Positions 1 to 64,000 of a stretch of DNA of 64,000 nt are shown one piece after another (within the stretch, counting starts at the first letter, position 1; the number at the start of each line of letters is the position of its first letter). The notes beneath the pieces are model-generated. The model was not told the origin of the DNA, did no database searches, and saw nothing but the letters and a program-made list of their open reading frames with translations. Made by a program: the position numbers and the translations under genes. Source of the DNA: Humisphaera borealis. Its GTDB lineage: Bacteria > Planctomycetota > Phycisphaerae > Tepidisphaerales > Tepidisphaeraceae. Location of the stretch: positions 1,736,001-1,800,000 of the forward strand of contig NZ_CP063458.1 of the NCBI RefSeq assembly GCF_015169395.1, in the 5' to 3' direction.

Positions 1-357
1 TTCGTCCTTCAACAGATCGACCTCGCAGTAGCGGCTTGCGAGCAGGAATTGCATCGCGTCCGACGGCAGATCTTCCAATCGGTGCTGGATGGCAGTCGGC
101 TGGTAGGCGTCGAGTTCGCCGGTGTCCGAGACGATGGCGTCATTGGTGAACCGAACCCTGCCGCCCGGGGCCGTGACCCTTCCGCAGCAATTCCCGAACA
201 CATCGTAATAGAACGATATCGGGGCGAACGGCTCGACCGTAAGCGATTCGGGTTGGATGACGGTCGGCGATCGTGACGGATGAAGATTCAGCGTCAGGAT
301 CATCGGGGCGGGCGCGGGAAGATCAAACTGGATATCAAAACCGACGCGAATTCTCAT
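1..357 (-). CDS. Transglutaminase-family protein, N-terminal part (runs off the window)
   Basis: The minus frame is open from an ATG at 357 to base 1, giving 119 codons with no stop. The protein starts MRIRVGFDIQFDLPAPAPM and continues with LTLNLHPSRSP, FYYDVFGNCCGRVTAPGG and LASRYCEVDLL. This is the pattern of the bacterial transglutaminase-like N-terminal region, a beta-sandwich that precedes the Cys-His-Asp transglutaminase core; the core lies outside the window. Members of this family are cytosolic and are thought to act as peptidases or cross-linking enzymes of unknown substrate. It lies upstream of and on the same strand as nothing else visible; its start is about 180 bases downstream of the stop of the phosphoesterase gene, which is also on the minus strand. 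Family assignment is firm, function is not. Confidence 0.85.
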   Translation of the reverse strand, partial: MRIRVGFDIQFDLPAPAPMILTLNLHPSRSPTVIQPESLTVEPFAPISFYYDVFGNCCGRVTAPGGRVRFTNDAIVSDTGELDAYQPTAIQHRLEDLPSDAMQFLLASRYCEVDLLKDE

Positions 358-540
358 ACTGATTCTTTCGACTCGAAGACACAAGCGTCGGCGGTCCGCC
401 GGAGGCTAAACGCGCCCGGCGGTGGTTACCGGGCACTATAGCCGTAATCGCAGCATTGGCCGACGGTGGAAATCGTCGAAGTCGAAAGATTGGCTGAATG
501 GGAGTCCGAACCGTCGGCCCGGGAAGGTCCGGCCGTGAAC

Positions 541-1893
541 TTACTCCTTGACCTGCACCAGGCCTTTTGTTCGCTGGCCGCTGTGACCGACGTCCATCAC
601 TCGCCCGTTTTCGTCCAACGCGATGTGGAAGCGTTCCTGGCCCTGAATGCGGTGCAGCGATAAATGGTAATCGCGGCTGGTGACGGCCAGGTGGGTGAGT
701 TTGTCGGGCGTGTTTGGATTTCGCAGGCGGCCCCAAGACCCATCGCCGAGGTAGAGCACGCCGTTGTCATTGGCCATGCCGTCGATCAGGGGCTTGGTGC
801 GTTTGAACGTATGGTCGTGGTGTTCAAGCACGACGGGCACGCGGTACTTATCGAACAGAGGGCACCAGTGCTGCCGGTTGCCCGAACCGGTACCGGCTTT
901 GGCGGGCGCACCCTTCTCGGCCGTCGTACCCATCTTCCGGTACGACGGATAGGCGGGCACGTGATTGACCGCGAATACATTCGGGTGGTCAACCCGGGCT
1001 TTCAACTGGTTTTCGAGCCACGATGCCTGTTCTCCGCCGATTTCCGACGTGTGACCTGTATCGAGCAGCACGAGGCTCAGGTAGTCACCGAAATCGAGGG
1101 TGTTGTAACCGGTATCCGGAAACAGGCCGTCGAACAGGGCATAGTAGAACGGGGCCTTCTCCCGCTTCTTTCCGTAGCCACCGTCGACTTCGTGGTTGCC
1201 GATGCAGGGGATCATCGGAATCAATCTGCCGCCGGGCGCGATCATGTGCTTGCTGTAGTTGCGGATGAACGCCAGGCTGATGTCGACGCTCTTGCCGTTG
1301 TCGTAGCCAAGGTCGCCACCGACGACAGCAAACATCGGGTCCTGCCGCGCAGCCTGAATGTTGTTCGCGATCGCATGGCTGTTCACGCCGCAATCGCCAC
1401 CAGAAATGAAACTGATCGTATTGGTCGCCCTGGCGGGCATCGTCCGGAAGTTGTAGATCGGAGAGCTTTTGCCGATGCGGAAGTAATAGGTCGTGTCGGG
1501 CTGAAGGCCCGTCAGTTCCGCGCGGAAGACCTTGAAGTCCGTCATCGGATACGGCTTGATCTTCGGCGTCGCGGTCATCGGCCAAAGGCCGAGTCGCTCG
1601 GATACTCCGACGGCCGTTGAACAGTAAACCCTGGTGTCGGCGGTTTCTCCGGTGACGCCGATCCATTGGACGGTCATGGTCGTCGTCGGATCCCGCTGCC
1701 AAGTCAGAAAGAGCGTTGACGGTTGAAATGCCGCGTCTTCAACCGCCAGCGGCGCCGTGGGCTGAGTAGACGGGAGGGTTGATGGCTTGGTTGCCGGCCC
1801 CGCCTTCGAGTCTGCATCGGCACCCAAAGCGCGAGCACCCGCCAGGGCAGCCAATGAAGATGCAAGAAAAGCACGGCGGCTGGGATATGACAT
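541..1893 (-). CDS. Secreted purple-acid-phosphatase-like metallophosphoesterase
   Basis: The 450-residue protein begins MSYPSRRAFLASSLAALAG, a Tat-type leader (SRRAFL) followed by a hydrophobic stretch. A Thr/Pro-rich spacer (TKPSTLPSTQPT) leads into a fibronectin-like purple acid phosphatase N-domain (FLTWQRDPTTTMTVQWIG, LQPDTTYYFRIG). The metallophosphoesterase domain carries the metal motifs in order: GGDCG, VVGGDLGYDNG (GDxxYD), CIGNHEVDGG (GNHE), NHVPAYPS and LEHHDHTFKRT (the GHxH site, here HHDH). It should hydrolyse phosphoesters outside the cytoplasm using a two-metal centre. The ATG at 1893 was chosen over the upstream in-frame starts because a GGAG lies about ten bases before it and the Tat leader begins there. 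The substrate is unknown. Confidence 0.88.
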   Translation of the reverse strand: MSYPSRRAFLASSLAALAGARALGADADSKAGPATKPSTLPSTQPTAPLAVEDAAFQPSTLFLTWQRDPTTTMTVQWIGVTGETADTRVYCSTAVGVSERLGLWPMTATPKIKPYPMTDFKVFRAELTGLQPDTTYYFRIGKSSPIYNFRTMPARATNTISFISGGDCGVNSHAIANNIQAARQDPMFAVVGGDLGYDNGKSVDISLAFIRNYSKHMIAPGGRLIPMIPCIGNHEVDGGYGKKREKAPFYYALFDGLFPDTGYNTLDFGDYLSLVLLDTGHTSEIGGEQASWLENQLKARVDHPNVFAVNHVPAYPSYRKMGTTAEKGAPAKAGTGSGNRQHWCPLFDKYRVPVVLEHHDHTFKRTKPLIDGMANDNGVLYLGDGSWGRLRNPNTPDKLTHLAVTSRDYHLSLHRIQGQERFHIALDENGRVMDVGHSGQRTKGLVQVKE

Positions 1894-2221
1894 GGCTCGA
1901 ATCTCCGCTGAAGTGAAGCGACTATCGGCGAACGTAAGCTGACGGACACCCGACTGGGCGTGGCATCTCGCAGCAAACTGTTCCGCTAGCCCGGTGACTG
2001 GACGATACCTTCCGCTTGACGCTCTCGACAACCCGTTCTACCATCTTCCCACGATTTAAACCGGAGGCTATCGGAGCCTCCCACGGGCGATTTGAGTCGC
2101 AGATTGCGGCCCGAGCGGAATATGTAACTCCGCAACAGCTAAAGCGCAGAGACGGTGTCCGCGCTGGCCACGCCCGATTTGAGGCGTGGTTTTCTTTTTC
2201 ACCGTCCCAGAAGGCAAAGTC

Positions 2222-3541
2222 ATGAGCCAACCGAACTCCCCCGCCGTCGCCCAGAAGGCACCGGCCACGCAACTCACCAACGATCAGGTCAATCGCTACA
2301 AGCGGCACCTGATCCTTCCAGAAGTCGGTGTCGAAGGTCAGCTCAAGCTGTTGAATGCCAAAATCTTGTGCATCGGGGCCGGCGGGCTTGGTTGCCCCAT
2401 ATCGCTGTATCTCGCCGCCGCAGGTGTGGGCACGATCGGCCTGGTCGATATCGACGTGGTTTCGCCGAGCAATCTGCAGCGTCAGATCCTGTTCGGCGTC
2501 GCGAGCGTGGGTGAAGACAAGGTCAAGGCTGCCGCCAAGCGGCTGAAAGACGTCAATCCCGACTGCAATGTCATTGAACACAAGATGATCGTGAACGCCG
2601 AGAACGTTCTCGATCTGATCAAGGACTACGACATCGTCATCGACGGCACCGACAACTTTCCGACGCGATACTGCGTCGGCGACGCGTGCGTGCTGCTGAA
2701 GAAGCCGAATGTCTATGGCTCCATCTTCCGCTTCGAGGGCATGGTCACCGTCTTCGCGCCACACCTTCCCAACCCGCTTCGCGCCGGCGAGCACGGTCCC
2801 TGCTATCGCTGCATGTACCCGGAACCCCCGGACCCGGGCAGCGTCCCGAGCTGCGCCGAAGGCGGCGTGATCGGTGTATTGCCGGGCATCATCGGCACCC
2901 TACAGGCGAACGAGGTGATCAAGCTGATCCTCGGCGTCGGCACGCCCGCGATTGGCAAACTGACGACCTTCAGCGCGATGGACCTGGAGTTCAAGACGTT
3001 CAAACTTCGCGCCGATCCGTCGTGCCCGATCTGCGGGCGCAATCCAACGATCACCGCGCCGATCGATTACGAGCAGTTCTGTGGCGTTCCGGCGTTGGAC
3101 CCTAAATCGCTGGAAGAGACCCAGCGCGAGGTCAAGGATGCCAAGAGCAAGGGCCAGATTCCCGACCCCAACCTTGACGCGCGCGGCCTCCCGCATGGAT
3201 ACGCATTCAACCCGGACTGGGAAGTGACGCCACGCGAGGTGAAGTCTCTTCAGGACAAGAAGGAAGAGTTCCTGCTCGTGGACTGCCGCGAGCCGCACGA
3301 ATGGGCGATCACGCACCTTGTCGAGAAGGACAAACTGTTCGCTCGCAATGACTGGCCCAAGATCCCGGCATCCCTGGCCGGTAGCGAAGGGAAGAAGATC
3401 GTCATTCACTGCCGAAGCGGCGCTCGATCGCTTCAGGTCGCCCAGCTCCTTCGCCGATCCGGCTTCAAGGACGTCAAGAGCATGGCCGGCGGCATCCTGC
3501 TGTGGAACAAGGACGTCAACCCTGGCGGACCACAGTATTAA
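2222..3541 (+). CDS. moeB: MoeB/ThiF-type adenylyltransferase fused to a rhodanese domain
   Basis: The 439-residue E1-like enzyme adenylates the C-terminal Gly-Gly of a ubiquitin-like sulfur carrier such as MoaD, ThiS or CysO in molybdopterin, thiamine or cysteine synthesis. The ATP loop GAGGLG is at residues 52-57, followed by the LVDIDVVSPSNLQRQ signature. Two zinc-binding CxxC pairs are visible (CYRC and CPIC). A C-terminal rhodanese domain (LLVDCREPHEW ... HCRSGARS) has its persulfide cysteine at about C397, so the protein can probably mobilise sulfur itself. The start at 2222 (MSQPNSP) fits an AGAAGG ribosome site nine bases upstream. No carrier-protein gene or Moa/Thi gene is in the window, so the exact pathway cannot be read from the neighbours. 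Confidence 0.9.
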   Translation: MSQPNSPAVAQKAPATQLTNDQVNRYKRHLILPEVGVEGQLKLLNAKILCIGAGGLGCPISLYLAAAGVGTIGLVDIDVVSPSNLQRQILFGVASVGEDKVKAAAKRLKDVNPDCNVIEHKMIVNAENVLDLIKDYDIVIDGTDNFPTRYCVGDACVLLKKPNVYGSIFRFEGMVTVFAPHLPNPLRAGEHGPCYRCMYPEPPDPGSVPSCAEGGVIGVLPGIIGTLQANEVIKLILGVGTPAIGKLTTFSAMDLEFKTFKLRADPSCPICGRNPTITAPIDYEQFCGVPALDPKSLEETQREVKDAKSKGQIPDPNLDARGLPHGYAFNPDWEVTPREVKSLQDKKEEFLLVDCREPHEWAITHLVEKDKLFARNDWPKIPASLAGSEGKKIVIHCRSGARSLQVAQLLRRSGFKDVKSMAGGILLWNKDVNPGGPQY

Positions 3542-3905
3542 CATTCCATGAACACATTCCTCCGCATGCGACATTTTCAGTGCTGACACGGAGCGTCCCC
3601 GGAAGGTACATATCGCCGCGGACGCAAGTGAACCGGACAAAGGTTTGCTGCGTCTTGAGTGTTCGGCTGCTCATCCGGTTTACTCGTGAGGGTAGTGGCC
3701 CTGGAGCGTTGGCGTAACGATGGTGTAGAGGATCGATTCACCGTCGCTACCAAGACCTCATCAGGGCCAAACGAGTTGGAAACCTGTTTGGGCTAAGCTC
3801 CTGGCGCGCGATCTGGCGGAGATCGCGGCGATTGTTGGTGTCGTCTGTTTACACCTTGCGGCCCTGGCGTACACTTCCGGTACTGGGTCGTTTCAAGGAG
3901 GAAAC
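3542..3905. other. 364-base intergenic region
   Basis: No credible coding frame or RNA gene was seen between moeB and the debranching enzyme. A short hairpin (CGATCT, loop, AGATCG) lies near 3809-3825. The last part contains the AAGGAGG ribosome site of the next gene at 3895-3901. Confidence 0.5.
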
Positions 3906-5975
3906 GTGGGCCGTTCAGCTAATTCGGTCTCTGAAATGGACTTCGAGCGGCTGGTCGCGCGCGAATGGCTCGTCAGCAACGGGCTTGGGGGTTACGCCTC
4001 ATCTTCCGTCAGCGGTCTGAATACCCGTCGCTATCACGGGCTTCTCGTCGCAGCGATGACCCCTCCCAACCGCCGAATGGTCTTGCTCAGTCGTGTCGAG
4101 GAAACGGTTCGCTGCGACGGTCACGATCACTACCTGGCCTGCAACGAGTACCCGGGCACGATCTGGCCGACCGGACACCAACTCCTCCGGGCGTTCAACT
4201 CCGATCCGCACCCACGCTGGGCCTATCAGGGTGAGGGATGGACCCTTCAAAAAGAATTGCAACTTCTGCGCGGCCAGAACACCGTCCTGCTCAGCTACAC
4301 GCTTCTCGGTGGCGGCAACGGAATCGATCTTGAGATCCGACCGATGCTCGGCCTCCGCGGCATGCACGAACTCAACTTCCAATGGAACGGAAAGCTGGAT
4401 GCCAAACCTCGCAGCCGAGGACACTGGCACGTGCCGGCGACACGGCGGACACCGGAACTGTTCTTCGCCCACGACGGAAACTTTGACCGCAAATCTCACT
4501 GGTACCTGAACCAGATTTATCGCCGGGAAGCCGAGTACGGGTATTCCGGCCTGGAAGATCTTTGGTCACCGGGCGCTTCGCACGTCCGAGTGATGCCCGG
4601 CCAGACCGTGCATTTTGCGTGCTCGGCCGACCCGATCTCGTTGCAGTCCGTCGTCGAGGAGGCGCGCCGACAGGTCCGCGAACCGGACTCGAGCCCATTG
4701 ATGGACCTGTCGCCGTCGGCCCCGGAGGCCGCAAACGATGCAGACTTCGCCGCCCTGAAGGCCGCGACGGACGCCTACCTGCTTTCGGATCGCAACGGTG
4801 ACCCGCTTCCGGCGGTCGCGCAGTTTCACTGGTCGCCCCCTTCAATCCGAATGGCCCTTGTGGGGTTTACCGGCCTGTATCTCATCCCCGGACACCTCCA
4901 GAAGGCGGGTGCGCTGCTCACCACGTTGGCCGCCTCATTGGACGGCGGACTGCTGCCCTCGGACTACACATCGGAGTCGGTGGATTCTGCACTCCGCGGA
5001 GCGGATGTATCCCTCTGGTTCGTGAACGCCGTTCGCCAGTACCTCGCGTACGGCGGCGACGAAGCGATCGTTCGCAAGTTGCTGCCTGCCGTGCTCAGCG
5101 TCTCCGACTGTTACCGCCGCGGAGCTCAGCGCTCGATTGGCGTCGATGGCGAGGGACTGCTTCATTGCGGATCGCCGGAAATCGCGGTCACGTGGATGGA
5201 CAATAAAGTCGCGGGCATCCCCGTGACGCCTCGTCAGGGCCGGCCGGTTGAGATCAACGCCCTTTGGTACAACGGGCTGATGTCGACCGCGGAACTCTGT
5301 CGCAGGTTCGACCGCCCTGCCGACGCCGATTCCTTTGAATCATCGGCCGCCCAGACAAAGCACGCGTTCAACGAGCGGTTCTGGAATGATGCCGCCGGCT
5401 GCTGCCACGACGTCGTTGGCACGGGCGGCGTTGATTCGGCGATCAGGCCGAACCAGCTTCTGGCCATCAGCTTGCCGCACCCTGTCCTGGTACCGGAACG
5501 TTGGGCATCGACGGTCGCCGCCGTTCGCGAACATCTTCTGACGCCGGTCGGCGTGCGGACGCTGTCCCCTCGCGATCATCGTTATCTCGGCCGCTACCGC
5601 GGTCCGGTTACAGACCGCGACAGGGCGGCACACAATGGGTCTGCCTATTCCTGGCTGCTGGGGCTTCTCGTGACGGCCTTGGTGCGCTCGACCACCTCCC
5701 TCGCCGCTCAGGGCAGCGCTCGGGCGGAAGGTCGCAAGTTGTTGGCACCCTGCCTGGCGCGCCTGAAGGGTGAAGGCCTGGGCCACCTTCCCGAGCTCAA
5801 TGACGGGGACGCACCCCATGCGCCAGGCGGAGCGATCGCGTCTCCGCTTTCCGTCGCCGAACTGTTGCGCTGCTACTCGGAGGACATCCTCGGAAGAACG
5901 CCACGTCTGGCCACGCCGCGCACGTCGCCGGCCTCTCAGTTTCCGACAACGGATGTCCTGTTCCCGGCGAGGTAA
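3906..5975 (+). CDS. Glycogen debranching enzyme (amylo-alpha-1,6-glucosidase family)
   Basis: The 689-residue protein matches bacterial/archaeal glycogen-debranching enzymes. The N-terminal domain starts EWLVSNGLGGYASSSVSGLNTRRYHGLLVA, the family hallmark. The C-terminal alpha/alpha barrel has LWFVNAVRQYL, TWMDNKVAGIPVTPRQGRPVEINALWYNGL and YRGPVTDRDRAAHNGSAYSWLLG, where acidic residues (MD, EINALWYN) line the active site in the family. It should cleave alpha-1,6 branch points of glycogen in the cytoplasm. A GTG start is used because AAGGAGG ends four bases before it; the next ATG, at 3936, has no ribosome site, although the conserved region begins only there. It opens the carbohydrate block that continues with gnd. 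Confidence 0.9.
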   Translation: MGRSANSVSEMDFERLVAREWLVSNGLGGYASSSVSGLNTRRYHGLLVAAMTPPNRRMVLLSRVEETVRCDGHDHYLACNEYPGTIWPTGHQLLRAFNSDPHPRWAYQGEGWTLQKELQLLRGQNTVLLSYTLLGGGNGIDLEIRPMLGLRGMHELNFQWNGKLDAKPRSRGHWHVPATRRTPELFFAHDGNFDRKSHWYLNQIYRREAEYGYSGLEDLWSPGASHVRVMPGQTVHFACSADPISLQSVVEEARRQVREPDSSPLMDLSPSAPEAANDADFAALKAATDAYLLSDRNGDPLPAVAQFHWSPPSIRMALVGFTGLYLIPGHLQKAGALLTTLAASLDGGLLPSDYTSESVDSALRGADVSLWFVNAVRQYLAYGGDEAIVRKLLPAVLSVSDCYRRGAQRSIGVDGEGLLHCGSPEIAVTWMDNKVAGIPVTPRQGRPVEINALWYNGLMSTAELCRRFDRPADADSFESSAAQTKHAFNERFWNDAAGCCHDVVGTGGVDSAIRPNQLLAISLPHPVLVPERWASTVAAVREHLLTPVGVRTLSPRDHRYLGRYRGPVTDRDRAAHNGSAYSWLLGLLVTALVRSTTSLAAQGSARAEGRKLLAPCLARLKGEGLGHLPELNDGDAPHAPGGAIASPLSVAELLRCYSEDILGRTPRLATPRTSPASQFPTTDVLFPAR

Positions 5976-6130
5976 GTCCTGCTCTGGGATCGTCAGACTG
6001 AACGCACGCCGATTGAGCGCCACACTTTACGTCGCGCGGCTCGCAGACCGGTTGCAGAACCGGCCAAAAACCCCACAATGCAGGGCGTTCTTCGTTTGGT
6101 CCCGCCGTTCATTTAGAAGGAAAAACTGTC

Positions 6131-7585
6131 ATGCCTGGTCAGGCTTTCGGAGTCATCGGTCTTGAAGTCATGGGTCGCAACATCGCGCTGAATATTGAGC
6201 GCAACGGCTTCCCGATCGCGGTGTTCAACCGCACCTTCTCGAAAACGCAGGAGTTCCTCGCCGACGAGGCCAAGGGCAAGAACGCCAAGGGTGCCGAGAA
6301 GATCGAAGACTTCGTCAAGCTGCTGGATCGGCCACGCCGCATTCTGATGATGGTCAAGGCCGGCTTCGCGACCGACGCCACCATCAAGTGGATCACGCCC
6401 TTCCTCGAGCCCGGCGACATCCTGATCGACGGCGGCAACTCCCTCTACACCGACACTGAACGCCGTGCCACCGAACTGGCCCCCACCGGCATCAAGTTCT
6501 TCGGCATGGGTGTCTCCGGCGGTGAAGAAGGCGCTCTCTGGGGTCCGAGCATCATGCCCGGCGGCGACCGCGAGAGCTACGAACACCTCAAGCCCATTCT
6601 CGACAAGATCGCCGCCAAGGCACCCAGCGACGGCGTGCCCTGCGTCACCTACTGCGGCGAACGCGGCGCGGGTCACTTCGTCAAGATGGTCCATAACGGC
6701 ATCGAATACGGCGACATGCAGCTGATCGCCGAAGCTTACGACCTGCTCAAGAATGTCGGCGGACTGAACAATCACCAGCTCCGCGAAGTGTTCGCCGAAT
6801 GGAATAGGTCGGAGCTCCAGAGCTTCCTGATCGACATCACCGAGAAAGTCATCAACTTCGGTGACCCGCAGGACCCGACCGACGGACCGCCGCGGCCGCT
6901 GGTCGAACAGATTCGCGATGTGGTCGGCATGAAGGGCACCGGCACGTGGACGATCAAGGCCGGCCTGGACCTGCTGGTGCCGATCCCCACAATGGCCGCC
7001 GCCGTCGACATGCGCGAACTGAGCATGCTCAAGGGCGAACGCGAAGCCGCCAGCAAGGTGCTCAGCGGCCCGTCCCCGGCCAAGACCACCGGCGATCTGA
7101 AGCAGTTCATCAATGACGTCAAAGACGCGCTGTACTGCTCCAAGATCGCCAGCTACGCCCAGGGCATGGCCCTTCTGGCGGCGGCGAACAAGACCAAGGA
7201 GCAAGGCGGGTTCGACTTCAAGATGAACCTCCCCGACCTGCCGATGATCTGGCGTGCCGGGTGCATCATCCGCGCCGTCTTCCTTGAAGAGATCACGCAA
7301 GCTTTCAAGAAGAACCCCAGCCTGCCGAACCTTTTCCTGGACGACAAGTTCAAGGAGATGGTTGCCGCACGCCAGGCGGCATGGCGCCGAATCATCAAGG
7401 TCGGTGTGGACAACGGCATCGGCCTGCCGGCGTTCAGCGGATCCCTCGCGTACTACGACAGCTACCGCCGGGCCCGCCTGCCGGGCAACCTGATCCAGGC
7501 CCAGCGCGACTTCTTCGGTGCTCACACCTACGAGCGCACCGAAAAGCCGGGCACTTTCATCCATACCGAGTGGTCTGCAAAGTAG
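6131..7585 (+). CDS. gnd: 6-phosphogluconate dehydrogenase, decarboxylating
   Basis: The 484-residue enzyme oxidises 6-phosphogluconate to ribulose 5-phosphate with NADP in the oxidative pentose phosphate pathway. The N-terminal Rossmann fold reads GVIGLEVMGRNIALNIERNG and is followed by VFNRTFSKT, the NADP-binding part. The substrate signature GVSGGEEGALWGPSIMPGG and the catalytic lysine segment GHFVKMVHNGIEYGDMQL are intact, as is the C-terminal RRARLPGNLIQAQRDFFGAHTYER tail that closes the neighbouring subunit's site. Length is normal. An AAGGAAA sequence sits upstream of the ATG. The TAG stop codon (7583-7585) is also the first three bases of a palindromic repeat. The FGGY kinase follows on the same strand after a repeat-filled gap. 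Confidence 0.97.
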   Translation: MPGQAFGVIGLEVMGRNIALNIERNGFPIAVFNRTFSKTQEFLADEAKGKNAKGAEKIEDFVKLLDRPRRILMMVKAGFATDATIKWITPFLEPGDILIDGGNSLYTDTERRATELAPTGIKFFGMGVSGGEEGALWGPSIMPGGDRESYEHLKPILDKIAAKAPSDGVPCVTYCGERGAGHFVKMVHNGIEYGDMQLIAEAYDLLKNVGGLNNHQLREVFAEWNRSELQSFLIDITEKVINFGDPQDPTDGPPRPLVEQIRDVVGMKGTGTWTIKAGLDLLVPIPTMAAAVDMRELSMLKGEREAASKVLSGPSPAKTTGDLKQFINDVKDALYCSKIASYAQGMALLAAANKTKEQGGFDFKMNLPDLPMIWRAGCIIRAVFLEEITQAFKKNPSLPNLFLDDKFKEMVAARQAAWRRIIKVGVDNGIGLPAFSGSLAYYDSYRRARLPGNLIQAQRDFFGAHTYERTEKPGTFIHTEWSAK

Positions 7586-7604
7586 GGTCCGCCCTGGCGG
7601 ACGC
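7583..7604. repeat. Palindromic repeat family A, copy 1 (overlaps the gnd stop codon)
   Basis: TAGG is followed by the palindrome GTCCGCC, two bases, GGCGGAC and then GC. The 7-bp stem is perfect. The first TAG is the gnd stop codon. Near-identical copies occur at 10205-10226 and 10287-10308. Confidence 0.85.
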
Positions 7605-7618
7605 GTCGGTTCCAAACT

Positions 7619-7708
7619 GAACACCGAACATCAAACACGGAACACTGAACGCCGAAGTGGCACACACAACTTCGATGTTCAGCGTTCGGGGTTTGATGTT
7701 CGGTGTTC
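7619..7708. repeat. Long inverted repeat built of GAACNNN heptamers
   Basis: Arms 7619-7658 and 7669-7708 are 40 bases each and pair at 35 of 40 positions across a 10-base loop. Each arm has a clear seven-base period: GAACACC, GAACATC, AAACACG, GAACACT, GAACGCC, GAAGT. Transcribed, it would form one very long hairpin just upstream of the FGGY kinase start at 7741. Confidence 0.9.
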
Positions 7709-7740
7709 GCATTGAGTGCCTCATCTCTCATCTTTACGCC

Positions 7741-9042
7741 ATGAATCTTCTCGGCCTCGACATCGGCTCTTCCTCGGTCATCGCCGGCGTACTACGCGGG
7801 ACGACCATCGCCCGGGAATCGCAGCGCATCTTCTTCAAAACGCGTCACGACGGTGCGAAGGTCGAGACAGACGCCGAGGTTGTGCTGCGGGCGGTGCGCG
7901 ATGCGATCGCGACGCTGGGACCGGCCGCGAGGAAAGTTGATGCGATCGCGATCGCCGCGATGGCACCGTCGTGGGTGGCGATGGACGGCAAGGGCAAGGC
8001 GCTCACGCCGATGGTCACCCATCAGGACCGCCGCAGTGTCGAGATCGCGCTCGAGATCGAACGCGAGATCGGCAAAGAGCGGCACCTGGCGATCGTCGGC
8101 TGCCGGCCCTTCCCCGGCGGGATTAGCTCCACCACCTGGGCATGGTATCGCCGTCACGAGCCCGACCGGCTCAAGAAGGCCGACCTTGTCGGGCACGTCA
8201 ACACGTTCCTTCATCGACAAATGACCGGCGCGAGGGTGACCGACCCGTCCAATGCGTCGTTCATGGGCGTCTACAACACGCTGGCCCTCGACGGCTGGAA
8301 CGACGAACTTCTGGAAGTTGTTGGCGGCAGCCGGGCGTTGATGCCCGATGTGATCGACGCTGACAGGATCGCCGGCAGGATCACCGAAGCCGCCGCAAGT
8401 GATTTCGGCTTGACCCAGGGCACGCCGATGATGACCGGCCTGGTCGACGGATCGGCCGGCGTGCTGCTGGCCGGCGCGAAGGTCGGACAGCTCTTCAACG
8501 TGTGCGGATCGACCGACGTCCTGGCGCTCTGCACCACAACGCCCAAGCCACACGAGAAGCTTTTGACCCGCGCCCTGGGTGTCGGCCGTAAGTGGTTGGC
8601 CGTCGGCACGCTCGCGGCAGCGGGATCGGCAATCTACTGGGCGAAAAACAACCTGTTCGCCGACATGCCGATTGAGGAGTTCCGCAAGCAGCTCGTCCGC
8701 CTGAGTCGACTCGGTCTCAAGGCGTCGGGCTCCGTGCGGTTCGAACCCTACATGGCCGGTGAGCGGACGAGCATCGAGCAGCGCACCGGCGCGTTCACCG
8801 GCCTCACGCTCGCCAGCACGCGAGAGCAGATGCTCTCTGCAATCCTTGAAGCACTGGCCAAGGCCAGCGCCGACCGGCTGCCGCTGCTGAAGGCGACGGG
8901 GACAAAGCTGCTGAAACAGGTAGTGGTGTCGGGTGGTGCCGCGGATCGCCTCGACAAACTGATGCACCGCGACTGGCCGGGGGTGTGGATGTATCGCGCG
9001 GTGACGGAAGCGACGCTGCGTGGGCTGGGAACGCTGGTGTAG
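7741..9042 (+). CDS. FGGY-family carbohydrate kinase
   Basis: The 433-residue protein begins MNLLGLDIGSSSVIAGVLRG, the phosphate-1 loop of the FGGY sugar-kinase fold. Further family features are AMAPSWVAMDGKG, MVTHQDRRSVE, the MTGLVDGSAGVLLAGAKVGQ segment and the FNVCGSTDVLALC phosphate-2 region. The C-terminal KQVVVSGGAADRLDKLMHRDW matches the adenosine site. It phosphorylates a sugar or polyol with ATP; xylulose or gluconate would fit the neighbouring pentose phosphate gene gnd, but the sequence alone does not settle the substrate. The ATG at 7741 was chosen because upstream in-frame codons lie in the heptamer inverted repeat. A GCGCC/GGCGC hairpin follows the stop at about 9043. Confidence 0.85.
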   Translation: MNLLGLDIGSSSVIAGVLRGTTIARESQRIFFKTRHDGAKVETDAEVVLRAVRDAIATLGPAARKVDAIAIAAMAPSWVAMDGKGKALTPMVTHQDRRSVEIALEIEREIGKERHLAIVGCRPFPGGISSTTWAWYRRHEPDRLKKADLVGHVNTFLHRQMTGARVTDPSNASFMGVYNTLALDGWNDELLEVVGGSRALMPDVIDADRIAGRITEAAASDFGLTQGTPMMTGLVDGSAGVLLAGAKVGQLFNVCGSTDVLALCTTTPKPHEKLLTRALGVGRKWLAVGTLAAAGSAIYWAKNNLFADMPIEEFRKQLVRLSRLGLKASGSVRFEPYMAGERTSIEQRTGAFTGLTLASTREQMLSAILEALAKASADRLPLLKATGTKLLKQVVVSGGAADRLDKLMHRDWPGVWMYRAVTEATLRGLGTLV

Positions 9043-9138
9043 CGCCGCCTAGGCGCGACGCGAATCGGACCGTGCGGGAACACAAGTGAACCTTGCCTCT
9101 CGCCTCGCGTTGCAATTGACCGGGATCGCTTCGTCCCC

Positions 9139-9180
9139 AAAAAAAGAAACGGGCCGGAAGGGAGCCACCACTTCCGACCC
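9139..9180 (-). terminator. Rho-independent terminator downstream of galU
   Basis: On the minus strand GGGTCGGAAG (9180-9171) pairs with CTTCCGGCCC (9160-9151, one G-U pair) across a ten-base loop and is followed by GTTTC and a run of seven or more T. It lies about 145 bases past the galU stop. Confidence 0.8.
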
Positions 9181-9324
9181 GCTCAATTGTTCGTCTCTGC
9201 AATCAAAGATAATGCGTCTTCTCTAGACGTCAATACTCTTTCTCGCACGCGCCAGTTCGCGCGGCGAAGAAGAAGTCGGCGTCGTCCGGCCTGGGCACAC
9301 GCCGTGTTCGCCTACGATGAGCCG

Positions 9325-10203
9325 TCACATCAGCGACTTGAGCATCGGCTTGATCGCCTCCCACATCGCCGGATCGCGCGACGCGAAGAGGATATTGGTC
9401 TTAAGCCAGTCGACCGGATTGCCGATGTCATGCCGCTTTGCCTTAAGCACCACTCCATGAATCGGCTCGCGCTTCAGCAAAAGTTGAAGCGCATCGGTCA
9501 GTTGGATTTCGCCGCCCTTGCCAGGCTTCGTCTCTTCGAGGCACTCGAAGATGGTTGGCGTCAGCAGATATCGAGCGGCGATGGCGAGGCGGCTCGGGGC
9601 CGTCTCGACGCTGGGCTTCTCGACAAGTTGTTCGATACGGATCGTACCGGCGTCGAGCATCTGCCCGCCGACGATGCCGTATCGGCTCACCTTCTCCGTC
9701 GGGACTTCCTCCAACGCGATGACCGAAGTGCCGTATCGTTCGTACGCCTCGACCAGCGCCTTGGCGGGTAAATCGTTCGCCGCCGCGTCGGCGGGAGCGA
9801 GACTGAAAATAGTGTCCCCGAGCATGCAGATGAACGGCTCGTTGCCGACATGCCACTTGGCCTGGTAGACGGCATCTCCCAGGCCCTTCATCTCAGGCTG
9901 CCGAACTGCGTGCATCTTGACCTTCGACGCCAGCTCCTTGATCGAAGCAATCAGTGCCTCTTTCTTGCCCGCGACCAGGCGGTCCTCCAACTCGGCCATC
10001 CGGTCGAAGTGGTCTTCAACAGCTTTCTTGTCGCGCGAGACGACCAGCAGCACGTCGCCAATGCCCGCGTCCGCGGCTTCCTCGACGACGTACTGAATCG
10101 TCGGCCGATCGAGAATCGGCAGAAGCTCCTTGGGTACCGCCTTGGCAGCGGGCAACATCCGGGTCCCAAATCCAGCGGCAGGAATGACAGCTTTTTTAAT
10201 CAT
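9325..10203 (-). CDS. galU: UTP--glucose-1-phosphate uridylyltransferase (GalU type)
   Basis: The 292-residue nucleotidyltransferase makes UDP-glucose from glucose 1-phosphate and UTP. The N-terminus MIKKAVIPAAGFGTRMLPA is the nucleotide-binding signature, followed by KAVPKELLPILDRPTIQYVVEEA with the conserved lysine. Also present are GLGDAVYQAKWHVGNEPFICMLGDTIF, the VEKPSVETAPSRLAIAARYLL segment and GKGGEIQLTDALQLLL, all characteristic of GalU. The start at 10203 begins the conserved fold exactly, although a palindromic repeat ends one base upstream of the ATG; its GGCGGA may serve as ribosome site. The gene lies downstream of a glucuronokinase-like GHMP kinase on the same strand, so a wider sugar-1-phosphate specificity is possible. 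Confidence 0.94.
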   Translation of the reverse strand: MIKKAVIPAAGFGTRMLPAAKAVPKELLPILDRPTIQYVVEEAADAGIGDVLLVVSRDKKAVEDHFDRMAELEDRLVAGKKEALIASIKELASKVKMHAVRQPEMKGLGDAVYQAKWHVGNEPFICMLGDTIFSLAPADAAANDLPAKALVEAYERYGTSVIALEEVPTEKVSRYGIVGGQMLDAGTIRIEQLVEKPSVETAPSRLAIAARYLLTPTIFECLEETKPGKGGEIQLTDALQLLLKREPIHGVVLKAKRHDIGNPVDWLKTNILFASRDPAMWEAIKPMLKSLM

Positions 10204-10204
10204 G

Positions 10205-10226
10205 TAGGGTCCGCCTTGGCGGACGC
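10205..10226 (+). repeat. Palindromic repeat family A, copy 2 (abuts the galU start codon)
   Basis: Same sequence as the copy after gnd except one loop base: TAGG, GTCCGCC, TT, GGCGGAC, GC. It ends one base before the galU ATG and is inverted relative to the copy at 10287-10308. Confidence 0.85.
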
Positions 10227-10286
10227 GAAGGGCGTCACCCATCAAGGCGTCTGAAGGTTTAACGGGTCGAGCAAATGCAACGCGTC

Positions 10287-10308
10287 GCGTCCGCCACGGC
10301 GGCCCCTA
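10287..10308 (-). repeat. Palindromic repeat family A, copy 3 (inverted)
   Basis: Minus-strand reading TAGGG, GCCGCC, GT, GGCGGAC, GC; one stem base differs from the other two copies. It lies two bases past the stop of the GHMP kinase, so copies 2 and 3 together fill nearly the whole gap between that gene and galU. Confidence 0.8.
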
Positions 10309-10310
10309 CG

Positions 10311-11318
10311 TCACACCTGGTCTTCGAAGATGATCGGCCGAATGACCGTGCAGCGGATGCTGGCCATGGCGTCTACAAGTTGCTGGTACTGCTTGCCGTC
10401 CTTGTAGAGGCCGCAGATCGCGCCGCCACTTCCAGTGAACTTTGCACTCGCACCCGTGCTGCGGGCCACGTCGATCATGCGCTGGTTCTCGGGGGCGATC
10501 GCCATGAACGTTCGACGCAGGTCGAAGTTTTCATCCATGACCCGGCTGAGTGTCGGCCAGTCGCCGGACATCAGCGCGTCGCGGCCGCGGTCGGTGAGTT
10601 CGCGGTACTTGATCATCGCATTGACCACGGTCGGGTCGCCGCGTTCATAGAGCTGTCGAAGGTTGCGGTGAGGGACGTCGCTCAGCTCGGCACGCTCGGG
10701 GTCGTAAGCCACGTAAAGCGGCGGCATGACGTTGGGCTTCAGCTCCTCGTAGATGCCGTAGCCGTTGCGTTCCATGTGTGACTTTTCGAAGTCCATGTAC
10801 ACGATGCCTTCGTACGTCTGACTGACGCGGTCCTGAAGGCCGGCGTTGATATCGAGCTCGTCACGTTCCACGCTGAGCACCAGCGATGGCATGATGTGCT
10901 TGGGAAGCTGCACACCATAAAAAGTCATCATCGCGCGGAACATCGCGGTGACGATGGCGCTACTGCCCGACATGCCGACCAGGCGTGGGATGTTGGTGGT
11001 AAAGCTGACCGTGAACGACCGGTCGGGCAGTTCAATACCCTGCTTGCGGTAGTGGTCGTGGAACTTACGGATCGCGGCCTTGATGAGCCGCATGCCGCCG
11101 TAGTAACCGTGCAGCTTCACGTCGCGCAGAAACTCGTGAACGCTGTCGAACCGGGCGAGGTCGCCATGGCTCGGCATGATCTCGAAGTGCGGGCTCTCCC
11201 AAAGCTTGATGGTCGTGTGGAAGTTCCGGATGACGAATGAGATCGTCTTGCCGAAGTAGCCGTCGGACGGATTTCCGACCAGACCGGCGCGCGCATACGC
11301 GGTGGAAGTGATGATCAT
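10311..11318 (-). CDS. GHMP kinase, glucuronokinase-like
   Basis: The 335-residue protein has the GHMP kinase layout: N-terminal AYARAGLVGNPSDGYFGKTISF (substrate loop), the ATP loop NIPRLVGMSGSSAIVTA and the C-terminal KFTGSGGAICGLY glycine motif. From memory the order and wording of several blocks (HGYYGGMRL, TNIPRLVGMSGSSAIV, AGLQDRVSQTYEGIVYMDF, NFDLRR, GASAKFTGSGGA) closely follow plant glucuronokinase, which makes glucuronate 1-phosphate from glucuronate and ATP. With galU directly downstream, a salvage route to a UDP-sugar is a reasonable inference. The start at 11318 (MIITSTAYARAG) was preferred over upstream in-frame GTG codons. Other GHMP substrates such as heptose or arabinose remain possible. 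Confidence 0.85.
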   Translation of the reverse strand: MIITSTAYARAGLVGNPSDGYFGKTISFVIRNFHTTIKLWESPHFEIMPSHGDLARFDSVHEFLRDVKLHGYYGGMRLIKAAIRKFHDHYRKQGIELPDRSFTVSFTTNIPRLVGMSGSSAIVTAMFRAMMTFYGVQLPKHIMPSLVLSVERDELDINAGLQDRVSQTYEGIVYMDFEKSHMERNGYGIYEELKPNVMPPLYVAYDPERAELSDVPHRNLRQLYERGDPTVVNAMIKYRELTDRGRDALMSGDWPTLSRVMDENFDLRRTFMAIAPENQRMIDVARSTGASAKFTGSGGAICGLYKDGKQYQQLVDAMASIRCTVIRPIIFEDQV

Positions 11319-11471
11319 TCTGAGTCGCTGATAAGTGGGTGTCGAGCAGGCGGGTCCAACGCCGCTACAACAGGGTAAAATCGCAAAAGTCCGGCAACGG
11401 CCGGGCGTGCCGTCCAGAGTCTGGCCGCCCAAAGTCTGACTTTTCAGGTACGGCGACGCCAGACGAGGAGG

Positions 11472-11876
11472 TCAGTGAACGAGCGGTTCTGCGAGGTCGG
11501 CAGGTACGGCCGCTCCGTCACCCAGCATGCCGGCGATCTCCGCGAACTTGCGAACCGGGTCAATGATGGGGCCGGCTGCGAGTGGGCCAACAGGGACGGC
11601 GGCGGCACCGCCTTCCAGAAATCGCCGAACCGTGTATTCGAGCATCTCGTCGCCCAGACTAAGTCCGAGCTGATCAAGGAACAGTGATTGAACGTCCGAA
11701 GGCGTCACGTCGGGATCCTCCCGGGAAACGGTCCAAGGCCGACAACGAAGCCGGACATCCTCCGGCAGCGCGCGGCCCCATGAGTAGTTGAACTTACCGG
11801 CGGCTTCATCGCAAGTAAGAACGCGGGTTCTGCGATGGTTATCGGGCACCGCGGGTGGCGCGGTAACGCTGATCAC
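11472..11876 (-). CDS. Possible small hypothetical protein (134 aa)
   Basis: A minus-strand frame opens with GTG at 11876. The product reads MISVTAPPAVPDNHRR, then GKFNYSWGRALPEDVRLR and DQLGLSLGDEMLEYTVRRFLEGG. The amino-acid composition looks protein-like and many third positions are G or C, but there is no ribosome site and no family was recognised. It lies behind and on the same strand as the GHMP kinase's promoter region, 154 bases upstream of that start. Confidence 0.4.
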   Translation of the reverse strand: MISVTAPPAVPDNHRRTRVLTCDEAAGKFNYSWGRALPEDVRLRCRPWTVSREDPDVTPSDVQSLFLDQLGLSLGDEMLEYTVRRFLEGGAAAVPVGPLAAGPIIDPVRKFAEIAGMLGDGAAVPADLAEPLVH

Positions 11877-12380
11877 TTCGGGCCGCCTTGGCCGATGCGG
11901 TAGATCGAGGCGAGCACATCAGCCTTTCGCGGAGCGCGCTCGGTCGAATCGGAGGCGTCGGAGATGCCGGTTCCCCTATCTTGCCACTGTGGCAGCCGCT
12001 TGACCCGTTATCCGGCCCGACTGTCGTTTTGGCACGTACCGCACCGAGCACATACCTTGACGGCCTGTGTAAGTGGCGGTTTTACAAGGCTTAGTATCCT
12101 TTCGAGAACGATATCGACTGGCACAGAGGTTGCAGAAGTTGATGTAACCGGGTGTGACCGATGGGTCATGGCACTGGCGGAACTGAAGGGCCGGTCGCGA
12201 GTTTCAGACGAACCGTCTGAGATTCAAAGCGATTCTTCGTTTCGACGTGTGCTTCCGGACCATTGACTGGCGATCCCGTCGATATCTCCCCAGCTCAATG
12301 CAGTTGCGTTCGACGGGTCTTCCACCCGGCAGAACGGTCTGAGCAAACGTCTGACCGTTTTGGCCGCGAAGGAGTTCACT
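11877..12380. other. Intergenic region upstream of dnaK
   Basis: About 500 bases without a convincing gene. No CIRCE element (TTAGCACTC, nine bases, GAGTGCTAA) and no clear heat-shock sigma promoter was found. The AAGGAG ribosome site of dnaK is at 12369-12374. Confidence 0.5.
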
Positions 12381-14297
12381 ATGGCAAAGATCATCGGCAT
12401 CGACCTCGGTACCACCAACAGCTGCGTTGCAATCATGGAAGGGGATCAGCCCAAGGTGCTGATCAACTCCGCCGGCAGCCGTATCACGCCCTCCGTTGTC
12501 GGCTTTACCGAGAAGGGCGAACGCCTGATCGGCCAGGTTGCCAAGCACCAGCAGGTCACCAACCCCAAGAACACCGTCTTCAGCATCAAGCGCTTCATGG
12601 GCCGGCGGCACAAGGAAGTTGCCTCGGAAGAGAAGATGGTCCCCTATGAAGTCGTCGGTGGGTCTGAAGACTACGTGAAAGTCAAAATCCGTGGCAAGGA
12701 ATACACGCCCGAGCAGGTCAGCTCTTTCATCCTCCAGGACCTGAAGAAGACGGCAGAAGACTACCTTGGCGAGAAAGTAACCCAGGCGGTCATCACCGTG
12801 CCGGCGTACTTCAATGACGCCCAGCGCAAGGCCACCAAAGACGCAGGCGAGATCGCCGGCCTGCAGGTCCTTCGCGTGCTGCCGGAACCGACGGCGGCTG
12901 CACTCGCCTACGGTCTGGACCGCAAGAAGAACGAAAAAATCCTCGTATTCGACCTTGGCGGCGGCACGTTCGACGTCTCGGTGCTCGACGTCGGCGACGG
13001 CGTGTTTGAAGTCATGTCCATCGCCGGCGACACCCACCTGGGCGGCGACGACTTCGATGAAGTGCTGATCAACTACGTCGCCGAAGAGTTCCGCAAGCGC
13101 GAAGGCGTCGACCTCCGCAAGGACCCGATGGCGCTCCAGCGCCTCAAGGAAGCCTGTGAAAAGGCCAAGATCGAACTCTCCGGCGTCATGGAGACGACGA
13201 TCAATCTGCCGTTCATCACGGCCGATCAGAATGGACCCAAGCATCTGCAGGAAACGCTGACGCGCACCAAGTTCGAGCAGCTCATCAGCCCGCTCGTCGA
13301 GAAGTGCCGCAAGCCGGTGCTCGACGCCCTGAAAGACGCGAACCAGAAGCCCGAGCAGATCGACGAAGTCGTTCTGGTTGGCGGTTCCACCCGCGTGCCG
13401 ATGGTGCAGCGGATGGTGAAGGACCTCTTCAACGGCAAGGAGCCGAACAAGAGCGTCAACCCCGACGAAGTCGTCGCGATCGGCGCCGCCATCCAAGGTG
13501 GCATTGCGACCGGCGACGTGAAGGACATCCTGGTACTCGACGCGACGCCGCTGAGCCTCGGCGTCGAGACGCTGGGCGGCGTAATGACTGTGCTCATCCC
13601 GCGCAACACGACGATCCCGGCGAGCAAGAGCGAAGTCTTCTCAACCGCCGCCGACAACCAGTCGGCCGTGACCATCAATGTGCTGCAGGGCGAGCGTCAG
13701 TTCGCCAAAGACAACCGCCTTCTCGGCACGTTCAACCTCGAAGGCATTCCGCCTGCCCCGCGCGGCGTGCCGCAGGTGGAAGTGACGTTCAACATCGACG
13801 TCAACGGCATCCTCACCGTGGCCGCCAAGGACAAGGCGACCGGCAAGGAAAACAAGACCACAGTCGAGAAGTCCGGCGGCCTGTCGAAGGACGACATCGA
13901 GAAGATGCAGCGCGACGCCGAGGCCCATGCCGAGGAAGACAAGAAGCGGCGTGAAGTCATCGATCTGAAGAACCAGGGCGAAAACCTGGCTTATCAGACC
14001 GAGAAGATGCTGAAGGACAACGGCGACAAAGTATCTGGCGAAGTTCGATCCCAGATCGAGTCGGCCGTTAGCAATCTCCGTGATGCCCTCAAGAGCGAGG
14101 ACGCCGACCGCATCAAGAAGACGACCGAGGCGCTGAACCAGGTCAGCCACAAGCTGGCCGAAGAGATGTACAAGACCCAGTCCGCACCGGGCGGAGCGAG
14201 CGTCGCCCCCGAAGCCCAGACCGATCGCCCCGGTGGCGAAGCCGGCGGCAAGAAGAAGGACGACGACGTGATCGATGCCGAGTTTGAAGTGAAGTAG
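12381..14297 (+). CDS. dnaK: Molecular chaperone DnaK (Hsp70)
   Basis: The 638-residue ATP-driven chaperone binds unfolded segments of proteins in the cytoplasm together with DnaJ and GrpE. The ATPase domain (about 1-385) has [16 protein letters not shown], the [21 protein letters not shown] signature, [19 protein letters not shown] and [14 protein letters not shown]. The linker/substrate-binding domain starts near [16 protein letters not shown] and contains [19 protein letters not shown] helical lid follows, ending in the typical [11 protein letters not shown] tail. ATG at 12381 was chosen for its AAGGAG site; upstream in-frame ATG lacks one. dnaJ and grpE are not in the window, so this may be one of several copies or a stand-alone locus. 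A strong terminator follows. Confidence 0.98.
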
Positions 14298-14318
14298 CCG
14301 AACAGTCTGTTCCAAATG

Positions 14319-14360
14319 GAAAGAGGCCGGGTCGACATTCGACCCGGCCTCTTTCTGTTT
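14319..14360 (+). terminator. Rho-independent terminator after dnaK
   Basis: A perfect 16-bp stem (GAAAGAGGCCGGGTCG with CGACCCGGCCTCTTTC) closes a five-base loop and is followed by TGTTT. It separates dnaK from the convergent surface-protein gene and may work in both directions. Confidence 0.9.
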
Positions 14361-14414
14361 ATGACTCGGTGTTGCGGCTCCTTGCCTCCCGGCATGGACG
14401 CTCACTCACCAGCT

Positions 14415-16181
14415 TCAGTTGACCTCAAGGTAGTTGAGTTTCGTCAACCCGCCCGCAACCGACCCGATACCGAGCGTAAGTCTTCCGTCAGACACGGTGA
14501 CGGTAATCGACCTGGTGCTAAAAACATTGGCGGCCTGCGACTGCTGGTTGAACAGCTGCTGACCTTCGATCCAGACATTGTTCTTGCTCGTCGCTCCTGC
14601 GTCGCCGACCGAAACGTTGACGACGTAGGTTCCATTGGCAACGGCCAGCTCCCATTTGCCACCTTGCTTGACGGCCAGGGCAGTGTCCAGTCGCTGGTCG
14701 GCATTGATGTTGCGATCGAAGACGACGTCGGCGTGGTCAACGCTCCAGCCGTAGGTCTTTCCGTTTCGGGCACCGTACGTCGAACCGGCATCGACGAGAT
14801 ACCCGGCCACCGTGGTTGCCGACGACGGTTGAAAGTTCACTTTCGTCCCGCCAGATGTTGGAGGGGGTGGTGAAATAGGCGGTGGCGAAGTCGGTGGCGG
14901 TGAGGTCGGCGGTGGTGAGGTCGGTGATGTCACCTCGACGTAGTCGATCTTGGTCGTTCCACCGGCTGCCGAGCCGATGCCGAGCGTCAGTCGCCCGTCG
15001 GTCACGTTGACGGTGATGGACTTGCTCGCAAACGCGTTCGCCGCCAATTGCACGTAGTTGAACAGCGCCTGCCCTTCGACATAAACGTTGTTCTTGCTGC
15101 TCGCCCCCGAGTCGCCGACGCCAACCTTCACGACGTACGTGCCATTGGCAACGGCCATCTCCCACTTACCTGCGGCCTTCACGCCAACATTGGTATCCAC
15201 GAGTTGATCGCCGTTGAGATTGCGATCGACGACGACATCGCTGTGGCTGGTCGACCAGCCGTAGGTCTGACCATTGCGGGAAGCATAGGTCGCGCCAGAA
15301 TCGACCAGATAGCCGGCGACTACCGGTGCGGTCGCCGGCTGGAAGTTGACCTTCGTACCCCCGGACGCCGGCGGCGGTGGCGATGTCGGTGGCGGTGATG
15401 TCGGTGGCGGTGATGTCGGGGGTGGTGATGTCGGCGGAGACGTCACCTCGACGTAATCAAGCTTGGTGGTTCCCGTCGCGGCCGAACCGATCCCCAGCGT
15501 TAGTCGGCCGTCCGATACGTTCACCGTCATCGACTTACTTGCAAAGGCGTTTGCCGCCAAGGATTGATAGGCGAATAGCGCCTGTCCTTCGACATACACA
15601 TTGTTGTTGCTGCTGGCGCCCGAATCGCCAATGCCGACCTTCACGACGTACGTCCCATTGGGCACCGCCAGTTCCCATTTTCCTCCGGCAAGGACAGCCA
15701 CGTTGGTATCGAGGAGCTGATTCGAGTTCTTGTTGCGGTCGACGATCACACTGGAGTGATTCGTTGTCCAGCCATACGTCTGCCCGTTGCGAGTTCCGTA
15801 GATGGCTCCCGAGTCGACCAGGTAACCGGAAACCGTCGGGGCGGTCGCGGGTTGGAAGTTGAACTTCGTGGTCGTAGCGACAGCAACGGCGTTGTTGGTC
15901 CACGACTCAAGAACATCCCCGCCTAGCACCCTTCCGTAGCCATCGACCGGGCCGCCGCTCGCAACGAGCCGCAGACTGTAGTTGCCTGCAGGAGTGGTGA
16001 TACCCCGGAGATTCGTGAGCGTGAACGTCGTCTGATCGGAAGTCGACAGTCGATTCGCTCCGGTGAGAAGGTTCTTCCCGCCGTTGCGGGTAAGCTGCAA
16101 ATCGCCGATGGCAAACCCGTAGGTCTTGCCGCTGAATGCGATGGTCACACTATCGACCGGCGTCGCGCGCGGGTCGGGCAC
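14415..16181 (-). CDS. C-terminal piece of a frameshifted secreted giant: Ig-like domain plus three INFQP carbohydrate-binding-like modules
   Basis: This 588-residue frame is the natural continuation of the gene that starts at 18586. Read past its first GTG, the frame is open back to about 16320 and gives PNVTSFTDPAGVAGGSYRLRAY, the missing end of the fibronectin III domain of the upstream piece. It then has an Ig-like domain (SVTIAFSGKTYGFAIGDLQLTRNG) and three copies of a roughly 140-residue module (FNFQPATAPTVSGYLVDSG, YGWTTNHSSVIVDRN, GKWELAVPNGTYVVKVGIGDSG, DGRLTLGIGSAATGTTKLDYVEV) joined by TSPPP linkers. The modules look like malectin-type or other carbohydrate-binding beta-sandwiches. 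There is no ribosome site, so it is probably not translated alone. The same module occurs in the two giants at 28-36 kb. Confidence 0.75.
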   Translation of the reverse strand: MPDPRATPVDSVTIAFSGKTYGFAIGDLQLTRNGGKNLLTGANRLSTSDQTTFTLTNLRGITTPAGNYSLRLVASGGPVDGYGRVLGGDVLESWTNNAVAVATTTKFNFQPATAPTVSGYLVDSGAIYGTRNGQTYGWTTNHSSVIVDRNKNSNQLLDTNVAVLAGGKWELAVPNGTYVVKVGIGDSGASSNNNVYVEGQALFAYQSLAANAFASKSMTVNVSDGRLTLGIGSAATGTTKLDYVEVTSPPTSPPPTSPPPTSPPPTSPPPPASGGTKVNFQPATAPVVAGYLVDSGATYASRNGQTYGWSTSHSDVVVDRNLNGDQLVDTNVGVKAAGKWEMAVANGTYVVKVGVGDSGASSKNNVYVEGQALFNYVQLAANAFASKSITVNVTDGRLTLGIGSAAGGTTKIDYVEVTSPTSPPPTSPPPTSPPPISPPPPTSGGTKVNFQPSSATTVAGYLVDAGSTYGARNGKTYGWSVDHADVVFDRNINADQRLDTALAVKQGGKWELAVANGTYVVNVSVGDAGATSKNNVWIEGQQLFNQQSQAANVFSTRSITVTVSDGRLTLGIGSVAGGLTKLNYLEVN

Positions 16182-18586
16182 AACGTCGACGATATCGGCT
16201 TGCAGTGACGAAAGTGCCGTTGTCGCCAGTGGCGAGTATCCCCCGGCGTTGTAGGCGCGCAGTCGATATGAACCGCCAGCGACGCCGGCCGGGTCGGTAA
16301 AACTTGTGACATTAGGGGAAGCTGCACCGTCGCTTCGGGAAGCGTCGCGCCCGGCGCGTAGCGATCCAGCGTGTAGCCGCGTTCGTTGTTGGCGTTGTCG
16401 GCCCAGGAAAGGCCGATACCCCCCGCTCCTGTGCCTGCACCGACGCCACCGCCTGTCGGGCTGGTTGTCAGCGATGACGGTGCGGCAGGTGGTGTGAGAT
16501 TCGCAAGCCGAAGGTCCCGTGTATAGGGGTCGACTCGGGTGGTAAAAAACAATGCATCGCCAATCGAGGCTGACACATTGCCGAAACGCACGCCCGCCTC
16601 GAATGTAGGCCCGAAGACACCGATCTGACGACCACTTTCCCGGGTATCGCCGGTAAGCCAGACCTTGAGTCCGTCCGTGTAGACGTAATGATTCGCGGCG
16701 GATTGGGCGAACAGCTGAGTTTCGTCGTCCGTCGTACCACGGAAGTCACGAAAGAGCTTGGTTCCGCGATCAGTTCCATCGCTCTTGAGCACAACGCCGG
16801 CCGAGTTGAAATTTCCCCCGGCGTAAACCGCAATCATATAAGCGACGCCATTCACGTCCTGAATGCCGTGAAGGTGAAGTTGATTCCCACCCAACGGGTT
16901 ACGCAGCGGCTTGGTTCCCGCGGCGGTCCCGTCACTCACCCAAATGGTCTCGTTCGGACTTGTTCTGCCTGTGGCTTCGAAGAACAATTGATTGCCGACA
17001 CGCTCCATCCGGTAGAAGAAGCTGTAATTCTGCTCGTCCGGGCCGGTCGTGCTTAGGAGGGCAGCCGTGTCGGACTCAACTTTATAGAGGCCGAACTTAT
17101 GCAACGGTGGATTGTATTCGGTCGCGAAGACACCAGTTCGTCCCTTGAAATAAAGGCTCCCGTTCAGGTCAGTAAGCCACTCCGGGTGTACCGCTCCGGC
17201 AATCTGCGATGTCTCGCCAGTTGCACCCAGGAGGCGCCAGAGTTGTCCGGCATCACTTCCGTCAGCATTGGCTTTGCGAAAATAGAGACTGGAGCCGTGA
17301 TCTGAGATTGTTGCCAAACGACGGCTGCTCGCGGATGTATTGCGAGACTCGTCCAGGAAGGCGAGCGCATCGGTTGCTTTGACAGTCCCTTCAGCCGATC
17401 CGTTCGTCTTCCAGATCTCGTACCCCGTCGCGGACCGATTGACGCCAAAGAAAAGGAAATCGCTGGAAGCGGCGATCATACGAATCGGGAACGATCCGCT
17501 ACCCGACTCGATCTCCTTGAAGAGCGAAGTTCCTTCAACGGTGCCATCCGAGCAGTACAGCTCCCATCCGGTCTGAGCGGCGTATCCGCTGAAGAAGAGT
17601 TTACCGTTGAATGCGATCAGTTCCCGAACGGGGGCGTTGTAGAGTTGGACAGGTGGCGAACCGCTTGAATCGGTCACCCAAAGTCCGGTGCTGCCGGTCG
17701 TGCGCCAATCAGTGCGAATTTCTGGATTATTCAGGCTATAGAACAGCCGCGTACCGAGGGGTGTCAACCAATCGGGATGAAGTCCACCGATCGCCGCGAC
17801 CGATGCAATGGGCACATCGAGACTTGACGGAAGCACCTGGGCGACCACCTCTTCGGAAGGAGTCGACCTAGCCGGTTCGTTCCCCACATAGAAGTTCTGA
17901 CTGACGCGGTACCGATAGGTTTTGTCGGCTTCAACGGCGCTATCAATGTAAGCGAAAACGCCCTCATATCCCGAGCCAAGGGGAAATGGCGACGAATGTA
18001 TGACGACGAACGCGCCATCGCCCTCGGCACGCTCGACGCTTATGCCGTAACCACTCTCCTGGTCGAGTCGATAGTGGACTTCAATTGCTCCAGACGAAAG
18101 CGGGTAAGCGCGCACGTCATGGGGGGCCGTCGGCGGTGTCGCGAATGGCAGTACGGTGACGCCGAAGACGAAATCGCCGCCAGCAACCTCGTCACCACTG
18201 AATGCATTCTCGCCGTTGTACTCGCCGTCTAAGTCTTGTCCGTCGACACCTTCAACAAAGCCTTCTCCGCTGCGAACCCGGATCACGTATGACCCCGGGC
18301 CCACCCCGACCCGAGCTGAAAGAGAGGTCGCCTGGCGGCTGATCGAACTGGGGCGAATAACCGATTGCGGATTGTTTACATCCGTGATCTCGATTGCCGA
18401 CGTACTGACGTTCGCAATGGGCGCATCGAATTCAAAGCTGACGTCAAATCCATTATCCGTGCGGATCTGGGCCCCATCGCGATAATCGAAATGGACGATC
18501 GCCGGAGCACCGCTCAGCATGTATCGCCGCTCGACCGCTTCAACGACCGCCTTGGAAATCGCAGCGTAATCAGCCCGTTTTGACAT
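16145..18586 (-). CDS. N-terminal piece of a frameshifted secreted giant with ELWxxDGT-type propeller repeats
   Basis: The piece starts MSKRADYAAISKAVVEAVERRYMLSG, whose VERRYMLSG matches the LExRxLLS motif that planctomycetes carry at the N-terminus of large exported proteins. An Ig-like segment and a fibronectin-like segment (PHDVRAYPLSSGAIEVHYRL) are followed by a beta-propeller made of repeats such as GWELYCSDGTVEGTSLFKEI, GYEIWKTNGSAEGTVKATD and ETIWVSDGTAAGTKPLRNP. A second fibronectin domain (LSWADNANNERGYTLDRY) breaks off at PEATVQLPLM, after which the residues become nonsense (SQVLPTRPASLAVHIDC). The break lies at the GGGG run 16315-16318; one extra base would restore the frame into the downstream piece. 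AAGGGG precedes the ATG at 18586. Role: probably cell-surface or matrix adhesion. Confidence 0.85.
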   Translation of the reverse strand: MSKRADYAAISKAVVEAVERRYMLSGAPAIVHFDYRDGAQIRTDNGFDVSFEFDAPIANVSTSAIEITDVNNPQSVIRPSSISRQATSLSARVGVGPGSYVIRVRSGEGFVEGVDGQDLDGEYNGENAFSGDEVAGGDFVFGVTVLPFATPPTAPHDVRAYPLSSGAIEVHYRLDQESGYGISVERAEGDGAFVVIHSSPFPLGSGYEGVFAYIDSAVEADKTYRYRVSQNFYVGNEPARSTPSEEVVAQVLPSSLDVPIASVAAIGGLHPDWLTPLGTRLFYSLNNPEIRTDWRTTGSTGLWVTDSSGSPPVQLYNAPVRELIAFNGKLFFSGYAAQTGWELYCSDGTVEGTSLFKEIESGSGSFPIRMIAASSDFLFFGVNRSATGYEIWKTNGSAEGTVKATDALAFLDESRNTSASSRRLATISDHGSSLYFRKANADGSDAGQLWRLLGATGETSQIAGAVHPEWLTDLNGSLYFKGRTGVFATEYNPPLHKFGLYKVESDTAALLSTTGPDEQNYSFFYRMERVGNQLFFEATGRTSPNETIWVSDGTAAGTKPLRNPLGGNQLHLHGIQDVNGVAYMIAVYAGGNFNSAGVVLKSDGTDRGTKLFRDFRGTTDDETQLFAQSAANHYVYTDGLKVWLTGDTRESGRQIGVFGPTFEAGVRFGNVSASIGDALFFTTRVDPYTRDLRLANLTPPAAPSSLTTSPTGGGVGAGTGAGGIGLSWADNANNERGYTLDRYAPGATLPEATVQLPLMSQVLPTRPASLAVHIDCAPTTPGDTRHWRQRHFRHCKPISSTLCPTRARRRSIV

Positions 18587-18723
18587 CCGGATGCCCCTTG
18601 AGAATAGTTGAAATCTGAAACGATCTCGAAATACAGCAGCCCCGCTGGGGAACCATACACGTTCGACTTCCGCTATACCACGAAAATCAACGCTTCTTAA
18701 TGTGCGCGTTCTTGCCAATATGC

Positions 18724-19398
18724 TCAGGCGGTTGCCGCGACTGGAGTTATGTTTTCACGCGGGAGCGAATCACTTCGCCGAACCGCTGCGATCGCGTAGA
18801 ACGGACGCCCTTCCCGCCGATACTTCCTCTCGAAGTTCGTCCCCACAAACTCCCCTTCGTTCGCCGAGCCCGGGCGGTTGTAGTCGACGACTTCGAAATC
18901 TGCCGCGCCGCGGATCGTCGGCTCGATGTTCTCTTCCCAGTACCCCTTGTGATCCGTCACCACCTGCACCCGGCCGCCGGGGCGGACGGCCCGGGCCATC
19001 AGCGGAACGAACTTGGGCTGGATCAATCGCCGCTTGTGGTGGCGGGCCTTGGGCCATGGGTCGGGGAAGTAGATGTGCAGGACGTCAATGCTTGCCGGCG
19101 GGACGTACTCGGTAAGAAAGAAGCCGGCCTCGGCGCGAACGGTTCGGGCATTGGTGCAGCCGTGTCGCCGCATGCGGTCGCTGGCGTAACGCCAGAACCA
19201 TCTCGCCCACTCAATGCCGAAGAAGTTAACGTCGGGCCGCGACCGGGCCTGTTCGTTGAGGAACGTCCCCTTGCCCATGCCGATTTCGAGTTCGACCGGG
19301 TTGCTGTTGCCATAGAGGACCGCCCAATCCAACGGCTTTGGGAGAGTCTCCGGATCGAGTCCGACGGGTTCGACGATCAACTCGCGATTCGTTTGCAT
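18724..19398 (-). CDS. trmB: tRNA (guanine-N7-)-methyltransferase
   Basis: The 224-residue SAM-dependent enzyme makes m7G46 in the variable loop of tRNAs. The SAM-binding region reads VELEIGMGKGTFLNEQARSRPDVNFFGIEWARW. The family signature follows: VLHIYFPDPWPKARHHKRRLIQPKFV, then GGRVQVVTDHKGYWEE with the conserved acidic residue. The C-terminus has the usual TNFERKYRREGRPFYAIAAVR. The start at 19398 (MQTNRELIVEP) gives the family's usual length; a longer frame upstream is not conserved-looking. Ribosome site is weak. It is convergent with nothing and divergent from the CNNM gene by about 200 bases. Confidence 0.93.
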   Translation of the reverse strand: MQTNRELIVEPVGLDPETLPKPLDWAVLYGNSNPVELEIGMGKGTFLNEQARSRPDVNFFGIEWARWFWRYASDRMRRHGCTNARTVRAEAGFFLTEYVPPASIDVLHIYFPDPWPKARHHKRRLIQPKFVPLMARAVRPGGRVQVVTDHKGYWEENIEPTIRGAADFEVVDYNRPGSANEGEFVGTNFERKYRREGRPFYAIAAVRRSDSLPRENITPVAATA

Positions 19399-19597
19399 GG
19401 GGCGGGAAGTATAGAGATCGTCACTGGCGATGGAACAAGGCCGGAGGCGGCACGGGCACGATTCCTGCGCCCAAGATCTACGCAGAACGACCGCTTCGCA
19501 CCCCCTGCGTACCGCAAAACCCGGGTCAAAATCAGACCCTTGATTGTAAGTTGATACGGCCTTCCCCGCCCCATGAGATTCTCGTACCGTTTCGATC

Positions 19598-20629
19598 ATG
19601 CCTTTCGACTCGTCACTCGCTGCCGTGCCAGTGCTGATCGGTACGAACGCCTTTTTCGTCTCGGCCGAGTACGCCGTCGTATCGCTTCGGCCGGCCCAGA
19701 TCGATGCCATGCGGGTCGCCGGCTGGAAACGGGCGGCCGCGGCAATTGACGCTCTCAAAGCCCGCCCCGCCGACGCCATCGGCACCATTCAGGTTTGCAT
19801 CACGATGACCAACCTGATGCTCGGCTGGATAGGCGAGCCGGCGATGTCGCGTCTGCTGATGGCGGTATTCCAGCCGTTGGAGCATCTTTCGCCCACCGTC
19901 ATCGGAACGGTTTCCGTCATCCTCAGTTTCGTCGTCGTAACGTTGCTGACAGTCGTACTCAGCGAACTGCTCCCCAAGGCATTAACACTGAAGTACGCAA
20001 TGACCGCCGGTAAGTGGACCGCAGTCCCGGTGCTCGGTATTCGATATGCCCTGCGGCCGCTGGTCTGGTTGATGAACGCAATTGCAGACGCCATCACCAG
20101 GCCATTGGGGCTTGGGAGCGTTCAGGAACTGGAAGAACAGCGCGTCACCGCCGACGAGCTTCGCCTGATGGCCCATCAGGCCGCCAGCGACGGCGAGTTG
20201 AGCGGCCCGGAACGATCGATCGTCCTCGCGGGATTGACCATCGGCCGGCGGCGGGCGAAGGAGATCATGATCCCGCGGATGAAGGTCGCATACCTCGATC
20301 TGTCATGGGACATGAACCGCAACCGGGAGGTCATGAATAGTCATCTTTACAGCAGGCTCCCGCTTTGCGATCACGGGATGGATCACGTCGTTGGGATCGT
20401 GTCGACCAAGGAGTTCCTCAGCGCCTACAACGAATCCGGCGACAGCAGTGTGCTGCAACTGATTGCACAGCCGCCTTCATTCACGACGGAGAACGCCACG
20501 CTCGACAAACTCCTGACCGAATTCCACACAAAGAAGACACAGATGATGCTCCTCGTCGACGAGTACGGCGGCGTGGAGGGGATCGTGACGTTAAAAGATG
20601 TTGTCGATGAACTTGTCGGCGAGATCTGA
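19598..20629 (+). CDS. CNNM/CorC-family membrane protein with CBS pair
   Basis: The 343-residue protein has a DUF21 (CNNM) transmembrane domain at about 1-170 with hydrophobic segments around residues 5-25, 60-80, 95-125 and 145-165. It contains ICITMTNLMLGWIGEPAMSRLL and VVLSELLPKALTLKYA, the helix-break motifs of the family. A CBS pair follows (REIMIPRMKVAYLDLS-like: AKEIMIPRMKVAYL, and GIVTLKDVVDELVGEI). Relatives act in magnesium or cobalt efflux or as hemolysin-like proteins. It ends right after the second CBS, without the C-terminal CorC_HlyC domain many relatives have. The ion is not deducible from the sequence. Confidence 0.88.
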   Translation: MPFDSSLAAVPVLIGTNAFFVSAEYAVVSLRPAQIDAMRVAGWKRAAAAIDALKARPADAIGTIQVCITMTNLMLGWIGEPAMSRLLMAVFQPLEHLSPTVIGTVSVILSFVVVTLLTVVLSELLPKALTLKYAMTAGKWTAVPVLGIRYALRPLVWLMNAIADAITRPLGLGSVQELEEQRVTADELRLMAHQAASDGELSGPERSIVLAGLTIGRRRAKEIMIPRMKVAYLDLSWDMNRNREVMNSHLYSRLPLCDHGMDHVVGIVSTKEFLSAYNESGDSSVLQLIAQPPSFTTENATLDKLLTEFHTKKTQMMLLVDEYGGVEGIVTLKDVVDELVGEI

Positions 20630-20649
20630 AGCGATCGCGCAACCCACAC

Positions 20650-23121
20650 TTACCGCGTCGTGACTTCCGCCTTGCCGAGGTTGTGAATCGTTCCGTAAAT
20701 AATGTCCCGCAACGGCTTACCGTCAGAAGACTTCAGGTTGTAATCGACGCTGTATTGCATCACCGGCTTAATACCGGCGATCTCCAGCACGACAGTCATC
20801 CCATCAGCCGACAGCTTTGCCGATTTCACTTCCCATTCGTCTTTACCTTTTTGATCTGGTGCCGATGGTTTGAACTCGCCGGAACCGTAACCGCCGGTCC
20901 ACTTGTAGTTGTAAGCCTCGACGCCATAGCTCCCGGCGTCGGCGGCGGTGGCGGGGTCGAGCTTACAGGAGAAGGTGATCGCGAGCCCGTTCTCCAAGGC
21001 GCGGATCTTGGTCGGCATCCGGACCGGCTGGCCGGTATAACGAACCCGGTCGAATCCGCCGTCGCTCGCTGCGTTCGATTGCCATCCCTTGAGGCCGGCA
21101 ACGTAAAGCTGACCGTCCTTCGTATTAAACCTTGGCCGCATCGCGCTGCTGCTGAACTTCACCGGAATCTTCACCACGCCGCCCTGCACCTGACCGCCGA
21201 GTTCTTCGTACATCACCTTGTAGAGCGAGGACGTTCCGTACGACGTATGGAGGAGATCGCCTTTGAATGGTCCCCAAAGATCGCTCGTCACCCAGACCTG
21301 GCCGCCATTGGAATTATCAACATTCTTCGGGAACCAACACAGCGGCTTGGGCTCTTCGGTCCGGTCCGGCTTGCCGTTGGTGCTCTTCATCGGCCGATGG
21401 GCCGCATCGACGACGCCGTTGAAACTCCCGGGCTTCACCCAGTGCAGCGGGACCTTCGGAACCCAGGTGCCTTCGTTGTCGCTGGCGGTGATCTGACCGG
21501 TTTCGACATTCAGACCGATGCCATTGGGCGCTCGGAATCCGGTCGCATAAACCTCGTTCTTCTGTCCATCCGGCGACACCTTCATGATGGTGCCGTGGCT
21601 GTTGGTAATCTTCTGAAATCCCCCGCCGCCGGCATGGACCGGCGACCCGAACGCGAAGTAGAAATTGCCGGCCTTATCGGTCTGCAGGTCGAAACAGAAC
21701 GCGTGGAACGCTGTCGTCAGTTCCCAGTCGTTGTTGAAGTTCTCGTAGAAGTCGGTTTCGCCGTCCCCGTTGAGGTCGTTCAATCGCGTGATTTGGTCGT
21801 GGCCGACGGTGTAGATCTTTCCGTCGACGATCTTCAACCCGAGCGGCTGGTGCAAACCGGTCGCGACGCGTTTCCACTCCAGCTTCTCGAGCTTCTCGTC
21901 AATGCCCGAGACGGTCCAGACATCCCCGGACCAAGTGGAGAGCGCGGCGGAAGTTCCGTCGGCAAAGAAGTCCATCCCACCGGGACGCATCCACGCCTTA
22001 TAGGGGTTGTCGTGGGGTATCGTCAGGTTGTCGATCACATATCCATCGTCCGGCTTTGGTGTTCCGAGCTTGCCCTGGGTGACGACCGTCTGCTTCCAGA
22101 GTGACGGACCACCGTTGATTAAACTGGTCAGGTCGACAGGCTGCGGAGACGCCTTGGCCATAGCGGCCGCGCCACGCTCGTCGGCACGGGTGAAGAACAC
22201 CTTGAATGTAGTCGGCTGAGTGACTGCGGGCAGTTCCAAAAGGAGAATGCTGCCTTCTTGCGACAGCCGAGCCCCCGCAGGCAGATGGGCAACGACGACT
22301 CGCATGTCGCTCACAGTAGCGACCGTACCGGCCGCGTTCACCGAAAGCTTGCCGGGCATGAAACCGGGAACGGGATCGGGCTTGCTCGCCTTTGGGAACG
22401 GATAGGCCGGAGCAGCATCGGCAAGGACCAGCGTCAGTGGCTTGTCGCTCTTGTCGACGCGGATCGTCCTGACAATCGCCTTGCCATCTGCAGTCGCCTC
22501 AAGTGATGGGAGTTCGAGAACATTCGCATTCCCTACGCTATACGACAGCACGACCTGCTCTCCATGCCGATATAGACCCTTGTACTTTGCCCACGATCGC
22601 GGCAGCGGTCCCGCAGGCGGAAGAGGATCGATTCTGTTTTCACGCGGGTCATTGATGCCCCCACTGGGGCCGGCCCAGCCGGGCAAATGCGGCGTCTGGA
22701 ACATGGGGGGAACGCCGATCGTCGGACTCATCCCATGCCCGCCGTCGGCAATAAGACCTACGAGTTTCAGGCTTCCGTCGACCCACCCGGCGCTCATTCT
22801 CATCAGGTCCATGTCGAAGACAACGCCATCTTTCCAATCCGGCGAAAGCTTGATCGCCACGCCCCGCGCGGTGCTGTCTCCGCTGAACGAACCCGGACCG
22901 TTGTCGAACTTCGCCTGTGGATGGCTGATGATGCTCGCCGTGAGGAACGGACCATAGTCCATCTCCGACCAGCGTGCCGACTTCTTGGGCGCGGGCTTGG
23001 GTTGCTGCACCGGGGCCTTGGCATCCGGCTTTTTCTCCTGTCCTGACGTCGGCAATGCCGTGCCCACCATCACGCAAACAGCTGGGACCAGGAATCGCGC
23101 AAGACGGAATAAGTCAGTCAT
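20650..23121 (-). CDS. Secreted beta-propeller protein, dehydrogenase-like (DUF6797-like N-terminus)
   Basis: The 823-residue protein has a signal peptide (RLARFLVPAVCVMVGTALPTSGQ) and a Lys/Pro/Gln-rich spacer. The N-terminal region from MDYGPFLTASIISHP resembles the planctomycete DUF6797 family. The middle part is a sugar-dehydrogenase or sorbosone-dehydrogenase-like propeller: MRPGGMDFFADGTSAALSTWSGDVWTVSGID, GLHQPLGLKIVDGKIYTVGHDQITRLNDLNGDGETDFY, GFRAPNGIGLNVETGQITASDNEGTWVP. The C-terminal beta-rich part (GMTVVLEIAGIKPVMQYSVDYNL) looks like an Ig-type fold. No CxxCH is present, so it is not itself a cytochrome. GAGGAAG precedes the ATG. It is divergent from the HExxH gene. Confidence 0.8.
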   Translation of the reverse strand: MTDLFRLARFLVPAVCVMVGTALPTSGQEKKPDAKAPVQQPKPAPKKSARWSEMDYGPFLTASIISHPQAKFDNGPGSFSGDSTARGVAIKLSPDWKDGVVFDMDLMRMSAGWVDGSLKLVGLIADGGHGMSPTIGVPPMFQTPHLPGWAGPSGGINDPRENRIDPLPPAGPLPRSWAKYKGLYRHGEQVVLSYSVGNANVLELPSLEATADGKAIVRTIRVDKSDKPLTLVLADAAPAYPFPKASKPDPVPGFMPGKLSVNAAGTVATVSDMRVVVAHLPAGARLSQEGSILLLELPAVTQPTTFKVFFTRADERGAAAMAKASPQPVDLTSLINGGPSLWKQTVVTQGKLGTPKPDDGYVIDNLTIPHDNPYKAWMRPGGMDFFADGTSAALSTWSGDVWTVSGIDEKLEKLEWKRVATGLHQPLGLKIVDGKIYTVGHDQITRLNDLNGDGETDFYENFNNDWELTTAFHAFCFDLQTDKAGNFYFAFGSPVHAGGGGFQKITNSHGTIMKVSPDGQKNEVYATGFRAPNGIGLNVETGQITASDNEGTWVPKVPLHWVKPGSFNGVVDAAHRPMKSTNGKPDRTEEPKPLCWFPKNVDNSNGGQVWVTSDLWGPFKGDLLHTSYGTSSLYKVMYEELGGQVQGGVVKIPVKFSSSAMRPRFNTKDGQLYVAGLKGWQSNAASDGGFDRVRYTGQPVRMPTKIRALENGLAITFSCKLDPATAADAGSYGVEAYNYKWTGGYGSGEFKPSAPDQKGKDEWEVKSAKLSADGMTVVLEIAGIKPVMQYSVDYNLKSSDGKPLRDIIYGTIHNLGKAEVTTR

Positions 23122-23296
23122 TCCACTTCCTCGTTAATCCAATGAATCGGATCGGCACCGAGTGCGGTTCCGATGGCCCTGCCCCTCCGAGGCAGATGAC
23201 AAACGCATCCGCGTCCCGCATCATCGTCGGACAGTACTCCGGTAACTACCGTGGGCGGGTGGCGCCGTTGGATGAGACGAATCGAGGTCTGCCGTC

Positions 23297-24724
23297 ATGA
23301 AGCACATTGCGAACCTTCTGCTCCTGATGGCGTGTGTCATTGCTGGTGTGACTGACACCTGTCGCGCGGACGTGGCGATTGCCACCGCTCCCAGCCTCCT
23401 CCAACCCGATGCGGCGATTGCCACCTTTGACACGGATGTCGATCTACCGGAGGCGAAGCTGGTATCGGCCCGCGTCAGCCGCGATCCCGCCGCCTTCGCC
23501 GGGGCCGGATCTCTGAGAATCGTCTTCCACGCAACCGAACCCGTCGTGCCTCCGACTCTTCGTCTGCCGATAACAGCCGGTATCGACAGTGGCAGGACGG
23601 ACGCCATCTCGTTCCACGCCCGGGCGGCCGACGGTGGTGCGCAGAAGGACGTACGCGTACGCATCGGGCTCTGCAACAGCTCGGGCAGACAGATCATGCA
23701 GCGGCCGGTGACAATTCCGGCAGACAATCAGTGGCACCCGGTGAGCGTTAGCCTGGAGCGCTTCCGTTGGGGCGAGATCGCCGGTGGATGGAATGAAGCC
23801 CGTTCGGTTCAGATCATTATTGAATCGTCGTTCAGTTCGATCTGGTTCGACGAAGTCAAACTGGTCCCGCGCGGTCCGGACGCAGTGCTCCCAAAGGACC
23901 GGCTGCGAAAACTCGCGTTCGCCGAGCGCGACGCCCGATCCGCCGAAGGCGACGGGCTGTTCGTCGCGACGGACGCTGCGGATCTGACTGAGGCCGACAT
24001 GCTGCGGATTCTCGGCAACATGAAGCGAACGCGGTCGCTGGTGCGCCGGCTCTTCGGCGACGCGGTCCGACCGATCGACGCAGCCCCTCCTGCGGCGCTG
24101 CTGATCTTCAAGGACCAGCCGGGTTACTCGGTCTTCTGGCAGAACATGGGCAGCCAGTGGGGAGCGAGAATCCTGCCGCCGCAGTCCGGCGGGTACACCG
24201 TGCAGGACATCGCGACGACCACTTTCGATCCCAAACTGGGGAACGACCGTCCAGTCTGGCTGCACGAGTCGGCCCATGCCATTGTCGGGCGCGACCTGCG
24301 GCTGGCACCGGGAACGATCGCACACTCCTGGTTGCAGGAGGGGCTCGCGAACTACATCCAACTCTGCGTGTATCCCAACTCGCTCGACAACGGGGCCTAC
24401 CCACGACTGTTCGCCGCGGGCGTCCAGGACTTACCCCAGGCCCTGTTCCGTCCGCTCAAGTCCGTATTGAGCGAGCGCGTCACAACACAGCAGTATGCTC
24501 AGCTGGCGAGCCTGACGGCATACCTGATCGAAGCCCATCCCGATTGGCTGCCGAAGATCGCATCCGGCCTCGCGGATGCAACGCCGGTGGACAAGGTTTT
24601 TACGGCACTGGGCACCGATTTAGACGCGTTGCAGACAAGCTGGCTGGCATGGGGCCGCAAACGCTTTGCCCAGCCCCGTACCGACGGTCACTTCGATCGG
24701 CCGGTGGAATGGAACGGCAGGTAG
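23297..24724 (+). CDS. Secreted protein with a gluzincin-type HExxH metallopeptidase core
   Basis: The 475-residue protein has a signal peptide (HIANLLLLMACVIAGVTDTCRA). Residues about 35-195 look like a carbohydrate-binding beta-sandwich (GAGSLRIVFHATEP, IIIESSFSSIWFDEVKLV). The second half holds VWLHESAHAIVG, giving H323-E324-x-x-H327, and WLQEGLANYIQ, placing E348 about 20 residues later: the zinc site spacing of MA-clan peptidases. It could be an exported peptidase, or a related fold with lost activity. GAGG lies nine bases before the ATG. It shares the strand with, and lies 75 bases before, the permease gene. Confidence 0.8.
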   Translation: MKHIANLLLLMACVIAGVTDTCRADVAIATAPSLLQPDAAIATFDTDVDLPEAKLVSARVSRDPAAFAGAGSLRIVFHATEPVVPPTLRLPITAGIDSGRTDAISFHARAADGGAQKDVRVRIGLCNSSGRQIMQRPVTIPADNQWHPVSVSLERFRWGEIAGGWNEARSVQIIIESSFSSIWFDEVKLVPRGPDAVLPKDRLRKLAFAERDARSAEGDGLFVATDAADLTEADMLRILGNMKRTRSLVRRLFGDAVRPIDAAPPAALLIFKDQPGYSVFWQNMGSQWGARILPPQSGGYTVQDIATTTFDPKLGNDRPVWLHESAHAIVGRDLRLAPGTIAHSWLQEGLANYIQLCVYPNSLDNGAYPRLFAAGVQDLPQALFRPLKSVLSERVTTQQYAQLASLTAYLIEAHPDWLPKIASGLADATPVDKVFTALGTDLDALQTSWLAWGRKRFAQPRTDGHFDRPVEWNGR

Positions 24725-24799
24725 CGGCCACATCTTTTGTAAACGCCTCGATTACAATCGCCACTTACCGACGGTACGAGCCTCGATCCGACGTCACGC

Positions 24800-26053
24800 A
24801 TGCTGTTCCGCATCCCTTTTGCCATCTTCACACTCTTCTGGCAGAGCGCCTTCCTGGCGCTGGGACAGATCTGGGCCAACAAGGTCCGCGCGATCCTCAC
24901 AACGATCGGTATCGTGATCGGCGTCGCCTCGGTAACCGCCGTCATCGCCGCGCTAACGGGGCTGAAGCAGAACGTGTTGTCCGAGTTTGAGAGCTTTGGC
25001 ACCAACAAGATCTTCATTAATCCACAAATCCCCGATGGCAATCGCCGGGTCATCCGATGGTCGGATCTTCGGTTTGAGCCCGATCTGTTTGATGACCTGA
25101 TGGCGTTCTGCCCGTCGGTCAAGGCAATCACACGGCAGACAAGCCTGACCCGATCGGTAAGTTTCGGGAACAAGACCGAGTCTGATGTCGATGTCCAAGG
25201 TATCGACGCATCCTGGCACGACATCGAGAAGCGCGCCATTACTCAGGGGCGTCGCTTCGATTACACGGACAATCGTAATGCTCGGGCCGTCTGCCTGATC
25301 AACGACAAGATGCGCGAGCAGATCGGTCTTCCGCCAGACCCGATCGGTTCGTCGATCCTGATCGGCGAACGGCGGTACACGATCGTGGGCGTTGTCGAGT
25401 CACGGGCCGAATCGAGCATGTTCCGCCGGGCAAACTCCAGCGGATCAGAGTGTTTCGTTCCCTTCAGCACGGCCTATCGCCGGGGCGATCACCTCAACGT
25501 TATCGCGGCTTGTCGCTCGCCTGAGTTGTCCGAAGAGGCGCGGGCCGAAATCACGTTCTTCCTGCGCAAGAAACGCAAGATCGGCATCGGCCAACCCGAC
25601 AACTTTCGTGTCGATGCCGTCGAGAAGTTCGTACAGCAATTCACGTCGGTCGCGACGGCGATTACGCTCGTCGCCGGCGGAATTGTCGGGATCTCCCTGC
25701 TCGTAGGCGGCGTCGGGATCATGAACATTATGTTGGTCAGCGTCTCGGAGCGCACCCGCGAGATCGGCCTGCGGAAAGCAGTCGGTGCGCGCCCCGGGGC
25801 GATCCTGCTCCAGTTTCTCGTCGAGGCCGTCGTGCTCTGTTTGATGGGCGGCCTGGTGGGCGTTCTCGGCGGGCAAGGGCTGACCTCACTCATGGCGAGC
25901 ATCCCCGGATCAAAACTCGATCGCGCGGCGATTCCGCTCTGGGCGATCGGGCTGAGCTTCGGCTTCTCGGCACTGGTCGGTGTCGTCTTCGGCATGTTCC
26001 CGGCCATCAAGGCGGCTCGGCTGGACCCCATCGACGCATTACGACATGAGTAG
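24800..26053 (+). CDS. MacB/FtsX-type ABC transporter permease
   Basis: The 417-residue protein has four transmembrane segments: one near residues 25-50 (AILTTIGIVIGVASVTAVIAAL) and three near 285-310, 340-365 and 380-405. Between them is a MacB-like periplasmic domain (residues about 55-270). The family signature GVGIMNIMLVSVSERTREIGLRKAVGAR is complete, as is the C-terminal PAIKAARLDPIDALRHE. Such permeases couple ATP hydrolysis by a separate ATPase to export or envelope work. No ATP-binding subunit is in the window. A TolC-type gene follows after about 100 bases. No clear ribosome site precedes the ATG. Confidence 0.92.
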   Translation: MLFRIPFAIFTLFWQSAFLALGQIWANKVRAILTTIGIVIGVASVTAVIAALTGLKQNVLSEFESFGTNKIFINPQIPDGNRRVIRWSDLRFEPDLFDDLMAFCPSVKAITRQTSLTRSVSFGNKTESDVDVQGIDASWHDIEKRAITQGRRFDYTDNRNARAVCLINDKMREQIGLPPDPIGSSILIGERRYTIVGVVESRAESSMFRRANSSGSECFVPFSTAYRRGDHLNVIAACRSPELSEEARAEITFFLRKKRKIGIGQPDNFRVDAVEKFVQQFTSVATAITLVAGGIVGISLLVGGVGIMNIMLVSVSERTREIGLRKAVGARPGAILLQFLVEAVVLCLMGGLVGVLGGQGLTSLMASIPGSKLDRAAIPLWAIGLSFGFSALVGVVFGMFPAIKAARLDPIDALRHE

Positions 26054-26151
26054 TGCCTGCGAATCGAAGACGGACCTCACCATAGAGGGCTTGCGTAGGT
26101 CCGTGGCCATCTCGCCGTTCTCTGTCGGCGACATCGACAACTGAGCAACCT

Positions 26152-27873
26152 ATGAATCACATTCGCAAGCGCACGCAACGCCTGGCGCATTCATCCCTTC
26201 TGCTGATTGCCGTCGGCGGGTGTAACATCGGCACCGGTGGAACGGGGGAATACGTCGTTCCGAAGCAGAAGCTTCGCAACATCGACGGCCTGGACCTCAC
26301 GGCGGTCTCAAGACCGCGCACCCCTGCCACCGAGCCGGCCACACGGACCAGCGTCGCCGAGACGATTCCATCGGCGACCGCACCCTCGACCGGACCCTCA
26401 ACCCAGCCGACAACCCGTCCGACCACGCCGCCGACAATCACATACCTGAGCCTGGCCGACGCCCGCCGACTGGCAATGGAAAACAACCTTGATCTGAAGG
26501 TCGAGCTTCTCAACCCGACGATTTCGAAGCAGTCGCTGACCGAAGAAGAAGCGCGGTACGAAGCCAACTTCACGTCGAGTCTGAATTACGCCAAGACCGA
26601 CAATGCCGTGGCAAGTCAGTTGGTCGGCTCGCAGTCTGAGACGTGGCAGTTCAACGCCGGGCTGGAGATTCCCCTTCGAACCGGTGGCAGCATTCGCGTC
26701 GATACGCCCTTGTCCCGCAGCGAGACCGACAATCAGTTCACGTTCCTCAACCCGGCGTACACCGCGGGACCGGCGGCAACGATCACCATGCCCCTCTTGC
26801 GAGGCTTTGGGGTGGATTACAACGCCCAGCGTATCCGCGTCGCGTTCTACGCGTACCAGTCCACTCAAGCCCGCACCAAGCTCGAAGTCATTCGTGTGCT
26901 GACCGACGTCGAGCGCGTCTACTGGCGGCTTTACGCGGCACGCGAGGAACTCAAGCTTCGCCAGCGCGAGTACGAACTGGCGGTTAAGCAATACGACGCG
27001 GCGGCTCGGAAATTCAAGCAGGAGACCGTCCCCGAGGTGGATCTGCTGCGAGCCGAATCGGGTGCGGCGGACAAGTTCGAAAACATCATTGTCGCGGAGA
27101 AGAACCTGCGCGATCGACAGCGAGAGCTCAAAAGGTTGCTCAACGCGCCGGGTCTTGAATTGGAATCCACCGCCGAAATCATCCCGGCGACGCGCCCAAT
27201 GGCGATTGCATTCAACCTGGACAGCGAACAGCTGTCCCGCTCGGCGATGGGCCAGCGCATGGAACTTTTGGAAGAGGAACTGCGGATCGCCGAGGAGACA
27301 GCCAACGTCCGCAACGCGCGCAGCGACATGTTGCCCTTGGTAACGCTCGAATACACCTACGGCATCAACGGTCTCGGACCGGAGTTGAACGACGCACTGT
27401 CACAGGTTCGCTCGGCGAACTTCCAGGATCATCGGGCGGCAATCAGGATGGAAGTGCCCATCGGCAATGAAGCCGCTCGCAGTCGCCTGCGCCGTAGCCT
27501 CTACAGTCGGCTGCAGCGACTGGCGAGCAAGGAGCAGCGGCAGTTGCAGATCAGGCAGGAGGTTTTTACCGCGGTCGATGCGCTGGAAGCGGCTTGGCAG
27601 CGGATTCTGTCGTCGAGAAAGCGGGTGCTTCTGGCCGCCCGCGTACTGGACGGCGAACAACGTCAGTACGACCTGGGTCGCCGAACCAGCACCGAGGTGC
27701 TCGACGCCCAGACGCGGCTTGCAAACGCCCGACAGGACGAAATCGCCGCCGTCGCGGAGTATCAAATTGCCCAGGTTGACATCGCGTTTGCGACAGGGAT
27801 GGTGCTGGGTCAGTCGCAGATCGCCTGGCAGCCTACCATCTCCCGCGACTTTGATCCGTCCCAACGCAATTGA
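26152..27873 (+). CDS. TolC-family outer-membrane efflux lipoprotein
   Basis: The 573-residue protein has an N-terminal lipoprotein signal (SSLLLIAVGGC, lipobox Cys about residue 24) and a Thr/Pro-rich tether (PSTGPSTQPTTRPTTPPT). Two internally similar outer-membrane-efflux halves follow, rich in coiled coil: LSLADARRLAMENNLDLKVELLNP starts the first, ELLEEELRIAEETANVRNARSDMLPLVTLEYTYG the second. It ends with the typical QTRLANARQDEIAAVAEYQIAQVDIAFATGMVLG helix. It would form a trimeric channel-tunnel in the outer membrane. It follows the orphan MacB-type permease, which suggests a tripartite export system, but the adaptor and ATPase are not nearby. Confidence 0.9.
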   Translation: MNHIRKRTQRLAHSSLLLIAVGGCNIGTGGTGEYVVPKQKLRNIDGLDLTAVSRPRTPATEPATRTSVAETIPSATAPSTGPSTQPTTRPTTPPTITYLSLADARRLAMENNLDLKVELLNPTISKQSLTEEEARYEANFTSSLNYAKTDNAVASQLVGSQSETWQFNAGLEIPLRTGGSIRVDTPLSRSETDNQFTFLNPAYTAGPAATITMPLLRGFGVDYNAQRIRVAFYAYQSTQARTKLEVIRVLTDVERVYWRLYAAREELKLRQREYELAVKQYDAAARKFKQETVPEVDLLRAESGAADKFENIIVAEKNLRDRQRELKRLLNAPGLELESTAEIIPATRPMAIAFNLDSEQLSRSAMGQRMELLEEELRIAEETANVRNARSDMLPLVTLEYTYGINGLGPELNDALSQVRSANFQDHRAAIRMEVPIGNEAARSRLRRSLYSRLQRLASKEQRQLQIRQEVFTAVDALEAAWQRILSSRKRVLLAARVLDGEQRQYDLGRRTSTEVLDAQTRLANARQDEIAAVAEYQIAQVDIAFATGMVLGQSQIAWQPTISRDFDPSQRN

Positions 27874-28159
27874 CCCAGTCAATCAGCTCGATAAGAAAAA
27901 GTCATCGGAGGGGCGGAAACTTCTTTCGAAACACGTCATATGCCAATACATTTGCCTCGCCGACCGGACCGCAATCGCGGGGCCGAGGCGGGAGGCCACC
28001 CTGCTTTCTGTGGCGTAGTAAGCGAACGGGCGACTCCTCCCCTTTTTTCTTTAAGTACATACAGAAAACAAGCTTACCGGTCGCCCTTGGACGCGACAGC
28101 GTTCTCGGTCGGCGCGAAGCTCGTCGATATCCGCGACTTGCCCCTGGGAGTTACACAAG

Positions 28160-31100
28160 ATGGTCGGCCCCGAATCCCCCCGCAGAACCGTCACTGCCAC
28201 CAACGACAGGAGCCGGCGTGCCCGGGCTGCGTCTGCGGTCCGCCAGGCTATTGCAGAGAATCTGGAAGACCGACGTCTTCTGGCCGACATCGGCGGCGGT
28301 CTCGTTGCCAACTATTACAGCGACAGCAACTTTCAGAATCTGGCCCTGGCCCGTACCGACAGCACCGTCAATTTCGATTGGGGCTCGGGTTCGCCTGGAA
28401 CTGGCGTCCCGGTCGAGGGATTCAGCGCCCGCTGGACTGGTCAGATCAAGGCGGCGACCGCCGGAACCTATACGCTGACAACCGAATCGGCCGGCGGCAT
28501 CAAGGTCGTCGTCGGTACCACGACTGTGATTGACGATTCGGCGATCCACACGCAGCGACGCGCCAGCGGCACGTTCACGTTCGCGTCCGGTCAGTACTAC
28601 GACATCAATATCGAGTTCAAGGATCAGGGAGACGCCGTCGCGAAACTGCTTTGGAGCAGCGGCAGCGTGGCGGAGCAGGTGGTCCCCCAGCAGCAGTTGT
28701 TTCAGCTCGGGACGAACTGGGTCAGCGACTGGACGAGCACGACGATCGGCGGTCCGGATGGTGGATTCGTCAATGGAAACGGCAGCGACGTGACCATCGG
28801 CACCGGTGCGACCGGCACCGTCCCGCCGACAGTGCCACCCACCGTTCCTCCGACCGTTCCACCAACCGTGCCCCCCACTGTGCCGCCAACAGTACCACCC
28901 ACCGTCCCGCCAACGGTTCCGCCGACAGTGCCCCCAACCGTTCCTCCGACGGTTCCCCCAACGGTTCCACCACCGCCACCCACTGGCGTCAACATCAACT
29001 TCCAACCGACGGCGGCGCCGACGGTGTCGGGCTATCTCGTCGACGGCGGTTTGACCTACGGCGCGCGGAACGGTCGGTCCTATGGCTGGAATGTCAGCCA
29101 CACGACTTCGGTCTTCGACCGCAATGTGAAGTCAGATCAGCTAATCGACACCGTGCTGGCCGTGAAGCAAGGTGGGAAATGGGAACTGGCCGTTCCCAAC
29201 GGAACGTACACGGTCAAGGTCGCCGTCGGCGACGCCACCGCCAGCAGCACGAACAACGTCTGGATTGAAGGGGTGAATCTCTTCAACTACCAGAAGCTCG
29301 CGGCGAATGCGTTCACGTCGAAATCGATATCGGTCACAGTGGCCGACGGAAAGCTGACGCTGGGAATCGGATCGGCGGCGGCCGGAACCACGAAGCTGAA
29401 TTATCTGCAGGTCGCCGGCGCGGGCGTTTCTCCGCCGGTCGTCCCCCCGACGACGCCTCCAACAGTGCCGCCGACGACGCCTCCGACAGTGCCGCCCACT
29501 GTTCCTCCGACCGTTCCGCCGCCGCCGCCGACACCAACGTTCGGTGTCACCGGCTTGACCCTCGTCAACGCGGACACCGACACCGCCATCGGCTTGGTGA
29601 GCAGCGGCCAGACAATCTCGATTTCCTCGCCGGCGATCAATCTGCACGCAACGACCAGCGGAGCGATCGGGTCGGTCCAGTTTCTGATCGATGGCGTTGC
29701 GGTAAAGACCGAGACCACCGCTCCCTACGCCATCGGCGGCGACGCCGCGCCAAACTTCCTGCCCTGGAACGCGCCCCTTGGTACTCACACGATTAAAGCA
29801 GTTGCCTACAGCGGTGCTGCTGCCACCGGCACGATTGGAGGCTCTTACGAAGTGCAGTTGAACTTCGTGGCCGCCCCCTCGTCGGCGGGCGTCCTGTCCA
29901 CGGCATCAACCCCACCGGTGTTGGGTTCAGCATACTACGGCGAACCGGTGGGACCTTCGCTTGTGTCCAGCCCGTCCAACGCGCGGGTGCTCGCGGCGAC
30001 CGGGGCGAATCCCACGGCTACTGACGCAGCCAAGTTCGCCTACAAGGTTGTGCGAGGTGACGCCGAGATCGTCGCCAAACTCACGTCGCTCACCAGCGGA
30101 ACGGCCGCCGACCTGATGTTCCGCAGTTCGCTCGCTTCCGATGCCCCGTTTGCGTCGGTTTCAGTGATCGCCGGTGAAGTCGTTCTCCAATGGCGTTCGG
30201 CGGCGGGCGGCGCCGTGCAAAGCTCGTCGGCAAAAACTGCCACTGGTGCCGTCTGGCTGAAGATCAAGCGCGACAGCGACTTCTTCGCCGGGTATGTATC
30301 GACCACCGGTGCCGATGGAACCTGGCAGATTGTCGGCACCGCTGGGGTGAAGATGGGCGTCTTCTCTCACGCAGGCATCGCAGTCGCCGGCTCCAACGCC
30401 AACAATCAGGCCACGTTCAGCAATGTTGGCATCGCGATCAAGCCCGAACTCGGAGGCAATCTCCAGGCCGTCGCAGACTACAGCTACGACCGTCCGTTTG
30501 TGGATATGATGAAACTCACCAGCGGGTTCCAGAACCTCAACGGCTCCAAGGCACCGATGGACGCCCAGGGTTGGCCGACTGTTTCCGACTTCCAGTTCTA
30601 TGTCGCGGGCAACGGCAACGTGCCTGTCGGCAAGTACACGATCACCTTCACCGGGCCGGCCGGAACGCAGGTCTCGTCAGTTGGCGGCGGCGTAACGATG
30701 GCGTTCGGATCTTTCGACGCCGCCACCCAGAAGCACGTCTGGTACGCGACCGTCGGCAGCACCAGCGCCCTCGGGTTCCGATTCAAAGGAACCGGCAACG
30801 GCGCGAAGGATATCCGCGTCCTTCAGCCCGGGTACGGAATCACCAATACCCCGACGTACACCGACAGCTACCTCGCCAAAATGAAGGATCTGAACCCGGC
30901 GTCGCTGCGGTTCATGGACTGGGTGGACATCAACGTCAACACCCAGTCAACCTGGGCCGAACGCGGCTCGCCCACATCGGCGAACTGGGCTTATGCGGGG
31001 GTGGCCTGGGAGGCGGCGATCGAGCTGTGCAACATCCTGGGTTCGAACCTTTACATCAACGTCCCCGCCCGGGCCAATGACGATTACGTCCGTCAGTTGG

Positions 31101-32017
31101 CGACGCTCGTCAAGAATAACCTCCGCCCGGATCTCGCGATTTATCTCGAAACGGGCAACGAACAGTGGGCGACAAATTTCGTCAACACCGGTTGGAACGC
31201 CGAGCAGGCCCTGAAGGAAGTTCAGGACGCCGTTCGCGCCGGTGGCCAGTCGAATCTCAATTACGACAATCTGGCGGTCGACCTGAACCAGACGAACAAG
31301 TACGCCGGCAATGCCTTCGCATGGGCCTATCGGCGCACGGCACGACGGGCCAAGGAACTGGGTGACATCTTCAAACAAGTCTTCACGCAGGCCGGCCTGC
31401 CGGACCCGATCAATACGCGTGTCCGCGTAATGATGGCGGCGCAGGTGTCGGTCGCGGCGAGCTACCAGTTGATGGCCAAATACATCAACGACGTCTACGG
31501 TCCACCCAGCAAGTACTTCTACGGCATGGCGGGCGCGGTCTACTTCCAGATGTACCCGTACAATGACTCATTCGTGAACGGCCAATGGACCAGTCCGAGC
31601 ACCACGCTGACCAAGGATCAGGTACTTACCGCGATGGCCGGTAGTGCCGGTCGATACGCGAGCGAGAAGCGGTTTGAGACCAGTTGGAACGCGGTGCGTA
31701 ACTACGGCCTGGAACTGGTCGAGTACGAAGGCGGCCATGACACATTCGGCCCGCTGAACATTCAGGCCAAGAAGCAAGCGACTACCGACCCGCAGATGAA
31801 AGGCATCATGCAGGGGTTCCTGGCGACGTTCTTCCAGCAGGGCGGCTCGACCTTCCACTTCTTCACCCTGGGGTCCAAGACTTACGACGATCAGTACGGT
31901 ACCTGGTCCATCACCAACAACCCCAACGACTGGAACTCGCCAAAGGCGCAGGCGTTTAAGGCTGTGCGGGCTGGAAACATTCCCGACGCGCTGCCCAGCG
32001 CCGGCGTGTTCGGCTAG
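28160..32017 (+). CDS. Giant secreted glycosidase-like protein with PA14, INFQP module and GH-A-like barrel
   Basis: The 1285-residue protein starts with a basic N-terminus and the motif ENLEDRRLLAD (about 34-44), the planctomycete export signature. Next come a PA14 domain (about 48-190, GLVANYYSDSNFQNLALAR), fourteen TVPP-type linker repeats (about 216-272), one INFQP module (about 275-420), a second TVPP/TTPP linker, an Ig-like domain and a lectin-like domain (to about 770). The C-terminal 500 residues look like a TIM barrel: SLRFMDWVDIN, YLETGNEQW with N1000-E1001, and LVEYEGGHDTFG with E1188/E1190, fitting acid/base and nucleophile glutamates of clan GH-A. GGGAG lies ten bases before the ATG. 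It probably binds and cuts an external polysaccharide. The next gene is a paralog. Confidence 0.85.
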   Translation: MVGPESPRRTVTATNDRSRRARAASAVRQAIAENLEDRRLLADIGGGLVANYYSDSNFQNLALARTDSTVNFDWGSGSPGTGVPVEGFSARWTGQIKAATAGTYTLTTESAGGIKVVVGTTTVIDDSAIHTQRRASGTFTFASGQYYDINIEFKDQGDAVAKLLWSSGSVAEQVVPQQQLFQLGTNWVSDWTSTTIGGPDGGFVNGNGSDVTIGTGATGTVPPTVPPTVPPTVPPTVPPTVPPTVPPTVPPTVPPTVPPTVPPTVPPTVPPPPPTGVNINFQPTAAPTVSGYLVDGGLTYGARNGRSYGWNVSHTTSVFDRNVKSDQLIDTVLAVKQGGKWELAVPNGTYTVKVAVGDATASSTNNVWIEGVNLFNYQKLAANAFTSKSISVTVADGKLTLGIGSAAAGTTKLNYLQVAGAGVSPPVVPPTTPPTVPPTTPPTVPPTVPPTVPPPPPTPTFGVTGLTLVNADTDTAIGLVSSGQTISISSPAINLHATTSGAIGSVQFLIDGVAVKTETTAPYAIGGDAAPNFLPWNAPLGTHTIKAVAYSGAAATGTIGGSYEVQLNFVAAPSSAGVLSTASTPPVLGSAYYGEPVGPSLVSSPSNARVLAATGANPTATDAAKFAYKVVRGDAEIVAKLTSLTSGTAADLMFRSSLASDAPFASVSVIAGEVVLQWRSAAGGAVQSSSAKTATGAVWLKIKRDSDFFAGYVSTTGADGTWQIVGTAGVKMGVFSHAGIAVAGSNANNQATFSNVGIAIKPELGGNLQAVADYSYDRPFVDMMKLTSGFQNLNGSKAPMDAQGWPTVSDFQFYVAGNGNVPVGKYTITFTGPAGTQVSSVGGGVTMAFGSFDAATQKHVWYATVGSTSALGFRFKGTGNGAKDIRVLQPGYGITNTPTYTDSYLAKMKDLNPASLRFMDWVDINVNTQSTWAERGSPTSANWAYAGVAWEAAIELCNILGSNLYINVPARANDDYVRQLATLVKNNLRPDLAIYLETGNEQWATNFVNTGWNAEQALKEVQDAVRAGGQSNLNYDNLAVDLNQTNKYAGNAFAWAYRRTARRAKELGDIFKQVFTQAGLPDPINTRVRVMMAAQVSVAASYQLMAKYINDVYGPPSKYFYGMAGAVYFQMYPYNDSFVNGQWTSPSTTLTKDQVLTAMAGSAGRYASEKRFETSWNAVRNYGLELVEYEGGHDTFGPLNIQAKKQATTDPQMKGIMQGFLATFFQQGGSTFHFFTLGSKTYDDQYGTWSITNNPNDWNSPKAQAFKAVRAGNIPDALPSAGVFG

Positions 32018-32019
32018 GA

Positions 32020-32049
32020 CCCGCCCCGCCGGAACGTTCGGACGGCGGG
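32020..32049. other. Hairpin between the tandem giants
   Basis: CCCGCC pairs with GGCGGG, and the centre CCGGAACGTTCGG is itself nearly palindromic. It lies two bases past the stop of the first giant. No T-run follows, so it may be an RNA-stability hairpin rather than a terminator. Confidence 0.55.
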
Positions 32050-32168
32050 CTTGGTGGAGTGGGAGTTGGAGCGGCTCGGCACCTCGCCGTGCCGGTACGA
32101 GAGTCGCACCGATTGCAATGTTTGGTTCTGGCTCGTCCATCGGTGTCGACGAGGCCCTGGAGAAATGA

Positions 32169-35100
32169 ATGTCAAATCGTCGATCCGTCGAACTCGTTGG
32201 TCGTGTCAGCCTGATGGAAGGGCTCGAGTCGCGCTCGTATTTCGCTGGAGTGGGGCAGGGCTTGGTGGCCGAGTACTTCGCCGACAAGAGCTTTGCTTCA
32301 CTGGCTCTGGCGCGTCATGACGCGACGGTGAACTTTGACTGGGCCGGCGCGCCCGCGGCGGGACTGCCCGCCGACGGATACTCCGTCCGTTGGACCGGGC
32401 AGGTGTTGGCCGATTTCAGCCAAAACTACACGTTCTACGCCAAATCCGCCGGCGGTGTCCGCGTCTGGTTGAACGGGGTGAAGATCATCGACCACTGGAC
32501 GACCCATGCCAATCAGGAAGTCGCCGGATCGATCGCATTGACCGCCGGCGAATACTATCCGATTTCCGTTGAGTACCGGGAAGAGGGAACCGGGTCGGTC
32601 CGTCTCTCCTGGAGCAGCGCGTCGACGCCGAAGCAGGTCATCCCGAAGTCGCAGTTGTATCGGGTGGGTACCGGAGCCTCCTCCGGGGGCTGGCTCGAAG
32701 GGCACATCGGGCCTGGAACAGGGTCGGTCTCAGGGTCGACGACCAGCGGAATCAACATCAAGAATGGCGCTGTGTCGCCGCCCGTCTCACCGCCACCCGT
32801 TTCTCCGCCGCCCGTATCTCCTCCCGTATCACCTCCGCCGGTCTCGCCGCCCGCGGCCGGTATCAACATCAACTTCCAGCCGGCGACCGCGACGCCCGTC
32901 GTTGGTTACCTGATCGACAACGGGGATCTCTACGGGGCGCGCAACGGACAGAGCTACGGCTGGACGATCAGCCACACCGATACCGTGGTGGATCGCGAGC
33001 TCCATGCCAACCAACTGCTCGACACCAACATCGGCGTGAAATCGGGAGGGAAATGGGAACTGGCAGTACCTAACGGCAGGTACACCGTCACCGTTGGCGT
33101 CGGTGACGCAGGCGCAGCGACAAACAACAACGTCTACGTCGAGAAGGTGAGCCTTTTCAACTACGTGCCGTTGCCGGCTAATGCGTTCCAGAGCCGAACC
33201 ATTGCGGTAGATGTCGCCGACGGAAAGCTGACGCTCGCCACGGGATCTGCTGCAAGTGGCCTGACGCATTTCACCTATATCCAGGTCGCTGCCGACGCCT
33301 CTTCACCGCCGACAGTGCCGCCGGTCAGTCCGCCGCCCGTCACGCTTCCGTCGCTTAGCGGCTTACAGCTCTTGGACGCGTCGACCGACCTTGTCATCGG
33401 TGCATTCACCAGCGGCGCAACCCTCGATATCTCGAGCGGAAAAACTTACAGCGTGGTTGCCGAGCCCGGTTCGGGCGTCAAGAGCGTGGTGTTCGTACTC
33501 GACGGCGTGAAGGTGCGGACCGAGGGTTTTGCACCCTACTCGATTGCCGGCGAAACCGGACCCGATTTCGCGCCTTGGGTGCCGTCGGCGGGAAATCATA
33601 CCTTGGTGGTAACACCATTCGCCGGCAGCAACGGTACCGGTCAGGCAGGCACAGCCATCAGCGTGTCTTTCTCGGCTTCAGTCGCACCAGTACAGGCAGG
33701 CGGCTTGATGTCGGCAGCTGCGGGTGCGGGTGCGTCCGCAGGTTCCTTCGGCGGCAGCCTTGACAGCTACCACTACCTCTATCGCATGGCTCGGGGGAAT
33801 GCAGAGCTCACAGCCCGCCTCGATTCGCTCACGCCCGCCGGTGAGGGCGGCCTCATCGCCCGGGGCGGACTTACCGTTGGCGGCGCGTTCGTCGGACTGA
33901 CCCGCGACGCCAATAGCGTAAGTCTTGAGTACTCCGGTGCCTCCGGCGGCACGGTGTTGACTGCAGGATCGCGCGCCGTCAGCGGCCCGGTCTATCTGCG
34001 GCTAGTCCGCGACGGCAATCAGTATGCAGGGTATTTCTCGTCTACTGGCGCGGCCGGAACCTGGCAATTTGTTGGGGCCGCCGGGGTCAACCTGGGTACG
34101 TTCAATTACCTCGGCATCGCGTCGGCAGTTGAGGGAACGACCGCGCGTTACTCGGCAGTAAAGCTCAAGACATCGAACCCGCTTGGCGGCAACCTCAACG
34201 CCATGTCTGATCGCGTGCAGGATCTGCCGTTTGTCGACCTAGTGAAGACCACGAGAGGCTTCTTCAATGCCTCAGGGCGTGTCAACGCCGCGACCGGACT
34301 GACCGACTTCGCGACCACCGACGCCAACGGCTGGCCGACCGAGAACTTCTTTTTTGATGTGGTGAACAACACTGAATGGGGCGTGCCGGCGGAGGCCGGA
34401 ACGTATCCGATGAGTTTCAGCGGGCCGGCCGGCGTCACAGTCACCGCCACGCCAGGCGTTACGCTTCAAAAGCTGGGCTACTTGGCCGGCGTGCACACCT
34501 ACAACGTGATCGTACCGGCCGGAAAACTAAAGCTGGGGTTCGCGTTCGCAAACACTGCCGGCCAGGTGAAGAACATTCGTGTCCTGCAGCCCGGCTATTC
34601 GCTGTCTAATGCGCCTACTTTCACCGCCAAATATTTGAATCTGCTTCGCACGACCAACCCTGGTGTCCTCCGGCTGATGGATTGGACCAAGACCAACAAC
34701 AATCCCGTTGCGAACTGGTCGGAACGCAATACGCCATCACAGGCGACACAGGCCAAGTCGGCCGGTGCCGGGGAACTACAGCCCGTTAAGGGAATCGCAT
34801 GGGAGTATGCAATCCAGCTCGCCAATCAGCTCGGCAAGAACATCTGGGTAAACGTCCCTGCCAAGGCCAGTGACGATTACGTTCGCAACCTTGCCAATCT
34901 GCTGCGGACACAACTCAACCCCGACCTGAACATCTATCTCGAGTACACCAACGAAGCGTGGAACCTCGCGTTCAGTCAAGCCAACTGGCTTCGCGAGGAA
35001 GCCGTTGCCGAGGTGTTCGCCGACAAGGCGGCCGGCCGGGCCTCGCAGCTCAATTACGACAACCTGCCGGTGGACACGACCAAGCCGGGCGGAACCAACC

Positions 35101-35756
35101 CCAACGCTTACGCCTGGGCAGAGCGGTACTACGCCCGCCGCACCAAGCAGATCACGGACATCTTCCGGCAGGCATGGCTGGACGCAGGGCAACCCGATCC
35201 GGTCAATTCCCGGGTGCGAACGATACTGGGCGCACAGATCGCGACCATGTCGCGGACGACCAACCATCTCAAGTTCCTCATTCAGTTCTACGGCGAACCG
35301 AAGAAGTTCCTCTATGGTGTCGGCGTCGCGCCATACGCCAACGTAAACGGTCGCCCACAGAGCACGGCGGCCGAGGTTATTGCGTCACTGAGTAAGTCGA
35401 TCGATTCGTTTAACTTTGCCTCGCCCGTATCGCTGGCCAAGTCGTGGGGATTGGAACTGCTGGCTTACGAGATCGGCTTTGACACCTTTGGCCCGGACAA
35501 CATCGCAGCAAAGCGCACCGCCAGCCTCGACGCCCGCATGCAGGAAATGGTGAATCGATTCGTGACCAGATTCTATGCGGCGGGTGGGAATCTGGCGAAC
35601 TGGTTCACGGTCGGAGCGCGCAGCTACTCCAGTCCGTACGGAACCTGGACGTTGACCGAAAGCCTGGATGTGCTGAATTCTCCGAAGATCAAGGGGTTCC
35701 AGCAGGTCCGCGACGCCGCACCGGTCGCGACGAAGGCTCACGGCGTATTCGCATGA
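32169..35756 (+). CDS. Giant secreted glycosidase-like protein, tandem paralog
   Basis: The 1195-residue protein repeats the plan of its neighbour with shorter linkers. N-terminal LMEGLESRSYFAG is the export motif. PA14 (GLVAEYFADKSFASLALARHDATVNFDW), a VSPPPVSPP linker, one INFQP module (INFQPATATPVVGYLIDNG), an Ig-like domain, a lectin-like domain and a TIM-barrel-like region follow in the same order. The candidate catalytic pair is YLEYTNEAWN (N928-E929) and LLAYEIGFDTFG (E1101). The RGNAELTARLDSL and QNYTFYAKSAGGVRVWLNGVKIIDHW segments align with the first giant by eye. GGAG precedes the ATG at 32169. It ends six bases before the convergent DUF1501 gene. Tandem duplication followed by divergence is the simplest origin. 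Confidence 0.85.
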   Translation: MSNRRSVELVGRVSLMEGLESRSYFAGVGQGLVAEYFADKSFASLALARHDATVNFDWAGAPAAGLPADGYSVRWTGQVLADFSQNYTFYAKSAGGVRVWLNGVKIIDHWTTHANQEVAGSIALTAGEYYPISVEYREEGTGSVRLSWSSASTPKQVIPKSQLYRVGTGASSGGWLEGHIGPGTGSVSGSTTSGINIKNGAVSPPVSPPPVSPPPVSPPVSPPPVSPPAAGININFQPATATPVVGYLIDNGDLYGARNGQSYGWTISHTDTVVDRELHANQLLDTNIGVKSGGKWELAVPNGRYTVTVGVGDAGAATNNNVYVEKVSLFNYVPLPANAFQSRTIAVDVADGKLTLATGSAASGLTHFTYIQVAADASSPPTVPPVSPPPVTLPSLSGLQLLDASTDLVIGAFTSGATLDISSGKTYSVVAEPGSGVKSVVFVLDGVKVRTEGFAPYSIAGETGPDFAPWVPSAGNHTLVVTPFAGSNGTGQAGTAISVSFSASVAPVQAGGLMSAAAGAGASAGSFGGSLDSYHYLYRMARGNAELTARLDSLTPAGEGGLIARGGLTVGGAFVGLTRDANSVSLEYSGASGGTVLTAGSRAVSGPVYLRLVRDGNQYAGYFSSTGAAGTWQFVGAAGVNLGTFNYLGIASAVEGTTARYSAVKLKTSNPLGGNLNAMSDRVQDLPFVDLVKTTRGFFNASGRVNAATGLTDFATTDANGWPTENFFFDVVNNTEWGVPAEAGTYPMSFSGPAGVTVTATPGVTLQKLGYLAGVHTYNVIVPAGKLKLGFAFANTAGQVKNIRVLQPGYSLSNAPTFTAKYLNLLRTTNPGVLRLMDWTKTNNNPVANWSERNTPSQATQAKSAGAGELQPVKGIAWEYAIQLANQLGKNIWVNVPAKASDDYVRNLANLLRTQLNPDLNIYLEYTNEAWNLAFSQANWLREEAVAEVFADKAAGRASQLNYDNLPVDTTKPGGTNPNAYAWAERYYARRTKQITDIFRQAWLDAGQPDPVNSRVRTILGAQIATMSRTTNHLKFLIQFYGEPKKFLYGVGVAPYANVNGRPQSTAAEVIASLSKSIDSFNFASPVSLAKSWGLELLAYEIGFDTFGPDNIAAKRTASLDARMQEMVNRFVTRFYAAGGNLANWFTVGARSYSSPYGTWTLTESLDVLNSPKIKGFQQVRDAAPVATKAHGVFA

Positions 35757-35762
35757 CGCCGA

Positions 35763-37226
35763 TCAAGCGAGGATCTTCGTCACGACTTTGCCGTGCACGT
35801 CGGTCAGGCGGAAGTCCCGGCCCTGGAACTTGACCGTCAGCCGGCGATGGTCGACGCCAAGGAGGTGCAGCATCGTTGCGTGCAGGTCATGGACCTCGCA
35901 GATGTCTTCGGCGGCGTTGTAGCCGAGTTCATCCGTCGCGCCGTGGACGATGCCGCCTTTGATGCCGCCGCCCGCGGCCCACATGCTGAATGCCTTCATG
36001 TGGTGATCGCGACCGCTGCCCTGGCCCATCGGCGTACGGCCAAATTCGCCGCCCCAGATGACGAGGGTATCGTCGAGCATTCCCCGCTGCTTCAGGTCCG
36101 TCAGTAGCGCCGCGCAGGGGCGATCCACTTCCTCGGCCTTGAGCTTGATGTCGTTCTTGACGTTGCCGTGGTGATCCCAGTCGCGGTGATAAAGCTGGAT
36201 GAACCGTGTACCCCGTTCGGCAAGCCTGCGGGCGAGCAGGCAGTTGGCAGCGAACGAGCCGTCAGCTCCCTTCGTGCCATACATTTCCAATGTCGCCGCC
36301 GGCTCCTGCGAAAGATCCATCAGCTCCGGAACGCTCGCCTGCATCGCGAAAGCCATTTCGTACTGCGTGATGCGCGTCGCGACTTCCGGGTCGTCAACGA
36401 CGCTGTTTCGCATCTCGTTGAGTTTCTGCACCGCCGATACGACATCGCGCTGCCGACTTTCGGTAACGCCCGGCGGCCGGGTTAGGTACAGCACCGGATC
36501 GCCTTGTCCGCGAAAGTGCACCCCCTGGAATCGGCTCGGCAGAAATCCCGCAGACCACTGCCGGCTGCTGATCGGCTGCATCTGCCCGCCGCGGCCGGCA
36601 CTGGTCAGCACGACGAAGCCGGGCAGGTTGTCCGCCTGGGAGCCCAGGCCATAGGTAATCCACGATCCCATGCTCGGCCGGCCGGAGATGGTCGTACCGG
36701 TGTTGATGAACGTATGGGCCGGATCGTGGTTGATGGCCTCGGTCCGCATCGACCGGATGACGCAGATGTCATCAATCACGGAACCCAGCTGCGGGAACAA
36801 TTCGCAGATCTCGATCCCAGCTTTACCGAACCGCTTGAACGGGTGCTGAGGTCCGAAGCAGGTGAGCTTTTTTCCCTGCAGTTGCGCGATCGGCTGCCCC
36901 TTGGTGAACGACTCGGGCATGTCCTTTCCGTGAAGTTCGCCGAGCTTTGGCTTGGGGTCGAACGTCTCAAGGTGTGAAGGCCCGCCCGCCATGCAGAGCC
37001 AGATCACCCGCTTGGCTTTCGGGGGGATGTGAAGGTTCTGCAGCACGCCGGGCCACCGGTCGAGCTTCGGCGCCGACGCACCTGTCGCGGCGGCCAGCGC
37101 GTCGCGCCCGGCGATTGACGAGAGAGCCAGCGCACCCACGCCTCGTGCAGCCTGACCGAGGAACGTGCGGCGTTGCTGTAGGCGGATCAGACTTCTCGCA
37201 CCGGCGTCAAATCTTGCAGCTGTCAT
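35763..37226 (-). CDS. DUF1501 family protein (Tat-exported)
   Basis: The 487-residue protein begins with a Tat-like leader (QQRRTFLGQAARGVGALALSS). The DUF1501 pattern is clear: KRVIWLCMAGGPSHLETFDPKPKL, HGKDMPESFTKGQ, INHDPAHTFINTGTTISGRPSMGSW, GTRFIQLYHRDWDHHGNVKNDI, VIWGGEFGRTPMGQGSGRDHHMKAF and HDLHATMLHLLGVDHRRLTVKFQGRDFRLTDV. The family is related to alkaline phosphatase/sulfatase folds; its function is unknown. In planctomycetes it normally stands next to a DUF1549/DUF1553 cytochrome gene, which is absent here. The ATG at 37226 lies inside a repeat (37219-37254) that also supplies GGAG nine bases upstream; no other start fits the leader. Confidence 0.93.
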   Translation of the reverse strand: MTAARFDAGARSLIRLQQRRTFLGQAARGVGALALSSIAGRDALAAATGASAPKLDRWPGVLQNLHIPPKAKRVIWLCMAGGPSHLETFDPKPKLGELHGKDMPESFTKGQPIAQLQGKKLTCFGPQHPFKRFGKAGIEICELFPQLGSVIDDICVIRSMRTEAINHDPAHTFINTGTTISGRPSMGSWITYGLGSQADNLPGFVVLTSAGRGGQMQPISSRQWSAGFLPSRFQGVHFRGQGDPVLYLTRPPGVTESRQRDVVSAVQKLNEMRNSVVDDPEVATRITQYEMAFAMQASVPELMDLSQEPAATLEMYGTKGADGSFAANCLLARRLAERGTRFIQLYHRDWDHHGNVKNDIKLKAEEVDRPCAALLTDLKQRGMLDDTLVIWGGEFGRTPMGQGSGRDHHMKAFSMWAAGGGIKGGIVHGATDELGYNAAEDICEVHDLHATMLHLLGVDHRRLTVKFQGRDFRLTDVHGKVVTKILA

Positions 37227-37254
37227 CCTGAGGTACTCCGAAGGACCTTGTACC
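37219..37254 (-). repeat. Repeat family C, copy 1 (contains the DUF1501 start codon and ribosome site)
   Basis: The plus strand reads GCTGTCATCC, TGAGGTACT, CCGAAGG, ACCTTGTACC. Related copies lie at 51304-51333 (29 of 30 identical) and 51413-51448 (inverted, 32 of 36). Read on the minus strand it holds CGGAG, nine bases, ATGACAGC. Confidence 0.85.
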
Positions 37255-37383
37255 GGCGCGCGGGAGGCAACCGAGCATCAATGTGCCAGCAACGAACGGA
37301 TCGGCGATCGACGACATCTTCGGCGTGGACTTTAGCAGGTCGCCACGCGCACTTTTTCGGGCAGTCCATCCCGCTTACTCGCA

Positions 37384-38772
37384 TCACACCTTGGGTGCCC
37401 ACTTCGCATCGTAATCGCGCGACCAGTGCTTCATCGCCGCTTCATCGCCGACGATTCTTCCGGTCTTGGGATCGCAGTTCAATGTCCGACCGGTGCGGTA
37501 TGCGATATTGCCCAGGTGGCAGATGACGACACTTCGGTGACCTTCCTCGATCTCGCAGTTCAGCTTCTCCTTGCCGCGAATCGTCTGAACGAAGTTGTCG
37601 ACATGCCGGGTGTTGCCGCTATTGGTTCCTTTAACTGGCTTATCGAGCATCGGCTTGCCCTTGGGGTCGAGCAGATAGTACCCGTCCCCGTCGACAACCA
37701 AAGTCGCTTTGTCGCCGTAGAACGCGATGCCGTAACTGTTGCCTTCGAACCCGCGCGGATGACAGCTGCGGCCTTCCCAGAAGATGGCCTTGTCACCGTA
37801 GTCGTAGGTGACGGACAGGGTGTCCGGCGTTTCCTGGTCGTCCTGAAAGTGATAGCGGCCGCCGCCGGCGGTGACACGTTTGGGAAACGCGACATCCAGT
37901 CCCCAGCGGCAGACGTCCAGGGCGTGCACGCCGTTGTTGCCGAGTTCTCCGGTGCCCCAGTGCCAGAACCAGTGCCACTTGTAGTGGACGACGTTCTCCG
38001 TGTACTCGGTACGCGGCGCGGGCCCCTGCCACAGGTCCCAGTTGAGTCCCGCCGGAACGCTCGCCGGCGTTCGCTTTCCGGTTTCGGGACGGGTGTTCAT
38101 GTACCACCCACGGCTCAGATAGACCTTGCCGATTTCACCTGCACGCACTTTTGCGATGCCTTCCATGACGCCAGACCAGCTTCGTCGCTGCGTGCCGTGC
38201 TGAACAACCCGGTCATGCTTCCGCGCAGCTGCGACGAGCATTTCGCCTTCGGCCGGATTGTGGGAGCAAGGCTTTTCTACATAAACATGTTTACCCGCCT
38301 GACATCCAAGGATTGCCGCCGGCGCATGCCAGTGGTCGGGCGTGGCAATGATGATGGCGTCGATGTCCTTGTTGTCGAGGATTCGGCGAAGGTCATCGGT
38401 GCCCTGGGGTTCGGTGTCCTGATACTGGCCGATCGCCTTGGCGGCCGCTTTCATGTGCCCTTCGTCGACGTCGCAGACATGGGTGACCACCGCGTCGGCG
38501 TTCTGAGCGAAGGTGCTTCCCACTTCCGTTCCGCGGCCGGCCGTACCGATCACGCCAATCCGCAACGGCTTGTCCGACTTGGCGGTCTTGACGATCTTCT
38601 TCACGGGCTTGGTGGTCGGCTGGGAAGGCTTTGTCGTTGCGGCAGGCACTTTTCCTGTCGCTGGTGCCGCCGAATCGGCGCCACTGGCAAGGCTCCCCAT
38701 GGCGACAACGCCCATGCCCGCAACGCTCACGTTTTTCAGGAAATCGCGCCGATTACTTGTATTGTCCGCCAT
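37384..38772 (-). CDS. Gfo/Idh/MocA-family oxidoreductase (Tat-exported)
   Basis: The 462-residue protein starts MADNTSNRRDFLKNVSVAGM, a Tat leader, followed by a Thr/Lys/Pro spacer. The NAD(P)-binding Rossmann motif is IGVIGTAGRGTEV. The central IIIATPDHWHAPAAILGCQAGKHVYVEKPCSHNPAEG contains the EKP motif whose lysine helps catalysis. GELGNNGVHALDVCRWGLD is the usual substrate-domain histidine region. Related secreted planctomycete proteins act on sugars or inositols; the substrate here is unknown. GGGAG precedes the ATG by four bases. It lies upstream of the DUF1501 gene on the same strand, 157 bases apart, so they may be co-transcribed. Confidence 0.92.
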   Translation of the reverse strand: MADNTSNRRDFLKNVSVAGMGVVAMGSLASGADSAAPATGKVPAATTKPSQPTTKPVKKIVKTAKSDKPLRIGVIGTAGRGTEVGSTFAQNADAVVTHVCDVDEGHMKAAAKAIGQYQDTEPQGTDDLRRILDNKDIDAIIIATPDHWHAPAAILGCQAGKHVYVEKPCSHNPAEGEMLVAAARKHDRVVQHGTQRRSWSGVMEGIAKVRAGEIGKVYLSRGWYMNTRPETGKRTPASVPAGLNWDLWQGPAPRTEYTENVVHYKWHWFWHWGTGELGNNGVHALDVCRWGLDVAFPKRVTAGGGRYHFQDDQETPDTLSVTYDYGDKAIFWEGRSCHPRGFEGNSYGIAFYGDKATLVVDGDGYYLLDPKGKPMLDKPVKGTNSGNTRHVDNFVQTIRGKEKLNCEIEEGHRSVVICHLGNIAYRTGRTLNCDPKTGRIVGDEAAMKHWSRDYDAKWAPKV

Positions 38773-39057
38773 GTCGCTCCCGATTCAGGAAGAAGTGCAC
38801 CAGGGTTGCCGGCCACGAGAATCGAACACCGGACCCGATCGAAGGACTATACCGCGTTCGCGGGTTGACGTGGAACCGACAGTTTTCATGGACTTTCACA
38901 GCCGCTAACGCTTAAGATAGGTAGCGGCAGTTGCTGTATTCACCTCTGAAGGTTGTTCAAAATCAGGTCGAGTTAAACGATCTCCCAGGTCTGCCGATCC
39001 GTATTAAGGCCCGAGACTCAATCACGTCAAAAGCTTCCCTGTCCCCCGGAGTTCGCC

Positions 39058-39843
39058 ATGAAGCATCTCGAACCATCCCGTCTTACCGCCACAGATCGTT
39101 CGCGTAAGTCAGGTCGACGCGGGTTCACCCTTGTCGAGCTACTGGTGGTCATCGGGATTATCGCGCTGTTGATCTCCATCCTGCTTCCGTCACTCGCGCG
39201 GGCCCGCGAGCAAGGCAACAAGGTGAAGTGCCTGAGCAACCTTCGCCAGCTCGGGATGGCATTTATTGGCTACGCCAATTCCAACAAGTATTACATGCCG
39301 GCCGGAGCCCCCTACAACGTGTTCCGCGTCGAGGATTGGGTCCACTGGGAGACGTCGGGTACCGGCTCGGGCGGCGCGGGCACACGGAAGCTGGATGACT
39401 CGGCGCTCGGTCAGTTCCTCGGTCGCCCTTTCCCGAAGGACATGATGGTCTGCCCGTCCGATCGGAGTTTGGAGGGTCGTGCCCGACGCGGGCAGTACGG
39501 CGGGTACCCGTTCAGCTATGTGATGAACTCCCACGCGTCGCCGTTCAAGAGCGCCACGTACAAGTTCCCGATCACCCGTTATGTCAATCCGACCAACAAG
39601 ATCCTCGTTTACGAGGAGGACGAGTCCACGATCGATGACGGTTGGGGCACCATGGATACCGGCAGCATCAACCTGCTGGCAATTCGCCATGACCGGGCAC
39701 CTCTCGTGCCCGATACGGCGGCGGTAGGTCTCAGTTCAAACGGCGATCGACAGGGCAACGTGGTGTTTGCCGACGGCCACGCAGAGTTCATCGACCGCAA
39801 CTCGGCCCACACGAACAAGTACTACGACCCGTTCGTTCGATGA
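39058..39843 (+). CDS. Type II secretion pseudopilin-like protein (prepilin cleavage leader, H-X9-DG C-terminus)
   Basis: The 261-residue protein carries a class III leader, [22 protein letters not shown], with cleavage after the glycine and the conserved glutamate at +5, followed by a long hydrophobic helix. The rest ([39 protein letters not shown]) matches the large DUF1559-like/prepilin-type family with a C-terminal DG motif that is strongly expanded in planctomycetes. Members form or decorate pseudopilus-like envelope structures; their exact role is not known. GGAG lies nine bases before the ATG. No secretion operon surrounds it. Confidence 0.9.
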
Positions 39844-39867
39844 ACTCAAGCCGATTCGCCCTCGCGA

Positions 39868-40662
39868 TCAGAGGCCGACGTTATTGAAGCCGGCATCCAC
39901 GTAGAGCGTCTCTCCGGTTACGCCGCTGGACAGTTCACTCAGGAGATAAACCGCCGTTTTGCCAACCTCGTCGGCGTCGATGTTCCGCTTGAGTGGTGCC
40001 TTCTTCGGCGTGTATTCCAGCATCTCATCGATTCCACCGACGCCCATCGCGGCCAGCGTGCGGATCGGGCCCGCAGAGATGCAGTTCACCCGGATCTTCT
40101 TTTCACCCAAGTCATACGCGAGATAACGCGCGGTTGATTCCAGCGCCGCCTTGGCAACGCCCATCACGTTGTAGCCGGGAATCACTTTCTCTGCGCCGTA
40201 GTAGCTCATCGCGACGACCGATCCGCCATTGGGCATCAGCGGCAACGCGGCGCGCGTCAGTGCGATCAGGCTGTAGGCGCTGATGTCGCATGCCTGCGAG
40301 TAGACTTCGCGCGGCGTCTGGGTGAACACGCCCTGCTCTTTCTTGAGATAGTCCTTGTTCGCAAACGCCAGCGAGTGCACCAGGAAATCGATGGTGCCGA
40401 AGCGCTCTTTGGCGGCGGCAAAGAAGGCGGCAATCGACTCGTCCGAGCCGACATCGCAGGTGTGCAGAAAGGGGTCGGAAATTCCCAGCTCGTCGATCGA
40501 CTTTTTCGCGCGGCGGAGCGACTTGTCAGCATCGCCCATGACGAGGTAGCCGAAGCCGCAGGTCGCGCCGTGCTGAATCGCGTTATGACCGATATGCCAG
40601 GCGATCGAACGATCGTTCGCCACGTTCAGAATCAAGCCCTTTTTGCCGTCCAACAGACCCAT
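39868..40662 (-). CDS. fabI: Enoyl-[acyl-carrier-protein] reductase (NADH)
   Basis: The 264-residue short-chain dehydrogenase performs the last step of each fatty-acid elongation cycle. FabI features are MGLLDGKKGLILNVANDRSIAWHIG (cofactor loop of the divergent SDR type), FLVHSLAFA and the catalytic Tyr-x6-Lys as YNVMGVAK. The AAGPIRTLAA-like segment (SAGPIRTLAAMGVGG) and the C-terminal SSGVTGETLYVDAGFNNVG are typical. Length is normal. AAGGAG precedes the ATG. A GCCGAC/GTCGGC palindrome (40681-40698) lies upstream of the gene and might be an operator. It is convergent with the pseudopilin gene. Confidence 0.96.
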   Translation of the reverse strand: MGLLDGKKGLILNVANDRSIAWHIGHNAIQHGATCGFGYLVMGDADKSLRRAKKSIDELGISDPFLHTCDVGSDESIAAFFAAAKERFGTIDFLVHSLAFANKDYLKKEQGVFTQTPREVYSQACDISAYSLIALTRAALPLMPNGGSVVAMSYYGAEKVIPGYNVMGVAKAALESTARYLAYDLGEKKIRVNCISAGPIRTLAAMGVGGIDEMLEYTPKKAPLKRNIDADEVGKTAVYLLSELSSGVTGETLYVDAGFNNVGL

Positions 40663-40680
40663 AGCGTCGCTCCTTCTTCA

Positions 40681-40698
40681 GCCGACCAAACAGTCGGC
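40681..40698. promoter_or_regulatory. Palindrome in the fabI leader
   Basis: GCCGAC, six bases, GTCGGC lies about 20 bases upstream of the fabI start. It could be a repressor site or an RNA hairpin. No promoter could be assigned with confidence. Confidence 0.35.
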
Positions 40699-40894
40699 GC
40701 GTTTGAGTTCAACGAGCAAGCTTAAAGAGGGGACGCCAATGCGACAAGCGAGGGGAGGCCGCAGGTGTGAAGTTCTTTTCCCAATCCACCCGTAATGCAA
40801 AGTCGGCGCAGGGTTTAGGCACATCAGCGGGCCGGCGAGATCGGCCCTATGGGACCTTGCGACCGGGTTTGGAAGTGTGGGAACGGCTCGGGGC

Positions 40895-41206
40895 TCACTT
40901 CTCTTCGGAATCGCGACACGCCGCCAGCAGGAATATCCGTTCCTGGAGAAGGTTTCTGATGTCGTGAACGATGCGATCAACACGCTTGGTACCAAGCAGT
41001 TGCATCAGCTCGGCTTCCAACGCATGGCAACGCGCTACTTCAACACGTAGTGATCGGAGTTCTTCGTCCTTCGACGACTCGTCCGACGATGACGCGGTGC
41101 CGGCAGCGAATCCGACGTGACTTGACGAGAGGGACGGAAGTGTTGGCTGCGACATGAATAGGTTTGTTGGTGAGTCGAAACCGGGTTGCGATTGGCGGTT
41201 GAGCAT
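40895..41206 (-). CDS. Small hypothetical coiled-coil protein (103 aa)
   Basis: The product begins MLNRQSQPGFDSPTNLFMSQPTL. Its second half (SSKDEELRSLRVEVARCHALEAELMQLLGTKRVDRIVHDIRNLLQERIFLL) is a strongly helical, heptad-rich sequence that looks like a genuine coiled coil. The N-terminal half is Ser/Pro-rich and probably disordered. An AGGG lies near the ATG at 41206; an internal ATG at 41155 would give 86 residues. No family was recognised. It stands alone between fabI and the cytochrome gene. Confidence 0.5.
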   Translation of the reverse strand: MLNRQSQPGFDSPTNLFMSQPTLPSLSSSHVGFAAGTASSSDESSKDEELRSLRVEVARCHALEAELMQLLGTKRVDRIVHDIRNLLQERIFLLAACRDSEEK

Positions 41207-41745
41207 CGGACTACCCTGTTTTGTTTCTGTGGCGAATTGCGAAAAGGGACTTCGTCAATCCGCTTAGTGACTCTTAACGGACCGCCAAGCGAACCGAACG
41301 GCGAAAATGTGACAATTGAAACCCAACGAGCAACTCCGTCGTAATTGAATCGAAGCCAACTGGATGGCCATGGCAAGTTATTGGCTTAAGTCTTCACCAA
41401 TGGCTTACTCGCGTCGATTCAAAGGTAAGCAAACCGCGTGCTGTGCTTCATCGTGGCTTCATCCATGCCCGATAGCGGCGGTTTCAACGTTATTCCGCGA
41501 CATTTCGTCGCGTGTGGCACCGCTCAAGTGGGCCAAATGAGGCGCGTCATTTGTTGCGTCCGGTTCCTCAAAGCGTGGGATCAACCCTATTCAGGGCGGT
41601 CCTGTCGTCCCAACCTGAGGCAAGATGAAGGGTCGTTAGTGGGGTAAGGATGCGGTTCGACGGGCTTATCGGACTGCACGAGGTGACTCGAACCAATCGG
41701 ACAATTGATTTCGTCAGTGAAGTGACGTTTTCAGAAGGAACTGCT
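41207..41745. other. Intergenic region before the cytochrome gene
   Basis: About 540 bases with no convincing gene, RNA or repeat. The end holds the AGAAGGAA ribosome site of the cytochrome c lipoprotein. Confidence 0.5.
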
Positions 41746-42213
41746 GTGAACACGCATATGACATCGTTCGTCCGCCACCTGTCGGTCATCGCCGTCGGAT
41801 CTGTTGCGCTGCTCGCTTTGGCCAGCGGCTGCGACAAAGCGGTCGGTGCGACACAGGACACCCCCAAACCCGCGGTGAAGGTCTCTCTGGGCTCTTCCGA
41901 CGCCGCCGACGGTCAGAAGTGGTTCAATCAGGCTTGTGCGGCTTGTCACGGATTTAACGGCCAGGGCATGCCGCGCCAGGGGCCGACGCTCCGAACTAGT
42001 CAGTTCGTGTTCGAACATGCGGACGACGAGCTGGTCGACTTCATCAAAGCCGGCCGTGCTGCGACCGATCCGAAGAGCCTCATGAAGCTCCAGATGCCTC
42101 CGAAGGGTACAAATCCCGGACTGACGGACGGACAGCTCAAGCAAATCGTTGCTTTTATCCGACAGTTGCAACAGGAAGCCGGCTCGGGACAGACGGCTTC
42201 AGCCGGGCTTTAG
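41746..42213 (+). CDS. Cytochrome c lipoprotein
   Basis: The 155-residue protein has a lipoprotein signal (HLSVIAVGSVALLALASGC, lipobox ASGC) followed by a short Pro/Lys tether. A class I cytochrome c domain carries the haem motif CAACH (ACAACHGFNGQG) and the distal methionine candidate in LQMPPKGTNPGLTDGQL. It would carry electrons at the outer face of a membrane. GTG at 41746 was chosen because AGAAGGAA lies seven bases before it; an ATG lies four codons later, and longer upstream frames lack a signal. The membrane-anchored propeller protein follows on the same strand and is a likely redox partner. Confidence 0.88.
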   Translation: MNTHMTSFVRHLSVIAVGSVALLALASGCDKAVGATQDTPKPAVKVSLGSSDAADGQKWFNQACAACHGFNGQGMPRQGPTLRTSQFVFEHADDELVDFIKAGRAATDPKSLMKLQMPPKGTNPGLTDGQLKQIVAFIRQLQQEAGSGQTASAGL

Positions 42214-42356
42214 ACCATGCGGCTTTAGACGTAACTGGGATTCGTTCCATCGAAGGTTCGCCTTGGCAAGGTCTGAGGCGAACTTTTCAGTTGAATGGGC
42301 ATGATTCATTCCGTGTGCCCGACCGACACCGCGCCTTCAATTGAAAGTGAACCGTC

Positions 42357-44159
42357 ATGAGCACGTTAATCGACCATGCGGAAGACGATGACGATCTGCC
42401 CGTAGCCGTTCCGGTGGAGCACGCGCCGGCGGCTCCGAGGTCGCCCAGTTCGCTCGGCCGCCGCATCCGATGGGGTCTGATTGGTGCGATGGCGATCGCG
42501 GTGGCGGTATTGCTCGTTCGCGGCCGGGGCGTCGGCCAGTGGATGAAACAGACGCTCGGCATCAGCGGCCAATCGCTTGCTCCGCCGCTGGTCATTGGCG
42601 CTCGTCCTTCCGACGGGGCGGCCAACGTGAAGCCTGACGAGGCGCTCTCTTTCCGCATGAGTGCGCCCAATGGGGCACTTGCTGCTGCCACGCTCAACTC
42701 ATCGAATATCGTTCTCCGCAAAGCGGACGACGAAACGCCGATCGAAGCAGCGATCTCGCAGTCCACAGGATCGGACGGCATTACGACCGTCACCCTTCGC
42801 CCGGCCAGAACGCTCGACGGCATGACCCGTTACAAGCTGTCCATTGGTGCCGGATTGAAGGACGCCAAGGGCGTGGCCGCGGTCGCCAGGACCATCTCTT
42901 TCAGCACCGGTTCTCTGGCCGATCCGTCGATCAAGTTTGCACAGGTGTCTCTGCCTACGGCTGGCGGTGCGGGCTTCACGTGCGTTCAGATGGGCCCCGA
43001 CGGTCGGCTTTGGGCTGGCAGCGATGAGGGTCGCATCTACCGCTTTCCGATCACGGCCGACGGCACCCTCGGAAAGCCTGAGGTTTTCACAGCCCTGCAG
43101 GAGACCAACGGCGGGAACCGCTTGCTGACTGGATTCGCATTCGATCCCTCAACATCCAGTTCAGCCGACCCTTCGAATGGCACGGTAACGATCTGGGTCA
43201 GTCATGGCTGGTTCGGCTTTGAAAGTGCTCCGGACCTCAGCGGCAAAGTATCGCGAATGGGCGGCAAGGGACTGGCCGATGTTCATGATGTTGTGGTGGG
43301 GCTTCCGCGATCCGTGAAAGACCACCTGACAAACCAGCCGGCGTTCGGACCCGACGGTGCACTGTACATTCCGCAGCCCAGCAACAGCGCGTACGGGGCT
43401 CCGGATGAGATATGGGGCAACCGACCGGAACACCGTCTGAACGCGTCAATACTGCGACTGGATACGAAATCTCTCGGCCAATCACAGACCATCGATGCCC
43501 GCACGGCCGACGTCGGCGGGAGTTACGATCCCGACGCACCGGCCGCACCCCTGACCATTTATGCCAAGGGCATTCGCCTCGCGTACGACCTGCTCTGGCA
43601 CAGCAACGGCAGGCTGTATGCCGCAGTCAACGGTTCCAGCCCGGGCGGCAATACCCCCGCCGGTGCGAAGGCGCCTTCCCTGAAGGCCGTGACCATGACG
43701 GAACACGACTGGCTCTTTGATGTTCGCAAGGGGCGCTACTACGGTCACCCCAACCCGGCCCAGGGGCACTACATCTTGAATGGCGGAAATCCGACGGCGG
43801 GTAGCGACGTCGCTGAGGTGACCGAATACCCCGTCGGCACCCAACCCGATGCCGACTGGACGCCCGCTGCCTATGACTTCGGAACGCACGTTTCACCCAA
43901 TGGCACGGTCGAGTTCAAGTCTGGCGCGTTCGACGGCAAGATGAAGGGGAAGGTGCTCGTCTGCCGCTACAACAACGGCAGCGACATCCTGTGCCTGGAC
44001 CTTGATGAAAAAGGCCAGGTTCGTACCGCCCATGTCGGCATCCCCGGGCTCACGAAGCTGGCTTCCCCGCTGGACATCGCCGAAGACCCCAGTACCGGCT
44101 GCCTGTACGTGAGTGAGTACGGCGCGCAGAAGATCACCCTGCTGCGGCCGGTGAAGTGA
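42357..44159 (+). CDS. Membrane-anchored beta-propeller protein with Ig-like domain (quinoprotein-dehydrogenase-like)
   Basis: The 600-residue protein has an acidic cytoplasmic N-terminus, one membrane helix at about 38-54 (WGLIGAMAIAVAVLLV) and an outside part. Residues about 75-185 form a Big_5-like Ig domain (RPSDGAANVKPDEALSFRMS, LDGMTRYKLSIGAGLKDAKG). The remainder is a six-bladed propeller of the PQQ glucose/sorbosone dehydrogenase type (GFTCVQMGPDGRLWAGSDEGRIYRFPITADG, NQPAFGPDGALYIPQPSNSAYG, LASPLDIAEDPSTGCLYVSEYG). The cytochrome gene 143 bases upstream supports a redox role, although cofactor-binding residues could not be confirmed by eye. Confidence 0.8.
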   Translation: MSTLIDHAEDDDDLPVAVPVEHAPAAPRSPSSLGRRIRWGLIGAMAIAVAVLLVRGRGVGQWMKQTLGISGQSLAPPLVIGARPSDGAANVKPDEALSFRMSAPNGALAAATLNSSNIVLRKADDETPIEAAISQSTGSDGITTVTLRPARTLDGMTRYKLSIGAGLKDAKGVAAVARTISFSTGSLADPSIKFAQVSLPTAGGAGFTCVQMGPDGRLWAGSDEGRIYRFPITADGTLGKPEVFTALQETNGGNRLLTGFAFDPSTSSSADPSNGTVTIWVSHGWFGFESAPDLSGKVSRMGGKGLADVHDVVVGLPRSVKDHLTNQPAFGPDGALYIPQPSNSAYGAPDEIWGNRPEHRLNASILRLDTKSLGQSQTIDARTADVGGSYDPDAPAAPLTIYAKGIRLAYDLLWHSNGRLYAAVNGSSPGGNTPAGAKAPSLKAVTMTEHDWLFDVRKGRYYGHPNPAQGHYILNGGNPTAGSDVAEVTEYPVGTQPDADWTPAAYDFGTHVSPNGTVEFKSGAFDGKMKGKVLVCRYNNGSDILCLDLDEKGQVRTAHVGIPGLTKLASPLDIAEDPSTGCLYVSEYGAQKITLLRPVK

Positions 44160-44198
44160 AGCTCTTGCCCTGCTGCTCTATCAGGGCTTTCAACGCCA

Positions 44199-44256
44199 AA
44201 ACGCCAAGGATCCAGGACAAGGTCAGAGACTGGCCCTTCTTGGATCCTTGGCGTTT
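44199..44256. terminator. Long hairpin between convergent genes
   Basis: A perfect 16-bp stem (AAACGCCAAGGATCCA with TGGATCCTTGGCGTTT) closes a 26-base loop. It lies between two convergent genes and could stop transcription from both sides, though no long T-run follows. Confidence 0.6.
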
Positions 44257-44282
44257 GAGTCCAGATCGTAGTTCACCGTTCG

Positions 44283-45149
44283 CTATCTGATGTGCTCGGG
44301 AAAGTCCCGCTGATACCGCGTCAGCAACGCCGCCTCGTCATTCGGGACGACATATACCTTTCCTCGAATGACTTTCGTCTCGCCCGCCGCGAGCCCGCCT
44401 ATCCGAAAGTCGCTGTGCAGACACCGCGCGACACCTTGAAACAGCTCCTGGTACGGCTCCCACGCCGTGGCAAACAAAAACTTTCCGTCTCCTGACTCGC
44501 ATCCAATCAGACCGTTACTCGGTACCACCGGCGACAGTGGCCGGGGATTGACGTCCGCCCGAGGGACATGCGCCGGGCACCAAACCTGGCCTGGCACGTA
44601 CCGAGCTTCCGTCGCCCATGGTTCGAAAGGCATCCGCACCTGCTTCCCATTCCTGTAGATGAAGCACTTGCCGAGGTAATCCGTCGGTGAGTTTTTCGGC
44701 GGATCGGCAAAGCCACAGAACAACCCCAGCCTCACACAAGGCTGCGCCCAGTGGGCCAGGCTGGGCTGATTGGTCGGATTGTGGGCAACGACGCGAAAGT
44801 CGATCTCTCCCCGCCCTGCCGTGATGGTGTGATCCACAATCACCCCGTCGGCAAGGGTATCGCGAATGACGATCCGCTTCCCACCGGCCGGTACCTCGAC
44901 ATCTTCAGTCTTGTGCTTGATGACCGTCTGCTTCACCCAGTCGGCATCCGTCGAACCGGGACGACAGTATGCCTCAAGGTAGTTGATGCGGATCTCCGGC
45001 GTCTGATCAGACGTGATGACCAGCCAATGGCCATCCCGCGCGATCGAGAGATCCGGTCCAATGGCGACGGCGGCCGGCGGTTTGGTCGAACGGCACCCGG
45101 CGAGCATAGAAATCAGGACGATCGCGATCATCGAAGCGGACGTATCCAT
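44283..45149 (-). CDS. Hypothetical lipoprotein
   Basis: The 288-residue protein starts MDTSASMIAIVLISMLAGCRSTKPP, a clear lipoprotein signal with lipobox LAGC. The mature part is beta-rich (DGHWLVITSDQTPEIRINYLEAYCRPGS, RIVIRDTLADGVIVDHTITAGRGEIDFRVVAHN, KFLFATAWEPYQELFQGVARCLHSDFRIGGLAAGETKVIRGKVYVV), like planctomycete proteins that compare with carbohydrate-active accessory domains; no named family was recognised. GAGGAG precedes the ATG at 45149, which excludes the longer upstream frame. It lies downstream of the dimethylformamidase-like gene on the same strand. Confidence 0.75.
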   Translation of the reverse strand: MDTSASMIAIVLISMLAGCRSTKPPAAVAIGPDLSIARDGHWLVITSDQTPEIRINYLEAYCRPGSTDADWVKQTVIKHKTEDVEVPAGGKRIVIRDTLADGVIVDHTITAGRGEIDFRVVAHNPTNQPSLAHWAQPCVRLGLFCGFADPPKNSPTDYLGKCFIYRNGKQVRMPFEPWATEARYVPGQVWCPAHVPRADVNPRPLSPVVPSNGLIGCESGDGKFLFATAWEPYQELFQGVARCLHSDFRIGGLAAGETKVIRGKVYVVPNDEAALLTRYQRDFPEHIR

Positions 45150-45207
45150 CGAAAGGCTCCTCGTTCCAGACCCGGACCAGCGACAAATGCCCCCAGATTC
45201 GATCAGC

Positions 45208-45239
45208 GACACGGGCTTCCAGCGCTTCCAGCCCGTGTC
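45208..45239. repeat. Palindromic hairpin, family D-like
   Basis: GACACGGGCT pairs with AGCCCGTGTC across a 12-base loop that contains AGCGCT. The outer sequence GTGACA(C/T)GGGCT resembles the arms of the repeat pair at 63236-63329. Confidence 0.65.
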
Positions 45240-45256
45240 ACTGACTGCATCCTCTC

Positions 45257-45286
45257 CCATCAGTGCCCATCGGTGCGCATGTGTGG
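45257..45286. repeat. Three degenerate 10-base direct repeats
   Basis: CCATCAGTGC, CCATCGGTGC and GCATGTGTGG follow each other without gaps. The ten-base period is obvious; I see no further copies in this window. Confidence 0.6.
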
Positions 45287-45322
45287 ACTTCATTCTCTCT
45301 TTTTGGATTTCGATCGATGTGC

Positions 45323-46882
45323 TCAAGCGGGTGTCGACTGGACGCCACACTTACCCAGAAAGTTCGACGTGATCCTTTGCACCCGCGCATCAGGCCCGTG
45401 CGGTCGACCGTAATGGCTGATCGGTGGCACCAATCCCGGCGGCTGGCTCAGGCCCATGCTCCAGAAAATGGTTGAGGCGTTGAACACCCAGTTCCCTTTC
45501 GGGCCGGGATATACCGTCGCGGTAAACGTCGCCGTCTTCTCGGCAGAGTTGATGGTCGTGTCGGTCGCGACCACTTCCAGACCGGCGATCTTCGCCGGGT
45601 CGCCGTGGAACTCCCAACCGACAAGACCCGGAATGCTTTCGCCTGCCTTCATACCCGTACCGGCGAACAGCCAATGGTTGGCCATGCCGGGTGCCACGGT
45701 CCAGTCGCCCGACCCGTTGAACGGCGTTACCGTGCGGGCACCGATGATCGAGCTTTCGTTGGGCAGGTCCAGACCGTCCAGATCGAACGGCCCCATCTGC
45801 AGCTTTTCCAGATCGGTCAGATTCCCAAACCGACCGGCGCGGTGGAAAACCCGATCGGGCCGCCCGTCGGTCGAAGCCACCAGGGGCGCTGCAAAGCAGG
45901 CCGAGTTCCCCGACAGAAACGCCGCCGACATTCCCCCGGCAATCGCCGACTTGACGTTCTGGAACATCTGCAGTGTCCAGTACTCATCGTGCCCGACGGA
46001 GAGGAAGACCCTTCCCCGCGTCAGCCGTTCGCCGCCGGCGTGCGTGTCGTGATTGGATATGTAGCTGACATCATACCCTTGGCTTTCCAGCCAGTAGCAC
46101 AGCGGAAACTCCCAGCAGAGAAACTCGCCGCTTCCGAAGGATAGGGCCTGATCGACCACCTGCGGGTACCGCCCATAAGGGCGATCGAAGCTGACGCGGG
46201 TTGTGCCGTTGAGCGCTTTGTTCGGCGGATCGGTGTCGTAGAGCGAATCGCTTTCGGGCCACTTGTTGTATGCCTGCCATGTGTTGTCGCTGCACTGGAA
46301 CAGCAGATCGGCCGGCCGGTCGTCCCGGACGATGAACACGACGTAACTCTGATAGCGATGGACGTCGCACGAGAGCTTGCCGAGGTAGACGCCACTGACG
46401 AAGTCGCCCGGCACCGTGAACTCGGCCGTCACCGGCCAGCGGCACTCGCGCAGCCGGTTGACGCCCCGCTCGGGAATCACTTGCGGTTTGACGGCGATCG
46501 GCCCGATCGTCTTTACATGTCGTCCGCCGAGGCCCTGGTAGTAGCCCATCCGGTATAAATCGATCGTGACGTTCGACGCCGGTGTGGTGCTGAGGTGGAA
46601 CGCGATCGTCTCGCCGGCGCGGACGCTGGTGTGCGAGCAGTAACCTTCGATCCGGCTCGTTCGGACGGCGTCCTTGCGATCCGGCCGGACATAGGTCAGT
46701 TGCCAATCGCCGGTGCCCGTTTTGGCGTTCTCAGCGGCGATCATGCCGCCTTTGGTCGCAGCCGCGGAGGCTCGCGGAAAGGCTGCCGCCGCTCCGATCA
46801 CCGCCGACGACTTCAGCAGATCGCGACGCGCGATGGACTTCGATCGATACGGGCGAGGACTCCTGGGCTCTCTGTTTGTCAT
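45323..46882 (-). CDS. N,N-dimethylformamidase beta-subunit-like protein (Tat-exported)
   Basis: The 519-residue protein starts with a Tat leader (SIARRDLLKSSAVIGAAAAFPRA). The body resembles the large-subunit domain of N,N-dimethylformamidase: GYCSHTSVRAGETIAFHLSTTPASNVTIDLYRMGYYQGLGGRHV, LLFQCSDNTWQAYNKWPESDSLYD, FLCWEFPLCYWLESQGYDVSYISNHDTH, VFLSVGHDEYWTLQMFQNVKSAIAGGMSAAFLSGNSACF. In that family a mononuclear metal and a glutamine-amidotransferase-like fold hydrolyse amides; substrates of planctomycete relatives are unknown. The start ATG overlaps the stop of the preceding gene by four bases (ATGA), so translation is coupled to the PVC cytochrome gene. Confidence 0.88.
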   Translation of the reverse strand: MTNREPRSPRPYRSKSIARRDLLKSSAVIGAAAAFPRASAAATKGGMIAAENAKTGTGDWQLTYVRPDRKDAVRTSRIEGYCSHTSVRAGETIAFHLSTTPASNVTIDLYRMGYYQGLGGRHVKTIGPIAVKPQVIPERGVNRLRECRWPVTAEFTVPGDFVSGVYLGKLSCDVHRYQSYVVFIVRDDRPADLLFQCSDNTWQAYNKWPESDSLYDTDPPNKALNGTTRVSFDRPYGRYPQVVDQALSFGSGEFLCWEFPLCYWLESQGYDVSYISNHDTHAGGERLTRGRVFLSVGHDEYWTLQMFQNVKSAIAGGMSAAFLSGNSACFAAPLVASTDGRPDRVFHRAGRFGNLTDLEKLQMGPFDLDGLDLPNESSIIGARTVTPFNGSGDWTVAPGMANHWLFAGTGMKAGESIPGLVGWEFHGDPAKIAGLEVVATDTTINSAEKTATFTATVYPGPKGNWVFNASTIFWSMGLSQPPGLVPPISHYGRPHGPDARVQRITSNFLGKCGVQSTPA

Positions 46883-49800
46883 CGCCGTACCTCCTTCAGG
46901 AAGGCGATCACGTCAGCCAGTTCCTGCTTCGTCATCGCCGCTTCCATGCCATCGGGCATCAGCGACAACGGGCTCGGACGGATGTCGATCACCTGGCTTC
47001 GCGGCAAACGGCGGACGTCCTGCGGGCCTGTGGCGACGACGATCTCGTCGCGCGATTCTGTCGTGACGATGCCGACGATCTTGTCTTCGCCGCGGATGTC
47101 CACGTAGACGGGGTCGTACCCGCGAACGAAGCTGACGCTGGGGAAGACGATCGCCTCCAGCAGATCGCGCTCGCTGCGCGTCTTGCCGATGTTGGTCAGG
47201 TCCGGCCCCAGCCGGCCGCCCAGGTATCCCACGGCGTGGCAGTTGATGCACGACGCCTTCTTGCCAAGGAACACAGCCTGACCCCGGCTGAAATCTCCCT
47301 TGGGCAGTTCGGACAGCAACTTGTCGAGGTGGGCACTCTGTTCTGCGGCGCTGGCGTTGAGTTCCTTTAGCAGCAACTCACCCGCGTCGCGTATGGTTTG
47401 CGGGTACTTGGCCAGCGTCGCCTTGAGGACATCGGAGCGCAGTCCCTTCTTACCCGGCGACGCCTTCAGCGACGCCACCAGCTTCTCTCCGAGCGGCTGA
47501 CCGATCGCACCTCGCTCGAAAGCCGGGAGCAGCTTTGGCAGTTCCATCGGCCCGACCCCCCGCAGCGTCTCGGCCAGTGCAAGCTGCTGATCGGCCGTAA
47601 GACCCGCGCGGGCGAGCATTGCGGCCGCACCGCCACGAACCTGAAGCGGCTGGGTGGGCGCAAGCCATCCAGTCAGGTCGGCGAAGAGTTCAGCATCGAC
47701 GTCCTTTGGCGTTCCGGCACCGAGAAGGGCATCGACCCGAACCGCCTCTGCGACAGTGGGGCTGCCGCCGATCTTCCGTAGCGCATTCTGAAGGGAAACG
47801 CGACCGGCCTTGGGTTGCGGCAGTGACCGGGCAACTGAAACGGCCAGCGGAAGTTCATGTTCCGGTACGTCAGGCAGGACGGCGGCCAACCTGTCGAGCC
47901 AATCGGTCGGTGTCTCTGCCAGGCCGGCCGCCGCCATCGCACGGTAGACGACGTTGCGCGTTCCCGTGGCGGATCGACCATCGAGGACACTCGTCATCAG
48001 TCGCGATACCGCCGGCGAAGTACTCAGGCGGGCGAGCAACTCGGCCAGTTCCAGCTGTGCTGCTTCCGTCGCCGGCGGCGATTCCAATCGTCTGCCGAAG
48101 TGCAGGCTCGCGGCGTCGCCCCACTCGGGGTGATGGCCGACAATCCAGGCGGCCGTCCGGCGCATCCTCGCCGTACCGCTGTCCAGCAGTGGAAGAACCT
48201 TGTCCGAAGCAAGACCGCCGTCCTTCATCTGGTCGAGCGCCACAAGCCCCACCCGCCGCCGGGAATCCGAGGGGCTGGAAAGCCCGGCCAGCGTGCCCCC
48301 GGCGTCGCCGATCTCGATCAGCGCATAAATCAGGCTGTGTTCCAGAATGCGCGTAGCCGGGTTGGCCGGGGCGCCGCTGGCGTCGGGTTCGAAGTCGCCC
48401 AGCTTTCCTGCGGCTTCCAGCAGCGCCGGCACGGCACGGCGATCGCCGATACGGCCGAGCGCTTCGGCCGCGGCCCGCGCCAGCGCCGGGTCTTCGCCCA
48501 GCACGTGCGTCAGCAGGTCGTCTACGGCGTCGCGGTCACGCCAGAGGCTTGCGGCAGAAATGGCGGCGTGAGCCACGGCCGGGTCGATCAGAAGCGCCGC
48601 CCGATTGGCCGCTCGCGCCGCCGGAACGTCGATCCGTGACAGAGCCCAGATCGCCTCGCGGCGGACGGTGGCCGAGCGATGCGATCGGATCACTTCGGCC
48701 AGCGCAGCGACCGACTTCTCTCCGCCGCGGATCAGCTCGCCCGCCGCCCGCCGACGTACTGCCCCACGGTCGTCGGCGAGAAGTGCAGCCAGTGCGGGTT
48801 CATCCAGTGACGGCCAGGCGATAGACCTGCCGTACGGGTCAGCCACCTTCGCCTGCCCCTTCTTGCGGATCCGGTAGATCGCGCCCATGACGTCGGGGCG
48901 GGCGAGCACCGATGTCGGACAGCACACCTTGTACCACCCGCCGGTATCGACAACGAGCAGGCTTCCGTCCGAGTCTTCGAGCACATCCGTCGGGTGGAAA
49001 TCGGGGTGCTCGCTCGCGAGCAGGTCTGTGTCCTTCGTTTTGTAAGTGGCCCCGTCAGCGATCAGTTCATGGAGAACGACTTTGCGCAGGTTGAAATAGC
49101 ATGCGAGCAGGTTGTCGCGGTGCCCACCGCCCCAGAGACTCTGAGTACCGGCGATGATTCCCGCCGGTGCCGCCGCACCCTGATGGGACAACACCGGCAT
49201 CAGACCGCCGGTGACAATGTGGCCCCTCAGCACATCATGCTGCTTGCCGTAAACTCCTCCGTAGATGGCATGAATCAACCCATCTCGCCGCCCTGCCGCC
49301 GGCTGCTGGAAGAACGTGCAGCTCAAGATGCGCTCGCCGGTGGATAGAAACGCAACGCCGACGGGGTTATCCATTCCGCCGGTGAGGACCGATTCCAGGC
49401 GAGATCCGTCCGGCCGGCTGCGGAAGATGTGCGACGCCTTGGTAACAAGCTTCCTGTCGCCGACGAGAGCGTGCGTTTGCTCGGCGAACGCTCCCTTGCA
49501 CCAGTAGAACCACCCGTCGCGGCCGAGGTACGGGCCGTGCAGGTCGTTCCCGCATCCGGTGAGGGTCTTGCCGTCAAACCATACTTCGCGTTTCTCGGCT
49601 ACCCCGTCTCCGTCGGCATCGGTGAGCTTCCAGATTTCCGGTGGCGCGGCGACGTACAGCGAACCTTCGTGCCAAAGGCAACCTTCAGGGAACATCATCC
49701 GGTCGGCGAACATGGTGCTGGTATCGAACTTGCCGTCACCATCAGAATCGACCAGGCGACGAATGCGGTGAGGCTTTGCGGCGAGCTGCTTCTCCGCCTT

Positions 49801-50019
49801 CTCCGACATCCCGCCGGAATCGGTGACGTACAGACGCCCCTGATCGTCGAGCGATACAGAGATCGGCCGTTCGACGAGCGGCGCTGACGCGACCAGTTCG
49901 ACTTCAAATCCCTCGGCGACCTGAAGTGTTCTGCCGCCTAGCGTCACTTCGCCGGCACCGACGCTGCGTGCGGGAATAGTGATGAGCACGACGGCCAGGC
50001 AACAGCTACGTAGCGACAT
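46879..50019 (-). CDS. PVC-type haem-binding CxxCH protein with propeller and HEAT repeats
   Basis: The 1046-residue protein has a signal peptide (MSLRSCCLAVVLITIPARSVGA). An N-terminal dehydrogenase-like propeller (GFEVELVASAPLVERPISVSLDDQGRLYVTDSGG; HEGSLYVAAPPEIWKLTDADGDGVAEKREV; GMDNPVGVAFLSTGERI) is followed by HEAT-like helical repeats (EALGRIGDRRAVPALLEAAGKLG) and a C-terminal cytochrome c domain with CINCH and GGRLGPDLTNIGKTRSERDLLEAIVFPSVSFVRGY. This is the classic planctomycete/verrucomicrobial arrangement, thought to oxidise sugars or related compounds outside the cytoplasm. ATG at 50019 has GAGG ten bases upstream; the in-frame GTG at 50037 was rejected. Its stop overlaps the next start. 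Confidence 0.93.
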   Translation of the reverse strand: MSLRSCCLAVVLITIPARSVGAGEVTLGGRTLQVAEGFEVELVASAPLVERPISVSLDDQGRLYVTDSGGMSEKAEKQLAAKPHRIRRLVDSDGDGKFDTSTMFADRMMFPEGCLWHEGSLYVAAPPEIWKLTDADGDGVAEKREVWFDGKTLTGCGNDLHGPYLGRDGWFYWCKGAFAEQTHALVGDRKLVTKASHIFRSRPDGSRLESVLTGGMDNPVGVAFLSTGERILSCTFFQQPAAGRRDGLIHAIYGGVYGKQHDVLRGHIVTGGLMPVLSHQGAAAPAGIIAGTQSLWGGGHRDNLLACYFNLRKVVLHELIADGATYKTKDTDLLASEHPDFHPTDVLEDSDGSLLVVDTGGWYKVCCPTSVLARPDVMGAIYRIRKKGQAKVADPYGRSIAWPSLDEPALAALLADDRGAVRRRAAGELIRGGEKSVAALAEVIRSHRSATVRREAIWALSRIDVPAARAANRAALLIDPAVAHAAISAASLWRDRDAVDDLLTHVLGEDPALARAAAEALGRIGDRRAVPALLEAAGKLGDFEPDASGAPANPATRILEHSLIYALIEIGDAGGTLAGLSSPSDSRRRVGLVALDQMKDGGLASDKVLPLLDSGTARMRRTAAWIVGHHPEWGDAASLHFGRRLESPPATEAAQLELAELLARLSTSPAVSRLMTSVLDGRSATGTRNVVYRAMAAAGLAETPTDWLDRLAAVLPDVPEHELPLAVSVARSLPQPKAGRVSLQNALRKIGGSPTVAEAVRVDALLGAGTPKDVDAELFADLTGWLAPTQPLQVRGGAAAMLARAGLTADQQLALAETLRGVGPMELPKLLPAFERGAIGQPLGEKLVASLKASPGKKGLRSDVLKATLAKYPQTIRDAGELLLKELNASAAEQSAHLDKLLSELPKGDFSRGQAVFLGKKASCINCHAVGYLGGRLGPDLTNIGKTRSERDLLEAIVFPSVSFVRGYDPVYVDIRGEDKIVGIVTTESRDEIVVATGPQDVRRLPRSQVIDIRPSPLSLMPDGMEAAMTKQELADVIAFLKEVRR

Positions 50020-50087
50020 GCGACGACCTCGTGGCACAGGTTTCGATCCTGTGGCAATGTGATATGCCGAGCAGCCCCCAACGACTG

Positions 50088-51311
50088 TTAGCCCGTGATC
50101 TTCGAAGTGTTGATCGAGGCTTCCGACGGCCCGCCCGCACGGCGGCCGGCCTTGATCGTCTCCACGATTCTGACCCCGCCATTGTCAGCCGTAAACAAGA
50201 CCAGGTCGGCCGGGGCACCCACAGCGATTCCCGCAGACTGGGGACGCCCCATCAGCGACGCCGGGCGGACCGATGCCATGTCCCACGCGTCGGCAGACGT
50301 CGCCAGGCCTCGGCCGATGAGATGACTGATGTGATGAGGCAGCATCTGGGCGGAGCCAGCCAGCAGCCTGGGATTGGAAGCCAGGTGCAGCCGCCCTTCC
50401 GGCGTTAGCACGACATCGCCGCCAACTGGCTGTGTGTAAGTGCCGGCGGGCATTCCGGCGAGCGACACAGCGTCACTGACGACGATCGCCTTGTCACCCT
50501 TGACCTTGAGAATCACCTTCAACACCTGGTCGGGAAGGTGGAACCCGTCAGCAATGACGCAGGTCCAAAGCTCGTCCTGGGCGAGTTGCTCCCAAAGGTA
50601 ATTCGGGTGCCGGGGAAGCATCAGGTGAGCGCCGTTGCCCAGATGTGTCGATAGGCGCGCCCCGGCAGCGACGGCGGCGGCAATCTGCTCCGGGGTCGCC
50701 GAGGTGTGGCCGATCGATACGGTGATTCCACCGGCCACGCATCGCTCGATAAACCCCGAGCTTTCCGGCCACTCCGGCGACATCGTCACAATCTTCACTC
50801 TGCCGTCGGACGCATCCTGCCAGCGAGAGATCAGGTCCCAATCTGGCGCGCGAACGTACTGCAATGCATGTGCACCGCGCGCACCATCTTCCGGCGAAAT
50901 AAACGGGCCTTCGAGATGGATTCCGGCAATACCGTCGGCCGTCACACGATCGGCTTCACAAGCGCGAGCAATGTCTCCGGCCGCCTGCGCGATCGCATCA
51001 GGCGAGTTGGTGATGATGGTCGGGTAAAAGGACGTGACGCCCTGCTGCCACAGCAGGCGAACCGAGTCGCCGATGGTCTCCGGTGAGATCGGCGGACGAT
51101 TGAAATCGCGGCCGAGGTAACCGTTCACCTGCAGATCAACCAGGCCGGGGCCGACAAACGTAGGGGCGCGCGGTCGGGTGCCCTCCGGTGCGGCGATCGG
51201 TTCTACCGAGCGAATAATGCCGCCGTCGATGCCGATCGAGACGGGATGTCCGGTGGCGTAGTGCAGGGCGTCCACACGCTTCACCAGATCTCGTGGTGCC
51301 TCCGCTGTCAT
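50088..51311 (-). CDS. nagA: N-acetylglucosamine-6-phosphate deacetylase
   Basis: The 407-residue amidohydrolase removes acetate from GlcNAc-6-phosphate. Metal and substrate motifs are GPGLVDLQVNGYLGRDFN, GIHLEGPFISPEDGARGAH (the metal glutamate), GHTSATPEQI, THLGNGAHLMLPRHPNY, CVIADGFHLP and the catalytic aspartate in VVSDAVSLAGMPAGTY. The ATG at 51311 sits in a family C repeat that also gives CGGAG nine bases upstream; a GTG further in (LVKRV) is an alternative, since the conserved part begins near residue 12. nagB precedes it by a 149-base gap filled with an inverted repeat pair. It is the third gene of a likely amino-sugar operon. Confidence 0.94.
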   Translation of the reverse strand: MTAEAPRDLVKRVDALHYATGHPVSIGIDGGIIRSVEPIAAPEGTRPRAPTFVGPGLVDLQVNGYLGRDFNRPPISPETIGDSVRLLWQQGVTSFYPTIITNSPDAIAQAAGDIARACEADRVTADGIAGIHLEGPFISPEDGARGAHALQYVRAPDWDLISRWQDASDGRVKIVTMSPEWPESSGFIERCVAGGITVSIGHTSATPEQIAAAVAAGARLSTHLGNGAHLMLPRHPNYLWEQLAQDELWTCVIADGFHLPDQVLKVILKVKGDKAIVVSDAVSLAGMPAGTYTQPVGGDVVLTPEGRLHLASNPRLLAGSAQMLPHHISHLIGRGLATSADAWDMASVRPASLMGRPQSAGIAVGAPADLVLFTADNGGVRIVETIKAGRRAGGPSEASINTSKITG

Positions 51312-51333
51312 CCTGAAGTACTCCGAAGGACCT
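51304..51333 (-). repeat. Repeat family C, copy 2 (contains the nagA start codon)
   Basis: Matches the DUF1501 copy at 29 of 30 bases: GCTGTCATCC, TGAAGTACT, CCGAAGGACCT. It is inverted relative to the copy at 51413-51448. Confidence 0.85.
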
Positions 51334-51412
51334 GGCATCAAAACCGCAAGATGTTCGATCATCGGAGCGGACCGTCGATGGTCCTCCTCTGATCACAAGC
51401 CATTCGTCCATT

Positions 51413-51448
51413 GGTACAAGGCCCTTCGCCGTACCTCCGGATGACAGC
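51413..51448 (+). repeat. Repeat family C, copy 3 (inverted, decayed)
   Basis: Read on the minus strand it matches copy 1 at 32 of 36 bases, including the distal CCTTGTACC. In its own start-codon sense, ATG ACA GCC is followed at once by TGA and the GGAG is lost. It lies 12 bases from the nagB stop. Confidence 0.8.
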
Positions 51449-51460
51449 CTGACCCTAGTG

Positions 51461-52252
51461 TCACGCGCCCGCGTAAGAGTCCTTGTCCACATACATCGTG
51501 CAGTCCGCATGTCGTCGCAGGACCGTGCTGGGGCACTCCGTGCCGATCGCGCCGTTGAGCGTGCGGGTCACGGCGTTTCGCTTGGTTGGGCCGGGGACGC
51601 TGCAAAAAAGGTGCGTGCCCGACATCAAAGTCGGAATCGTCAGCGTCAGCGCGTGCGTCGGCACCGAAGCAAAACTCGGGAAGCAGCCGTCGTTCACTTG
51701 CTGCTGGCGACAGGCGTCGTCGAGCTCGACTACCTTGATCGTTTCGGCGTCGTCGAACTTCGCGACCGGCGGGTCATTGAATGCAATATGACCGTTCTCG
51801 CCAATGCCCAGGCAGACGATGTCGATCGGCCCGGCGCGAAGTAAGTCGCCGTACCTTCGGCACTCGGCCGCGGCGTCGTTGGCGCTGTCGATGAAGTTCA
51901 CCACGCCAGGCCGAACCAGGTCAAAGATGTGCCGCCGAAGATACTGGCCGAACCGTTGCGGCGCATCGGTCGCCAGGCCGATGTATTCGTCCATGTGGAA
52001 CGCCGTCACGCGCGACCAGTCGATGCCGTTCGTCGCGGCCAGCGTGGAGAGCGTTTCGTTCTGCGAAGGCGCCGCGGCGAAGATCATGCGTACGGTGACC
52101 TTGGTCGCCAGCAAAGCCTTCAGGCGAGTTGCGACATCCGAACCCGCGGCTGCGCCCATCGCCTGTCGAGTAGCGAATGCCTTGACCTTAAGCCTGTCTA
52201 CGGTTCGCTCATTCACTGGCGAACTTCCTGCGAGTGAAGGGGTCACGGGCAT
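51461..52252 (-). CDS. nagB: Glucosamine-6-phosphate deaminase
   Basis: The 263-residue isomerase/deaminase turns glucosamine 6-phosphate into fructose 6-phosphate and ammonia. Typical motifs are AAPSQNETLSTLAATNGIDWSRVTAFHMDEYIG (phosphate and catalytic Asp region), GIGENGHIAFNDPP (catalytic His and general-acid loop) and GTECPSTVLRRHADCTMYVDKDS. The GENGHIAFNDPP form belongs to the short-deaminase subgroup. An AAGGAG lies upstream within the tail of the preceding isomerase gene, whose stop is only five bases from the ATG. Together with nagA it forms an amino-sugar degradation pair. Confidence 0.93.
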   Translation of the reverse strand: MPVTPSLAGSSPVNERTVDRLKVKAFATRQAMGAAAGSDVATRLKALLATKVTVRMIFAAAPSQNETLSTLAATNGIDWSRVTAFHMDEYIGLATDAPQRFGQYLRRHIFDLVRPGVVNFIDSANDAAAECRRYGDLLRAGPIDIVCLGIGENGHIAFNDPPVAKFDDAETIKVVELDDACRQQQVNDGCFPSFASVPTHALTLTIPTLMSGTHLFCSVPGPTKRNAVTRTLNGAIGTECPSTVLRRHADCTMYVDKDSYAGA

Positions 52253-52257
52253 GATTA

Positions 52258-53112
52258 CTAAATCTCCTTCCAGATCGTGCGAAGTGCGTCCAGCGACAGC
52301 TGGCTTCCAGTCTTCTGCGGGCAGCCGGCCGGAATGAAATGTGTCTCGATGGTAAACAAGCCGTCGTAACCGTCAGCCTTAAGCGCCCTGAGTTGGGCCA
52401 GCAGGGCCAGATCGCCAGACCCCATCGGCACACATCGCGCCGATCCGTCTTTACGGTGGTAGGCGTCCTTCAGATGGACATGAGCCAGGACATCTTTGAC
52501 GTGTTCGTAACCTGCGGGAAACGCTTCGCGGCCGCCATAGACTTCGTTGCCCGGATCCCAGAGTGCCCGCAGTGACGGCGAATTGACGCCCCGGACAAGG
52601 TCGGAGACCTCGGCGGCGAAGCCTCCGTTGCAAGACGGTTCGTTCTCCAGCAGTAGAAGGACGTCGTGCTTTGCTGCGATATCTGCCGCTCGGCGAAGCT
52701 GGGCGATGATCTCCGCCCGATGGTTGGCCGGCTCGATCTCCCGCCAGAATGAAAAGATCCGGATGCGCCGGGTACCCAGCAGCTTCGCGATCTCGATCAC
52801 CCTCGCGAGCTTGTCGAAATGGGCCGCGACAGATTCTTCCTGCTGTCCGAACCGGTCGCCGGACGCCACAGGACGCGAGGGATCAAGTGCACATTTGAAG
52901 ACGGGGGAAGAAATGCCCGAAACGAAAAGCCCGCGTGATTCGACACGATCTCGCACGCGCCGGACCTGGTCGTCGGCGAGCGTCGCGATGTTGACGCCGT
53001 CCACCACCCTGACTTCCGTATGCCGCAGGCCGTTACCCGCAATCCAGTCGAGGGCCTCATCAAACCGGGCCGACACTTCATCACTGAGAATGCCTACGCG
53101 CTGAAAATCCAT
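52258..53112 (-). CDS. Sugar phosphate isomerase/epimerase (AP-endonuclease-2-type TIM barrel)
   Basis: The 284-residue protein starts MDFQRVGILSDEVSARFDEAL. It has the xylose-isomerase-like TIM barrel: RHTEVRVVDGVNIATL, KLLGTRRIRIFSFWREIEP, DVLLLLENEPSCNGGFAAEVSDL (metal Glu), LRALWDPGNEVYGG (metal Asp), HVHLKDAYHRKDGSARCVPMGSGDL (metal His/Asp) and GLFTIETHFIP (metal Glu). The metal set is intact, so it is probably an active sugar isomerase or epimerase. GGAGCGGAG precedes the ATG at 53112. It is the first gene of the nag operon, which suggests an amino-sugar or sialic-acid-related substrate, but this is inference. Confidence 0.88.
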   Translation of the reverse strand: MDFQRVGILSDEVSARFDEALDWIAGNGLRHTEVRVVDGVNIATLADDQVRRVRDRVESRGLFVSGISSPVFKCALDPSRPVASGDRFGQQEESVAAHFDKLARVIEIAKLLGTRRIRIFSFWREIEPANHRAEIIAQLRRAADIAAKHDVLLLLENEPSCNGGFAAEVSDLVRGVNSPSLRALWDPGNEVYGGREAFPAGYEHVKDVLAHVHLKDAYHRKDGSARCVPMGSGDLALLAQLRALKADGYDGLFTIETHFIPAGCPQKTGSQLSLDALRTIWKEI

Positions 53113-53278
53113 CGACTCCGCTCCTGCCTTCGTTGGTTGCGACAGACGGATAAGCCTTCGCAGGAGCGGGATGATACCAAGGAGTGAGGGCCGGTGGCAT
53201 GGCGCAAGCCGCGGCGCAACCATTGCCGTACAAGACGGCTGGCGCCGACGCGAGAGTTCTGGCTCGCTGTGCAGGTTC

Positions 53279-53665
53279 TTATGCGGCCGTTGCCGCGGTT
53301 TCCTTGGACTTCTGGAGCGTCTGCACGACCTTCTGGATGAACGATTCCGGCGTGAAAGGCTTGACGAGGTAGTTGTTCACGCCGGCCTTGAGCGCCTCGA
53401 TGATCCGAGGCTTCTCCGTTTCGGTGGTGCACATGATGATCGGCGTGTTCTTGTCGATCGCGCGGAGTGCGCGAACGAACGTAATGCCGTCCATGGTGGG
53501 CATGTTCCAGTCGCAGATGATCAGCGCGACCGGCCCCGACTTGGCGATCGCCGCCAGCGCGTCGGCACCGTGACCGGCTTCGAGAAACTCGGCGCCGATC
53601 TTTTCCAGCATCTTGCGCTGAACGCCCCGCATCATTTGAGAATCGTCGACGAGAAGAATTTTCAT
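53279..53665 (-). CDS. cheY: Chemotaxis response regulator CheY (last gene of the che operon)
   Basis: The 128-residue single receiver domain has the acidic pair D7-D8, phospho-acceptor D52 (IICDWNMPTMDG), T80 and K102 (YLVKPFTPE), the full CheY set. Phosphorylated by CheA, it would bind the flagellar switch or another motility output. GAGG lies eight bases before the ATG at 53665. It lies ten bases from a CheX gene, the expected phosphatase partner, and is the downstream end of the operon that begins with cheA. Confidence 0.95.
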   Translation of the reverse strand: MKILLVDDSQMMRGVQRKMLEKIGAEFLEAGHGADALAAIAKSGPVALIICDWNMPTMDGITFVRALRAIDKNTPIIMCTTETEKPRIIEALKAGVNNYLVKPFTPESFIQKVVQTLQKSKETAATAA

Positions 53666-53675
53666 GTCTGTGGCC

Positions 53676-54194
53676 TCACGCTGCCTGCTGCTGGACGAGA
53701 GTAATTTCAACTGAGAACGACGCATCACCGACACGACACGGAATGACCGCGCCGACCGGTGCGGGAGGATCGATTTCCACGCCGATCCAAACCTTTGGGA
53801 CAGAAATTCGCGTGCGAATACCAAGCTTCGCCTTGGCGGCACCGGCAATCATGTTGGACAGTTCACCGACCGTATCCGCCATCTCCGCACTGTGCAGATC
53901 AAAGGTCATGCCTGTAAACGCTTTTCCCATCGCGTGCGCGGCGGCCGGCTCGAGCCGCAGGCACATATTGCCGCGATACTCGCCGGAAAAGTCGATGCGG
54001 CCGCAGATGTCAGTCGGCGCCGATCGGCTCGTCGTCGCGGAGAGCTCGGAGACTTCGACCGGGCAACCCAGCATCTTTTCGAAAAGCTGGGCGATCGCAT
54101 CGACGAAGGGCAGCGTCAGCGAAAGCCGTTGGCCGCACACCTTTGTTGCCGATGGTCCGGCCGGCGTCTCCCGCTTTGCAGTGATTACATTCAT
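53676..54194 (-). CDS. cheX: CheX-type CheY-phosphatase (copy 1)
   Basis: The 172-residue protein matches the CheX/CheC/FliY phosphatase fold. It has SLTLPFVDAIAQLFEKMLGCPVEV, then GRIDFSGEYRGNMCLRLEPAAAHAMGKAF and the active-site helix MADTVGELSNMIAGAAKAKL, in which E and N of ExxN (E-L-S-N) remove phosphate from CheY-P. Unlike the two-site CheC, one such helix is visible. The N-terminal 30 residues are variable. It is between cheB and the last cheY. Whether it acts on both CheY proteins of the operon is open. Confidence 0.88.
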   Translation of the reverse strand: MNVITAKRETPAGPSATKVCGQRLSLTLPFVDAIAQLFEKMLGCPVEVSELSATTSRSAPTDICGRIDFSGEYRGNMCLRLEPAAAHAMGKAFTGMTFDLHSAEMADTVGELSNMIAGAAKAKLGIRTRISVPKVWIGVEIDPPAPVGAVIPCRVGDASFSVEITLVQQQAA

Positions 54195-54245
54195 TCGGGT
54201 CTCTCTGGTTCACCGGACGATCCCAACGGCAAGGCTCGTTACCTC

Positions 54246-55322
54246 TCAGGCCGGGCAGCACGCCCGCTCCATCAACGTTGCCGCGATTCGCCCCAGCGGC
54301 AGGACTTCGGTTGCGGCATTCATTCGAACGGCTTCCGCAGGCATGCCATAGACAACCGACGTTGCCTGGTCCTGGGCCACCGTGTACGCACCGGCCTGGC
54401 GCATCTTCAGCAATCCGGCGGCACCATCGGCACCCATTCCCGTCAGGATGGCTCCGACAGAGTTTGATCCGGCCGACTTGGCGACCGAGTCGAATAGCAC
54501 ATCGACGCTCGGCTTCTGGTGATGCACCTGGGGCCCGTCCTTGACTTCAACGTAGTAGCTCGCTCCGGACCGCCGCAGCACCGTGTGCATACCACCCGGC
54601 GCGATCAGGACACGGCCGGGCACAACGCTGTCGCCGTTGGCGGCTTCCTTGACCTGCACGCCGCACAGCTGGTTGAGCCTTGAGGCGAACGACGCCGTAA
54701 ACTTTGGCGGCATGTGCTGAACGATCACGGTCCCCGGTGCGTTCGGCGGGAATGCCGCGAGAACTTCCGACAGGGCCTGCACGCCGCCGGTCGAGGCCCC
54801 GATCGCCAGAACCCGGTCCGTCGTTCGAGCCATCGCGGTCGGCGAGGCCGGGCGCTCGGTACGGTGTTGCGGCATCGGCCGGGATCGGGCGGCCACGCGA
54901 ACCTTGGCGCCGATTTCGGCCGCCATGCCGTTGATCTCGTACGCCGATCCGGGTTTCCCGACGACATCAACTGCCCCGGCGTCCATTGCGGCCAGGGCGG
55001 TTTCCGTGCCGGTGGCGGTAAGGGAGCTGACGACGATCACCGGCATTGGCCGGGCTGCCATCAGCTTCTGCAGGAACGTGATGCCGTCCATCCGCGGCAT
55101 TTCGACGTCGAGTGTCAGCACGTCGGGCGAAAGATCGACGATCATCTGCCGCGCGACAAACGGATCGGGCGCGGCCCCGACCACTTCGATGCCGGGCAGC
55201 TTGCCCAGTTCGCGGGTCAGAATCTGCCTTACGACCGCCGAGTCGTCGACGATCAGCACCCGGATTGCGGATGACTTGCGCGCCGGCGTCACAGACTGGA
55301 TCACTGGGGACACTGCCGCCAT
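54246..55322 (-). CDS. cheB: Chemotaxis protein-glutamate methylesterase CheB
   Basis: The 358-residue enzyme removes methyl groups from, and deamidates, receptor glutamines. The receiver domain has D26-D27 and phospho-acceptor D72 (TLDVEMPRMDG). The catalytic domain has the serine in IGASTGGVQAL, the histidine in VIVQHMPPKFTASFASRLN and the aspartate in LTGMGADGAAGL, the triad. Start 55322 overlaps the stop of the preceding gene by one base (TGATG), so the two are translationally coupled. Length is normal. Confidence 0.96.
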   Translation of the reverse strand: MAAVSPVIQSVTPARKSSAIRVLIVDDSAVVRQILTRELGKLPGIEVVGAAPDPFVARQMIVDLSPDVLTLDVEMPRMDGITFLQKLMAARPMPVIVVSSLTATGTETALAAMDAGAVDVVGKPGSAYEINGMAAEIGAKVRVAARSRPMPQHRTERPASPTAMARTTDRVLAIGASTGGVQALSEVLAAFPPNAPGTVIVQHMPPKFTASFASRLNQLCGVQVKEAANGDSVVPGRVLIAPGGMHTVLRRSGASYYVEVKDGPQVHHQKPSVDVLFDSVAKSAGSNSVGAILTGMGADGAAGLLKMRQAGAYTVAQDQATSVVYGMPAEAVRMNAATEVLPLGRIAATLMERACCPA

Positions 55323-55780
55323 CACACCGCTCCGTGCTTGATGAGTCGTACCCGGATCTGCATTCCGTCGGCGTCCATGGCCAACGCCTGGTCCCAATCG
55401 GCAGACGATTCGGCTCGCAGCACTTCCTGGCTGGGAAGTGTCAGTGTGGTCGTTCCGAGGCTTGCGAACTCCTGCCCGACGAACGAACCGCAGACGATAT
55501 TAGCCAGCTCGCAGAGAGCCTCGCGAGCCAGCTGGTCCGGGTCGTGATTGCCGGCGACCTCGACATTCGCCATCAGCGCCCGGCCCAGATCGAGCGGGCA
55601 GAGCATCTCGAGTTTGCCATTGGCCGCACCAAAGAAGCCTACCGCGGTGACAACCGCGTTGGGCTCAACGTCTCCGGGCGAAGCCAGCGGCTCGGCGATG
55701 ATGAATGCCATCAGCTCCAGCGCTTCGGCAACGCGCTGGGCAAGTGACTGTGTCGTGGATTCGGTTGCTGTGGCGCTCAT
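55322..55780 (-). CDS. Second CheX-like chemotaxis phosphatase
   Basis: The 152-residue protein has the same CheX-type layout: LMAFIIAEPLASPGDVEPNAVVTAVGFFGAANGKLEMLCPLDLGRALMANV and an active-site-like helix LAREALCELANIVCGSFVGQEF, again with ExxN (E-L-A-N). Sequence between the two CheX proteins is otherwise diverged. It overlaps the upstream cheY stop by four bases (ATGA) and abuts cheB. It may specifically dephosphorylate the cheY it is coupled to. Confidence 0.8.
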   Translation of the reverse strand: MSATATESTTQSLAQRVAEALELMAFIIAEPLASPGDVEPNAVVTAVGFFGAANGKLEMLCPLDLGRALMANVEVAGNHDPDQLAREALCELANIVCGSFVGQEFASLGTTTLTLPSQEVLRAESSADWDQALAMDADGMQIRVRLIKHGAV

Positions 55781-56157
55781 GCGGCTCCCAGGATCGAGGT
55801 AAAGATCTCCCGCAACTTCTCCGGCGTGAATGGCTTGCTGACGAAGCCGCGAACACCCATGCCCCGGAGTTCGGCACGGCGGGTCTCGTCGGAGTCGGCC
55901 GAGATCACAACGACGGGCACCGACTTGGATGCCGGATCGGCTGAGAGCCGGCGGATCATCTCGACGCCATCCATGACGGGCATGTTCAGGTCTGCCAGCA
56001 GCAGGTCGACCCGGATCGCCTGTGCGACCTCGAGCCCCTCGTTGCCGTTGGTGGCTTCCAGGAGCTGCGTCACAGGCAGCCCAGTCATCTGGAGGGTTTT
56101 GCGAATCATCGCGCGAGTCATCGGCGAGTCATCGACTGTTAAGACCGTGTAGCTCAT
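55777..56157 (-). CDS. cheY: Chemotaxis response regulator CheY (second copy)
   Basis: The 126-residue receiver has D9-D10, phospho-acceptor D56 (LLLADLNMPVMDG), the SADSDETR segment with its serine and the VSKPFTPEKL lysine. GGGAG lies seven bases before the ATG at 56157. Its stop overlaps the start of a CheX-like gene, which fits a CheY/CheX regulator pair. The other CheY of the operon ends it. Confidence 0.94.
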   Translation of the reverse strand: MSYTVLTVDDSPMTRAMIRKTLQMTGLPVTQLLEATNGNEGLEVAQAIRVDLLLADLNMPVMDGVEMIRRLSADPASKSVPVVVISADSDETRRAELRGMGVRGFVSKPFTPEKLREIFTSILGAA

Positions 56158-56187
56158 TGCCGGCTCCCGTACGTCCACTTTGGTGGC

Positions 56188-56667
56188 TTAAATTCCGTGC
56201 GACTCCCCGCGGGTTCGGATGCTGACCTCGCCGTTGGCGATCTGCAGGGTCATCGTCCTGGGGACGCTGCCGCCGACTTCCTCAGCATCGACAAACAATC
56301 CGTGCTGGAAGAGCGCCTTTCGGATCGCCGCGTGATTTCGCTTGCCGATCGCAAAGCTGGTCGACGCGTCGAGCATCGCCGCCCCACCGGCCAGGCGAAC
56401 CCGAATTCTTCGGCGGTTGGCGCCGAGGCGTTCCATCTCGGCCAGCACATACGCCAGACCCGTGTCGGCAAACATGCAGGGATTGCGCGAGGCCTTTTCG
56501 GGGTCCAGAGACCCGCTGGGCAACTGGTGATGCAGCATGCCACCGACCGCCGCCACCGGATCGTAAAGGGCTGCTCCGATGCAGGAGCCCAGCGAATAGG
56601 TGACGATGGCGGCCGACTTGTCGGCCGACGCTCGGGCGTCGGATACCTGGACCACGATCTGTGTCAC
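56188..56667 (-). CDS. cheD: Chemoreceptor glutamine deamidase CheD
   Basis: The 159-residue enzyme deamidates receptor glutamines and in some bacteria binds CheC. The signature VTYSLGSCIGAALYDPVAAVGGMLHHQLP gives the catalytic triad T23, C29 and H46. RIRVRLAGGAAMLDAS and the C-terminal GEVSIRTRG are conserved features. The frame is open from a TTG at 56679, but a GTG at 56667 has TTGGAG six bases before it and gives the normal family length, so it is the better start. It lies between cheR and a cheY. Confidence 0.93.
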   Translation of the reverse strand: MTQIVVQVSDARASADKSAAIVTYSLGSCIGAALYDPVAAVGGMLHHQLPSGSLDPEKASRNPCMFADTGLAYVLAEMERLGANRRRIRVRLAGGAAMLDASTSFAIGKRNHAAIRKALFQHGLFVDAEEVGGSVPRTMTLQIANGEVSIRTRGESHGI

Positions 56668-56707
56668 GCTCGTCTCCAATGACGGTCAAATCCCGACACC
56701 ACTGCAC

Positions 56708-57547
56708 TCACGCCTTGCGATAAATCGTCGGTCGGACGTACTCGAACGGGTGGCGAACCCCGGTCAGTGACTCCGAATGCCCGGTAAACAGCAGCCCGCC
56801 TGGCGAAAGAACGCTATGAAACCTGTTCACCAGTGCCTGCTGCGTGGGCTTGTCGAAGTAAATCATCACGTTGCGGCAGAAGATGAAGTCGAACGGACCG
56901 CTGAACGGCCAGGTTTCCATCAGGTTCAGCCGACGAAACGCGATGAGCGATCGCAGCGAAGGCAGCGCGTCAAAGAACACGTGGCCGTCGTAGCGATTGG
57001 TCGCGAAATAGCGGGTCCGCAGTTGCGGGGGCACACCCGAGATCCGCGCCGCGTCGTAAACGCCCCGCTCGGCCCGCTCGAGCACCCGCGTCGAGATATC
57101 TGTCGCGAGGATTCGCGCATCCCATTGCTTGAGATCAGGAATCGCTTCCTGAAGCACAATGCCCAGGGTGTACGGCTCCTCGCCAGAACTGCAGCCCGCG
57201 CTCCAGCACCGGAGCCGCTTCTGGTCCGAAGACTTCCGGTCTCGAATCAGTCGCGGCAGAAACTCCCTCACCAGGTAGGTGAAGTGGTCCGCCTCCCGGA
57301 AGAAGCTGGTCAGGTTCGTGGACAGCGTATCGATCAGGCGGACGAACGTTTCGCCGTTGCGGTCGTTCAGGACGGATTCGATGAACGCCCCGGCCGACTG
57401 GTACCCGCCCTGGCGGATATGCTTGCCCAGTCGGGCCTCGACGAGCTCTCGCTTGCCGTCATGCAGGTTGATCCCGCAGTGGTCGTACACCGCTCGACTC
57501 AGGGAATCGAACTCGCTGCGCGAGAGTTTGAAGTCGGCCTGTTCCAT
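56708..57547 (-). CDS. cheR: Chemotaxis protein methyltransferase CheR
   Basis: The 279-residue SAM-dependent enzyme methylates receptor glutamates. The N-terminal helical domain reads KLSRSEFDSLSRAVYDHCGINLHDGKRELVEARL. The catalytic domain has TSFFREADHFTYL, RCWSAGCSSGEEPYTLGIVL (SAM loop), ILATDISTRVLERAERG, FDFIFCRNVMIYFDKPTQQALV and LFTGHSESLTG. ATG at 57547 (MEQADFK) starts the family fold and has AGG at a good distance; an alternative ATG at 57604 would overlap the receptor gene stop by four bases (ATGA) and add 19 Arg-rich residues. Confidence 0.94.
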   Translation of the reverse strand: MEQADFKLSRSEFDSLSRAVYDHCGINLHDGKRELVEARLGKHIRQGGYQSAGAFIESVLNDRNGETFVRLIDTLSTNLTSFFREADHFTYLVREFLPRLIRDRKSSDQKRLRCWSAGCSSGEEPYTLGIVLQEAIPDLKQWDARILATDISTRVLERAERGVYDAARISGVPPQLRTRYFATNRYDGHVFFDALPSLRSLIAFRRLNLMETWPFSGPFDFIFCRNVMIYFDKPTQQALVNRFHSVLSPGGLLFTGHSESLTGVRHPFEYVRPTIYRKA

Positions 57548-57600
57548 GTTCCGCCTGATGCCTCTCGGTCGATCGCCATCCGTCTGCCTCGCGACGGAGC

Positions 57601-59646
57601 TCATCCGTTGAAGTCGCTGAAGCTGTTCTTCTGATCGTCGCCGAAGGGAATCGCCGACTCGGCCTTAGTAGCCGCCCGGGGCCTGGAGGCCTGGGGCTGC
57701 CGTGTCGCGGCGACAGGCGGCCGGCGGAGTTCGGAATCGTCCCGGCCGTCGCGGGCCGCGGGTGTCTGCACCGCGCCGCTGACGATCGAGATCAGTTCCC
57801 TGACCGTAGACGCCATCTCCGCGGCCTGTGCCGAGAGTTCTTCGGACGCCGCGGCGGTCTCTTCGGCACCGGCCGCGTTCGACTGGGTCACCTTGTCCAT
57901 CTGTGACACGGAGTTGTTGATCTGCGTGATGCCCTGTGACTGCTCGTTGGACGCGGCGGCTATCTCTCCGACGAGGGCGTTCACGCGGGTCACGTTCAGC
58001 GTGATCTCGCCGAGCATCTTGCCGACGTCGCCACTGATGGCGACGCCGTTTCGGGCGGACTGAACGCTCTGTTCGATCATCGCCGACGTGGTCTTGGCCG
58101 CTTCGGCAGAACGCATCGCGAGGTTGCGGACTTCTTCCGCGACCACCGCAAAACCCTTGCCCGCTTCGCCGGCCCGGGCGGCTTCAACGGCCGCGTTCAA
58201 CGCCAGCAGGTTCGTCTGGAACGCAATCTCGTCGATGACCTTGATGATCTTGGCGGTTTCCGAGGCGCTCTTTTCGATTTCGCCGATCGCCTGGCCCATC
58301 TTGGCCATCGCAAGGTTGCCCTTGTCGCCGGCGTCCTTGGCCTGGGCGGCAAGCGCGCTGGCCTGCTGGGCGGTTTCGGCGTTCTTGCGGGTCATGGAGG
58401 TGATTTCCTCCAGGGCGCTGCTGGTTTCCTCAAGGCTAGACGCCTGTTCGCTGGCACCCTGTGCGAGAGACTGGCTCGCCGAAGAAACCTGCTGCGAAGC
58501 CGCCGCCACCTGCTGCCCGACGTCCTTCATCGCGGCCATTCCACGGAGGATCGGCTTGGAGAGGCTTCGTCCCAGCAGCCATGATGCGATTGCGAGGGTG
58601 ACGCTGGTGATCCCCAGCAGCCAGACGAACTCATGTGTTGTTGAGGTTTGTGCGGCGAGAACTTCTTCCTCGTTGCCGCGGATGAACAAGCCCCACTTGA
58701 GCCCCGGGTAGCCCAACGCACCCTTGGACGATGCGTAGCCGGCGGTCTGCCAGTGTCCGTGTTCGGTGTCGAGGACCCGGCTGGTGCCGTTATGGCCGGC
58801 GATCAGATCCCGGGCCCCATCGGTCCCTTCTTCCATGATGGTCCTGCGCAGGAGCGTCGCGGTGTCGCGTTCCAGCGTTTCCTTCTTCAGGCCCGAGGGG
58901 TCGTAATCGACAAGGAACCTGCCCTCGCGGTCAACCAGGCTGAACTCGGCGGTCACGACGCCGTCCGCCTTCATCGACTTGTACGTGTCAACGATCATCT
59001 CTTCGACGAACGCGAAGTCTGCCCGGTTGTTCCAGACGCCGATCACGTTGCCGTCTTCGTCGCGCATCGGCGCGCTGAACCCGATGACCATGCCGTCGCC
59101 GCCATAGACGCGTTTCACCTCATCGTCGAAGTAGACGTCCTGCACATAGGTGCCGTCGAGGATCGTGCTCTTCAGGAAGTTGCCGGCCATCGCCTCTTTG
59201 AACCAGGCGGCGTCCTTGAAGTTCTTCTGATAGATCCACCCCGTCTCGATGGGCTTGCCGGTGGCATCCCGGTCATTGACCGCAATCACCTTGCCCGTCG
59301 TGTCGACGAGAATCGACAGTTTGTAAATGCCGTACAGGCTGGCGTACTTGTTGGCCGCTGCGACGATCTTGTTCTTGTCGGCGCCGGCCTGATACCACGA
59401 GTCCTTGTCGTGGATCACTGCATTGGAGGCAAAGGCCTGCACGTCGCCGTAGCGCTCGAAAACGTTACGGTCGATTTTGTCGAGCAGGTGCGCGGCGCGC
59501 TCCTCCATGACGTCGGCCGTCGTCTGTTCGATCTTCGTCGCGGCAACCTTCAGTCGCCAGCCGATCACGGCAAGCGGCAAAACGCCGAGAAACATGAACG
59601 TGACGATGAGCTTCGTGGAAAGGCTGGTATTGGCGATGAACTTCAT
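57601..59646 (-). CDS. Methyl-accepting chemotaxis protein with dCache sensor
   Basis: The 681-residue receptor has a membrane helix at about 11-30 ([18 protein letters not shown]), a large periplasmic sensor (about 32-335, dCache-like: [68 protein letters not shown]) and a second helix at about 343-364. No typical HAMP is obvious. The cytoplasmic signalling hairpin tip [38 protein letters not shown] is intact. The C-terminus has no CheR-binding pentapeptide (it ends FSDFNG). It is the only receptor in the operon. Confidence 0.95.
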
Positions 59647-59707
59647 AGCGGTCTCGTTGTTTGCAAGGCGGTGTTAACCCGATCCAACAGTGGTTCTTGT
59701 TTTGACT

Positions 59708-60202
59708 TCAGGCCGCCCGCGCGGCCCCTTCAGAGGCGAATCCCAGTACCGCGTCGATGTCGAGCAGGATCTTGACCCGGTCCCCGACCTTCCCCATCCC
59801 GAGGATGCATCCGCCTTGCACGGCGGCGCCGAGATCAGGCGGCGGTTCGATCTGGCTCTCGGTGATGTTCAGCACTTCGCGGACGCGATCGACGACCATT
59901 CCGCAAGACACCTTGCGGCCGTCCCTTCGGACCTCGAGCACGATGATGCAGGTCTGTTCCGTTCGCGGCACTTCGTTCATTCCGAACGCCGTCCGCAGAT
60001 CCATCACCGAGATCACCTGGCCGCGAAGGTTCACCACGCCCTTGACGTGGGGTTCGGTCCGGGGGACCGGCGTGATGTCCAGGCACCCGACGATCTCGCG
60101 GACCTTGAGAATCTCGATCCCGTACTCTTCATCCCCCAGCGCAAAGGTCAGGTACTTTCCTGCCTGGGCCATTGAGGTCTGCGGTTTTGATATCGCTGTC
60201 AT
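59708..60202 (-). CDS. cheW: Chemotaxis coupling protein CheW
   Basis: The 164-residue adaptor links the receptor and CheA. It has KYLTFALGDEEYGIEILKVREIVGCLDITPVPRTEPHVKGVVNLRGQVISVMDLRTAFGM, the full CheW signature, and GMVVDRVREVLNI. The start at 60202 (MTAISKP) was chosen over the longer frame because the CheW domain begins soon after it. It follows cheA by 48 bases. Confidence 0.95.
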   Translation of the reverse strand: MTAISKPQTSMAQAGKYLTFALGDEEYGIEILKVREIVGCLDITPVPRTEPHVKGVVNLRGQVISVMDLRTAFGMNEVPRTEQTCIIVLEVRRDGRKVSCGMVVDRVREVLNITESQIEPPPDLGAAVQGGCILGMGKVGDRVKILLDIDAVLGFASEGAARAA

Positions 60203-60250
60203 AGTCGTCTCTCTGTTTCGATCCCTTGAGCTGCCCGATGCCGACAAGAG

Positions 60251-62419
60251 CTACCCGTTGCCAATGTCCAGGAGTGACGGAACGTCCAGGATCAGGCTCA
60301 CCTTGCCGTCCCCAAGAATCGCGCCCCCGGCGACGCCCTTCGACCGGCCGATCGTGTCGCCCAGCGACTTGATGACCACCTGCTGCCGGCCCACCAGGGC
60401 GTCGACCAGCAGACAGCAGCGGCGGACGTTGTCCTGCACGATGATCGCCAGGCATTCGGTCGGCTCCGTGAACGCAGGCTCAATGTTGAACAGGCGGTGG
60501 AGGCGGACGACCGGAAGCAGGCTCCCCCGGCACATGCAAAGCTCGCCGCGACCATGAACCGTTGAGACCTGCCCATGCGTCAGACGCAGGCTCTGCTCGA
60601 CACCCAGCAGCGGGACGATGAACCGCTGATCGCCAACCCTGGCCACGAGTCCGTCAATCAGCGCGAGGGTGAGCGGCAGCCGAACCGTGAAGGTCGTGCC
60701 CTTGCCCTCGACGGATTCGATTTCGATACGGCCACGCAGCGATTCGATGTTGCGCTTGACCACGTCCATGCCCACACCGCGGCCCGATACATCGGTGACC
60801 TTCTCAGCCGTGCTTAGTCCGGCATGGAAGATCAGTCCGAAAATCTCCTGGTCACTGAGCTGCTCGTCGGCCCGGATGATTCCCCGCTCGACGGCCTTGG
60901 CGACGATCTTCGACTTGACCAGCCCCTTGCCGTCGTCGCGGATCTCGATCACCACGCTGCCGCCCTGGTGGTAGGCCCGCAGTTCCAGGTGGCCTTCCCG
61001 CGGCTTGCCGGCCTTTTCGCGAACGTCAGCCGGTTCGATCCCGTGATCGGCGGCATTGCGGATCATGTGCACGAGCGGGTCGCTGATCGCTTCGACAAGG
61101 TTGCGATCCAGCTCCGTCTCTCCGCCGACCGTCGTGAAGCTGATCTGCTTTTCGGACTTGCGTGTCAGGTCCCTGGCGAGCCGGGCCATCTTCTGGAACA
61201 CGCCCTGGATCGGGACCATGCGCATCGACATCGCCAGGTCCTGAAGCTCTCGCGTCAGCTTGCCCAGGTGCGAGAGACCGCGCGTGGCACCGGACGTTCC
61301 CGAACCGTCACCGCCGCCATGGCCGATGGACTGCTCGAGCATCGATTGCGCGATGACGAGTTCGCCCACCGAGTCGATCAGGCGGTCCAGGCGGTCGGTG
61401 GACACTTTCACCGTCGCGTCATTGGAGCGGGCCTGCGGCGGCGCGGCGTCTGTTGCAGCGGCTGGACGGGGCGCGACAACCGCTTCCGTTTCCGCGACCT
61501 CTGCCACAACCGCCGGCAGCTTCTTCGGTTCTTCGACCGGCGCTTGCGGCACAGCCGGCGTCTTCTCCACCGTCGGCACAACGACGGGCTTCTCGACTAC
61601 GGCTACGGGGGCCGGCTTTGCTGCCGGCGCCGGGCTCGGCGCGGCGTCCGTCTGGCGGCTGGCGGTATTGATGCGGTCGATCAGTTCCCCCAGCGCCGCG
61701 TCCTGCGGTTGCACGCCGTTACGCTCGACTGCCTTCGACAGCTCGGCGACCATCGACTTGAGCCGGTCGATCGATTCGAGCACCAGGTCGGCCGTCTTCC
61801 CAATGACGGCGATTTTGCCTTGCCGGGCCAGGTCGAGCAGGTTCTCGCACGAGTGGGCCAGCCGCGGAATCTGCTTGAGATTTACGAAGCCGGCAGTTCC
61901 CTTGATCGTGTGAACCGCCCGGAACAGCGTCTTGACCGGCTCGGGATCTTCCGGGCTTTCCTCCAAGGCCAGCAACGCGGCCTCGGCAGCGTCGATATGC
62001 GTGGTCGCTTCGTTGATGAACTCGCGGGCCAGGTCGGCCGTATCCGTCTGGACCGAAAAGTCGGGCTCGGGCCCGTCATACGGGGAGGCCTCTGCCGGGG
62101 GATGCTCCGCCGCTTGCGGCTTTACCGATTCAGACCCGCCGTCAACGGACTGCTGCAACTGCGTCAGGATTGCGCCGATCTCGTCCATCGCCGCCTGAGC
62201 GTTGGCCACTTCCTGCAGGATGATCGCTTCCAGAAGCGAGGCACCCCGTTCCGCGGCGCGTCCGAGTTCTTCGTGTGTCGCCGCCCCGGAATCACGGGCG
62301 ACCTTCGCCGCCGCTCCAAAGGATTCATGGAGCTGCGCCAGTCCGTGCGGATCGTTCAGGTCCGCCGCAATAACACCGGCTGCAAGACCCTCGATGATTG
62401 GTAGTAGCTGATCTGCCAT
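60251..62419 (-). CDS. cheA: Chemotaxis histidine kinase CheA
   Basis: The 722-residue kinase starts the operon. An extra helical N-terminal region (about 1-95, LLEAIILQEVANAQAAMDEIGAILTQL) precedes the HPt domain with phospho-acceptor H170 (LFRAVHTIKGTAGF). An Ala/Pro/Val-rich linker follows, then the dimerisation domain (VSTDRLDRLIDSVGELVIAQSMLEQS), the ATPase domain with the N box HMIRNAADHGIEPADVREKAGKP, the G boxes VIEIRDDGKGL and SGRGVGMDVVKRNIESLRGRIEIESVEGKGTTFTVRLP, and a C-terminal CheW-like domain (SLLPVVRLHRLF, LLVDALVGRQQVVIKSLG). No CheY-binding P2 domain was recognised. ATG at 62419 begins the protein; the longer frame is unlikely. Confidence 0.96.
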   Translation of the reverse strand: MADQLLPIIEGLAAGVIAADLNDPHGLAQLHESFGAAAKVARDSGAATHEELGRAAERGASLLEAIILQEVANAQAAMDEIGAILTQLQQSVDGGSESVKPQAAEHPPAEASPYDGPEPDFSVQTDTADLAREFINEATTHIDAAEAALLALEESPEDPEPVKTLFRAVHTIKGTAGFVNLKQIPRLAHSCENLLDLARQGKIAVIGKTADLVLESIDRLKSMVAELSKAVERNGVQPQDAALGELIDRINTASRQTDAAPSPAPAAKPAPVAVVEKPVVVPTVEKTPAVPQAPVEEPKKLPAVVAEVAETEAVVAPRPAAATDAAPPQARSNDATVKVSTDRLDRLIDSVGELVIAQSMLEQSIGHGGGDGSGTSGATRGLSHLGKLTRELQDLAMSMRMVPIQGVFQKMARLARDLTRKSEKQISFTTVGGETELDRNLVEAISDPLVHMIRNAADHGIEPADVREKAGKPREGHLELRAYHQGGSVVIEIRDDGKGLVKSKIVAKAVERGIIRADEQLSDQEIFGLIFHAGLSTAEKVTDVSGRGVGMDVVKRNIESLRGRIEIESVEGKGTTFTVRLPLTLALIDGLVARVGDQRFIVPLLGVEQSLRLTHGQVSTVHGRGELCMCRGSLLPVVRLHRLFNIEPAFTEPTECLAIIVQDNVRRCCLLVDALVGRQQVVIKSLGDTIGRSKGVAGGAILGDGKVSLILDVPSLLDIGNG

Positions 62420-62713
62420 GATGCAATGCCGGGTTCTTGGTGCGCCGCGTACGCTGGTGCACCTCTTCGTTCGGCAACGGAGGCCCAAGGGAAAACCCAC
62501 ATGGCCACAAAAAGGGGCAAACCCGAATGCCGCCGCCCCTTTTTCGCCTGCCGGGGAAAACCCGACAGCACCCCGACCGAGATTGAATTGGAGATTGAGG
62601 CACACGCAGGTGCTGACGGGTTCGAAACCCGACTTCGACGCCGAGGATCACGAACGTGATGCGGCGTCGACGGGCTTTCGAAGGTTAGCGGACCTGTAGG
62701 AGTGCTTAGGAAA

Positions 62714-63139
62714 ATGCAATTGACCCTGAAGTTGCTTCAGCTGGTCGCGGAGAATCTGAGGTCTGACGAGTTCAGCAGCCGGGCCAAGCGCACCGAGCCG
62801 CGCGTCGGGCTTCGTGCCAAGGCGAAGATCGTCCCCATGGTTGTGGACGACCGTGGTATCCCTCCCATGGAAATCTGGGTCAGGGATATCTCTTCCAGCG
62901 GGATCGGCTTTGTTGTCAACCGCGCGTTGCCGCAGGGCAGCTTCTTCCTGCTCAAGCTGCAGACGCCGGCGAGGGACGATCTGTCCATCCAATACAAGGT
63001 GACCTACACCAACGCCATCGGCGGCGGCAGCCACGTGGTCGGCGCATGCTTCGATCGCGTCGTCTGCGCGAATCCTACCTATGTGCAAGGACCGCTGAAG
63101 ATGCTCGGACAACGCAAGGCGCCCAAGACCGCCGCTTAA
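62714..63139 (+). CDS. PilZ domain protein
   Basis: The 141-residue protein has the c-di-GMP-binding pair: RTEPRVGLRAK (RxxxR-type site) and VRDISSSGIGF (D/NxSxxG). The rest, FVVNRALPQGSFFLLKLQTPARDDLSIQYKVTYTNAIGGGSHVVGACFDRVV, is the PilZ barrel. It would bind cyclic di-GMP and act on motility or adhesion; it diverges from cheA by about 295 bases. GTG at 62702 is another possible start; an AGGAG lies between them. A PilZ beside the chemotaxis operon suggests that c-di-GMP and chemotaxis meet here. Confidence 0.88.
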   Translation: MQLTLKLLQLVAENLRSDEFSSRAKRTEPRVGLRAKAKIVPMVVDDRGIPPMEIWVRDISSSGIGFVVNRALPQGSFFLLKLQTPARDDLSIQYKVTYTNAIGGGSHVVGACFDRVVCANPTYVQGPLKMLGQRKAPKTAA

Positions 63140-63235
63140 GCCTGGGCGGTAAGTGCGGAGGTGTCGTTCAAAGGATTCGGGACAGCGGGGTCAATGTGTG
63201 TACCGAGGGCGCTGTCATAGCCAAGATTTGGGATC

Positions 63236-63329
63236 GGGTGCCATGGGCTGGCGTACTCGCCTGCCCGTGGCCGGCCTCGTCTGGTGTAGTCCCGCCACGT
63301 GCAGCGGAGTACCGCAGCCCATGACACCC
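63236..63329. repeat. REPIN-like inverted pair of palindromic repeats, family D
   Basis: Hairpin one (63241-63270) pairs CCATGGGCTGGCG with CGCCTGCCCGTGG around the loop TACT. Hairpin two (63295-63323) on the opposite strand pairs CATGGGCTGCGG with CCGCTGCACGTG, also around TACT. Both keep the same T-T mismatch. Outer GGGTG and CACCC close the pair. Confidence 0.85.
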
Positions 63330-63352
63330 TCCCGCACCTCAGCCGGCCAGGC

Positions 63353-64000
63353 TTATTTGACCACCCGGACCCGGTGGTTCTCAGAATCGCCGATGTAGAC
63401 CGCACCGTCGGCGTCAACGAAAACCCCGTGGGGGCGAGCGAGCTTGCACTTCAGGCCGTCGCCGTCAGGACCATCGCCTTTCAGTCCGGTACCGCAGACG
63501 ACGTCGATCACGCCCGACTTGGGGTCCACGACACGAATCGAATGGCTCTCGGTGTCGGCGAGATAAACTTTGCCGTCGGGACCGATGCTGACGCCCTTGG
63601 GACCCGCGAGCGTTGCCGCCTTGGCCGGTCCGCCGTTGCCGGTGAAGCCGCTCTTGCCGGTGCCGGCGACGTGATGAATCGTGCCGGATTTCATGTCGAG
63701 CTTGAAGAGCTGATTCCCTTCGCGCAGCGCGAGCCACAGGTTGCCGTCGGCGTCGAAATCGATCGCCCGCGGGCCGCGCAGCGACACTTCCGAGATCTTT
63801 CCGCCATCGACCGTGGGTTCCTTTTTCCCGGTGCCGGCGAAAGTCGTGACGATTCCGGTTTTGGCATCGACCATGCGCACCCGATGATTCAGGATGTCGC
63901 AGATATACAGATTACCGGCCTTGTCGAGCTGAATGCTGTGCGGCTGGCTGAAGGTCGCCTTGGTGGCGGCCTCGCCGTCGCCGCTGTACCCGGCCTTGCC
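63353..64000 (-). CDS. NHL-repeat protein, C-terminal part (runs off the window)
   Basis: The minus frame is open from the right edge to the stop at 63353, giving 215 residues. Repeats such as FSQPHSIQLDKAGNLYICDILNHRVRMVD, LAGPKGVSIGPDGKVYLADTESHSIRVVD and LARPHGVFVDADGAVYIGDSENHRVRVV are classic NHL beta-propeller blades, separated by Gly-rich GTGKSGFTGNGGPA turns. It would be a secreted or cytoplasmic propeller; the N-terminus is outside the window. The conserved frame continues upstream of the first in-window GTG, so that is not the start. Confidence 0.88.
   Translation of the reverse strand, partial: GKAGYSGDGEAATKATFSQPHSIQLDKAGNLYICDILNHRVRMVDAKTGIVTTFAGTGKKEPTVDGGKISEVSLRGPRAIDFDADGNLWLALREGNQLFKLDMKSGTIHHVAGTGKSGFTGNGGPAKAATLAGPKGVSIGPDGKVYLADTESHSIRVVDPKSGVIDVVCGTGLKGDGPDGDGLKCKLARPHGVFVDADGAVYIGDSENHRVRVVK

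Follow-up and report, generated by a model that had tools for sequence, protein, structure and literature searches.

A putative two-gene cassette for glucuronate salvage in Planctomycetota, pairing a glucuronokinase-type GHMP kinase with a GalU-type uridylyltransferase

The salvage of free glucuronate through a 1-kinase is reported in plants and lower animals, and in plants the second step is catalysed by an enzyme of the PF01704 superfamily. In the soil planctomycete Humisphaera borealis, a gene for a GHMP-family kinase is followed by galU, and a sequence-only reading of this locus proposed a bacterial route from free glucuronate, or a related sugar, to its UDP form. The locus thus raises the question of whether the kinase and GalU act together in salvage and, if so, on which sugar. 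Here we report a computational analysis of the locus, which lies in a 64,000-nucleotide stretch of the genome (hereafter referred to as the window), and of its relatives in other genomes.

The zebrafish glucuronokinase is homologous to the Arabidopsis enzyme and, of nine sugars offered, used glucuronate alone. It is joined in one protein to a nucleotidyltransferase with homologues in bacteria, and the same study, published in 2014, encountered bacterial and archaeal pyrophosphorylases only in stand-alone form (PMC3938481). The K16190 orthologue of glucuronokinase (GLCAK) is reported from bacterial data in KEGG-based community surveys (PMC8571626, PMC10687571); homology-based annotation of bacterial members therefore already exists, and our finding is to that extent modest in surprise. 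No report of an assayed bacterial glucuronokinase was found in the literature searched, most subscription journals lying outside it. The features of the locus, with the evidence for each, are as follows.

Positions 9325..10203, minus strand: galU-type UTP:sugar-1-phosphate uridylyltransferase, 292 aa (TIGR01099, solved matches, conserved residues)
Positions 10204..10310, minus strand: gap of 107 bp between the kinase stop codon and the galU ATG (sequence reading and scan)
Positions 10311..11318, minus strand: GHMP-family sugar-1-kinase of the NPSD/QDR (glucuronokinase) type, 335 aa (motifs, Pfam, AlphaFold2 model, family tree)

The kinase and its family

The kinase open reading frame spans positions 10311-11432 on the minus strand, from a TTG at 11432, and the likely start is Met39, encoded by the ATG at 11318, the coordinate at which the interval given in the sequence-only reading ends. 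The three motifs that this reading had quoted for the kinase are all found, and read AYARAGLVGNPSDGYFG, TNIPRLVGMSGSSAIV and AGLQDRVSQTYEGIVYMDF. The Pfam models GHMP_kinases_N (4e-10) and GHMP_kinases_C (4.5e-7) both match above their cut-offs, and the catalytic D163 and the G118-S119 (ATP) loop are invariant in the kinase family. An AlphaFold2 model (pLDDT 89.8) adopts the GHMP fold, and its structural matches are galactokinases, the heptokinase WcbL, GalNAc kinase and fucokinase (Z 28-33), the best being galactokinases (galactokinase Z 32) and the heptokinase, tied in Z. The predicted fold supports the assignment to the small-molecule GHMP kinases and leaves the substrate unfixed.

Directly 5′ of the kinase ATG, a weak sigma-70-like match (9/12) lies at 11317..11345 on the minus strand; it was discounted as promoter evidence, as two such matches were found against a mean of 0.9 (s.d. 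1.1) in shuffled sequences. Further upstream, and also on the minus strand, a 134-aa open reading frame (window positions 11472-11876) has no Pfam match, and its sole relative among the fetched loci occurs in a genome of the same genus (61% identity over 79 residues).

By sequence, the nearest solved relatives, at about 20% identity and with E values no better than 7e-12, are kinases for heptose (HddA) and mevalonate, and a search of solved structures with the kinase sequence returned no glucuronokinase. These neighbours could indicate that the protein is HddA, or another known GHMP kinase, misread as a glucuronokinase, but the profile scores make this very improbable, as they fall far below the cut-offs for HddA (NF049969, 44.9 bits versus 600), mevalonate kinase (TIGR00549, 47.8 bits versus 163) and galactokinase GalK (NF003006, 23.2 bits versus 443), and each of these identities was rejected. 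The kinase shares the GHMP fold and about 20% identity with HddA and WcbL (3k85, Z 28.0; 4usk, Z 31.7), whereas the first motif is GNPSD here and GGGTD there, and the catalytic Asp is followed by Arg here (QDR) and by Gln there (QDQ). Moreover, the only other GHMP kinase found in the genome with the kinase as query (C1:2.785 Mb, 22% identical) is HddA-like and sits at C1:2.78 Mb in its own heptose cluster (G000:C1:2780000-2792000), together with genes for GmhA-like and GmhB-like proteins and a MurU/HddC-like nucleotidyltransferase, so that the heptose role is already filled in this genome.

We compared the kinase with Arabidopsis GlcAK1, using a provisional reference sequence rather than a database copy. 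The two share 39% identity and 61% similarity over 333 residues, compared with about 20% identity for the nearest solved kinases. In a control of independence, which asked whether the provisional sequence might be an edited copy of the window kinase, 24 distant homologues were examined at the 202 positions at which the two differ. The residue of the provisional sequence occurred in these homologues at 140 positions, compared with 85 +/- 7 (maximum 107, 500 trials) for BLOSUM-random substitutions, and the provisional sequence is nearer to several distant family members (43-44%) than to the window kinase. It is not merely an edited copy of the latter.

The provisional GlcAK1 sequence carries the same residue at 59 of the 68 columns that are nearly invariant among 37 bacterial members, including Arg10, Asn16-Pro-Ser-Asp19, Asp163-Arg164, Asn264, Arg268 and Arg286; four of the nine mismatched columns are gap columns at the alignment edge. 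In a maximum-likelihood tree, it falls, on a long branch and at a position that is not settled, inside the 41-row bacterial NPSD family, and the family as a whole is split from the HddA-type kinases with support of 100/99, which further argues against an HddA identity. The plant enzyme (EC 2.7.1.43) and the window kinase appear to belong to the same kinase family and have the NPSD, TNIPR..SGSSAI and AGLQDRV motifs in common. These sequence comparisons, made with the provisional reference, give good support for placing the kinase among the GHMP kinases of the glucuronokinase type.

The substrate of the kinase is probably glucuronate, given that the relatives studied in plants and fish are reported to act on this sugar, the fish enzyme with strict specificity. 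A cassette for another hexose, uronate or pentose (galacturonate, glucose, galactose, arabinose or xylose), with the kinase acting at C1 and GalU making the matching UDP-sugar, appears unlikely. In its favour, few residues suffice to switch the substrate of a GHMP sugar kinase, the top structural matches are tied between galactokinases and the heptokinase, the identity to the provisional plant sequence is only 39% and the GalU models best suit glucose-1-phosphate, whereas the reported specificities and the agreement of the provisional sequence at most of the invariant bacterial columns speak for glucuronate.

Linkage of the kinase and galU across genomes

The window genome is a single contig of 7.19 Mb, and the relatives compared with it are Phycisphaerae metagenome assemblies. 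Of 37 main-family loci, 22 have the kinase and GalU genes side by side on the same strand, and at four more the two are no further than 2.4 kb apart (26/37). In the family of the window (Tepidisphaeraceae-like), GalU directly follows the kinase in nine genomes, lies 0.5-2.4 kb away in four and is unlinked in four. In other Planctomycetota families, the pair is adjacent at 12 of 19 main-family loci, with the kinase first at five and galU first at seven, and in seven genomes the two genes are unlinked; adjacent pairs were found in eight families besides that of the window. Linked pairs are always on the same strand, in both gene orders, and their start and stop codons overlap in several cases. 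No other conserved neighbour recurs at these loci.

The pair also occurs outside the phylum, on a plasmid of Rufibacter tibetensis (Bacteroidota), where the kinase is 44% and the GalU 48% identical to the window proteins and the GalU scores 352.5 bits with TIGR01099. Among phage and plasmid records, Rufibacter was the only close relative, and no relatives were found in viral contigs; the spread outside Planctomycetota is under-sampled in this analysis. The plasmid (NZ_CP012644.1:122312-143313) was typed as mobilizable, and the cassette may therefore move between phyla.

The two genes also occur together irrespective of position. The window's family was represented by 26 genomes; of these, 17 of the 18 that carry the kinase and none of the eight that lack it have the linked GalU type, and the sole kinase-positive genome without this GalU is 79% complete. 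The hypergeometric probability of this distribution, worked by hand, is 6e-6, which is only indicative because the genomes are related. Across 343 sampled Planctomycetota, a close GalU was found in 9/24 kinase-positive genomes versus 7/319 others (odds ratio 27, p 7e-8), at a threshold that misses several adjacent, more diverged GalUs.

Many of these loci come from one family and are not independent, as would suit an adjacency due to chance or shared ancestry and devoid of functional meaning. That explanation is nonetheless hardly credible, in view of the recurrence of the pair in many genomes, far more often than expected by chance, its presence in both orders, in eight other families and on a Bacteroidota plasmid, the overlapping start and stop codons, and the retention of both genes where they are unlinked. 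Adjacency in both orders, occurrence in a second phylum and co-occurrence strongly support a functional coupling of the kinase and GalU.

A diverged NPSD kinase subgroup (33-34% identical; L125:7295-9063 and L126:2658-4360) adjoins a nucleotidyltransferase of about 248 aa rather than GalU, with a Gfo/Idh/MocA oxidoreductase nearby. The different partner may point to a further substrate within the kinase family.

The linked GalU and the second step

Downstream of the kinase, the next gene on this strand is galU, as the sequence-only reading had named it, and its product scores 335.0 bits with TIGR01099 (cut-off 326.8). The open reading frame (9325-10245) runs up to a TTG at 10245, and translation probably begins at the ATG at 10203 (MIKKAVIPAAG...); in the 107-bp gap that separates this ATG from the kinase, no terminator-like hairpin was called on the minus strand. 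The best solved matches of the product are all GalU enzymes, with E values down to 1.7e-70, and its Pfam matches are to NTP_transferase-type domains only, PF01704, the mark of a UDP-sugar pyrophosphorylase (USP), not being among them. The proposal of the sequence-only reading is partly supported, in the glucuronokinase-type membership of the kinase and in its functional link to GalU, whereas the substrates of both enzymes are putative; the partner is a GalU and not a plant-type USP.

The arrangement resembles two known systems. As with plant GlcAK and USP, a uridylyltransferase would act functionally after the kinase; the plant second enzyme is a PF01704-type USP, whereas that of the window is of the 292-aa GalU type, and here the genes are adjacent in a bacterium whose genome lacks MIOX. 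In the zebrafish/Xenopus fusion DrGKUP, a kinase of the same family is linked directly to a small nucleotidyltransferase of bacterial type; DrGKUP is a single fusion, with extremely low pyrophosphorylase activity in the fish protein, whereas the bacterial kinase and GalU are encoded by two separate genes (PMC3938481).

To compare sugar contacts, we used the UDP-glucose contact positions of YngB (PMC7961091). Like bacterial GalU enzymes, the galU product passes TIGR01099 and conserves all of the UMP, Mg and diphosphate residues of YngB. Three of the four glucose-contacting positions are kept or conservatively changed, and the fourth, Asp134 in YngB, is Thr. This position is Thr, Ser or rarely Ala in 25/25 kinase-linked GalUs, and the pair 205-206 is mostly Ala-Ala, such that most kinase-linked relatives read Ala-Ala-Arg-Tyr at 205-208 instead of the bulky-Gly-Arg-Tyr of solved GalUs. 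A site that has lost an acidic residue next to the sugar would be in keeping with a carboxylate substrate, but this is only a hint, because GalUs from some genomes without a detected kinase have the same change, and as a signature of uronate use the change was kept merely as suggestive. The E. coli GalU presumably also lacks the Asp at this position, and a second GalU-like paralogue, found in the same genomes, has His there.

Canonical GalU prefers glucose-1-phosphate, and the fact that the partner passes the UDP-glucose pyrophosphorylase model TIGR01099 counts against the salvage reading. It is conceivable that the kinase makes glucuronate-1-phosphate, that GalU supplies UDP-glucose only and that a PF01704 enzyme carries out the second step, as that superfamily does in plants. 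A PF01704 protein is indeed present in 29/30 genomes, including all kinase-positive genomes tested; the window genome encodes its own at C1:6.07 Mb, away from the kinase and galU. PF01704 proteins, however, occur independently of the kinase, as does the GalU-like paralogue, which in this genome is 36% identical to the linked GalU and, at 150 bits versus the TIGR01099 cut-off of 326.8, leaves the linked protein as the only one of the two to pass the model. The linked GalU is thus an extra that travels with the kinase. A division of labour with PF01704 would ignore this tracking and leave the repeated adjacency in both orders without explanation, and we consider it improbable.

A putative route from glucuronate to UDP-glucuronate

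We favour the reading in which the kinase and GalU form a salvage cassette that converts glucuronate to glucuronate-1-phosphate and then to UDP-glucuronate, with a probability of roughly 0.5. With ATP as donor, the kinase would phosphorylate free D-glucuronate at its anomeric carbon, and the linked GalU-type enzyme would combine the resulting glucuronate-1-phosphate with UTP to yield UDP-glucuronate and pyrophosphate, the latter step being the less certain of the two. The cell would thereby reuse glucuronate freed from polysaccharides, bypassing UDP-glucose dehydrogenase. Candidates for that dehydrogenase are present in 18/18 genomes tested, and the route would therefore be a redundant salvage path and not the sole source of UDP-glucuronate.

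The source and alternative fate of glucuronate bear on this route. MIOX is absent from 17/18 genomes tested, and its coupling to the cassette was accordingly rejected as a general feature; glucuronate would thus come from outside or from polysaccharide turnover rather than from inositol. Both the redundancy with the dehydrogenase and the rarity of MIOX count against the salvage reading. In its favour, none of the 26 Tepidisphaeraceae-like genomes (G000-G025) encodes the uronate isomerase UxaC, although two other Planctomycetota families tested do, so that in the window's family glucuronate is not drawn off by the isomerase route of breakdown. The single genome with MIOX (G020) may have a fuller glucuronate route, and at its locus (L039:8068-12211) a GH116-type glycosidase gene lies between the kinase and galU.

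Two other genes of the window were noted. An FGGY carbohydrate kinase (window positions 7657-9042) lies beside a 6-phosphogluconate dehydrogenase and is nearest to xylulokinase, at 164 bits versus a cut-off of 380. A 588-aa open reading frame (window positions 14415-16181) apparently encodes a secreted or surface-type protein, whose three similar domains are connected by proline-rich TSPPP linkers.

UDP-glucuronate for hyaluronan cascades is now made with Arabidopsis enzymes (PMC11868170), and the cassette, if it acts as proposed, would offer a ready two-enzyme route to this compound. Our wider proposal, more tentative than the cassette itself, is that the pair represents an uncharacterised bacterial two-gene pathway from glucuronate to UDP-glucuronate, avoiding UDP-glucose dehydrogenase, in which a branch of GalU may have been repurposed for glucuronate-1-phosphate, and that the plant and animal glucuronokinases may derive from, or share ancestry with, the bacterial family. 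A conserved cassette of this kind would provide a testable prokaryotic counterpart of glucuronate salvage, from which the eukaryotic kinase may have originated.

Follow-up and report, generated by a model that had tools for sequence, protein, structure and literature searches.

A CGTC-like REP arm that appears to serve as the start of a DUF1501 gene in Humisphaera borealis

REPINs, which come with RAYT transposases, consist of two short palindromes set head to head and are scattered over a genome. The repeat described here, from Humisphaera borealis, likewise forms head-to-head dimers dispersed in one genome but, unlike REPINs, was not met flanking a cognate RAYT in the loci read. Another point of reference is the CGTC-tagged REP (Di Nocera et al. 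2013, PMC3733652), with a stem of 8–9 bp beginning with a complementary AT, a loop of 4–5 bases and a predominance of head-to-head dimers; in the available text of that paper these REPs have no associated transposase gene, Rickettsia RPE-4 and RPE-6 are placed among them, GTAG REPs are described as often supplying TAG stop codons, and alignment to shorter homologues is used to argue that REPs found at the 5' ends of ORFs are in many cases not codogenic. Elsewhere, MITEAba12 is described with terminal start codons, fusion with neighbours being given as a possibility (PMC6382973), the small enterobacterial repeats RU-1 to RU-3 are fused to protein N-termini (PMC2759123, PMC2229807), and proteins with an N-terminal RPE-1 are expressed (PMC3733652). 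As described in the text available, MITEAba12 and RU-1 to RU-3 are like the present repeat in that their ends can provide a start codon or the N-terminal stretch of a protein, but they are different elements; the palindromic elements of Rickettsia also differ, being known as inserts within coding regions. The term 'start codon' has no occurrence in the available text of PMC3733652, and 'start codon', 'initiation codon' and 'Shine' are absent from the available RU passages of PMC2759123 and PMC2229807. Among the literature matches listed for the string GTCATCCTGAG, none is by its title a bacterial-repeat paper, and no title or abstract opening among the matches listed reports a REP as the sole start codon of a gene. 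Since MITEAba12 has terminal start codons and small repeats occur at N-termini, repeats that provide starts are of a known kind; the new part is sole-start capture at a CGTC-like REP.

The window analysed is a stretch of 64,000 nucleotides (bases 1736001–1800000 of a 7.19 Mb single-contig genome; window GC 61.6%). The consensus of the repeat is a REP-type hairpin with the tag (C/T)GTC, the stem ATCCTGAGG/CCGAAGGAT and the loop TACT, and a single arm is predicted to fold with the stem ATCCT-GA-GG / CC-GA-AGGAT, nine positions starting with AT, two of which form a GA/GA mismatch, followed by a short tail reading CT. The commonest arms carry the tags cgtc and tgtc, which are unpaired in the predicted fold. 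The stem is kept by two-sided changes among the arm variants (ATCCC..GGGAT, ATTCT..AGAAT, and GAGC..GCGA in place of GAGG..CCGA), variant counts being occurrences rather than independent copies because loci overlap; the GGACCT arms of the H. borealis genome have lost the first stem pair. Read outward, the tag and first stem bases give ATGAC(A/G), and nine bases ahead of it the same strand carries GGAG; the ATG is retained in 42 of the 45 arms found with a profile, and GGAG-N9-ATG or a close variant faces outward in every arm. In a CGTC REP the tag CGTC followed by the stem AT gives ATGACG when reverse-complemented, which makes the start codon a by-product of repeat structure. Fifteen head-to-head dimers and 15 single arms were read in this genome; the 14 dimers that were folded measure 135–149 nt, apart from one of 85 nt, with predicted energies from -55 to -105 kcal/mol (-60 for the short one) and interiors that differ in sequence yet are mostly self-pairing. 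No Rfam family reached its gathering threshold within positions 34000–54000 of the window. The features that this repeat has in common with CGTC-tagged REPs, as described in the available text of PMC3733652, are the CGTC/TGTC tag, a stem starting with AT (the first pair lost, though, in the GGACCT arms), a 4-nt loop, head-to-head dimers with the tags outside, variable spacers, a mostly intergenic location, the lack of an adjoining transposase gene (of the Y1 class, for the present repeat) and occurrence at the N-termini of ORFs. The tandem GA/GA mismatch, the CT tail (mostly, not always, CCA in CGTC REPs) and the occurrence in Phycisphaerae MAG relatives are points of difference from the REPs published there. 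By these described features the repeat resembles the CGTC-tagged REPs and is set beside them.

The initial annotation spoke of a dispersed repeat and proposed a genome-wide count with its consensus, and dispersal is confirmed: the arm AGGTCCTTCGGAGTACCTCAGGATGACAG has 33 copies in the genome when as many as 3 of its 29 bases may differ, and the reversed pattern none, so the repeat exceeds chance. A sequence-only profile built from 32 arms gave 70 genome matches at E up to 1, of which the 45 with E < 0.005 were kept and the other 25 dropped. Among 61 genomes (H. borealis and 60 relatives), a 23-nt core at up to 2 mismatches is present in 6, with 36 copies in H. borealis, 1 in G001, 20 in G011, 17 in G016, 288 in G021 and 166 in G022, and is absent from 55. 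The dimers of G021 and G022 that were read have a smaller length (67–86 nt), with 36 dimers and 14 unpaired arms in the loci read from G022 and 20 and 4, respectively, in those from G021. The exact 27-nt form occurs in 55 stretches of a genome collection in which H. borealis itself was possibly not counted: 44 lie in two Phycisphaerae/Phycisphaerales MAGs, 3 in a Humisphaera sp. MAG and the other 8 in a Flavobacteriales MAG (3), two Doudnabacteria MAGs (1 each), a Paceibacterota MAG (2) and a Micropepsaceae MAG (1). The exact arm in these last four groups may reflect wide spread or misbinning. One third of the H. borealis chromosome (G000:C1:1790000–4200000) holds 1 of 30 arm loci, with a nominal P of 7.7e-5 for an interval picked post hoc.

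Table 1 Features of the DUF1501 and nagA–nagB loci, in window coordinates.
Feature	Position	Strand	Remarks
Single REP arm (tag TGTC, stem, loop, tail)	37221..37248	-	overlaps and lies directly 5' of the DUF1501 start
GGAG, proposed Shine-Dalgarno motif	37236..37239	-	nine bases from the ATG
ATG of the repeat	37224..37226	-	sole ATG/GTG/TTG for DUF1501 before the Tat motif
DUF1501 gene	35763..37226	-	PF07394, 487 aa, Tat-type N-terminus RRTFLG
Full head-to-head REP dimer, nagB–nagA gap	51306..51446	.	arms 51306-51333 (-) and 51419-51446 (+)
Left-arm ATG in the nagA frame	51309..51311	-	possible but doubtful start; predicted unpaired 0.00 in the dimer
nagA GTG aligning with the G011 orthologue ATG	51273..51275	-	rival start
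nagA open frame	50088..51362	-	N-acetylglucosamine-6-phosphate deacetylase-like; PF01979 above cut-off
nagB-like gene upstream of the dimer	51461..52252	-	PF01182; C-terminus resembles that of G011

The repeat had been noticed because it seemed to provide both the start codon and the Shine-Dalgarno sequence of the DUF1501 gene, with no other plausible start, and the sequence and coordinates agree with that description. Positions 37254–37219 of the minus strand read GGTACAAGGTCCTTCGGAGTACCTCAGGATGACAGC, in which CGGAG is followed by the nine bases TACCTCAGG and then by ATGACAGC. The open reading frame from 37226 to 35763, whose first codon is the repeat's ATG, matches PF07394 with an E-value of 4.4e-162. 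An in-frame stop lies 35 codons ahead of the Tat arginines, the repeat's ATG is the only ATG, GTG or TTG between that stop and the Tat motif, and the next in-frame start, counting the repeat's ATG as codon 0, is a GTG at codon 29. The protein read from the repeat's ATG is MTAARFDAGARSLIRLQQRRTFLGQ. The N-terminus was compared with those of the closest orthologues, in G002 (77%) and G023 (76%), the next two (G021 and G011) being left out; both read MTPTDLIRLQQRRTFLG from an ATG of their own, and neither locus has an arm within 6 mismatches. Because GARS and six other residues stand in the H. borealis protein where these orthologues have MTPTD, the native start appears to be gone, and the repeat start gives seven extra residues ahead of the conserved LIRLQQRRTFLG. 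DUF1501 thus apparently no longer has a start of its own and relies on that of the repeat, an interpretation that is well supported at the level of sequence. A partner arm upstream of the gene was searched for, the best candidate having 11 of 23 positions mismatched and 138 of 200 shuffles doing as well. In the predicted fold of this arm the ATG is unpaired with probabilities of 0.52 and 0.53 and the GGAG, mostly paired, with 0.31 and 0.43; with the arm being single, the ATG would be about half accessible. The gene upstream, of the GFO/IDH/MocA type, had no homologue in the G002 and G023 orthologue loci, and this comparison therefore yields no strict empty site. The DUF1501 protein has 64 matches in its own genome at E up to 0.001, and hence belongs to a large paralogue family.

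Comparison with the 16S 3' end (GGATCACCTCCTTTCT) and with called genes indicates that Shine-Dalgarno motifs are in use in this genome. A core motif at a spacing of 4–13 precedes the first start of 14 of the 40 genes called in the window, including DUF1501, for which GGAG at spacing 9 was counted, compared with 47 of the 847 in-frame start codons inside genes that were taken as a control. By eye, the G002 and G023 orthologues have no clear Shine-Dalgarno motif upstream; initiation in this family may thus do without one, and the GGAG at DUF1501 may therefore not be essential.

At nagA, said to be started by a near-identical copy in the same manner, the copy is indeed in frame and nearly identical, but this does not establish the same role, since alternative in-frame ATGs and GTGs exist. 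The copy at 51333–51304 differs from that at DUF1501 by 1 base in 30, its ATG (51311–51309) is in the nagA frame, and further in-frame ATGs lie upstream (51362, 51338) and GTGs downstream. A third, more divergent copy (4 of 30 bases differ), not mentioned in the initial annotation, lies inverted at 51419–51448; together with the nagA copy it forms a 141-nt dimer with a predicted fold of -55.3 kcal/mol. In the prediction, the probability that the arm ATG is unpaired is 0.00 in the whole dimer and 0.99 without the other arm. The nagA product scores 194.8 bits against TIGR00221, under the cut-off of 225.65. In G011, which has the closest gene pair (nagA 64%), nagB ends with TGA and the nagA ATG follows one base on, with no repeat; as the two genes nearly abut there, the dimer looks inserted relative to G011, although loss of the repeat in G011 may be the alternative for this single gene pair. 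The orthologue's MRAIHYATG aligns with VDALHYATG of the H. borealis protein, the latter beginning at the GTG at 51275–51273, and initiation at the arm ATG would add 12 codons. Such initiation is conceivable, though we think it has less than an even chance, and a repeat-donated start at nagA must be called doubtful. The proposal that two genes use one element for initiation is hence supported by sequence at DUF1501 and weak at nagA, where a GTG aligned with the orthologue's ATG is still present and the arm ATG is predicted to be buried in the dimer hairpin. The dimer parts nagB from nagA, one base apart in G011, and in this way may break translational coupling.

Copies falling at random relative to start codons had been named as a result that would speak against such a pattern, and this is partly what was observed, with a conserved gene begun by 2 of 45 arms in this genome, one of them (DUF1501) clear. 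From these 45 arms run six outward frames of at least 280 codons, two of them DUF1501 and nagA. The other four were rejected as captured starts: the arm at 763475 reads ACG, with an ATG belonging to the gene itself at codon 13, an own ATG is present at codon 25 of the frame at 5194525, and the frames at 5916153 and 1362698 look antisense by eye. Candidates rejected in relatives were L175, L181, L183, L147 and L082 of G022, with an own ATG downstream, and L188 of G021, in which the PhyH domain begins only at residue 156. Three further genes starting at an arm are plausible but ambiguous, as alternatives are present, namely an NPCBM gene of G022 (L185; TTG at codon 6), a BNR_4 gene of G021 (L187; GTG at codon 2) and an SQHop-like gene of G021 (L200; ATG at codons 2 and 9), with all three arms lying within full dimers. 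Gene context was assessed with a simple hexamer gene caller for 169 arms, comprising 46 from H. borealis, 83 from G022 and 40 from G021, the latter two being part of 166 and 288 places. Ninety-nine of these arms point toward the 3' end of a gene and 62 toward a 5' end; where the outward frame continues into the next gene, it is frame 0 in 14 cases and frame 2 in 8, and never frame 1, in which ATGA contains TGA. The preference for frame 0 (14 of 22) is not significant across the three genomes (one-sided P 0.14), and a general start-donor pattern is not supported.

One further case parallels DUF1501. An ABC ATPase of G021 (L195, PF00005) reads MTIPRDSTPNPKTSPDRAPASDAAVQVDRLSHAY from the arm and has no further start before codon 43, and the arm is absent from all 11 orthologue loci. 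Ten orthologues were compared (L205 being left out), each with its own start codon ahead of the conserved region; eight have ATG, L203 has GTG and L212 has TTG. The L195 arm lies in a full dimer whose hairpin is predicted to cover the ATG. Comparison with the orthologues points to a second sole-start case and an independent parallel to DUF1501, though one within a dimer hairpin. Upstream of the orthologue in G020 (L210), the end of a related repeat, AGATCCTTCGCTTCGCTCAGGATGA, provides a TGA stop, in frame and 12 codons ahead of the matched region.

The description of the repeat as mobile-looking fits its dispersal, the repeat-free nagB–nagA junction of G011 and the range of 0 to 288 copies in 61 genomes, while no link to a transposase emerged; mobility is thus inferred from dispersal and the nagB–nagA comparison. 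The H. borealis genome has 11 matches to Y1 transposases (RAYT), and the arm is absent from all 10 of the RAYT loci fetched from it and from all 29 in five relatives. In nine of its own loci each RAYT stands between inverted copies of another repeat, of 8 kinds by reading. A RAYT as the mover is accordingly not supported, none being flanked by the arm in the loci tested, and for the Y1 class the arm is, in these loci, without an associated transposase gene, as are the CGTC REPs. Target-site duplications showed no consistent excess in 71 dimers at k = 2–6, 8 and 9; an exact 4-nt flank match was found in 1 of 15 H. borealis dimers (control 0.12) and in none of those of G022 and G021 at k = 4. 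An autonomous transposon was considered in G021 (L078), where inverted arms lie about 2 kb apart, but gained no support from that pair, which encloses ordinary genes; no transposase was recognised by eye among the ORFs of this locus, the one wide inverted pair that was read.

We consider it probable that the repeat is a CGTC-type REP of which a single in-frame arm was captured as the DUF1501 start, with the native start now gone. GGAG, nine bases and an outward ATG would make each free repeat end a ready-made start site, copies lie mostly between genes with no regard to frame, and at DUF1501, where a single arm lies in frame and the native start is apparently gone, the repeat's ATG would start the protein. 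Translation from this ATG, use of the GGAG and arrival by transposition are what we infer for DUF1501; for the copies in general, chance insertion with occasional capture is the most likely course. The repeat might instead lie upstream without being coding, DUF1501 using a non-canonical start (CTG, codon 12) or decaying and nagA keeping its ancestral GTG. The available text of PMC3733652 does hold many of the REPs that lie at 5' ends of ORFs not to be codogenic, and at nagA the GTG aligns with the orthologue ATG and the arm ATG is predicted to be fully paired. However, the DUF1501 frame stays open for 487 codons, encodes the whole length of its domain (E 4.4e-162) and retains the Tat motif, and has no ATG, GTG or TTG alternative before codon 29. 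CTG starts, moreover, are rare, which counts against one at DUF1501, and we regard the non-coding alternative as rather unlikely.

The class of the element could also differ with start capture unchanged, the repeat being a MITE of a DDE transposon with inverted ends of about 28 bp, or a RAYT-moved REPIN, instead of a CGTC-type REP. Inverted ends and dimer lengths that are alike within a genome are consistent with this, but the 71 dimers lack a consistent target duplication, arms also occur singly and fold alone, the sole wide inverted pair seen (in G021) encloses ordinary genes, and the arm occurs in 0 of 10 own and 0 of 29 relatives' RAYT loci, all of which makes this assignment quite unlikely. 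Very improbable, in our judgement, is a dedicated translation-initiation cassette selected to put start sites before genes: it would accommodate the outward GGAG-N9-ATG or close variant on every arm and the two sole-start cases in two genomes, yet a conserved gene is begun by only 2 of 45 own arms, one clearly, 99 arms face 3' ends against 62 facing 5' ends, frames 0 and 2 stand at 14:8 (P 0.14), and in dimers the hairpin hides the ATG. Returning to the captured REP arm, a wider and tentative reading is that their very make-up (ATGACG) turns CGTC-tagged REPs into portable start codons, mirroring the GTAG stop donors, and that wherever they spread they may occasionally replace or extend gene starts, an intact dimer hairpin throttling the start and loss of an arm, as at DUF1501, freeing it; we hold this to be possible but not probable because the second clear case sits in a dimer hairpin. 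Capture of the kind proposed would be a concrete route by which a spreading non-coding repeat alters protein N-termini and translation control, and is a warning that gene callers may misplace starts next to such repeats. If the tag-plus-stem rule is general for CGTC REPs, it would be the counterpart to stop-codon donation by GTAG REPs.

Other repeats were seen in the same loci. The H. borealis genome (L031–L040, G000:C1) holds an unusually varied REP/RAYT collection. In L002, L005 and L029, around position 1500, several dimers are nested in larger palindromes of CACGGAGGCACGGAG-like repeats on both sides. Upstream of position 1500 in L017 and L024, single arms contain or adjoin a palindrome (GCCGCGCACGAAG..GGAGTA..) that resembles the repeat flanking the L036 RAYT, which looks as though a REP had inserted into a different one.
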